Part shown: piece by piece, positions 1 through 33,502 of the stretch
How positions within the stretch are numbered: position 1 is the first letter of the stretch
Layout of the letters: every line of letters begins with the position of its first letter
Translations under genes and position numbers: made by a program
Notes under the pieces: model-generated
The model's database searches: none
Seen by the model: the letters and a program-made list of their open reading frames with translations, nothing else
What the model was told of the DNA's origin: nothing
Source: a virus
Virus record (IMG/VR): IMGVR_UViG_3300024267_000011
Coordinates: 1 to 33,502 of that record
Reading direction: 5' to 3' (one strand)
Length of the DNA stretch: 33,502 nucleotides

Positions 1-1475
1 TTCTGGGTAGGATTAGCTAAACCTGTTATTTTTTGGTTATCTGTAACATGTATGTCGCCGGCGCCTGTAATTAAAATTCCTCTGCCGTCAATATCTGCGC
101 CGTTTGCTATAACATTAAGTGTAGTAGCACTTTGTACAGTATTATTAATTGTAATTGTACCTTGTACTTCTAAGTTCTGTAGTTGACCTACTCTGGTAAT
201 ACCAGTTGCAGTAACAATACTAGGATCGATTGTTGTATTAGTAAGTTTATCTACTCCGCCAATCTTATAACTTGATGTAGTATTAAGTAAGTCAAAGTTT
301 ACGTTCGATGTAAATGCATTTGTAACATTTTTCCAAAGTATATCTTTACTTCCTGCACTACTGTTAACGCTAATACCAGATGCATCTGCTTGTATATTAG
401 TAAGTTCTGTACTATCGTTTAATACACCAATTTCAATAATTTTATCTTCAACTCTTAGAGTTTGTACATCAAGTGCAACTCTGTCGCCTTCAACAACTAA
501 GTCTCCAGTTACTCTTAAGTCCCCGTTTACATCTAAAGTATACTGAGGTGTATTTGTAAAAATGCCTACACGTTCTGTTGATGCATCTATGTACAATGCA
601 TCAACAATAACTGCACCCGATGGCGTAGTTCTGACACGCAAACTTATATCATTATCTAATAATTGATTTTCAAAATAAAATCTTGGGCCAACAACTTTTT
701 GAACATGGTTTTGTGATAGACCGACTGTTAATCCACCTGAGTTTTGAATTGTTAGTGTACCGACAGTAACTCCGTTAGCGTCCGAAGGCAAAAATTGATC
801 AGCTGTTCTTATAACGCCAGCTCCTGTAATAAGAGCATTAGCACCACTAGCAGTACCATAAAATCTAAAATTAGTAGCGTTAATTACATTTATGCCTTCA
901 TTTATTATTCCAGATGGATTATCATCTGTTACTAATCCTAAAATTCTTTGGCTATAAACAGGCGTAAATGTTAATCCGCTTAACACAGCAACTAGTTCGC
1001 CGCCGATATATAAATTTGCCAGTGTTCTTGATCGAGATTGAGTATCTAGTATGCTTTCAATTTTAAATCCACTCACATCTTGTGATTCAGTATATTGCGG
1101 TCCAACTAAAATTAAATCATTGCCATCAAATGCATAAAGTTGATTTTTTAAATTATCAATCCATAAATCGCCAGCGACCATTTGCGGTCTAGTATTCTGT
1201 ACATAAGGGCCGCCGCTGGCTTTCCATGTTGTGCCGTCATAGATTTTTAATCTTTCGTCTGACTTGTCATACCATAGTTGACCTACTAACGGATTAGTAG
1301 GAGCCGAAGTGTTAGCAAAATTTTCAAGTAGTTTAATAAAGTTTTCATTAAACGCTTCGCCGTATCCTGAGTAGTTTCTGCCAACTAAAACAAGGTTAGT
1401 AGACGAATTATCAATTTGTCCATCTATTAATTCAGTAAGTAACGTTCCGTCTGTTTTGTTTAGTTGATAACTCAC
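1..1475 (-). CDS. Tail fibre-like virion protein, 3' end cut by window edge
   Basis: An open frame of 491 codons begins at a GTG (1473-1475) and runs off the left edge without a stop. The GTG lies one base past the stop of the upstream collar-domain gene, and the GGAG Shine-Dalgarno is inside that gene's last codons, so the two are probably translationally coupled. The first ~130 residues are clearly paralogous to the neighbour, sharing GRN..(S/T).YG.A, ENF..LLENFAN, GQLWYD and YDGTTW.ASGG. Near residue 300 both carry a VGI.T..P...LDV.GD motif. Beyond that, this protein has a segment with VEDKIIEIG and DASGISV, which I recall from cyanophage fibre-like proteins. No catalytic motif is visible. 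The role is inferred to be a baseplate-attached fibre or adhesin; the receptor-binding end is outside the window. The reading frame is certain, the exact role is not. Confidence 0.75.
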   Translation of the reverse strand, partial: MSYQLNKTDGTLLTELIDGQIDNSSTNLVLVGRNYSGYGEAFNENFIKLLENFANTSAPTNPLVGQLWYDKSDERLKIYDGTTWKASGGPYVQNTRPQMVAGDLWIDNLKNQLYAFDGNDLILVGPQYTESQDVSGFKIESILDTQSRSRTLANLYIGGELVAVLSGLTFTPVYSQRILGLVTDDNPSGIINEGINVINATNFRFYGTASGANALITGAGVIRTADQFLPSDANGVTVGTLTIQNSGGLTVGLSQNHVQKVVGPRFYFENQLLDNDISLRVRTTPSGAVIVDALYIDASTERVGIFTNTPQYTLDVNGDLRVTGDLVVEGDRVALDVQTLRVEDKIIEIGVLNDSTELTNIQADASGISVNSSAGSKDILWKNVTNAFTSNVNFDLLNTTSSYKIGGVDKLTNTTIDPSIVTATGITRVGQLQNLEVQGTITINNTVQSATTLNVIANGADIDGRGILITGAGDIHVTDNQKITGLANPTQ

Positions 1476-1476
1476 T

Positions 1477-3528
1477 TTATTCTCCAGTATATATTATGTA
1501 GTTTACAGATAAAAATGGATTCATAGTTTCTATTGGTTGATTAAGGTCCCCTGTAGTTTTTACGCCACCACTTGCAGGAAATGCTTGAGTTCCTCCTGTG
1601 CCTGGATCTATTGTAAATGTTATTGCTTCTTCATCAACTGGTTCGCCTGCGCCTACTCGCAGTCCATAATATTGCGTTCCTGACGGCGCTTCCATATCGT
1701 GCTCGTGTTCAGGTAAATTATCTGTGTTAATTGTACTTGCTTCGCTTCCTGCATTTCCGCCTATTGCATCTGCTGCAATATCGGTAACTCTGTTTGCAGA
1801 TTGTCCTCCCATATTGTCTAAACCTAATGCAAATCGTCCGCGCAAATCTGGAAGTGCAAAACTGTTTACTCCCTCATCTGCAAGTAAAGTTGCGTCTTTA
1901 AAGTTAAATCCAATTGCAACAAACAACTCAGTATAATCTGATTTTAAAACTTCTGAGCCGTCGCAAAATAACCATCCTTGGGGAGCATTTTCTCCGCCAT
2001 AGGGCATTATTGCACCTGGCGGAACTAAAGGAAGAGTTTTAAGGAAATTTCTTTTTGATATTCTATATACACCAGTTGTTCCAGTTGTTGCATTTAGCAA
2101 TAATTCGTCTGCATTAGATGCTTCAAATGTTAAATCTTTATTAGCAATAAAACTGTTAGCAACCTTTATGTTAAAAGATTTACTGGTGCCGCCTTCTTGG
2201 CCGTCAAATTCAAAACTATTGTTTTCTACATCACCTGTTACAGAAAATGTAGTTGCAGCCGAAAGTCTATCTGCAGACCCTGCTCTACCAGTAATTGTAC
2301 CACTAACATTACCTTGTACATTACCTATAAAGGTATTAGCAAAAATTTGATCATATTTGTTATTTGTTGTACCAACATTTCTTGTACCAGACGTATCGGG
2401 AGCAATATTTCCTGTTTGTAATATTCCTCCTATATCTACGTTGCCGCCGACAAATAAATTTAAAGCAATTCCGGCGCCGCCGCTGGTTGTAATAGAACCG
2501 CTGTTTATACTTGTGCTGTTGTTAGTGCTAGTTATGTTAAGTATGCCAGATTCTGGAGAACCATCTCTAGGAGATATTGTTATATCACCTTTGACATCTA
2601 ATTCTGTTTCTGGTGCAGTGGTATTAATTCCAACAAAACCTTCAGAATCTAATCGCATAACTGTAGGTAATCCATTGGCTGTTTTCAACCTAAAATCAAT
2701 ATTAGATCCTACAATATTTTGTTGCAAAATTATTGCTTCATTTTCTACAGCAACTTTTAGTTGATTCCCTGAACCAACTGATACTCCTTCGTCATTTTTT
2801 ACTATTAAAGGAAAACTTGTTTGGCTTATTGCATTGCCTCTAAGGAAATTTATTGCAGGTACAACTTCTTCACCAATAATAAGTGCTTCTGCTTTTTCAG
2901 AAATACCATTATATTTTAAAGTGTCATTAACTAAAGGCTGGTTAGTAATATTCATGCCAGCCTTTATACCTTGTCTAAAACCTGGAATTACTGTTTTAGG
3001 CACAAAGTCGCTATCTGATATAATTATTGCAGGCTTATCTTTAATTTTAATAGTTAATACTGAATAAACACTATCATTAGCGCCTATAATATTTTCAGAT
3101 TGTGTACCTGTTAACAGTCCGTCACTAAATTCTGGACCAACTAACACCCAAGCAGCGCCAGTAAACAAATATAGCTGCTGACTATCTGTGTTTACCCACA
3201 GATCACCTGATATGCTATTAGATACTTCTGGTTGACTTGTGCTTTTCTTCAATCCTCCGCTAGCAGTCCATGTTGTGCCATCATATACTTTAAGTTGATT
3301 AACGCCTTCACTACTATCATACCATAACTGCCCTTCTACTGGTCGATCTGGGGAATTATTATTTGCAAAATTTTCTAAGAGATGTAAAAAATTTTCTGCA
3401 ATAGCCTGACCGTACGAAGTAACGTTACGGCCGGGTATAGTTAAGCTTGTCTCTTCATTAAGAGTAGCATCTTCTACTATTATTGTTCCTTTGTTTACAA
3501 TATCTGTATAACTAATTTGATATGCCAT
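1477..3528 (-). CDS. Tail fibre protein with phage tail-collar domain
   Basis: A 683-residue protein. Residues 1-130 form an N-terminal module shared with the next gene downstream, probably the attachment part. Around residues 296-313 is a VGINTTAPETELDVKGDI motif. Residues ~500-580 match the phage tail-collar family: the entry PPGAIMPYGG, then GWLFCDGS, then the FALPDLRGRF core. The end has the histidine-rich LPEHEHD and the terminal NPFLSVNYIIYTG typical of this family. T4 gp12, the short tail fibre, carries the same type of collar domain, but overall resemblance to gp12 is not evident. The ATG follows an AGGA 7 bases upstream, and only four bases separate it from the stop of the preceding gene. 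The likely role is host-surface recognition or a baseplate-attached fibre. A structural role is well supported; receptor specificity cannot be read. Confidence 0.85.
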   Translation of the reverse strand: MAYQISYTDIVNKGTIIVEDATLNEETSLTIPGRNVTSYGQAIAENFLHLLENFANNNSPDRPVEGQLWYDSSEGVNQLKVYDGTTWTASGGLKKSTSQPEVSNSISGDLWVNTDSQQLYLFTGAAWVLVGPEFSDGLLTGTQSENIIGANDSVYSVLTIKIKDKPAIIISDSDFVPKTVIPGFRQGIKAGMNITNQPLVNDTLKYNGISEKAEALIIGEEVVPAINFLRGNAISQTSFPLIVKNDEGVSVGSGNQLKVAVENEAIILQQNIVGSNIDFRLKTANGLPTVMRLDSEGFVGINTTAPETELDVKGDITISPRDGSPESGILNITSTNNSTSINSGSITTSGGAGIALNLFVGGNVDIGGILQTGNIAPDTSGTRNVGTTNNKYDQIFANTFIGNVQGNVSGTITGRAGSADRLSAATTFSVTGDVENNSFEFDGQEGGTSKSFNIKVANSFIANKDLTFEASNADELLLNATTGTTGVYRISKRNFLKTLPLVPPGAIMPYGGENAPQGWLFCDGSEVLKSDYTELFVAIGFNFKDATLLADEGVNSFALPDLRGRFALGLDNMGGQSANRVTDIAADAIGGNAGSEASTINTDNLPEHEHDMEAPSGTQYYGLRVGAGEPVDEEAITFTIDPGTGGTQAFPASGGVKTTGDLNQPIETMNPFLSVNYIIYTGE

Positions 3529-3532
3529 ATTT

Positions 3533-4123
3533 TTATCCTGTCAAACTCTGTACTCTTACTGTATAATCAATCTGTATCAAACGGTTAAGTGACTTTTGTA
3601 CAGGATGGAAAATAACATGAGTAATCAGTCTGCCAGAGCCATCAGGACTATAACTTTTTAACCCTAATTCATCAAATACATAAACATCATTTGTGTTACT
3701 TGCTGTATCAAATGCCTGTTGTCCATCTGGTTCTCCGTAATCTAGTAAACAACTTACAAGAATATCGGTATAGTTTGTTCCACTTAAATGCCTTGTTTCA
3801 ATTTTATTCCTTGTAGGATCTATATTGTTTACACTAGCATCATCAACAACTTTAGTAAAAGTCTGATTGTAAAGTGCTGCATTTGTTCCTGTTGAGTTTG
3901 GTGTTAAGTATGTTATAATACCTGTTGGATCAATGTTTGTTCCTCCATTACCAAAACTCATCTCATATATAAATCCTTCGCCTGCATTTGCAAGACTTTC
4001 AGCTAATGCAATGCTCATGTTTTCATAATGGATTGCATTACGCTTGTTAATGTATACCTCTTGTGATTCAGGGTCAAATATTTTAATGTGACCTTGTACT
4101 AATATTCCATGATTTTCTTGCAT
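3533..4123 (-). CDS. Small virion structural protein of T4-like marine phages (function unknown)
   Basis: A 196-residue protein from ATG 4121-4123. A longer 200-residue reading from TTG at 4135 is possible, but the ATG has a GGAT six bases upstream and gives an N-terminus (MQENHGILVQGHIKIFD) like relatives I recall in cyanophages. It shows a conserved head, then YINKRNAIHYENMS, then FIYEMSFGNGG, and ends in a beta-rich segment (IQIDYTVRV). There are no signal peptide, membrane segments or catalytic motifs. It sits where T4 has gene 8 (after genes 6 and 7) but is much shorter than the 334-residue gp8 and is not recognisably gp8. It has its own late-type promoter overlapping the stop of the giant gene. 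It is probably a baseplate or fibre-linker component, by context only. Confidence 0.7.
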   Translation of the reverse strand: MQENHGILVQGHIKIFDPESQEVYINKRNAIHYENMSIALAESLANAGEGFIYEMSFGNGGTNIDPTGIITYLTPNSTGTNAALYNQTFTKVVDDASVNNIDPTRNKIETRHLSGTNYTDILVSCLLDYGEPDGQQAFDTASNTNDVYVFDELGLKSYSPDGSGRLITHVIFHPVQKSLNRLIQIDYTVRVQSLTG

Positions 4124-4149
4124 TATATTATCCAAATTATCCTATACTG

Positions 4150-4157
4150 TATTTATT
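4150..4157 (-). promoter_or_regulatory. Late-type promoter AATAAATA before the 196-residue gene
   Basis: The minus strand reads AATAAATACAG, matching the T4 late -10 element (TATAAATA) in seven of eight bases. It overlaps the stop codon of the giant gene by two bases and ends 26 bases before the ATG at 4123. Placement at a gene boundary and similarity to the gp6 element support it; no transcription evidence is available. Confidence 0.55.
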
Positions 4158-7100
4158 AAGGTTGTTCATATGTGCCAGCACGTAAGAATCTTGCTATTGA
4201 ATTTTGTGAATTTCCTAGCATCTCGTTGTCCTTAGTCCATACTTGACCTTGTCTTTTTATTATTGTAACCCTTGAATTTTCTTGTGGAGTATCTAATAAC
4301 GTTATTGTGTTATTTTCTGTATCAACACTAAACTCTGCTGGTAAAATTATGTCTCCGGCTGGGCTGGTTAAGGCCTTATTCTGATCAAATACAGCTATTT
4401 CATTTTTACGCAACCGCTTACCAGCAGCAAATACTTCAATTTCGTTAATACTATCTATATTATATCCTATAGTAAACGTAGTGCTTGCACCGTCGGCAAT
4501 TAGATTTGCAACTAAATTTTGATCTTTGTAAGGTACAGTTTTATCTTTGTTTTGATTAAATACCTTTTGGCCAGTAATGTGAATCTCTGGCACTCCGGTG
4601 CCTAGTGTTCCTCTTCTTATCTGGCGTAATGTATTTTCTTCTTTAACAAAATATTCTATTCTTTCACCGTTAATGAAAATGATGCCTGGAAGATTTTTTC
4701 CTTTGTCAGGCATTGGCAAATCTTCTCCATTTTTTACTTCTATTCTAAGATCATTATATGCCAAATCTTCTACTAATACTGTAGAATGTGCATCTAGTCT
4801 TTTGTAGTGCGTTCTATTAAGTATATCTTTGAACTGTCTGTATGCAAATCCTTCTACTGTTAGATTTGCAGTAAAATGAATTATTTCTATTGTGTCATTT
4901 TCGTTTGGAATAGTTTCTAATCGCAATCTCATTTTGTCGTCAGTAATAAAATAATCAACACTAGGTGTTAACAACTCTCCATTTTTATTGACCCAGACAT
5001 ATTGTGCATCAATAGCGGGAGCTCTTAATTGTATTTCACCTGCTGTTAGTCTAAAGTATGTGCTTAGTTCAGTGTCAGTAATGAGTGCTTCTCGTTTTAC
5101 AATATCATATTGTATTTTTTCTATTTCCTTTAAGTTATGATTACTAAATTGTGTAACATAGATATTTGCGTTATTAGCAGGAGTATCTTTAAGTGTAATT
5201 TGATTTCCGCTAATAATGTACTCGCTCTCGGCTATATTGTAAACTTCAATTGTATCGCCTGGTTGTCCGTACTCATCTCCTAGTATGATAGAACTATTAG
5301 AAATATCTAAGCGCCATTCTGTTGGTGTAAAAATTTGCTGTCCGTTTAAAAAGACTAGCATAGTTTCTGCATCCAAAGACCCTGCCGGCTGTTGGAATAA
5401 TTCTAACTGATATTCTCTTTGGTTGTTTTCAGGTATGACAAAGTTCTTACTATACCCACTATTAAGAACTTTTTGATCAACTCGTACAACAGTATTATGT
5501 TCAGTAGGAAGTGCATAAAATGGTGCTTGGCCTAATGTAAATACTTCTTGGCTGCCTGTTGCTACAAATTCATCAGTAATAATTTGACTATAATTAACAG
5601 TTTCATTGTCTGACAATATTGTATAATTTAATGTTTGTCCTAGCGTTGCTGGATCAGTAAGTCTAAATGCTAGTCTATTATCACCTTCAACAATTGTTGA
5701 ATAATCGAATATAGTTATGTCTTGTATATCACCGTTTAGAGTTACACTTAGAGCAGTTTTATCAGTGTATTCGTAGTCTATTACAAAATCATATTGCTCT
5801 TGTTCTGTTATTAGTAATTCTCCACTGTCTATTATGTTAGTAGATGTAGTATCTTCTTGTAATATAATAGACAAAGTTTTGTGAGCTTCTACATCTACCG
5901 TTAGCTGTTTTGCTGGCCAGTTTACATTAAATTCTGACTTATCTAATAACTTACCATCATATTTTACAAGTATACTATCTATAGTTCCCGGAAGTATATC
6001 AAAATTATAAGTAAATGATCCTGTACTTCGTGTTCTAAAGTTTTTGCAAGTTATTAATCCTTGACTACCAGACTTTCTTGTAAAAACCTTTAAGTCTAAT
6101 GTATCAAAAACAGATCCTGGCACTAATTCTTCTGTTTTTGCTCGAGAAGTAGAAACAAACAAATCACCGTCTGTGATTATTTCTTCTGCATTTATACCTG
6201 CTGCTGTAGTATAAGCTAAATCTCCGCCTTGTAAAGCACTATCATAGCTGTCTAAATCAGGAGCAACACTACCGTCACTTGTAATTTTTCTTACAACTAA
6301 TACGTCTCCGTCATTTAATGCTATTCCTAAATTTTGAGTTTCAATAATTGTAGTATTACCATCACCTATGATACTATTAACTATTGCATAAGAATTTGTA
6401 GCTGCATCTTCGTCAAACTTAGGATCGTCAATTCTTACCCCATTTCTATATAAATTATAAACTACGTCTTCTTCAAGAGGAGCTCTTAGTTCTACAGCAA
6501 TTGTAGAGCCATCAGATATAAAAATTTCGTCCTCAAACGTATTCTCATATATGTCCCATGCGTCTGTATACCAAGGTTGACTGTCCCATCCGCTTGGTCC
6601 GCCAAAATCAAAACTTTTTACTTCAACGCCGCCGTAATCTATGCCTGTCATTAATTGATTTAGATCTTTACCAAACATATTGTTTGTAGGATTATATGCA
6701 AATTTTATTCTATCTGCTGCATCTAACAAACTTAATGGTTTATAATATTCCACTCTGATTGCAGCATTCGATGCTGGAGGTGTAGCAAATAAAATATTAC
6801 CTTGTTCATAGGTGTAATCTTCTACTTTTTCAACATTACTTGCAACGTAAGTACTTCGTAACATTTCTTGATCATTTACAAACACTTTAATTTTATTTTT
6901 ATTTAAATCTAAAGGCCATTTAAGATCAAAGTTAGCATCAATACCCGAACTAGTAAATGTTTCACTTAGGAACAAATCTTCAACAAAATAATCTCCAGAT
7001 ACTCTATCAAATTTAACTTTTATACTAGGTGTCCTTATTAAGCTTTTTCCTAGGATTGCAAATGCAGTTGCAATTTCACCGTCATCAGTTTGTGACCCTT

Positions 7101-10100
7101 CTAAAGTAATCTTAGGAGGAGTTATAAACATTCCTCCTGGATTACGAACTATAATTTTTGTAACTTTACCGTATCCGATAAATGCTTCGGCTTCTGCTTT
7201 AGAATTATTATCTTCAATAATTACTTTAGGAGGAAATATATATCCAGATCCTGCATTTTTAATTTTTATTTCTAGTATTTGAGCGCCGATATTATCTGTG
7301 AAGAATTTTCGTGGATATTCATCTAAAACAGTATCTACTTTTATAAGTTTATCTTCTTGTATTGTAGATTTAATTGCTTCTATTTGTTTAGTAACATCAT
7401 TATAATACGGACCTGCGTCAAAATCTGTAACTGCTGTATTTGTAGGTTCTAATCTATTATGTCTTGTAACGAACTCACGTATTTTGCTGCTATACGGTTT
7501 TACTTCTTCTACATAATCTCTAAAATATGATAAATTATCATTTCTAAATGTTGCAGGTTGATCTAAGTCTCCTACATTGTGATTAATCTTGATAAAACTA
7601 GTTTTAAATGCCCAATCTAGTGTAGGTTGTTCTGCAACTGCATAGCGTAATCCGCAGAAGAATAAATTTGTATATTCATAAGCAAGATCATTTACAAATA
7701 TCTTATCTCTTAATGTTTCAAATATTATTCTAAGTTCTCTAGAGGGATTATTATCAAATAGTACACTATCAAAACTTCTATTATCGTATCCCACTGTTGT
7801 AGTTACATTGTCATACAATGTAGACAAAAGTGTTATAGTTCCTTTTTCTCGTCCTATCGTTTCGTAATCTACAGAATAATCTTCACTATTACTAGAACCG
7901 ACTCTTTTTAATAAAAGCCAGCCGGATCCGCCAATATTTTTAATTTTAATAATACTATTAAATTCTGGATTAATTGTTTGTAATTGATAAGAAGCATCGA
8001 TTTCATAGTTTATATTTGTAAATTGGTTATATCCCGGTGCATACCAATCCTTGTAATCCCAGTATTTTGTTACATCAAAGCCTTGACTTAACCGACGGAA
8101 CCAATTTTTTTGTATTTCGTTGTATCCATATACACTCCATATACTGTTTGCAGTAGAATCTGATTTTACAAGTACACTAAATTTACGTACAGTAATACTT
8201 GTATCTGGGCCATAACCGGATCCTTGAGAAATAATTGTTGCACCTGTAACATTGCCTAAACTATTGATTACTAATTCTATTTGTGCGCCGGTGCCTTTGC
8301 CGCGCAGTTCAATAGAAGGCGGAACTTTATAACCTCTGCCAGACGAAGTTACATCAATCCTTATTATTTTTCCATTTGAAATAACTGGCTGCAATTTTGC
8401 TTGAGCAACGTTGTTGGTACTTACAAACTGTAGTTCTTCAAAAGTGTCTACAGTTGTGTCATACTCTCTCGATACTATGCTAGGAGTTTCATCAGTCAAT
8501 AATAAATCAGAAATATCATAATCGTCAACTATTAATAATTCTTCAAACTTAAAATTTATTCTCTCTATTGTTTGTTTTAAAGCTTCTGCTCTATTAACAA
8601 ACATTGTTTGACGAGGCTGATTAAGTATACCATACTTTTGTCTTTTTGGTAAGCTTATATCAGGAACAGGCCTATTATTTGTATCAAAGCCTATTAAACT
8701 ATCAAACCATTTACGCTCAATATCTAAATCTAGTTTAGAATTGCTATCTCCTTCTGATAATAATTTAAATTCAACGTGTTCGTTTGAATCTTTAGTAGGA
8801 TTAGATTTATATTTGACATTAAGAACAATATCATTACTTAATATTAAATTATCAAAATTGTTTAAAATCATCCTATTCTGGCCAGTAAAACTAATATATC
8901 TATATCCAGTTTCTCTAGGTGTGCGTATTAAGGACTCGATATCAAAAATACTAATTGTTCGATTTTTTATTTCAGGTATAGTTCTTTTATTTTTTACCCA
9001 AAAGTAATACTTGGTAGAAAAAACTCTTGCTACTTCATCATAAGTTAATTTTGAACTAAATTTACTATCACCATAAATTGGTTGTCCACTAATACCAATT
9101 TTAATTCCTTTTTCTGTGTCTGCAAGTTTAGAATACTGGCTTGGCAAATAATCCGTTTCTACCCATTCATAAACATCTATTGATGCTCCTTCAGTCAATT
9201 TTGACCATGTGTTTTTTTGTTCAAGGATTGTTCCTTGGTATGGATAATCAAATCTTGCAGTGCTTATGTTCCACCAAACTTGTCCTACATGGTCGTCGAA
9301 CCATGTCTGGTCTGGGTCAACTTCTCTTTCAAGGGTACTGCCAACATTATAATATGCAGGATCACTACTAGTTTTGTAAGTAATATTTGTTTCTGCGATT
9401 CCTGCAATTTTTCCTTGTATTGGATCTATATAATCAACATAAGAAACAATTCTATTTTCTTTTGTGTTATACAGATATGCCCCTTCAATTAATTCTAAAT
9501 TTACTGGTGGAACAATTTGTTTATACTCATTCCATGCTTTTTTACCTTTTGGTTTTCTATAATCTACTAGAATACCTTTTTCAGTTTCTAGATTATAAAA
9601 CGGAATGCCTACATAAACGTGGTTATTTTTTGCAAGTAAATTTTTTCCAAATTCTGCTGTAGTACTATCAAATTTAAATTGCTCGCTGTATATGTAAGAA
9701 TTATAAAGGTTTTCATAAACGTATACAACACCAGTGTCTATGCCAACATTTCTAAATTCAGTAAATCCTAGGTCGAATGTAGTTTCGGTTCTTTCTTCTG
9801 AATTTGTATCTAGTAAATAACCCGTTAGTCTATTTTCATATGTGTCGAATCTAGTTGGGATCTTTTGATCGCCATTTAAGCTTGTAATTAATAAAGTTTC
9901 ATCAGTAAACCCAATTTCGTAGCCAAAGTTTTCTGCAATTTCCCCTTGTGGGCTATATAAAAATTGTGGTTCTTGTGATGTAAAAGATCCATTATTTTGA
10001 GTGTATACTAAAACTAGTCCTTGTTTATATTTTCTAGTATTATCATTTAGTACACTAATAACTATCCGTGTACCATCAGGACTAATAGCTACTTTATGTG

Positions 10101-13100
10101 CCCAGTTTGTTTTATCTACAAAAACATCAGGAGTAGCATTTGGATTTAACGTTCTTGTACCCGTTGACGGAGTAGCAATTTCGCCAGCTGTATCCCTATA
10201 GACCCAATTGCCGTCTACATCTGTTTCAAATTTATCTAAATCATGATCCTGTAATTCAAACCCACTTAGTGGCGCTGAAATAGTTTCGTAAAGTTTATAC
10301 TTACTATCTTCTTTCCTATAAATTGCTATTTTTTTATTTGACGTACTATCTGTAGATTCTAGCAGTGCAGTAACAACTAATATTTCTCCGTTTTTACTTA
10401 CATCAAAGCTTTTACTAAATTCAATTATATTTTCATTTGGGTCAAAAACATCTTCACCTAATAAATTATTACCTGTTAAGTTAGGCAAGTATCCTAGATA
10501 ATCTATACTACTAGAAATTTGTTCCCATAGATTTTCAGTAAACTCTGTTCCTGCTGCAATATTTGTTTTAGCTGCATAGAACATATTATTATATAAGACT
10601 ATAGATCCTATTGCATAACCATATGTGTTATCCCAGTTTCCTCTATAGTTTTCGTCGACACCATACTTCCAACTAATATTGTTCCAAATAACAGAATCTA
10701 GAATATTTAATTGTATACCTTCGTCTGTATCTTTATTTGCAACATAAAAGTTGTCTTTATATAGAACAATATCACCTTGTTGGTATACAGTAGACTGGTA
10801 CTCCCCTTTAAATCTATCATTATCGGTCGGGCCATGAGTAAAAACTTCTATACTACCTGGATCAAATCTTGTAGAAGAATTTAAATCTCCTTTAGATCCA
10901 ACTAATAGATGGTAGGTATTCCCAAATTTTCTAATTTTAACTTGATCGCCAAAATTTCTTTCATTTTGCTTATACTGACTTGTTAAAACGTAGTCAAATT
11001 CATATAGGCCATTAGGCTGTCGTCTATAGATAATTACAGCACCTTCGTTAGACAATCCGCTAGAAGTTCCTCTAATATTTGCTGGGATATTATACACTTG
11101 AGACCAATCTTTATTTAGACTGTTAGGTGCATTAGATAATCTATTAATGCCGCCTTCTATAGTTTCATCAAAGAAGTAATATTCTGATTCTAAAATCTCT
11201 GCATTGTCTACTGCTATAAACACATCAGTAGGGTCTTGACTATTTTTTTCAAATACTATTAATTTTCCTACTTTGTCAGTTCCTAGTATTATACTGTTGT
11301 CTACATCCTCTACAGTACCCATTACACGATCGACATCGCCGGAGCCTCTGATTGCTTCATTTGCTAATCTTCGTATTTGGAATTTACCAATGTTGTTTAG
11401 CTGTGTCCATGAACCGGAAAGTACTTTTAAATAAACTCGGACTGAATTAAATTGTTTTCTATAGCTAACAATTTGAGCTGTACTAGTACTTTTACTAGTA
11501 AGAGCAAGTCCGCCTTGGCCGTCTCTAGGAAATTGTACATCTTGTATAACATCTCCTACAACAGGTTCAAATGGCTCACCGACAAAATCAAATTCTGTAA
11601 ATTCAAAATCTATATACCCGTCCCAAATATCATACAGTTTATTTTCATTATTTAATTCATTAATGTTATAACCTTTTGAATTAACATCATCTATAAAAGC
11701 TTGTGTTTCATTAAACTTTAATTTTAAAGTTTTGTTATTTTCATTGCCCGGACCTACTAATGCTCCTATGTTATCTAATAAATCACTATAAGATTTTCCG
11801 ACTCGTACTGCCCATAAGTTGCTTTCTTCGTCGGCAATATCACCTCTATAACTTAAATTTGTTAGAAAGCTAACACGATTTTTATTAAGAACAAAATTAC
11901 CTATATCACTTACTGTGCTTTGTATATTATAATATACAAAAGGTCTAGTTACATCGTCATTGCTGCTAGGTCTAGTATCTGCATACACTAATCCCCTACC
12001 TATATCTAGGTATCTGCCATTGTTTGCATAAGTGAAACCAGATATTAGATTTCCTTGTTGGTCAAACTCAGCTGTGTTGATGTACCAAAATCCTCCTACA
12101 GATGGCGTAGTTGCATAAGTTGATTCTTGAGAATAAAAACCTATAAAGTTACCATTGTTAAGATCAAATATTTCTCCAGTAATATCTATAATACCATTAA
12201 TGTTTTTCAAATATATTACAGCACTATCTCTATAACTTGCTACGTAAAAAACTTCTCCCGATCCTGTATCAGTTTCTACGATTTGACCTACTGTGGGTAA
12301 ACTAACATATGTTTCTACAAAAAGAATCGAATCTATTTTTTCTATAATTTCGTGTTCTTGATTTAAAAATTCGGGTGTAATTTCTGATATCTGGTTATCA
12401 AAAGGCAAATATTCATCGAGTGTAGGATATGCATAGCTTACTGAGTTCCATGCTAAACTAACTTTGTCGCCAGGTTGATCACCAATTTGACCTTTTGTTC
12501 CTATATACATGTCTAAAGGAGCACGTACTAATATATGGTCTATATTTCCTGTTGGTAATCCAAATTTACCCGAAACTAAGAGCTGTAAATTAGTACTATC
12601 TGTATCATCTCTTGATGTTAAATCGATATAGCTATCAAAAGTAGAAAATGGCTGTGTTCCTATCTGAGGGAACACAGTTAAATTTGCTTGCCAAAAAGTT
12701 TCTCTAAATTTTACAACATCATGTTTTAAATATTCTACATCAGGATTAAAGTCGCCTAGATATTTTGTTTTTACGCCAGATGCATTTGGAACTCCGATTA
12801 CTAAATATTCACCGTCGCTGCTTACATCAATGCTTGCTCCATATTGATCGAAGTAATCCATATAGCCATTAGGAGAATCAATTTCTGTCCATTTAAAACT
12901 ATTAAAAGTTTCTTCACTAGTATAGCGTTCATCGGGCTGTAATGTCAAATTAAGTAGATAATATTTGTCATCGTATCTTATTCTTGCACCGTTTCTATAT
13001 TCCGTAAATGGTTTCCAATCTGATATTTCGTCAAATGATAAAACTTGTTGTAATTGCAAGTTTGCATTTTCATTTGACCTTTTGTATATAAAGACCTTGC

Positions 13101-16100
13101 CGCTGTCATCGCCTGCAGACGATACAAAAACATTTCGATTATCGTCTGTTGCTGCCATTGAATCTGTAAATTTTTGTTGTGTGCTGTCCCAGTCGCTAGG
13201 ATTATCATACTGATGTAAAAAAGAGTATACTTTTTGATTCTGTATAACTTGCCAATTTGAATCTATATTGTCTATCCATAACTTCTGGTTTTCATATATA
13301 TTCTGATCTACTGTTGTATTTGCTTCGCTAGCATTTTGAATTCTTACTTTACGTAATTTTGTAACTATTAAGCTTTCATTTATAAAACCATTTATGTCAT
13401 TGCTAAGTGGAATCTTGATAGCTATTTTATTTAGACTTATATCGATAATTTTATAAAATCCGTTAAAGCTATATTCATCTGCTCCTCGAACAGCAATCAT
13501 TTCTCCAATTTGTAGACTATCTCCTACCCAAGTATCTAATTGTAATTCAAAAATTAATCTACCTTGACTATCTAATATATCTGCTTCTGTCAACTGTGTA
13601 GCATTTAACCCTGTTTCGACATGTTGATATACTGTCCAATCGTTATTATCTTGATTAGTTAAATGTAAGTATCCGCCTAACTTAAATACATTAACGTTTC
13701 CTAAAGCTAAATCGTCTACGCTTGCCGCTTCAAAATCGATGTCCTTTTCATCAACATAACCAGAAGATTTAATAAATTCAGTTGTGTCCTGTAATCTAGG
13801 AAATACATTACTAGTATAATCTAACGGTTTGTCTAAAAGATCTGATGGCAAAACTCTATATATGTTATCAAAATTGTCTGCTGGCAAATTATCTGTAAAT
13901 AGGACCGGTTGCGGGCTTTCGATCATCTTAGTATCAGTCAGTGGTATTTCTATTTGTTTTACTTTTTCAGAAGCACCATACACTCCACTTCGTACAGCCC
14001 ATTCTTCAAAAAATTCTAGACTTTCTTCTCCTTGAGCACTTAGTGGCTCAAAAAGTTTACTTAGAGAATTCTTTGTTCCCTTTTCTTGAATAAACCCTTT
14101 GTAGAATTTTAATTGACTTACATCATCTACTATTAAGTTACTTAGATAGTTTCTTTTCTGGAAGCCAATTAATCTAGCAGAAAGGTCATGTAACGTATCA
14201 TCAAAACTAGCAGTGTTTACTTCATAGAAATCATTAAATTGTGCAACTCTGTAATCAAAATTACTCACTAAATCAGGTACTGGTTTCGAATTTAACAAAT
14301 ACCATTGATTATAGTCAAGAGTTGCACTGCCAACAACATTTTGTTTTGCAACATAATAATATTCTTTATACTTAATTAAATCACCTATTTTATAATCTTG
14401 ATAATTTTCAAATTCTTTGACAACAGCATTATCGTAAATAAATCCAGGTATATTTAAACTGCCGTTCCATTCAGCAGCTTTATAACCGTTTAATTTAATT
14501 CTTTCTTGTCTATAACCAGATGCAGGATGATATATCACATCATTAAAAATTGTATTATTATCAAAAACAACAACATGTTCTTTTTGAACAATTGGTAATG
14601 CAGCACCGTATAGTCCGAGGTCCGTATCTTTAATTACAATGCCAAAATTATTTTGATCTCGTAGAATACTATTAAAATTTCTATCCAATAATTGGCCATT
14701 GCTAGAAACTATTGATGTATCATAGAAACTGTCAAATACATCATCTACTACGGCAAAGTCTTGTTGGAATACTAATTGGTTTGCACTAGGGCTAACACTT
14801 ATAACTGTTCCGTTTGACCATCCTTGTGTAGTCCAAAACATAAATTCTTTTGTAACAGACGACCAGTCATTTACAACTTCATCGGTAACATCATCAAAAG
14901 TAAATCCTTGGGTTTCTAAATATTTTCCATATCCTAATAAAAAGCTAACAACTTCCTGTATATTTCCAAGAATAGTTCCATATGCAAGTTTTTTTGTATT
15001 GATAGTATCAAAAGTTTTATAAAATTCAGCAGAGCGGCCGCCAATAGAAGGTAAAGCAGGCAACTTAGCTAAAAATTCTGTATCAAATAGTTCACTACTT
15101 GTAAAATCTTGTGTTACTCTGTAATATGTGTTTAATTGAAAAACAATTTGATCTTTTTTATACGGTGTTAGACCACTCCAATTTGAATATTCTTCACTTA
15201 TACCTCCTACAGTCACAATAAAATTTGTTGATCCAAACAAAGGTGAATAATAATTAAAGTAAGAATTTTTTTGGTTATATCCGCTTATCTTAAATCCGCT
15301 AGATGTTTTTTCTATAATTACGCCGCTATATATAAAATTATCTATAGGTGAACTTACATTGTACACTAAGTTATAATTTTCTTGGGGGATGAAAATGCCA
15401 CTAGATCCAATATCTCTGTTAGGAGTTTTACTTTCTAAAACAAAATTAAGTTTATTTTTATCTGAAAAACTTCCTAACCTAAATGATAAATTTACTTGTA
15501 AATTTTGAATTTCGTTTTGATAATCTGTATATACTTTTAGTATGTCGCTTGCTACAAGATTATATGTAAAATTAATTAAACCACAAGTAATATTTCTTTG
15601 ATCATCTGCGTAGGTATTAGGGAAAATAATATCTGTATTTTTTATACTGTTTTGCGTATCTTTGTAAACATACTGGCCTGCTAAGTTTTTTGTAGATCTA
15701 GATAAATCAAAGCCCTTGCCTATAGTTTCAGCAGGATTTAATAGTAACATAGATTTTAAGATAGAGAATGGATATTCTGAACTTTTACGCCATGAACTTT
15801 CTATTGGGGAATAATCGCCAAATTCAAATGCTGAATCTGCAAACCGCTGGATGAACCCTTCGATATAGTTAGTCTTTACTGGCGGAACTAATTTTCCAAT
15901 TTTATCAACTGGAATAAAAGTTGTTAAGCCAGGTCGTGCAAATCTTTTATCAATTCTCGTATTATTAGGATCTGCAATTTTACCTTTTTCAAGATCTTCC
16001 CATAATAATAAGTTATTACTTGTATAAGGTGCTGGCCCATAAACTGTATTCCACCACGTAGGTTTCTTTTGGAGGCCTAACATTTCCCATGGATGAGAAT

Positions 16101-19100
16101 GTGGTTGGTCTGTATCAAATGCTTGTTTATATATGCCTCTCCAAAAACCAGGTATCTGCGATCCATTTATTCCATTTGAACTTTTATAATTGAATGTAAA
16201 TCCGTTATTCCTATCATAAAAACTGTTGTCAGAATAGTCACCTTTTAACGATGATTGCCAGGTTATAAAATCAGTCAGTAATATACTATTAATAGAGTCT
16301 ATGTTGTTTTTAAATCCTCTAAATGCGCCGCCTGTAAAATTATACAAATCAAATTCATTATCATCATAGTTTATTTTAATATTATTGAAGATACGCTTTT
16401 CTAAATCTAATAATAAACCGTCTCTAAAATCTTTGTAACAAGCAACTTGACTGCCGTCATGTCCTTTAATAACAGGTATACCAATTGGGTATAATTCAAT
16501 ATTTAAATTATCATTTCCTGCAAGTGTGCTGTTTGTTTCAGGCACATAAAATTGCGTTGTTAACCCTTTAAACCAAATACTGTTTACGTTACCTGTGCCG
16601 CCTTCTGCAATATCACTTTGCTGTGCAGAATTTTTAGACGTAAATACAGGATGAAACCACCCATGAAGATTTTTCTTTTCACCTGTGTCAACTTCGCCGT
16701 ATACCTTAAACGGTCCTGAAATCAGTATATCTACGCTCTCGCTTCCGGTATCATCTAAAACAATTTCAGGGTTCCAAGTAGGGTAAAGTCCTAATTTAGA
16801 CGGTGTTGGTGCAATAAAAGATCCATCAGTACTGTTATATTCGTATATCTCTATAGTATCGCCATTTTCCTTGTCAGCAGTAATTTCAATAAACCCGTCT
16901 GTATTAAAATTATAATCTCTTCCATGTACTAACATTGTTCCGTTAATGTATGCAATTAACGACTGTGGCGTAAAGTCAGATAATTTAAAACTTTGGGTAA
17001 GAGGAAAAATATTAATTTCTTTGTCGATTACATTATATTCTATACGATTACCATTACCATACCCTAACATGTCACTAAAGTAAAATGGTTGCGACTTAGA
17101 TTTATCGTTATTAATATCTTTTAAAATTCTATCAACATGCTTATTAGTTGTTCCGTCATAACCTAAATTAGTAGCTGTATCAATGAATATTTTTTTGAAT
17201 TTTGTATATTCTTTATTAGAATATTCTACTGCTTTAAGTAGATTATATTTCTTATTTGTTATCTGATAAATTGCATTAACTAAACCAGCTTCGTGCTTAA
17301 CAAATCTTTTTCCAAACTGATTAATTTTGCCTGCGTCTCTAAGATTACTGTTGCCCGGATAAACTCCTTCAAAAGTTTGTATATCTTCAATCATGCTGTC
17401 TACATGATCATATACTTCTCCTAAGGTAAATTCTGTTACATCTTCGTTTAACGGATTTCTTTCTAAAGAAATTGGAAGTTCGTAATATCCGTTTTGATTT
17501 TTTGCTTCTTGACTATGTGTTTTGATTTCTAATATATCATCAACTGCCAAGTCCTGTACAAAGTTGATAATAACTGAATTTCGGCTTTTTGTAATAATAT
17601 AATTTTTATTTTTAAATTGTAACGTATTATTGACATATACGTGTACTTTTAAATCTTCTAAAAGATGCGGTTTATTGTATACATCTATTTTAAAATTATT
17701 TGTATTATTGCTATCAACAACAATATTTTTTATAACATATTGTTTAAATCTAGACGGTGTTGAATTCCATCCATTTACATATTCAAATGTATCTCTATTT
17801 TTATACTTCCTAAGATTAGCTGTAGCAACATTTATAGATATCAATTCATCATTTTCTTGGTAAGAAAAATTATCGGTTAATAAGTTAAATTCAAATAATA
17901 TATCGCCGGCATTGCTGATATTTCTATATGCTAAAGGAAATCCTAATTCAGTATCGGTTATTCCTTCTCCTAGTTTATATGAAAATATCTTAGTACCATA
18001 AAAATTAGAACTTTCAAATACCGAATTATCACTGTATGCAGTGCCTTCAGGGCAACATAAATCAAACAGCGGTGCTTGATTTAATGATGTTTTGTCTTGT
18101 GCTAGTGTCCAATTTAAATTATGATAATGTAGTGTTTTTCCTGAGTATTTGTTTCCATTTTTAACAAATACAGTTTCTAAATCAAGCGGGAGTGAATCTG
18201 CGACTTCAATAAGATTTATAATTCTATCTTGACCGATAGTTACAAAATTAACCTCAAATATTTTTCCGCTCACTAATACATCGTTGTCTTTAGTGAACAA
18301 AATTCTCATACCTTCAGCAATTTCTACTGAGTCGATAATATAACCTAGTTGTCCTTGAATAGTACTAAAGACATCTGTAGTAAAATCGTCTACAAGGTCT
18401 ACGTCTGCTTTTGCAAAAGTTCCATTATTAAATAATTTTAGTCCTGCTTCAAATTCTATTATAGGACGCTTTGCTCTAAAATTGTCATCTAAGTTTTCAG
18501 GTAAGCCATTATACTCAAAGCTCTGTAATACAACTTGTTTATGGAACCATCTGTTATTTCTTGACCATGGATTTTTGTCTTGTGCAGCTCTATTAATAAG
18601 CAAGTAATCTTTTTGTAGCGGAAAATTATTAGCTGTAGAGAATGGCATTGTATCAAATGCCTCAGTATCAAACGGTGTTTGTATATTATCTGTGTATGTC
18701 GACGGAATAGTAAGATCAGATTCAGAAATTAGTGTTATTGCTGAACCAACGCCTTCTACATACCATTTACCTGTACTATATTTTTCAGGTATAACTGTGC
18801 CTGGAAATTCTACTTTTAATCCATTAGTTAATTCTATACCGTTTGAACTAGTGTAATATTTTTTTCCTAAGATATCATTTTTAATGTTTAAAAACGTATT
18901 TTCTTCTACATCATAGATTCTAATTTGTCCACTTGTATTGATATCATTTTGACTAATATAAAATAGTCTGTTAGGAGCATTTGTCGGTATAGTAAATTCT
19001 ATTGTGCCTTTTTCAATGTATACTACTGCAATTTCGTCGCCGGCATCGTTAAACTTACTAATACCGTCATTATATAAAGTAGATACATTTTCGTCTGCTT

Positions 19101-19905
19101 CGAAACTTACACTTCCGGCATCAGGAGTAACTACAAAATCGCCGATATCATATTCATTGCCGTATAGCTCTGCATCAAATAATCCAGACGATCTTACTCC
19201 TTCTTTTCCTGCTACAAGTAATGCAAGCCCGGGTATAAATGTTCTACTTATAGAAAATGCAATTGGATGACCCGGGGTATCTATATCAAAACGATAAGTT
19301 TGTCCTCTGTATAACTTGAGTGTTGGATTTCTTGTGAATCCATCATTAAATACATATGCAATATTATCGCCTTGATCTTCGAGTGTAACAGCGTAAGTGC
19401 TAGTAATTTCTCTTGCTTGTCCTTTTAAAGGAACACTTAACGGACCAGTTGGTAGCCAATAATATTCGCGGAAATTGGTAAATTTATCAAAATCAATGTG
19501 TGGATTCCAACTGTATGAATTTACTGTGTTAAGTTTATCATGATTAGAAACATCTGATCCAAAATATTTTAACGTGTTTATATAATCTTTGTAATCTTTT
19601 ACAAAGTCAATATTTTCTAAATTATCTCTTAGCGTTACAGAAGGTTCTAATTGATAGTCTTCTCTTTGTTTATTAATTTCTGGAATATAGTTATCTGATA
19701 AACTATATCCCTTTGTAAATTTTCTACCAACATAGCCGTCAACCTTTTCCGCAGTTCCGTCTGAAATTAGTTGATCTAATGTTCCTTGAAGGAATTTTCT
19801 ATTTGCTTCCGTCCTAAAAAACTTTGGTAAAAAATCTATAGATTTTTTACTATTATTATTAGGTGTAGGAAGGGCACTCTCATTTTGATTATCATCATAT
19901 GCCAT
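4156..19905 (-). CDS. Giant baseplate-associated structural protein, 5249 residues
   Basis: One uninterrupted frame of 15.75 kb encodes a protein of roughly 590 kDa. Its start overlaps the gp6 stop by one base (TAATG). Its place after gp6 is that of T4 gene 7, but gp7 is only 1032 residues. Visible parts: residues 1-190, a conserved head (SIDFLPKFFRT, NFREYYWLPTGP); ~198-330, a cupredoxin-like beta domain (RGQTYRFDIDTPGHP); ~1575-3130, six motifs resembling chitinase-type carbohydrate-binding modules; ~2240-3460, FG-GAP-like propeller repeats; ~3837-3909 and ~4208-4288, paired G.GY..PP repeats; ~4405-4600, a module with LMTGIDYGGVEV and ELVPGSVFDTLDLKVF that I recall from cyanophage structural proteins; ~4625-5230, beta repeats with NG..L turns. 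The end, IARFLRAGTYEQP, also resembles cyanophage relatives. It is probably a gp7-type wedge component expanded into an outer adhesive structure. The gp7 link rests on position and weak recall. Confidence 0.8.
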   Translation of the reverse strand: MAYDDNQNESALPTPNNNSKKSIDFLPKFFRTEANRKFLQGTLDQLISDGTAEKVDGYVGRKFTKGYSLSDNYIPEINKQREDYQLEPSVTLRDNLENIDFVKDYKDYINTLKYFGSDVSNHDKLNTVNSYSWNPHIDFDKFTNFREYYWLPTGPLSVPLKGQAREITSTYAVTLEDQGDNIAYVFNDGFTRNPTLKLYRGQTYRFDIDTPGHPIAFSISRTFIPGLALLVAGKEGVRSSGLFDAELYGNEYDIGDFVVTPDAGSVSFEADENVSTLYNDGISKFNDAGDEIAVVYIEKGTIEFTIPTNAPNRLFYISQNDINTSGQIRIYDVEENTFLNIKNDILGKKYYTSSNGIELTNGLKVEFPGTVIPEKYSTGKWYVEGVGSAITLISESDLTIPSTYTDNIQTPFDTEAFDTMPFSTANNFPLQKDYLLINRAAQDKNPWSRNNRWFHKQVVLQSFEYNGLPENLDDNFRAKRPIIEFEAGLKLFNNGTFAKADVDLVDDFTTDVFSTIQGQLGYIIDSVEIAEGMRILFTKDNDVLVSGKIFEVNFVTIGQDRIINLIEVADSLPLDLETVFVKNGNKYSGKTLHYHNLNWTLAQDKTSLNQAPLFDLCCPEGTAYSDNSVFESSNFYGTKIFSYKLGEGITDTELGFPLAYRNISNAGDILFEFNLLTDNFSYQENDELISINVATANLRKYKNRDTFEYVNGWNSTPSRFKQYVIKNIVVDSNNTNNFKIDVYNKPHLLEDLKVHVYVNNTLQFKNKNYIITKSRNSVIINFVQDLAVDDILEIKTHSQEAKNQNGYYELPISLERNPLNEDVTEFTLGEVYDHVDSMIEDIQTFEGVYPGNSNLRDAGKINQFGKRFVKHEAGLVNAIYQITNKKYNLLKAVEYSNKEYTKFKKIFIDTATNLGYDGTTNKHVDRILKDINNDKSKSQPFYFSDMLGYGNGNRIEYNVIDKEINIFPLTQSFKLSDFTPQSLIAYINGTMLVHGRDYNFNTDGFIEITADKENGDTIEIYEYNSTDGSFIAPTPSKLGLYPTWNPEIVLDDTGSESVDILISGPFKVYGEVDTGEKKNLHGWFHPVFTSKNSAQQSDIAEGGTGNVNSIWFKGLTTQFYVPETNSTLAGNDNLNIELYPIGIPVIKGHDGSQVACYKDFRDGLLLDLEKRIFNNIKINYDDNEFDLYNFTGGAFRGFKNNIDSINSILLTDFITWQSSLKGDYSDNSFYDRNNGFTFNYKSSNGINGSQIPGFWRGIYKQAFDTDQPHSHPWEMLGLQKKPTWWNTVYGPAPYTSNNLLLWEDLEKGKIADPNNTRIDKRFARPGLTTFIPVDKIGKLVPPVKTNYIEGFIQRFADSAFEFGDYSPIESSWRKSSEYPFSILKSMLLLNPAETIGKGFDLSRSTKNLAGQYVYKDTQNSIKNTDIIFPNTYADDQRNITCGLINFTYNLVASDILKVYTDYQNEIQNLQVNLSFRLGSFSDKNKLNFVLESKTPNRDIGSSGIFIPQENYNLVYNVSSPIDNFIYSGVIIEKTSSGFKISGYNQKNSYFNYYSPLFGSTNFIVTVGGISEEYSNWSGLTPYKKDQIVFQLNTYYRVTQDFTSSELFDTEFLAKLPALPSIGGRSAEFYKTFDTINTKKLAYGTILGNIQEVVSFLLGYGKYLETQGFTFDDVTDEVVNDWSSVTKEFMFWTTQGWSNGTVISVSPSANQLVFQQDFAVVDDVFDSFYDTSIVSSNGQLLDRNFNSILRDQNNFGIVIKDTDLGLYGAALPIVQKEHVVVFDNNTIFNDVIYHPASGYRQERIKLNGYKAAEWNGSLNIPGFIYDNAVVKEFENYQDYKIGDLIKYKEYYYVAKQNVVGSATLDYNQWYLLNSKPVPDLVSNFDYRVAQFNDFYEVNTASFDDTLHDLSARLIGFQKRNYLSNLIVDDVSQLKFYKGFIQEKGTKNSLSKLFEPLSAQGEESLEFFEEWAVRSGVYGASEKVKQIEIPLTDTKMIESPQPVLFTDNLPADNFDNIYRVLPSDLLDKPLDYTSNVFPRLQDTTEFIKSSGYVDEKDIDFEAASVDDLALGNVNVFKLGGYLHLTNQDNNDWTVYQHVETGLNATQLTEADILDSQGRLIFELQLDTWVGDSLQIGEMIAVRGADEYSFNGFYKIIDISLNKIAIKIPLSNDINGFINESLIVTKLRKVRIQNASEANTTVDQNIYENQKLWIDNIDSNWQVIQNQKVYSFLHQYDNPSDWDSTQQKFTDSMAATDDNRNVFVSSAGDDSGKVFIYKRSNENANLQLQQVLSFDEISDWKPFTEYRNGARIRYDDKYYLLNLTLQPDERYTSEETFNSFKWTEIDSPNGYMDYFDQYGASIDVSSDGEYLVIGVPNASGVKTKYLGDFNPDVEYLKHDVVKFRETFWQANLTVFPQIGTQPFSTFDSYIDLTSRDDTDSTNLQLLVSGKFGLPTGNIDHILVRAPLDMYIGTKGQIGDQPGDKVSLAWNSVSYAYPTLDEYLPFDNQISEITPEFLNQEHEIIEKIDSILFVETYVSLPTVGQIVETDTGSGEVFYVASYRDSAVIYLKNINGIIDITGEIFDLNNGNFIGFYSQESTYATTPSVGGFWYINTAEFDQQGNLISGFTYANNGRYLDIGRGLVYADTRPSSNDDVTRPFVYYNIQSTVSDIGNFVLNKNRVSFLTNLSYRGDIADEESNLWAVRVGKSYSDLLDNIGALVGPGNENNKTLKLKFNETQAFIDDVNSKGYNINELNNENKLYDIWDGYIDFEFTEFDFVGEPFEPVVGDVIQDVQFPRDGQGGLALTSKSTSTAQIVSYRKQFNSVRVYLKVLSGSWTQLNNIGKFQIRRLANEAIRGSGDVDRVMGTVEDVDNSIILGTDKVGKLIVFEKNSQDPTDVFIAVDNAEILESEYYFFDETIEGGINRLSNAPNSLNKDWSQVYNIPANIRGTSSGLSNEGAVIIYRRQPNGLYEFDYVLTSQYKQNERNFGDQVKIRKFGNTYHLLVGSKGDLNSSTRFDPGSIEVFTHGPTDNDRFKGEYQSTVYQQGDIVLYKDNFYVANKDTDEGIQLNILDSVIWNNISWKYGVDENYRGNWDNTYGYAIGSIVLYNNMFYAAKTNIAAGTEFTENLWEQISSSIDYLGYLPNLTGNNLLGEDVFDPNENIIEFSKSFDVSKNGEILVVTALLESTDSTSNKKIAIYRKEDSKYKLYETISAPLSGFELQDHDLDKFETDVDGNWVYRDTAGEIATPSTGTRTLNPNATPDVFVDKTNWAHKVAISPDGTRIVISVLNDNTRKYKQGLVLVYTQNNGSFTSQEPQFLYSPQGEIAENFGYEIGFTDETLLITSLNGDQKIPTRFDTYENRLTGYLLDTNSEERTETTFDLGFTEFRNVGIDTGVVYVYENLYNSYIYSEQFKFDSTTAEFGKNLLAKNNHVYVGIPFYNLETEKGILVDYRKPKGKKAWNEYKQIVPPVNLELIEGAYLYNTKENRIVSYVDYIDPIQGKIAGIAETNITYKTSSDPAYYNVGSTLEREVDPDQTWFDDHVGQVWWNISTARFDYPYQGTILEQKNTWSKLTEGASIDVYEWVETDYLPSQYSKLADTEKGIKIGISGQPIYGDSKFSSKLTYDEVARVFSTKYYFWVKNKRTIPEIKNRTISIFDIESLIRTPRETGYRYISFTGQNRMILNNFDNLILSNDIVLNVKYKSNPTKDSNEHVEFKLLSEGDSNSKLDLDIERKWFDSLIGFDTNNRPVPDISLPKRQKYGILNQPRQTMFVNRAEALKQTIERINFKFEELLIVDDYDISDLLLTDETPSIVSREYDTTVDTFEELQFVSTNNVAQAKLQPVISNGKIIRIDVTSSGRGYKVPPSIELRGKGTGAQIELVINSLGNVTGATIISQGSGYGPDTSITVRKFSVLVKSDSTANSIWSVYGYNEIQKNWFRRLSQGFDVTKYWDYKDWYAPGYNQFTNINYEIDASYQLQTINPEFNSIIKIKNIGGSGWLLLKRVGSSNSEDYSVDYETIGREKGTITLLSTLYDNVTTTVGYDNRSFDSVLFDNNPSRELRIIFETLRDKIFVNDLAYEYTNLFFCGLRYAVAEQPTLDWAFKTSFIKINHNVGDLDQPATFRNDNLSYFRDYVEEVKPYSSKIREFVTRHNRLEPTNTAVTDFDAGPYYNDVTKQIEAIKSTIQEDKLIKVDTVLDEYPRKFFTDNIGAQILEIKIKNAGSGYIFPPKVIIEDNNSKAEAEAFIGYGKVTKIIVRNPGGMFITPPKITLEGSQTDDGEIATAFAILGKSLIRTPSIKVKFDRVSGDYFVEDLFLSETFTSSGIDANFDLKWPLDLNKNKIKVFVNDQEMLRSTYVASNVEKVEDYTYEQGNILFATPPASNAAIRVEYYKPLSLLDAADRIKFAYNPTNNMFGKDLNQLMTGIDYGGVEVKSFDFGGPSGWDSQPWYTDAWDIYENTFEDEIFISDGSTIAVELRAPLEEDVVYNLYRNGVRIDDPKFDEDAATNSYAIVNSIIGDGNTTIIETQNLGIALNDGDVLVVRKITSDGSVAPDLDSYDSALQGGDLAYTTAAGINAEEIITDGDLFVSTSRAKTEELVPGSVFDTLDLKVFTRKSGSQGLITCKNFRTRSTGSFTYNFDILPGTIDSILVKYDGKLLDKSEFNVNWPAKQLTVDVEAHKTLSIILQEDTTSTNIIDSGELLITEQEQYDFVIDYEYTDKTALSVTLNGDIQDITIFDYSTIVEGDNRLAFRLTDPATLGQTLNYTILSDNETVNYSQIITDEFVATGSQEVFTLGQAPFYALPTEHNTVVRVDQKVLNSGYSKNFVIPENNQREYQLELFQQPAGSLDAETMLVFLNGQQIFTPTEWRLDISNSSIILGDEYGQPGDTIEVYNIAESEYIISGNQITLKDTPANNANIYVTQFSNHNLKEIEKIQYDIVKREALITDTELSTYFRLTAGEIQLRAPAIDAQYVWVNKNGELLTPSVDYFITDDKMRLRLETIPNENDTIEIIHFTANLTVEGFAYRQFKDILNRTHYKRLDAHSTVLVEDLAYNDLRIEVKNGEDLPMPDKGKNLPGIIFINGERIEYFVKEENTLRQIRRGTLGTGVPEIHITGQKVFNQNKDKTVPYKDQNLVANLIADGASTTFTIGYNIDSINEIEVFAAGKRLRKNEIAVFDQNKALTSPAGDIILPAEFSVDTENNTITLLDTPQENSRVTIIKRQGQVWTKDNEMLGNSQNSIARFLRAGTYEQP
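4210..6030 (-). repeat. C-terminal tandem beta repeats of the giant protein
   Basis: Residues ~4625-5230 contain several diverged copies of a segment with the pattern hydrophobic-V-NG-(K/E/Q)-x-L, then a short polar stretch with Y, then a strand, then a D-T-I-E-V-like strand. Examples are ILVKYDGKLLDKSEF, MLVFLNGQQIFTPTEW, VWVNKNGELLTPSVDY and IEVFAAGKRLRKNEI. The spacing is irregular (about 60-110 residues). Such units resemble beta-sandwich repeats in phage fibres, including T7 gp17-type heads. The repeat is at protein level only; the DNA copies are not similar. Confidence 0.6.
7035..8395 (-). repeat. Two pairs of glycine-rich G.GY..PP repeats in the giant protein
   Basis: At residues ~3837-3909 the pattern I.I.V.S.G.GY..PPSIELRG.G.GA..E is followed by a second unit, V.GATIISQGSGYG. 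At ~4208-4288 the same pair recurs with AGSGYIFPPKVIIE and NPGGMFITPPKITLEG. The units are separated by about 300 residues of unrelated sequence. The periodic GY..PP loops suggest short beta-hairpin or beta-helix building blocks of the type seen in phage fibres. Confidence 0.6.
9590..13180 (-). repeat. FG-GAP-like beta-propeller repeats interleaved with carbohydrate-binding-like motifs
   Basis: Residues ~2240-3460 of the giant protein show repeated blades with the pattern (F/Y)G..(V/I)..S.DG..L.VG, followed by a G.V.(I/V)Y strand. Examples start near residues 2243, 2353, 2960, 3160, 3265, 3320 and 3415 (for instance YGASIDVSSDGEYLVIGVP and WAHKVAISPDGTRIVISV). Between blades sit motifs of the form Y..GDIV.Y...FY.A, near residues 2295, 2382, 3028 and 3087; two more lie upstream near 1575 and 1830. 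The blades resemble integrin-alpha FG-GAP repeats; the inserts resemble CBM5/12-type modules. Both assignments are by pattern only. Confidence 0.55.
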
Positions 19906-22900
19906 TAGTAACTATAACCTCCGCCTGAAGAACCACTGCTTGAACTACCTGAACTGCTCGAACTGCTCGAGCTACTTGAACTACCCGAGCTGCTTGAGCT
20001 GCTTGAGCTACCTAAACTGCTTGGACTGTTACTATTTGTACTTGTTGAACTTGTTGAACTAGAAATATTTGATACAGCAGATGCGCTAGAAATTTGAGAA
20101 GTTGCATTATTAAAGTTTGTTAATACATTTCCTGCTGCTTGTAATTGAGATGCAGTATGCTCTTGAATAATCTCTATGTCTGATACATTTGCTCCGCTAA
20201 TGAAAATTTCATCAGGTTCAGATCTTATTTCAAACAAACTTCCAAAACTTTGACTACCTTGTCTAGGGACTACAACAATACTTACTAATTTAGGTGTAAG
20301 TTGATTTATTATGTAAGCAGCAAGTTCTTGGAAATAAAATGTTTCTCCAAAATCCCAATTTTCAATTGCAAAAAATCTATCTATACTGTTTACTACGTCT
20401 GCTTTAAGTTCGTTGTCATTTACAACTACATCTTTATTTCTAACTATCTTGAATATCACTTGTAGATCTTCTTTTGCTTTTTTGCCGAACAATATTTTAT
20501 ATTTTACAGGATGATATATTACTTCGTCTGTGATAGATTTTATTTTTGATATATCACCACCATAATTTCTAAATAATTCATCATTACTTTGCGGCAATGG
20601 TAAAGATTTCAAATTACCATTTAAAAATTGTCTAATATTTGTGTCATAATTTTTAGTTAACAAATACGTATCAATAATATTGCTTACCGCAGGGTCTATT
20701 CTGTAATTGCTATCTGCAACATGTCTATAACTAAATCTTAAGTTATTTCTACCTGTATATGCTTTATAGTCTGTTATTACGGTTAAATTATTCAAATTAG
20801 CATTTAGTTGTTTAAATATCTTTTCTTCGAAAAGATAAAATATTTGCGTAGGATTATCATATTGACTGTATGCGCCTATTGCTTTTTCATTTGTTTTTAC
20901 TTGTATAGTATTGTCAGAATTATCATAATATCTATATTCTTCTACGCCGTCTGTAGTTACATAGCGTTTTAAAAATATTAATTTAGATTGAGGATCAGTA
21001 TTAGGTTCTACAATTTGATTAAACAGGTCTGGATCATCAATAACTCCGTCATTGTCTAAATCAAAAAACTCAATTTGTATTTTTCTTGAGTCAACATAAC
21101 CCTCTTTATCTCTGTATGCTCCGCTAATGTTCCAATCAAAACTCGTTGTAAACGGAATGTTGGTTTGAGGTTTAGTATTAATATCTAAAATCTTAATTGT
21201 ATCACGAATTATTTTACCAGTTTTAGGATCATAAATTTTATCAGCACTATCAAAGAAAAATCTTATTTCGTCTTCGCTTTCAAAAATATATCTTAAATTT
21301 CTTGTAGTAAGTGTATATTTTTCTCCGTCGGTTTTAAAATACAAAAGCCAACTTGTATCTAAATTCTGGCCTGTAATATCTCCTGCTTTACCTAGAGAAA
21401 AACTACTAATAGTATTAATATTTTCAGCAAGAATTAATTTCCATACAGACTCACTTCTGTCATATCTTAAAGCAAAATCTTTATAAGCAAATGCCTGATC
21501 TATAATTTGTGTTTTTAAATCGTTTGAGAAAAATGTACTAAACGTAGGTACAATTTCTGTCAATATAGCTCCTGTAGGAATAAAATCAGTAAGTGTGATT
21601 CCGCCAGTATTAGTTTCTGCATCTATAGATGTACCATCATCTACAACATTTGAAATTTGAGTCCATTTGTATTCAACAGCATTAGGATGGTCTGCTGCAC
21701 CTTGCATTAACCCATGTTCATTATTTTTCATAAAATGGAAACCTGCCGGTGGTGTAAATTTCAGCATAGTTCCTCTTTTAGCTGTTTTTAAATTGTTAGC
21801 TGTAAAAGCGCCAACCTTGATCTTATTTCCGTCAATGTCTTCTAATGTACCTAAATTAGAATTAGTTGTAGATTGATAACTGTTCCACGAAGCTCCTAAG
21901 TCTAAGACTGAGATATCTGAAAATTGACTTATATAATAGTTTTTTACACCTGAAGATCTAATTACATTTTGTAGTGTGTTAACTATTATGCCCTCTATAT
22001 CACTTTGGCTTGAAAAATTAAAATCTTGTTTTGTTTCATATAATTCTTTGTAAATAACACCGTCGTCTGCAAACAGTTTTGTAGTACTGTATTTTCCGCT
22101 TGGGTCTTTTATATCTAAGTATCTACTTATTCCACTTGAAATTCTGTTTACACTTTTTGTTTTAATAATTTCTTGGCTTACAGACAGCGGTCCTATATTA
22201 TAATCTTCGCCTGTTATAAGTCTATTCTGTGTATAATAAGATGCAGGTGCATTTGCTTTGATTTCTGCGTTTGTTTCGGCGCCAGTGCCGTTAGTTATAC
22301 TGAAAGGGAGTCTAAGTCCTAAAGTAATAGTTTCTTGGCTTCCTGATTTACTTTGATAAGGAATTGCAATATTAATATTACCTATTTGTCCCGGCGTAAC
22401 TGCTAATGATTTATTAATACTTGTTCTATAATATATTTTAAAGTTCCCAGCAGGTAAATTACCAAATACACCATCACTGAACACTAAGTTAATTCTATCG
22501 CCAATTCTACTTTCTACAGAAAATATATTTCTTACTTGGTTAAAGAGACTGTTATATATTATGTTGTTACCTTCAGTAGAAGTTAATTGTGTCCAAGAAG
22601 TTGTTTCAAATCCATTAGTATCTACATTGTATAACCATACATCTGTGTTATTAATATTACTTGCATCAATCGACACTACTTGATTAGGAACAGGATTTTT
22701 TACGCTAAAATTACCTGTTTGTAATGCGCCTTGTCTAACGTGCATAAAGAATCCAGAATTAGAACTTCCTGCTCCTTGGCCGTCGTCCCTATATAAAAAT
22801 GCAGGTGACGTTCCGGGTAACGGTGATTCTTCTTTTATAGTTGTATTTGATATATCTGCACTTACTACTTCAAATCTAACACTATTTCCTTCAATATTTT

Positions 22901-23507
22901 TTGTAAACGGAAAAATTGCTGTGTCAGTATTTGTTGCATTAAATCTATATTTTTGCGTTTGTATTCCTTCAATATTTGCATTTTTTAAAGGATTACCTAT
23001 AGAATTATTTACTGGCAGTGCAGCATTTAAAATTTTTGTAAATTGCTCAACATAGTTAGTGTTAGAAGTGTCATTCCACTTTATTACATTATTAGATAAA
23101 TTTAATCCAGCACTATCAAAAAGAGTTTCAGTAGTTTTTACTGTTGTAATTTTCATAAGCCCGTTTGCAGCTTGATTACGTTTTGGATTATATGAAAGCA
23201 TACGTGCAAGACGTAGTACACTTTCTCTGCGTTCTGCTGTTTCGAGGAAGTTTTCACGTGCATTTAAATCAACACGGAAGGATAAGTTTTGCCCAAGGAA
23301 AGCAATCATGTCAATCAGCGCAAGGTATTCTGAAGATTCAATATAATCATTAAAATCTTCTGGATAATTTTGACGCAGGTAGTTAATCATGGATCTGCGA
23401 AGATTATCAAAATCATAACTTTGAAAGTCTGCGTTCCTAAAACCTTGATATATTCTTTTCCAGTCTTCGGCTACTAAGAGCCTAGTCTGTCTATCACTTG
23501 AAGACAT
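19905..23507 (-). CDS. gp6: Baseplate wedge protein gp6
   Basis: A 1200-residue protein, nearly twice the 660 residues of T4 gp6. The N-terminus (DWKRIYQGFRNADFQSYDFDNLRRSM by parts, then IDMIAFLGQNLSFRVDLNARE) matches my recollection of cyanophage gp6. The C-terminal third has the gp6/baseplate-J type segment (FYFQELAAYIINQLTPKLVSI, PDEIFISGANVSDIEI). In T4, gp6 dimers form the inner ring of the baseplate wedge that changes shape when the sheath contracts. The middle expansion has no motif I recognise. Residues ~1149-1200 are an extreme serine-rich tail ending GGGYSY. The ATG has an AAGGA seven bases upstream and a perfect late promoter before that. Its stop overlaps the start of the giant gene, so the two are probably translated together. 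Confidence 0.9.
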   Translation of the reverse strand: MSSSDRQTRLLVAEDWKRIYQGFRNADFQSYDFDNLRRSMINYLRQNYPEDFNDYIESSEYLALIDMIAFLGQNLSFRVDLNARENFLETAERRESVLRLARMLSYNPKRNQAANGLMKITTVKTTETLFDSAGLNLSNNVIKWNDTSNTNYVEQFTKILNAALPVNNSIGNPLKNANIEGIQTQKYRFNATNTDTAIFPFTKNIEGNSVRFEVVSADISNTTIKEESPLPGTSPAFLYRDDGQGAGSSNSGFFMHVRQGALQTGNFSVKNPVPNQVVSIDASNINNTDVWLYNVDTNGFETTSWTQLTSTEGNNIIYNSLFNQVRNIFSVESRIGDRINLVFSDGVFGNLPAGNFKIYYRTSINKSLAVTPGQIGNINIAIPYQSKSGSQETITLGLRLPFSITNGTGAETNAEIKANAPASYYTQNRLITGEDYNIGPLSVSQEIIKTKSVNRISSGISRYLDIKDPSGKYSTTKLFADDGVIYKELYETKQDFNFSSQSDIEGIIVNTLQNVIRSSGVKNYYISQFSDISVLDLGASWNSYQSTTNSNLGTLEDIDGNKIKVGAFTANNLKTAKRGTMLKFTPPAGFHFMKNNEHGLMQGAADHPNAVEYKWTQISNVVDDGTSIDAETNTGGITLTDFIPTGAILTEIVPTFSTFFSNDLKTQIIDQAFAYKDFALRYDRSESVWKLILAENINTISSFSLGKAGDITGQNLDTSWLLYFKTDGEKYTLTTRNLRYIFESEDEIRFFFDSADKIYDPKTGKIIRDTIKILDINTKPQTNIPFTTSFDWNISGAYRDKEGYVDSRKIQIEFFDLDNDGVIDDPDLFNQIVEPNTDPQSKLIFLKRYVTTDGVEEYRYYDNSDNTIQVKTNEKAIGAYSQYDNPTQIFYLFEEKIFKQLNANLNNLTVITDYKAYTGRNNLRFSYRHVADSNYRIDPAVSNIIDTYLLTKNYDTNIRQFLNGNLKSLPLPQSNDELFRNYGGDISKIKSITDEVIYHPVKYKILFGKKAKEDLQVIFKIVRNKDVVVNDNELKADVVNSIDRFFAIENWDFGETFYFQELAAYIINQLTPKLVSIVVVPRQGSQSFGSLFEIRSEPDEIFISGANVSDIEIIQEHTASQLQAAGNVLTNFNNATSQISSASAVSNISSSTSSTSTNSNSPSSLGSSSSSSSSGSSSSSSSSSSSGSSSSGSSGGGYSY
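19937..20032 (-). repeat. Imperfect 9-bp repeats encoding the polyserine tail of gp6
   Basis: On the plus strand, nine-base units such as gaactgctc, gagctactt and gagctgctt follow one another about ten times. On the coding strand they give runs of three serine codons mixing TCN and AGY, broken by occasional glycines. Short tandem units like this could change length by replication slippage in steps of three residues without breaking the frame into the downstream overlapping gene. Confidence 0.8.
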
Positions 23508-23528
23508 AGCACATTCCTTTTTACAAAG

Positions 23529-23536
23529 TATTTATA
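23529..23536 (-). promoter_or_regulatory. T4-type late promoter TATAAATA before gp6
   Basis: The minus strand has an exact TATAAATA followed by CTTTG, in the 57-base gap between gp25 and gp6. It ends 21 bases before the gp6 ATG, leaving room for a short leader that carries the AAGGA ribosome site. This is the element recognised by gp55-type late sigma factors, and a gp55 gene is present in the window. Confidence 0.8.
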
Positions 23537-23564
23537 TGAATTAATTATGTGCGTGTTTTAATTT

Positions 23565-24002
23565 TTATAAACCAAGACCCACGGATTTATCAAACGTAAA
23601 ACGCATACTTTCACTTATAGCATAGTCTAAGAATTTTACTGTAGCAGTAATTTGTATACCACTATCTTGACTATCTACAATAACATTTTCAGCCTGTACT
23701 CTAGGATCATAGTTTATTATAAAAGTAACATTTTCAATGATTGCTGCCTGAAGTGCAGGCGTAAATGGCTCGAACAAGATATCCCAAATTATACATCCAA
23801 ACCCAGGATCTCCTATTTTTTCTCCTTGTCTTATATGAAAATGATTTATTATATCTTGTTTAATTAATTCGTGATCATACAAGTTAAACCCGTTTGAAGG
23901 ATTGCCTGAATAAAATCCTCTATAAGCCCTAGAAGGTTTTGGTTGGATACTTGTACTAGATACTTGTAGCCTTTTGTAAATATTTTGTTCAAGTTCGCTC
24001 AT
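23565..24002 (-). CDS. gp25: Baseplate wedge / sheath initiator gp25
   Basis: A 145-residue protein, close to the 132 residues of T4 gp25. It fits the gp25 family (found also in type VI secretion): the head has a short conserved DHELIKQDIINHF helix, the centre has GEKIGDPGFGC, and the end has the IINYDPRV motif, the equivalent of the family's (E/D)PR signature, then beta strands. The family was once called lysozyme-like, but gp25 is structural: it joins the wedge core to the tube and starts sheath assembly. The gene starts 15 bases after the gp5 stop, with AAGG upstream of the ATG, and closes the six-gene unit headed by gp48. Confidence 0.92.
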   Translation of the reverse strand: MSELEQNIYKRLQVSSTSIQPKPSRAYRGFYSGNPSNGFNLYDHELIKQDIINHFHIRQGEKIGDPGFGCIIWDILFEPFTPALQAAIIENVTFIINYDPRVQAENVIVDSQDSGIQITATVKFLDYAISESMRFTFDKSVGLGL

Positions 24003-24017
24003 ACTATATTTACCTTA

Positions 24018-26756
24018 TTATTGCGGTCCAGTATTTACAGTACCGTCAGCATTTTGTGGACCTGGATTATTTGTATTTTCTGGTTCTATAGGAGATTCTT
24101 GGGTTTCTGCCTCGGTAATTTCTTTAGATGGAGCAATATAATAATCTTTTCCTCTAGGATCTCCTGATTCTGTAATCTCACTGTCAGTTGACGGACCTTG
24201 GGGTATTATACCTGGTACAAATCTATAATTGCCGCCTTCGTTTGCTGCTGTACTAAAATGCATAGCATCGTCTGAGCTTGTCCATGCACCGCCCCAACCA
24301 AGACCAAATGATTTGGCTAACTCGCCGGTGCCTTCAGGCATATCAGTCATAGGCGCATTTGCTGGGCGACTTTGATACCATCCGTTCGGAAATGTATTTT
24401 TAACAGGATTTGGTGGATTGATATCTATTGCAGCGCCCGAGGCATGAGTACTCCATCTAGTAGAACGTCCGATATTACGTTTACAATACCCAAGTAATAC
24501 CTTAATTTCATATCCGCTATCTTCTAAAGCATCAATAAAGCCTTGGAAATTAGGAACCCAAACTTCTGCAACTTCGGCTGTTATGCCTCTCTTTTTAGTA
24601 GTTATTGTGCCCAACGGTCCGTCACCTATAAAGAATCTGTTAGCCCAGTTATCTGTTGATCTTTCTTTATCAAGTGTGAAGTTTGCTAGTGATCTAATTT
24701 CATCTGCTCCGGGGACATTTTCTGGTTGTTCAACATCACCTAATACAATTTGAGAATCACCGTGTGTTCCATAATTGTCATTCCCGCTAGAACCTAAAAT
24801 CTGCGAACTTTGTTGGACATTAGATTTAGACTTTGTAAATGTGTCTGGTGTAAGTATTCTATCTGCTGGTGATAGTTGTCCTGACGATTCCCTATCAGTT
24901 TGTTCTGGTTTAAATGCTTGCGGATTTAAATTTTCGTGGTGCTGCCACGGCTCGTGTTGTGGAGCTCTAGTGAGTATACTTTCATACGGCACAGTATCTT
25001 GTGCTCCTGCAAATATATACGGTAACACAATTTGCGGTAATGGTATAATTGGTTCTGCAGGCTTTGCTGAAGTTGCAGGTGTTGCACTTAGTGCAGTCGA
25101 AGCCTCAGTTCCTGCAACAGATTTTTGCGTATTCCAAGAAATTTTAGCTGCATCTCCTGCAATTGCAGTTCCGCCTAACATATTGATTCCATTAACAGCT
25201 TCGTAGTGTTGAGTATCTGCCTGCACAGTACTTGCACCGATTACTTTTAGTAAGTGTTCACCTTGAGTAACAGTTTCATGATTTCCAACCGAAAGTATTT
25301 TTGTATTTCCTGTTGAGTGTAAATTTATTTCTGAGCCTTTGTTTAAGTAGACCCCTGCTGATAAGTCGTTAATATTGCTTCCACTTTCTCTATAGAAAGT
25401 ATGTGCAGATTTTTGATGGAATCCGCCTTTAGATGTGTCATAAATAGTACCAGCTGTAGTTTGTTGATTGGCTGCAACTGTAATAAAACTATCAGCATCT
25501 ATTTTAACTTGACTTGTTCCAAGAACATTTCTTTTATATTCGTCGCCTACTAAAATATTTGTATCATATTTTGATTCTATTTGTATTCTACCACAGTCTA
25601 GGCCGTCCATTGTTTTTTGACCATCACTATATCTTGCCTGTGCTCTCATGTTTATGTTACGACCGGCATCGATATTAAAATCTCTTTCAGCAGTAAAATT
25701 AATATCTTGATTGCTCATTACGCTTATACTATCTTGTGCATGTATATCAATCTTACCATCACTAGACATCTCTATCCAAGCAGTACCTCTACTGTTAGAA
25801 ATATAAATCAAATCTTCTGAATTATGTAGAAGTATTTGATGCCCGGTTCTAGTTCTTATTCTAAATAATTCGTTTTGAAGTATTGTTTCGTCGCCGCCGG
25901 GGAAATTAGCACCTTTATTAACGTATTTGGGCGGACCGTCTTCTGCATGGGTTTCTCTTACAAAACGTTCATCACCGTCATCCATAACTATGCTAGAACC
26001 GCCTAGTCTGTTGTATGGCAGTTCTACTTTTTTACCGTCAGGACCAATTTCAAATTTTGGAGATTTAGTTCTTTTATCCTTAGGTCCAGGTGTACTCCAT
26101 CCGAACACCATGCTAGGGAAATCACGTCTAGCACTTGATGTTGTAGTTCCTCGGGCTTCGTCTTGTAGTAGACCCTGTATTTCTAATATCTGGGCAAAAT
26201 CTTTATTATAAGGTTTATTAAATAAGGTAGGATCAACTTTTTCGCCAGTTTCAACCATTTTGTTATATTCACCAACAGGAAGTTTGCTACCTTTAAGATG
26301 TTCAGGAGTAATATCCGTTGTTAGGGTGGTGGCGGCGCGGCCATCAGGCAACATAAAGTTCATGTAATCATCTTGAATACACCCTATCCAGTAACCAAAG
26401 TTTTTATTACCTTCTGCAAAAATAACTAGTACTTTAGTACCAACATCAGGTGGTACTGCCCAAATTCCATAACTTTTTTGAGTATATTCATAACCGTCAT
26501 TTTGGGTTAATCCGTTGCCTGGTGTAACTCCGTAAAAAGGACTAAGATATTTTACTGTTTCGAGTTGTCCACTTTTTTCTGGTAAGTTTCCTGCAGAGGT
26601 ATAATTTAAAAGCTCTACCTCTAAAGTACCCATACTGTTTACATCTAAGTTGTTTACTATAACAGCTTCGTAAGGTACACCCGCTTTAATAGGTGGCAAC
26701 TCTCGCGTTGACCTTGTATAAGTAGTTCCTTTTCTAGGTGGTTCATTGCGGGCCAT
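24018..26756 (-). CDS. gp5: Baseplate hub spike gp5 with C-terminal M15 peptidase domain
   Basis: A 912-residue protein; T4 gp5 has 575. Residues ~25-150 form the OB-fold head (VGTKVLVIFAEGN, YWIGCIQDDYMNFMLPDG). Residues ~309-480 are the repeated beta-helix stretch (KIDIHAQDSISVMS, DINFTAERDFNIDAGRNINM), the needle part. There is no T4-lysozyme domain between them. Instead, residues ~689-850 form an M15-family peptidase: H771 and D778 in STHASGAAIDI and H833 in DDAMHF are the expected zinc ligands, with D830 as likely catalytic acid. This spacing resembles the T5 endolysin (an L-alanyl-D-glutamate peptidase). The tail is Pro/Glu/Asn-rich. The start overlaps the preceding gene by 14 bases. 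The spike should pierce the outer membrane and the peptidase cut peptide stems; cleavage specificity is inferred. Confidence 0.88.
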   Translation of the reverse strand: MARNEPPRKGTTYTRSTRELPPIKAGVPYEAVIVNNLDVNSMGTLEVELLNYTSAGNLPEKSGQLETVKYLSPFYGVTPGNGLTQNDGYEYTQKSYGIWAVPPDVGTKVLVIFAEGNKNFGYWIGCIQDDYMNFMLPDGRAATTLTTDITPEHLKGSKLPVGEYNKMVETGEKVDPTLFNKPYNKDFAQILEIQGLLQDEARGTTTSSARRDFPSMVFGWSTPGPKDKRTKSPKFEIGPDGKKVELPYNRLGGSSIVMDDGDERFVRETHAEDGPPKYVNKGANFPGGDETILQNELFRIRTRTGHQILLHNSEDLIYISNSRGTAWIEMSSDGKIDIHAQDSISVMSNQDINFTAERDFNIDAGRNINMRAQARYSDGQKTMDGLDCGRIQIESKYDTNILVGDEYKRNVLGTSQVKIDADSFITVAANQQTTAGTIYDTSKGGFHQKSAHTFYRESGSNINDLSAGVYLNKGSEINLHSTGNTKILSVGNHETVTQGEHLLKVIGASTVQADTQHYEAVNGINMLGGTAIAGDAAKISWNTQKSVAGTEASTALSATPATSAKPAEPIIPLPQIVLPYIFAGAQDTVPYESILTRAPQHEPWQHHENLNPQAFKPEQTDRESSGQLSPADRILTPDTFTKSKSNVQQSSQILGSSGNDNYGTHGDSQIVLGDVEQPENVPGADEIRSLANFTLDKERSTDNWANRFFIGDGPLGTITTKKRGITAEVAEVWVPNFQGFIDALEDSGYEIKVLLGYCKRNIGRSTRWSTHASGAAIDINPPNPVKNTFPNGWYQSRPANAPMTDMPEGTGELAKSFGLGWGGAWTSSDDAMHFSTAANEGGNYRFVPGIIPQGPSTDSEITESGDPRGKDYYIAPSKEITEAETQESPIEPENTNNPGPQNADGTVNTGPQ

Positions 26757-28041
26757 TAGTCTTTATCCATTGTTTTGCAGTATTAGTAATAGCAGTTTTA
26801 GTTTCAGTTAAGGCAGTTTCAGCAGCATCTTTCAATCCACCCACAACGTCACTGTAAGCACCTGTGGCATCATCGAAAGCATCTTGAAAGCCACTAGTGC
26901 GGGTAACTGGTGTATTTACACAGTCTCCAGGATCCTCAGGAAATAATTTTTTAATACTGTTTAGCGCATCATCTATTATATCGTCTGGATACGGAAGACC
27001 AGGAGCAATTTTGTCAACGTTAGGCAGATCGTCTAATGGCAACGGACTTGGGACTTCTTTTGGTACTAAGTCTGGTAATACTTCTTGACCTGTTGGATTT
27101 GCTGATTCTGGATCTGGCGCTGGTGGCACTGGTGCAATAACCCCTGCATTTGTTGTGCTGTTTGTTTCGCCCCCAGTTACTACTTCTACAGGAGAAGATG
27201 CTGCTGCACTAATGCCATGAATTAATATATCTTTAACTTTTTCTCCAGTACGAAAGTCATATCTATCATCTAATGGATCTATTTGATAATAAATGTAAGG
27301 ATTTTCTGGGTTTGGAAGTGTTGTTGCAGGTAAAGGTGCAGAACCTGCCCTTGTACCTCGATAGGCACCTGTGGCCGATCCTGCAGATGCTTTTTCAACT
27401 TGAGCTTTTTCACCAATTCCACTTGCAGGCATGGCTCTATTTGCGCCGGTTGTAGAAACGTCTATAGTGACTATTTCTCCGGTGCCGCCGTTACGAATAT
27501 CTTCAAGTGCTTGATATACACTATCAGGATTATGATTTGCTTTATTAAGCCCATCACCTGCATAAAAGCTTTGTCCTTTTTTTAAATTTCTTTTTGGCAA
27601 TCCTTTGTATACACTTCCTGCTGCAATATCGTAAGGTACAGGCATACTTGCGAATTCAGCAGATAAAAAAATCATAAATTTTCCGCTATCTAATGCTCCG
27701 CTTTTCCATTCGTTATATCTTCTAAACTTTTCTAATCTTTTAATAATAAGTGCGTCTTGCACGTCTGGTGAAAACACTGTTCTTAGAGGATCACATCCTA
27801 AGTATCCAACACATTCTTTTAGAGTAGATTTTATAAATTGATATTTTCCTACAGCACTAGATTTTCTTCCTGCGGCAATTCTATTCTTTTGATAATCTTC
27901 AACTTGAGACAATGTCATAGAAGTGAGTGAACGTTCTACAGAACCGGGCCATACACTACAATACGGATTTGATCTAACTGCTTCACCGTCGGCGATTAGT
28001 CTAAGTAATGATCTATCTTGGTCTGAAACTGTTACTGCCAT
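26743..28041 (-). CDS. Baseplate lysozyme-like protein, lambda endolysin (GH104) type head
   Basis: A 432-residue protein. Residues ~8-175 resemble the lambda endolysin fold: LLRLIADGEAV places a glutamate at residue 20, like the catalytic E19 of lambda R, followed by SSAVGKYQFIKSTLKECVGYLG, which lines up with STGAGRYQLLSRWW, and then FSPDVQDALII, which lines up with FSPKSQDAVAL. Such enzymes cut the glycan chain. The rest (~185-432) is Ala/Pro/Gly-rich linker, then a C-terminal helix-rich stretch. There is no signal peptide or membrane segment, so it is probably a virion part rather than the holin-released endolysin. It sits between the hub-like gene (one-base overlap) and gp5 (14-base overlap), which suggests a place in the hub. 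It could replace the lysozyme missing from gp5. An inactive structural derivative is possible. Confidence 0.75.
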   Translation of the reverse strand: MAVTVSDQDRSLLRLIADGEAVRSNPYCSVWPGSVERSLTSMTLSQVEDYQKNRIAAGRKSSAVGKYQFIKSTLKECVGYLGCDPLRTVFSPDVQDALIIKRLEKFRRYNEWKSGALDSGKFMIFLSAEFASMPVPYDIAAGSVYKGLPKRNLKKGQSFYAGDGLNKANHNPDSVYQALEDIRNGGTGEIVTIDVSTTGANRAMPASGIGEKAQVEKASAGSATGAYRGTRAGSAPLPATTLPNPENPYIYYQIDPLDDRYDFRTGEKVKDILIHGISAAASSPVEVVTGGETNSTTNAGVIAPVPPAPDPESANPTGQEVLPDLVPKEVPSPLPLDDLPNVDKIAPGLPYPDDIIDDALNSIKKLFPEDPGDCVNTPVTRTSGFQDAFDDATGAYSDVVGGLKDAAETALTETKTAITNTAKQWIKTNGPQ

Positions 28042-31000
28042 TAAAATCGTCCTTGACGTGTAGCGTTAGTTAAATCATCAACAGCATCATCAAGCTCTTT
28101 CCTCAATCCAGGAAAAGTAGAAAATGCATTTTGGGGCGGTTTCCATGTAACTCCTGCAATATTCAACGTAGGTACATTTGTAAGAACCGTGTTAACTTCG
28201 GGAAAAATACTAGACAAAACATTATCTGCTGCATCGCCTACATCGGTCAATATTTTCTTTATAGGAGATTCACACGGATCGTCTGAGATAGGTCCAGGTC
28301 CAGTGCCTCCTACTTCGCCATCAATAGGAGTATCAGCTACCCCCTTGTTAACTGTCACACTATCGTCTACGCCTATAAATCCTTGCGATGTGCCTTCTTC
28401 ATTTTCTTGTCCTCTACTTCGTACTAAAGACATGCTTTGTGTAAATTTACCTCCAGAAAACGAACTTTCAACACTTATTACTTGATATATACCACTAAAC
28501 TCAGGTACAAGTTGTGAAAAAAGGATATTATCACCTGTAGCAGAATAATCCACAGGTGTTCTAAAGTTCACTATTACATATACTTGATTTTCAATATATG
28601 TCATGTATCCTTCTTGTGTAATTGACGGGCCGTCGCCTCTATCTCCTATATAGTTTCCTGTTTGAGTAGGAAGAAAATACGGATCACCCATAATTTCTAA
28701 ATCAGCAGTTAACATATCAACATTACTATTCAAGAACCTTTGGTGGAATGTTTCTGCTATTCTTTTACGCACATCAGTTGTTCTGCTATCTCCAGTAATT
28801 GGAAATTTATTTGTCTCGCTAACACTTCCTGATCCAACTCCGCCGGTTTCAGCTTGTTGATCAGTTTCTGGTACTGTCGCGCCTTTTTGGTCACCTGTAC
28901 TTTGTGCAGTTTTTCTATCTGAAGTTCCAGAAGCTCTCGACCCTTGGTTCATACCAAAGTTGGAGTATGCCTCTTGTAAAAATGCATTATTAAACTGTAT
29001 GTCAAAATTTAAAACCTCTTCATTTTTACCTGTATAAATGTAATTAAATTCTTTTTTTGCTGCGGCACGTATTCCTGCACGGTTTGGTGCAACACCCGAT
29101 GGTGCTTGGAAGGCAGCATCGTCAGCATAAAAAGGAACTACACTATAAACATATATCCTTGGGTTTCTTCCAAATCGTTTTTCTGTTTCTGGGTCATTAT
29201 CTAAAAATACATGGGTATTAATTCTATAAAGTTGTCTTATACCTGTCTCGTTGTTTTTTTCTGCATTTTCAGCTGCATAAATGCTATCGACTAATACTTT
29301 TTCAATTATTGTATCTATTCTTTCCCCTGCAGGAAAAGATTTTTCTCTTGCTTTTTCTGAAACAGATAATTCTGCTGTTGTAGTATCAGCAACGCCTTCG
29401 TCATTAAAGGCAGCACTAGGATCTGCCGCTGCTGCGGTTCCCCCTTGGTTATCATCTTCTACTAACAAGCTAAGTCCAATTTGATTCATAAAGGTTATAT
29501 CTCTAGAATAATTTTCTAAATTACTACCTATAGTATTTTTTGACGGTACAACTACATTTGCCAATGATTCTTCTTTCCTAGGATCGCCTTCAGGCAACTC
29601 GGATAATCCTCTTTCTATTTGTAGCTGTTCTGCTGCTGTTTTTGTAATGTCAGGTACTGTCATTTGTCCTGCTACAATTTTCATAATAGCAGATGGATCT
29701 TTTGGAAATGCAATTATAAATCTGTCGCCGTTTGGTTGAGCTCCTGATTCTTCAAGCGTTGCTGTTCTTTGATTCATAGTTGCTGAAACAGATCTATCAA
29801 CACCTGATAACACATCTGCAACAGTAGTTCCTACAGTATTAATATCTGATTTTATTTCTGCTGCTTCGTCACTTAAAGCTATTTCACTAAACGGAACAGC
29901 TCTTACTTCATATTCTGACCCTGACCCATTAACAGAAAAATTCACACTTATGATTTGTATAGGTATATATGCTGGAGCTTGTACAGGTGTAATACTTTGT
30001 GTTCCAGTGTCATTCCATCCTACAAATTCTATTTTTACACCAAACGGAGCACTGTTGTAACTTTTGTAGCCAAGAGATTCTGCAGCAGTAATTAATGATT
30101 GTATAAAATTACCCATACTGTAAGGTTCTATTACAGTAAATCTTAAATCAGTACCAAGAGTAACTCCTGTTTTTTGATTAGGTTGAATTATTCCTTTTGT
30201 TGACAAAGAATCTATGAAATATTCTGCGTCTCCGCCTATTTCATTTTCAATAGGAATACGATGTCTTGTTTCGTATTTTCCGCCTCCGCTTCGTAGAATA
30301 ATTTTTTGAAAATCATTATCTCGCAAAATTAGTGGATTATTAAGTTCTGTAGTAGACAATATTCCTAAGGTAATTATATAATTAGATGAGTTGAATTCTT
30401 TGAGTGGATTGGCTATAAAATTAGGACTTGCGCCGCCCGTTGCATTAGATATTAATCCGATACCACTTCTATCTTGTATGTCTTGGGCAAGTTCGCGTAA
30501 TTTTCCGAAAGTGCCGTCAATTGCACTTAATATAGAACCAAATCCCTTTGGTACTACATTTATGACTTGGTTTGTAAAACTAGATATGTCGTCAAACCCG
30601 CCTATAACATCATTCAAAGTATCAAAAGTAAAATCGCCTAGAAAATCTGAAGGTCCGTTAAAACTGCCTAAAGTATTTGAAATAGCACCACTTACAGCTG
30701 CCAATTCTTCATCTCCAAGACCGTCAAAAACACTTAAATCTAAATTTCCAGTAACCGTTTGTGTTAAATTTCCTAAAGGATCTTCTGCTACCGAAGATAA
30801 TATGTTATCTAGTTTAATTGCACCAGATTCTTGTAGATAATTAAAACCTCCGGATTGAAATCCAGCTAAAATATTTTGGGCGCCTCCGGTAGAATCTGTA
30901 AATCCTTCAGCTGCTCTAGTTGCGTCAAAAATTTCATCAGCAGTCTTTGTAATAAGCTCGTTATTACTGAAACCAGGAATGCTTCCTGCTTGATTTAATC

Positions 31001-31103
31001 TAGAGGATGCATTTATAGTTTGTCCTGTGAGTGCGGTTACTGCATCTGAAACTGTTGTTTGTGTAGCAAGTAATCCGCTAGTATTCTTCCAGATTGCTGG
31101 CAT
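28041..31103 (-). CDS. Large putative baseplate hub structural protein
   Basis: A 1020-residue protein. The ATG directly follows the gp53 stop (TAAATG) with a GGAG upstream. Residues 1-200 are Ser/Gly/Asp-rich with predicted short helices. Residues ~225-400 begin NPLKEFNSSNYIITLG and contain the beta-rich VKIEFVGWNDTG region, a pattern I recall from virion proteins of cyanophages in the same gene order. Residues ~640-900 include NRAGIRAAAKKEFNYIYTGKN and a beta-rich part (YMTYIENQVYVIVNFRTPVDY, FSGIYQVISVESSFSGGKF) that reads like a hub or tail-tube type domain. The C-terminus holds a small Cys segment (DDPCESP) and a helix. It lies before the lysozyme and gp5 genes, where a partner for gp5 (gp27 in T4, 391 residues) would be expected. 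The hub role is inferred from position; homology to gp27 is not demonstrated. Confidence 0.65.
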   Translation of the reverse strand: MPAIWKNTSGLLATQTTVSDAVTALTGQTINASSRLNQAGSIPGFSNNELITKTADEIFDATRAAEGFTDSTGGAQNILAGFQSGGFNYLQESGAIKLDNILSSVAEDPLGNLTQTVTGNLDLSVFDGLGDEELAAVSGAISNTLGSFNGPSDFLGDFTFDTLNDVIGGFDDISSFTNQVINVVPKGFGSILSAIDGTFGKLRELAQDIQDRSGIGLISNATGGASPNFIANPLKEFNSSNYIITLGILSTTELNNPLILRDNDFQKIILRSGGGKYETRHRIPIENEIGGDAEYFIDSLSTKGIIQPNQKTGVTLGTDLRFTVIEPYSMGNFIQSLITAAESLGYKSYNSAPFGVKIEFVGWNDTGTQSITPVQAPAYIPIQIISVNFSVNGSGSEYEVRAVPFSEIALSDEAAEIKSDINTVGTTVADVLSGVDRSVSATMNQRTATLEESGAQPNGDRFIIAFPKDPSAIMKIVAGQMTVPDITKTAAEQLQIERGLSELPEGDPRKEESLANVVVPSKNTIGSNLENYSRDITFMNQIGLSLLVEDDNQGGTAAAADPSAAFNDEGVADTTTAELSVSEKAREKSFPAGERIDTIIEKVLVDSIYAAENAEKNNETGIRQLYRINTHVFLDNDPETEKRFGRNPRIYVYSVVPFYADDAAFQAPSGVAPNRAGIRAAAKKEFNYIYTGKNEEVLNFDIQFNNAFLQEAYSNFGMNQGSRASGTSDRKTAQSTGDQKGATVPETDQQAETGGVGSGSVSETNKFPITGDSRTTDVRKRIAETFHQRFLNSNVDMLTADLEIMGDPYFLPTQTGNYIGDRGDGPSITQEGYMTYIENQVYVIVNFRTPVDYSATGDNILFSQLVPEFSGIYQVISVESSFSGGKFTQSMSLVRSRGQENEEGTSQGFIGVDDSVTVNKGVADTPIDGEVGGTGPGPISDDPCESPIKKILTDVGDAADNVLSSIFPEVNTVLTNVPTLNIAGVTWKPPQNAFSTFPGLRKELDDAVDDLTNATRQGRF

Positions 31104-31430
31104 TTATGCTCCCAATATGCTTTTTAAATGTTTACGTTGTGGCAAGTATATTTTTGTACCTGCTATAAAATCAAAGACTGGGTCTTTAAGAATATCAGGA
31201 TTTCTTTGTGAAAAAATCCACCATAAATCTTTGCTAGCATACAAGTCATGCGCTAGTAAATCTGGTCTATAAGTATATGCAGGAACTATTTCATAAAAAA
31301 TATCATCGCCGGCAACCGGAACAGGTCTTGCCCTCATTATATCTAAGTAACCTGCACTATTAATAGTAGTTTTTCCATAAGGACTTTTATTTTGTATTTT
31401 TTTAATATTACTATCAGTTAACTCTGCCAT
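31104..31430 (-). CDS. gp53: Baseplate wedge protein gp53
   Basis: A 108-residue protein, shorter than T4 gp53 (196). The sequence YEIVPAYTYRPDLLAHDLY, then DLWWIFSQRNPDI, then AGTKIYLPQ matches the gp53 core: tyrosine-rich start, WW motif and a LysM-like G..I.LP end. In T4, gp53 clamps neighbouring wedges and joins them to the hub. The ATG overlaps the gp48 stop by one base (TAATG), and the stop abuts the hub-like gene, so it is translated as part of the same unit. Short gp53 versions are usual in marine T4-like phages, as far as I recall. Confidence 0.85.
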   Translation of the reverse strand: MAELTDSNIKKIQNKSPYGKTTINSAGYLDIMRARPVPVAGDDIFYEIVPAYTYRPDLLAHDLYASKDLWWIFSQRNPDILKDPVFDFIAGTKIYLPQRKHLKSILGA

Positions 31431-32359
31431 TAGATAAATCCTTCATCAGTAGTTATAAAGTCACCCCTTGCAAATGCTTCTAGACTAAATCGGCTATGCG
31501 CTGTTCTTGCGTAGTTTGGCGCTACGGTTACTGTAATTATACTTTGTGTAGGAACATATGTTACTTCTCCTGCTATATCACACTCAATATAATCTACATC
31601 TGCAGGCATATCTGTTGTAAAATTAGTTATCAGTACAGGAACATTGTTAAAAACATGTTTTCCGTAGCCATTAAGTCTGCAAACGGGTGGCGGATTTCCT
31701 AAATTTTCACTTTTACCATAATACATCTTTGTCATCGTACGTAAAAAATGTAAACATGCTACCCAGTATTTTGCATCATCATCGTTTTCACTAAAAAATT
31801 CTCCCGTAAGGGTAAGGTTATCAATTTGACTGTTTTCATATGCATAAAATGGATGATTTGTATGAGTAGGATGCACTGCTGAATAGTTTGCACTAGAACC
31901 GATAATAACTGTAGGCGTAAAGGGGAAAATCATAGAATTACCTGTGTTACTAATTGGCTTCAATACCTCTCCCTGTATAAGATCGCTCGGTCCTTGTATT
32001 TTTACTCGCCAGTCAATAGCATCAACTGTATTATAGTCATCTCTAATTATAGCTTTTGTAAAGCTTTTCTCCTGTGGTGACGCTCCGTAACCTACTCCCT
32101 GGAGTGCATTGTTAGCCATTCTTATTGCAGACGCAACTTGTCCTAATGTTCCACTTCGACCATTTATTAAAGTATCAACTGCTCCTAAGCCGTCTGCGAA
32201 GTTGTCAATAGGATTGCCGTTGCCGGTCGCCAAATTCTTAAAAGAAGTTACTGCTGTATCTAGATTAGAAGTTACACGACCTAAACTTCGAGATGTTTGT
32301 CTTGTGTTGCCGCTTACAATCGCGCCGGCTATATCGGTGAATGAATCTAAAATTGACAT
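31430..32359 (-). CDS. gp48: Baseplate tail tube cap protein gp48
   Basis: A 309-residue protein; T4 gp48 has 364 and the related gp54 has 320. Motifs recalled from cyanophage gp48 are present: DWRVKIQGPSD near residue 116, MIFPFTPTVIIGSSANY, the HFLRTMTKMYYG helix, NPPPVCRLNGYG and VPVLITNF followed by DVDYIECD. The protein sits on top of the hub and starts tail-tube polymerisation. It heads the minus-strand hub unit, with a GGAG ten bases before the ATG (32357-32359). gp54 is a tube-type paralogue of gp48, so the alternative name gp54 cannot be excluded, and only one such gene is visible here. Confidence 0.75.
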   Translation of the reverse strand: MSILDSFTDIAGAIVSGNTRQTSRSLGRVTSNLDTAVTSFKNLATGNGNPIDNFADGLGAVDTLINGRSGTLGQVASAIRMANNALQGVGYGASPQEKSFTKAIIRDDYNTVDAIDWRVKIQGPSDLIQGEVLKPISNTGNSMIFPFTPTVIIGSSANYSAVHPTHTNHPFYAYENSQIDNLTLTGEFFSENDDDAKYWVACLHFLRTMTKMYYGKSENLGNPPPVCRLNGYGKHVFNNVPVLITNFTTDMPADVDYIECDIAGEVTYVPTQSIITVTVAPNYARTAHSRFSLEAFARGDFITTDEGFI

Positions 32360-32378
32360 AATATTATATCTCCATAAG

Positions 32379-32386
32379 TATTTAGT
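32379..32386 (-). promoter_or_regulatory. Candidate late promoter ACTAAATA before gp48
   Basis: The minus strand reads ACTAAATACTTAT, with TAAATACTT in common with the exact gp6 element. It ends 19 bases before the gp48 ATG. It differs from TATAAATA at two positions, and the predicted transcript would begin nearly at the GGAG ribosome site, so support is moderate. It shares its last base with the -35 box of the divergent gp55 promoter. Confidence 0.45.
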
Positions 32387-32414
32387 TGACTTTATTAACA
32401 GAGTATATTATAAT
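32386..32414 (+). promoter_or_regulatory. Sigma70-like promoter of gp55
   Basis: TTGACT (32386-32391) and TATAAT (32409-32414) are separated by exactly 17 bases, with the predicted start near 32421 and a leader of about 24 bases. The -10 box is a perfect consensus, and the -35 has one mismatch. This fits recognition by the unmodified host polymerase early in infection. Confidence 0.8.
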
Positions 32415-32444
32415 GTATGTACTATTATTACATATGGAGTAATT

Positions 32445-33284
32445 ATGAGGAAAAAGAACTATCTTAACAACAAAGACATACTTAAAGAAATACATAAATC
32501 AAAAAATACTTTTAATAGTTATGTTGACAAAGAGTATGGAAACTATGACATAATTTTAGAAAGTGTAGATAAGATACACATTCGAACAATTGCAGAAGCT
32601 AAACGAAACAAAGCAAAACGCCTAAGTACTGAAGAATATGAACGTAGACGCTCGGCAGGAGAAAAGTGTAAACAAGCCGATTGCGAAGTTGATTACAAGT
32701 CTATCACAAAAGAAGAATTAATCTTCCGTGTAATGACATTTGATCATATTCCAGAAGAGCCAGGACGTAAAAAGAATCCTAAAACTGTTGCTGATACTAG
32801 AGTAAAGCTAAACTTTCCTCCTTTTCATCATTATAAGTTTAACGAAGACGGCGAATTAGTATGTGTAGGTAAAAGTCACTGGCAAGGAGGTATGGAAAAC
32901 GGTTTCTTTAATCATAAACACGGTAAAGCAACCGATAATCTTGCTATGATGTGGTTAAAATTAGTAGACCGTTATGCTACTCGCGGTAATGTTCGTGGCT
33001 ACACTTATAACGACGAAATGAAGGGGCAAGCAATTCTTCAACTTTCGCAAATTGGCTTGCAGTTTGATGAATCTAAATCAAATAATCCGTTTGCTTATTA
33101 TACTGCTGCTGTTACTAACAGTTTTGTGCGTGTTATCAATATTGAAAAACGAAATCAGAACATACGCGATGACATACTTGAACAAAACGGACTAAATCCT
33201 TCTTATACTAGACAGCACCAAGGCGAATGGGAAGCATCAGTTAAGCGCAACGAAGACGCTGGACAGTCACCATTTACAAAATAA
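32445..33284 (+). CDS. gp55: Late-transcription sigma factor gp55
   Basis: A 279-residue protein starting at ATG 32445 with GGAG five bases upstream. The frame is open further upstream, but that part lies antisense to gp48 and before the promoter, so it is not coding. Sequence recalled from cyanophage gp55: NYLNNKDILKEIHKSKN at the start, ELIFRVMTFDHIPE, KLNFPPFHHYK, GKSHWQGGMENG, VRGYTYNDEMKGQA, QIGLQFDESKSNNPFAYYTAAVTNSF and NIRDDILEQNGL. The NPFAYYTAAVTNSF helix is the sigma region 2-like part that recognises the late -10 element. T4 gp55 has 185 residues; the extra length is mainly a charged N-terminal and central part. It should replace the host sigma factor and direct polymerase to TATAAATA sites, three of which head the minus-strand genes. 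No obvious T4-like hydrophobic clamp-binding tail is seen. Confidence 0.92.
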   Translation: MRKKNYLNNKDILKEIHKSKNTFNSYVDKEYGNYDIILESVDKIHIRTIAEAKRNKAKRLSTEEYERRRSAGEKCKQADCEVDYKSITKEELIFRVMTFDHIPEEPGRKKNPKTVADTRVKLNFPPFHHYKFNEDGELVCVGKSHWQGGMENGFFNHKHGKATDNLAMMWLKLVDRYATRGNVRGYTYNDEMKGQAILQLSQIGLQFDESKSNNPFAYYTAAVTNSFVRVINIEKRNQNIRDDILEQNGLNPSYTRQHQGEWEASVKRNEDAGQSPFTK

Positions 33285-33287
33285 TGG

Positions 33288-33316
33288 TTGACAAGTGTCT
33301 AAAAAGCCTATATACT
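33288..33316 (+). promoter_or_regulatory. Sigma70-like promoter of gp47
   Basis: TTGACA (33288-33293) and TATACT (33311-33316) are spaced by 17 bases. The -35 is perfect and starts three bases after the gp55 stop; the -10 has one mismatch. The predicted start is near 33323, giving a leader of about 20 bases that carries GGAG (33333-33336). Confidence 0.75.
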
Positions 33317-33343
33317 TAAACACAGTATACATGGAGATATCAC

Positions 33344-33502
33344 TTGTTTAAAAAAGCTGCCGTTTTTACGGATATACATTTTGGTTTAAAAGGCAATAGT
33401 CGCGTACATAACGAAGATTGCGAAGAATTTATTGATTGGTACATAGAACAAGCACAAGCTGCCGGTTGCGAGACTGGCATCTTCTGCGGAGACTGGCATC
33501 AT
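33344..33502 (+). CDS. gp47: Recombination endonuclease subunit gp47 (5' end, cut by window edge)
   Basis: The first 53 codons of an open frame that runs off the right edge. The likely start is TTG at 33344, seven bases after GGAG. The only nearby ATG (33331) opens a six-codon frame that ends at once. The N-terminus contains AVFTDIHFGLKG, the D-x-H metal-binding motif of the Mre11/SbcD nuclease family, and ETGIFCGDWHH, the second (GD.HH) motif. In T4, gp47 pairs with gp46 to process DNA ends for recombination and host DNA degradation. It has its own early-type promoter but lies directly behind gp55, so it may be transcribed from both promoters. Because the gene is cut, gp46 and the rest of the nuclease are not visible. 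Confidence 0.85.
   Translation, partial: MFKKAAVFTDIHFGLKGNSRVHNEDCEEFIDWYIEQAQAAGCETGIFCGDWHH

Follow-up and report, generated by a model that had tools for sequence, protein, structure and literature searches.

Tandem fibre-like genes with a common N-terminal head and gene-specific tips in a virus related to giant bacteriophages

Results and Discussion

The window analyzed here, a 33,502-nucleotide stretch of viral DNA, ends in two adjacent genes, A and B, and a third, C, lies just past its end. The three genes are paralogues with a fixed order and with tips fixed by position. They are probably tandem fibre-like genes with one head and individual tips, which arose by copying of a single gene (in the simplest case a C-like gene) and then became fixed by position. 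The source virus is related to giant bacteriophages. The first-pass annotation, made from the window alone, read A and B as duplicates whose tips had been replaced, giving host-range variety. Duplication with tip replacement was supported, whereas an effect on host range was not demonstrated.

Table 1. Features of the window discussed in the text
Feature	Position	Strand	Description
Gene A	1477-3528	minus	683 aa; tail-fibre-like: shared head, fibrous middle, collar tip
Gene B	3-1475	minus	GTG start; first 491 aa; open at window end
Head of A	3079..3528	minus	residues 1-150
Head of B	1026..1475	minus	residues 1-150
Motif VGINTTAPETELDVKGD of A	2584..2634	minus	residues 299-315
Motif VGIFTNTPQYTLDVNGD of B	519..569	minus	residues 303-319
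Phage tail collar domain (PF07484) of A	1831..2016	minus	residues 505-566; E 2e-16
~200-aa protein (phrog_11259)	3533..4135	minus	immediately precedes the first head gene at 130/157 related loci
5,249-aa ORF	4156..19905	minus	candidate docking partner
gp6-like baseplate wedge protein (phrog_10646)	19905..23507	minus	E 5e-296; context

The shared head

ORFs A and B are separated by one base on the same strand. Because the window cuts B short, the claim about its tip could not be read from the window itself. Contig L003, identical to the window at 11,512 of 11,528 overlapping bases (99.9%), completed B as a protein of 633 aa with the head type of A and a different tip, and to the left of B it contained a third tandem copy, gene C (494 aa). 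Complete A and B shared 32% identity over 336 aa (E 1e-40), A and C 31% over 315 aa (E 1e-35), and B and C 38% over 167 aa (E 7e-38).

Residues 1-135 of A and B aligned with 118 bits and 45% identity over 138 columns (E 7e-38, database of 201 sequences), and the top score among 200 shuffles of B was 20.4 bits. Identity was 42% in residues 1-50, 56% in 51-100 and 32% in 101-150, and it ranged from 3 to 30% in each later 50-residue block. This profile indicates that the original estimate of about 130 common N-terminal residues was accurate, and the genes do differ after the head. An alignment of 14 head sequences had 18 invariant columns.

Short GQLWYD / GDLW-type hairpins are repeated inside the head, and the head profile also weakly matched repeats of this sort in unrelated phage proteins. 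Such repeats might be taken to mean that the heads resemble each other by convergence or low complexity and not by descent. This is highly improbable, being contradicted by the 118 bits against at most 20.4 in the shuffles and by the invariant columns. Pfam and PDB sequence searches returned nothing that identified the head domain; the single PDB match of the head profile was at chance level (E 0.74). The head family was found in many jumbo phages. The head most likely docks each protein to the baseplate periphery, as a baseplate anchor; it is followed by a fibrous middle and then by a separate tip in each copy.

Tips of A, B and C

The collar domain of A scored 60 bits against a Pfam cut-off of 24, and A matched the collar of T4 gp12 (1ocy) with E 0.0012; Gp10_C (PF21939) reached 19.7 bits in A, below its cut-off of 27. 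Complete B had no Pfam match at E 0.05, the collar included. It was thus correctly predicted that one gene ends in a collar and the other in a different module, and the opposite case, a collar at the end of both, is ruled out.

The tip of B is a small domain without class. The B profile gave weak matches to fibre and tailspike repeats among PDB sequences (residues 433-499, E 0.001-0.016). Two structure models were both poor overall (mean pLDDT 60; pTM 0.23 and 0.29). In structure searches for B, Foldseek against the PDB returned nothing at E <= 0.1 (top match 0.13), and VIA-align reached at most Z 4.8 (middle part) and Z 4.2 (tip region). The 24 BFVD matches at E <= 0.001 were mostly unnamed phage proteins with query TM-scores <= 0.16 and therefore say nothing functional about B.

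C had no match to PDB sequences at E 0.1. In structure comparison its tip had the same fold as the C-terminal fragment of phi29 gp12 (Z 10.2 over 95 residues, 2.8 A, 25% identity) and also matched an HFTV1 capsid protein (Z 10.5). The C-tip profile retrieved phi29 gp12, and a D-x-x-E pair of the tip aligned with D692/E695 of that protein, residues which we take to act in cleavage. Peptidase_G2 scored 21.5 bits in the C tip, under the Pfam cut-off of 25 (E 1.7e-4). A probable role of the C tip is to make the protein fold as a trimer, and the tip may be cleaved off.

The motif VGI.T..P...LDV.GD does lie at the same position, near residue 300, in both window genes, as had been noted, beginning with residue 299 (A) or 303 (B). 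Among the related loci, its strict form occurred in 4/84 A and 5/84 B proteins and a looser form in 58/84 and 49/84; neither form occurred in any of the 84 C proteins. The A profile matched a cell-wall anchor protein (8ojn) at residues 275-337, over the motif (whole-sequence E 1.5e-5). Given the low strict counts, the absence from C and this match, the motif is a weak marker.

Order and divergence in related loci

Related loci numbered 157 on 152 contigs, 80 from a first scan and 77 from a second. The order A-B-C fitted 80/80 and 77/77 of them. A, B and C were all complete without an extra copy in 115 loci, two loci had an extra copy, and the rest were cut by contig ends. The extra copy, X, belongs to one virus (loci L126 and L129) and has a new distal part. 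The loci without the ~200-aa protein directly before the first head gene comprised 17 with too little upstream sequence and 10 that start with B or C because of a contig-end cut.

No cross-class match was found among A, B and C tips in 84 loci (BLAST, E 1e-3). Within classes, none of the 3,486 locus pairs lacked a tip match for A or for C. For B, 605 of the 3,486 pairs had no match at E 1e-3, and all 84 tips were linked at E 1e-8. The B tips are the fastest diverging, which may reflect divergence, exchange or selection. Tip and head distances rose in step in A (rho 0.72) and were loosely tied in C (rho 0.28).

A late-promoter role for TATAAATA was considered and dropped, as the sequence lay within 80 nt upstream of C in only 8 of 86 distinct stretches. 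It was found upstream of A in 0/81, upstream of B in 0/86 and inside each gene in 0/84-85.

Tip exchange and separate copying

In locus L111, every segment compared, starting with the gene on the gp6 side and reaching the third gene beyond C, was nearest to L119 or L112, except residues 366-499 of C. These were 38% identical to L112 versus 72-75% to L116, L095, L098 and L109, and L119, the sister of L111, carries the other C-tip type. The C gene of L111 is one clear tip exchange between viruses. The C-tip type changed only twice on the 84-locus tree, with four ambiguous loci counted as type 1.

Head genes were also copied separately in relatives, to six copies in XacN1, three in L167 and two in L170. 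The two L170 copies are 88-94% identical up to residue 250 and have unrelated distal parts. Together with the L111 C tip and the lack of cross-class tip matches, this clear case supports the proposed tip replacement. L167 was dropped as a further case: copies 1 and 2 diverge gradually, identity sliding from 96% to ~30%, and both end in Gp53-like_C. Copy 3, with a Peptidase_S74 tip, alone differs in tip family.

Relatives thus show fresh copying and tip exchange, and the A-B-C set is old and mostly fixed. An active receptor-switching cassette, in which three genes are kept for tip shuffling and quick host-range change, would agree with the L111 exchange, the new distal part of X, the fast B tips and the fresh copies in L170 and L167. 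It is nevertheless unlikely, because tips are fixed by position in 157 loci, cross-class matches are absent, no A or C pair lacks a tip match and the C-tip type changed so seldom. The proposal that the set is a source of host-range variety was not demonstrated: in its own lineage the tips keep their positions, and A tips track their heads.

Origin of the set

In the first head tree, which kept long-branch rows, A and C each required two changes. Later trees left these rows out; one gave clades for A (91/88), B (98/95) and C (99/96), and a second for A (98/97), B (97/85) and C plus the fourth copy (100/99). A clade of A+B+C against the single-copy lineages was neither recovered nor rejected (p-AU 0.171 and 0.391). 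A group of C with the single-copy C-tipped genes was not rejected (p 0.118), so that A and B may have been lost in single-copy lineages. An early reading that placed these lineages outside A+B+C was withdrawn, as the head trees favour neither branching at this fork.

A C-type tip (E 1e-26 to 1e-30) is present on the single head genes of Phosso, Atu_ph07, L245 and L249, and of 12 named phages examined, 10 have the 200-aa protein followed by a head gene. Since single-copy relatives combine a C-type tip with the same gene order, triplication of one C-like gene is the simplest reading, its direction and date being inferred. The predicted duplication is supported by the third copy, the three head clades and these single-copy relatives. 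Following such tandem copying, the distal parts would have been replaced or have strongly diverged. The set would then have been fixed by position, with tips mostly diverging with their own gene and exchange between viruses remaining rare, clear once, in C.

Comparison with known systems

The nearest parallels are T4 gp10-gp11-gp12 and the Ackermannviridae tailspikes; this mode of fibre evolution is already known, and the A-B-C set is a clear new instance. The T4 genes are described as co-transcribed neighbours after genes 6-7-8 whose products lie at the baseplate edge and are read as descendants of one fold, the common part being visible by structure and undetectable in sequence (PMC3004832). 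In both the window and T4, adjacent paralogous genes follow wedge genes, and a collar domain is common to A and gp12; the window genes that lie between the gp6-like gene and A would be the gp7 and gp8 counterparts. Unlike the T4 set as described there, A, B and C have a shared part, the N-terminal head, that sequence comparison does reveal.

A rival explanation of the set is an ancient division of labour like that of gp10-gp11-gp12, in which the proteins are baseplate-edge parts (pin, interface and short fibre) and not alternative receptor binders. The gene-order stretch, which is that of T4 genes 9-12 after 6-7-8, the gp12-like collar of A, the Gp10_C end of the collar-side copy in PA5oct, the position-fixed tips and the one-fold reading of the T4 set (PMC3004832) all suit this explanation. 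We regard it as possible but doubtful: the head profile had no significant match to single T4 sequences of gp6-gp12 or wac (top hmmsearch match gp10, E 0.032; hhalign probability <1%), and receptor binders would better account for the exchanged tip and the additional copies seen in relatives. Under the preferred reading, A, B and C would be fibre-like virion proteins encoded where a T4-like baseplate cluster ends, and their anchoring, trimers and receptor binding are inferred.

For the Ackermannviridae, the source describes TSP1-TSP4 (CBA120, S117) as adjacent receptor-binding proteins with conserved N-terminal and variable C-terminal parts, which were proposed to stem from a single tailspike by duplication and whose tips were observed to recombine (PMC11414711). 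A, B and C resemble them in being adjacent copies with this division. The N-terminal parts of those tailspikes are reported to have gp10-like XD/TD domains and to build a complex that branches from a single anchored spike (PMC11414711), whereas no XD/TD was found here in Pfam and PDB sequence searches; TSP4-N appeared in the VIA-align list with only Z 2.6 over 64 residues. In fibritin (wac) of T4-like phages, C-terminal module swaps are described as mostly old and followed by slow vertical divergence (PMC3797505), a pattern also seen in A. Fibritin is a single gene for a collar whisker, whereas the present genes are a tandem family for a baseplate-side protein.

One head gene instead of three is present in Polybotosvirus Atu_ph07 and Sinorhizobium phage Phosso, which share the gene order of the window (wedge, then giant protein, 200-aa protein and head gene) and have a C-type tip. 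The Phosso head protein matched C over its full length (26.6%); searched complete against the viral collection, it had no relatives. PA5oct has two adjacent head genes, gp358 with a Gp10_C tip (85.3 bits, above the Pfam cut-off of 27; E 1e-23) and gp359 with a C-type tip, and their heads are distinct from the A and C heads (the grouping A+gp358 was rejected at p-AU 3e-5 and C+X+gp359 at 2e-4). A structural or hypothetical protein of 3,323-4,555 aa occupies the position of the 5,249-aa ORF in the seven named jumbo phages examined.

We tentatively suggest that the head could be a plug-in anchor of many jumbo phages, seated on the giant or the 200-aa protein, with one copy in RaK2-like phages and two to six in others, and that self-cleavage of C-type tips might release or mature the fibres. 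If so, one baseplate could carry several fibre kinds. One head family in one to six copies unites 'hypothetical' virion proteins of RaK2, 121Q, CBB, GAP32, PA5oct, Atu_ph07, Phosso and XacN1, and many environmental viruses also fall into it. The set allows old fixed duplicates to be compared with fresh tip-swapped ones, and the head alignment predicts anchored-fibre genes in these phages and where the tip starts. PA5oct gp357-gp360 are virion proteins by ESI-MS/MS according to notes in the sequence record, and CBB_230 and CBB_231 are among the structural proteins reported from mass spectrometry (PMC5259590).

Shared head and completion of the gene set

The minus strand of the window, a virus record of 33,502 bases, holds a T4-like baseplate cluster in the order gp25-like gene, gp6-like gene (phrog_10646), 5,249-amino-acid (aa) open reading frame (ORF), 200-aa protein (phrog_11259), gene A and gene B. 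The first-pass annotation had read A and B as adjacent paralogous fibre genes with a common head and different tips, arising by duplication and tip replacement. The common head was borne out: residues 1 to 135 of the two proteins aligned at 118 bits, and none of 200 shuffles scored above 20.4. Identity was 42 to 56% over residues 1 to 100, 32% over residues 101 to 150 and 3 to 30% per later block. The motif reported near residue 300 was likewise found in both proteins, though it is common among fibre-like proteins; a loose form was carried by 58 of the 84 A sequences, by 49 of the 84 B sequences and by no C, and A around the motif also resembles a cell-wall anchor protein in sequence. The collar domain was located, as claimed, at the end of A.

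The window end truncates B, which was completed from L003 and L004, contigs of related loci identical to the window at 11,512 and 11,510 of 11,528 overlapping bases. The full B has 633 aa and gave no Pfam match. The suggested look further to the left revealed, on both contigs, a third head-bearing copy, C (494 aa). It has the same head as A and B (A-C, E 1e-35; B-C, E 7e-38) and gave sub-threshold Pfam matches to Peptidase_G2 and a cement protein. The sequence TATAAATA, which resembles a T4 late promoter, stands ahead of the gp6-like gene and, in L003, just ahead of C.

Coordinates of the genes and of additional features in the window and related contigs
Sequence	Positions	Feature	Remark
Window	3-1475 (-)	B
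Window	1477-3528 (-)	A	683 aa
Window	4156-19905 (-)	5,249-aa ORF	Single open frame; position taken by a protein of 3,323-4,555 aa in named jumbo phages
Window	23529	TATAAATA	Ahead of gp6-like gene
Window	24018-26756 (-)	gp5-like hub protein	Peptidase_M15_4 domain; lysozyme domain absent from Pfam scan listing
L003	13496-16726	ORF beyond C, 1076 aa	Like the next ORF (repeats shared at 50% along 131 aa and at 36% along 127 aa), unlike A-C; weak DUF4214 match in one of the two
L003	16773-18083	ORF beyond C, 436 aa
L119	5393-7323	B in two ORFs (194 + 380 aa)	A and C intact; real split or sequencing error
L129	8517-9955	Three small ORFs separating fourth copy X from C	Two scanned with Pfam, no match
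L167	12540-12956	Small ORF behind first of two near-alike fibre genes	Tail-assembly-chaperone similarity; Phage_tail_APC below cut-off
L167	14884-15321	Small ORF behind second of these genes	Tail-assembly-chaperone similarity; Phage_tail_APC above cut-off
L088 (XacN1)	16496-25552	Six head genes in tandem	Distant from baseplate cluster; Pro/Thr/Ser-rich stretches beyond head

Occurrence in related viruses

Eighty loci were collected with A as the query and 77 more with a head profile; because each scan comprised the best 80 matches, close relatives are over-represented. Near-identical viruses are included, and by contig names the 157 loci correspond to 152 contigs, five having been retrieved twice. 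Among the matches listed, the order A-B-C fits all of the 80 and 77 loci. All three genes were complete in 56 loci of the first scan and 59 of the second; the remainder were truncated by contig ends, except for two loci of one virus (L126 and L129), in which a fourth copy, X, lies between B and C. X and C match at 46% along a stretch of 299 residues, beyond which they differ. In 130 of the 157 loci the 200-aa protein lies immediately ahead of the first head gene. In 17 the upstream sequence is too short to show it, and the other 10 are truncated by a contig end and so start with B or C.

Twelve named jumbo phages were surveyed, and a 200-aa homologue followed by a head gene was present in 10 (Phosso, Atu_ph07, PA5oct, RaK2, 121Q, CBB, GAP32, XaC1, Vibrio 2.275.O and SCTP-2), with one copy in nine of these and two in PA5oct. 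XacN1 has six head genes at another genome position, and the head was not found in the RAS14 stretch examined. One PA5oct copy has a Gp10_C tip and the other a C-type tip. The PA5oct record carries ESI-MS/MS notes on gp357-gp360, and the available text of PMC5259590 lists CBB_230 and CBB_231 as mass-spectrometry structural proteins. The RaK2 head protein is not one of the ten fibre proteins named in the available part of PMC10253068.

Origin of the set

When long-branch rows were left out, the heads formed separate clades in the second tree (A 91/88, B 98/95, C 99/96) and in the third (A 98/97, B 97/85, C with X 100/99). In the first tree, which kept these rows, neither A nor C was a single clade, and the six XacN1 heads and the two of L170 each had their own clade. 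The three heads of L167 formed a clade in all three trees (94/93 in the second); the two PA5oct heads did so in the first and joined L167 in the others. Grouping of the PA5oct collar-side copy with A (p-AU 3e-5) and of its C-tipped copy with C (p-AU 2e-4) was rejected on the second tree, indicating either like tips on unlike heads or homogenised heads. One clade of A, B and C versus the single-copy lineages was neither recovered nor rejected (P 0.171 and 0.391), and a grouping of C with single-copy C-tipped genes was likewise not rejected (P 0.118). C-type tips are borne by the one head gene that each of Phosso, Atu_ph07, L245 and L249 carries (E 1e-26 to 1e-30), so that the simplest reading, though not proven, is that the ancestor of the set was a C-like gene.

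Divergence and exchange of tips

Tips were analyzed in 84 loci with A, B and C complete, thinned from 116. Head and tip distances correlated at 0.72 for A, 0.53 for B and 0.28 for C, each exceeding all 200 permutations. Tip pairs without a BLAST match numbered 605 of 3,486 for B and 0 for both A and C. The C tips are of two types, the rarer found in four loci and four further loci being ambiguous, and two changes of type are required on the tree.

Alignment of heads and tips in relatives, proposed as a check of tip replacement, supported it in two cases. Every other nearby segment tested places L111 within the rarer-type group, yet its C tip is of the common type: residues 1 to 200 of its C are 93% identical to L119 and 88% to L112, and residues 366 to 499 are 38% identical to L112 and 72 to 75% to L116, L095, L098 and L109. 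A contig chimera is unlikely to account for this exchange, because the genes beyond C are again nearest to L112 (3 of 3 tested before the pattern fades). Relatives show tip replacement more freshly, as in L170, whose copies are 88 to 94% identical up to residue 250 and unrelated beyond, one tip being Peptidase_S74.

Comparison with known systems and proposed function

No description of the head family was found in the literature searched, and one may exist. In its way of working, the A-B-C set resembles T4 gp10-gp11-gp12, which are adjacent, lie at the baseplate edge and are read as descendants of one fold in the available text of PMC3004832; it is not placed as a T4 gp10 family member. It likewise resembles the Ackermannviridae tailspikes, without being placed in the branched tailspike system; their N-terminal parts are conserved and their tips variable, with duplication proposed and tip recombination observed (PMC11414711, available part). 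A further likeness is to fibritin, whose module swapping is described as old, with slow divergence since (PMC3797505, available part).

Each protein would most likely be a trimeric fibre whose head docks at the baseplate edge, and these fibres may bind receptors. A is most likely a collar-type fibre, and the folding of C is most likely aided by a phi29-gp12-like domain. In a structure comparison, the C tip matched phi29 gp12 with a Z score of 10.2 and 25% identity over 95 residues. The D-x-x-E pair of the C tip aligns with D692 and E695 of phi29 gp12, which presumably matter for self-cleavage.
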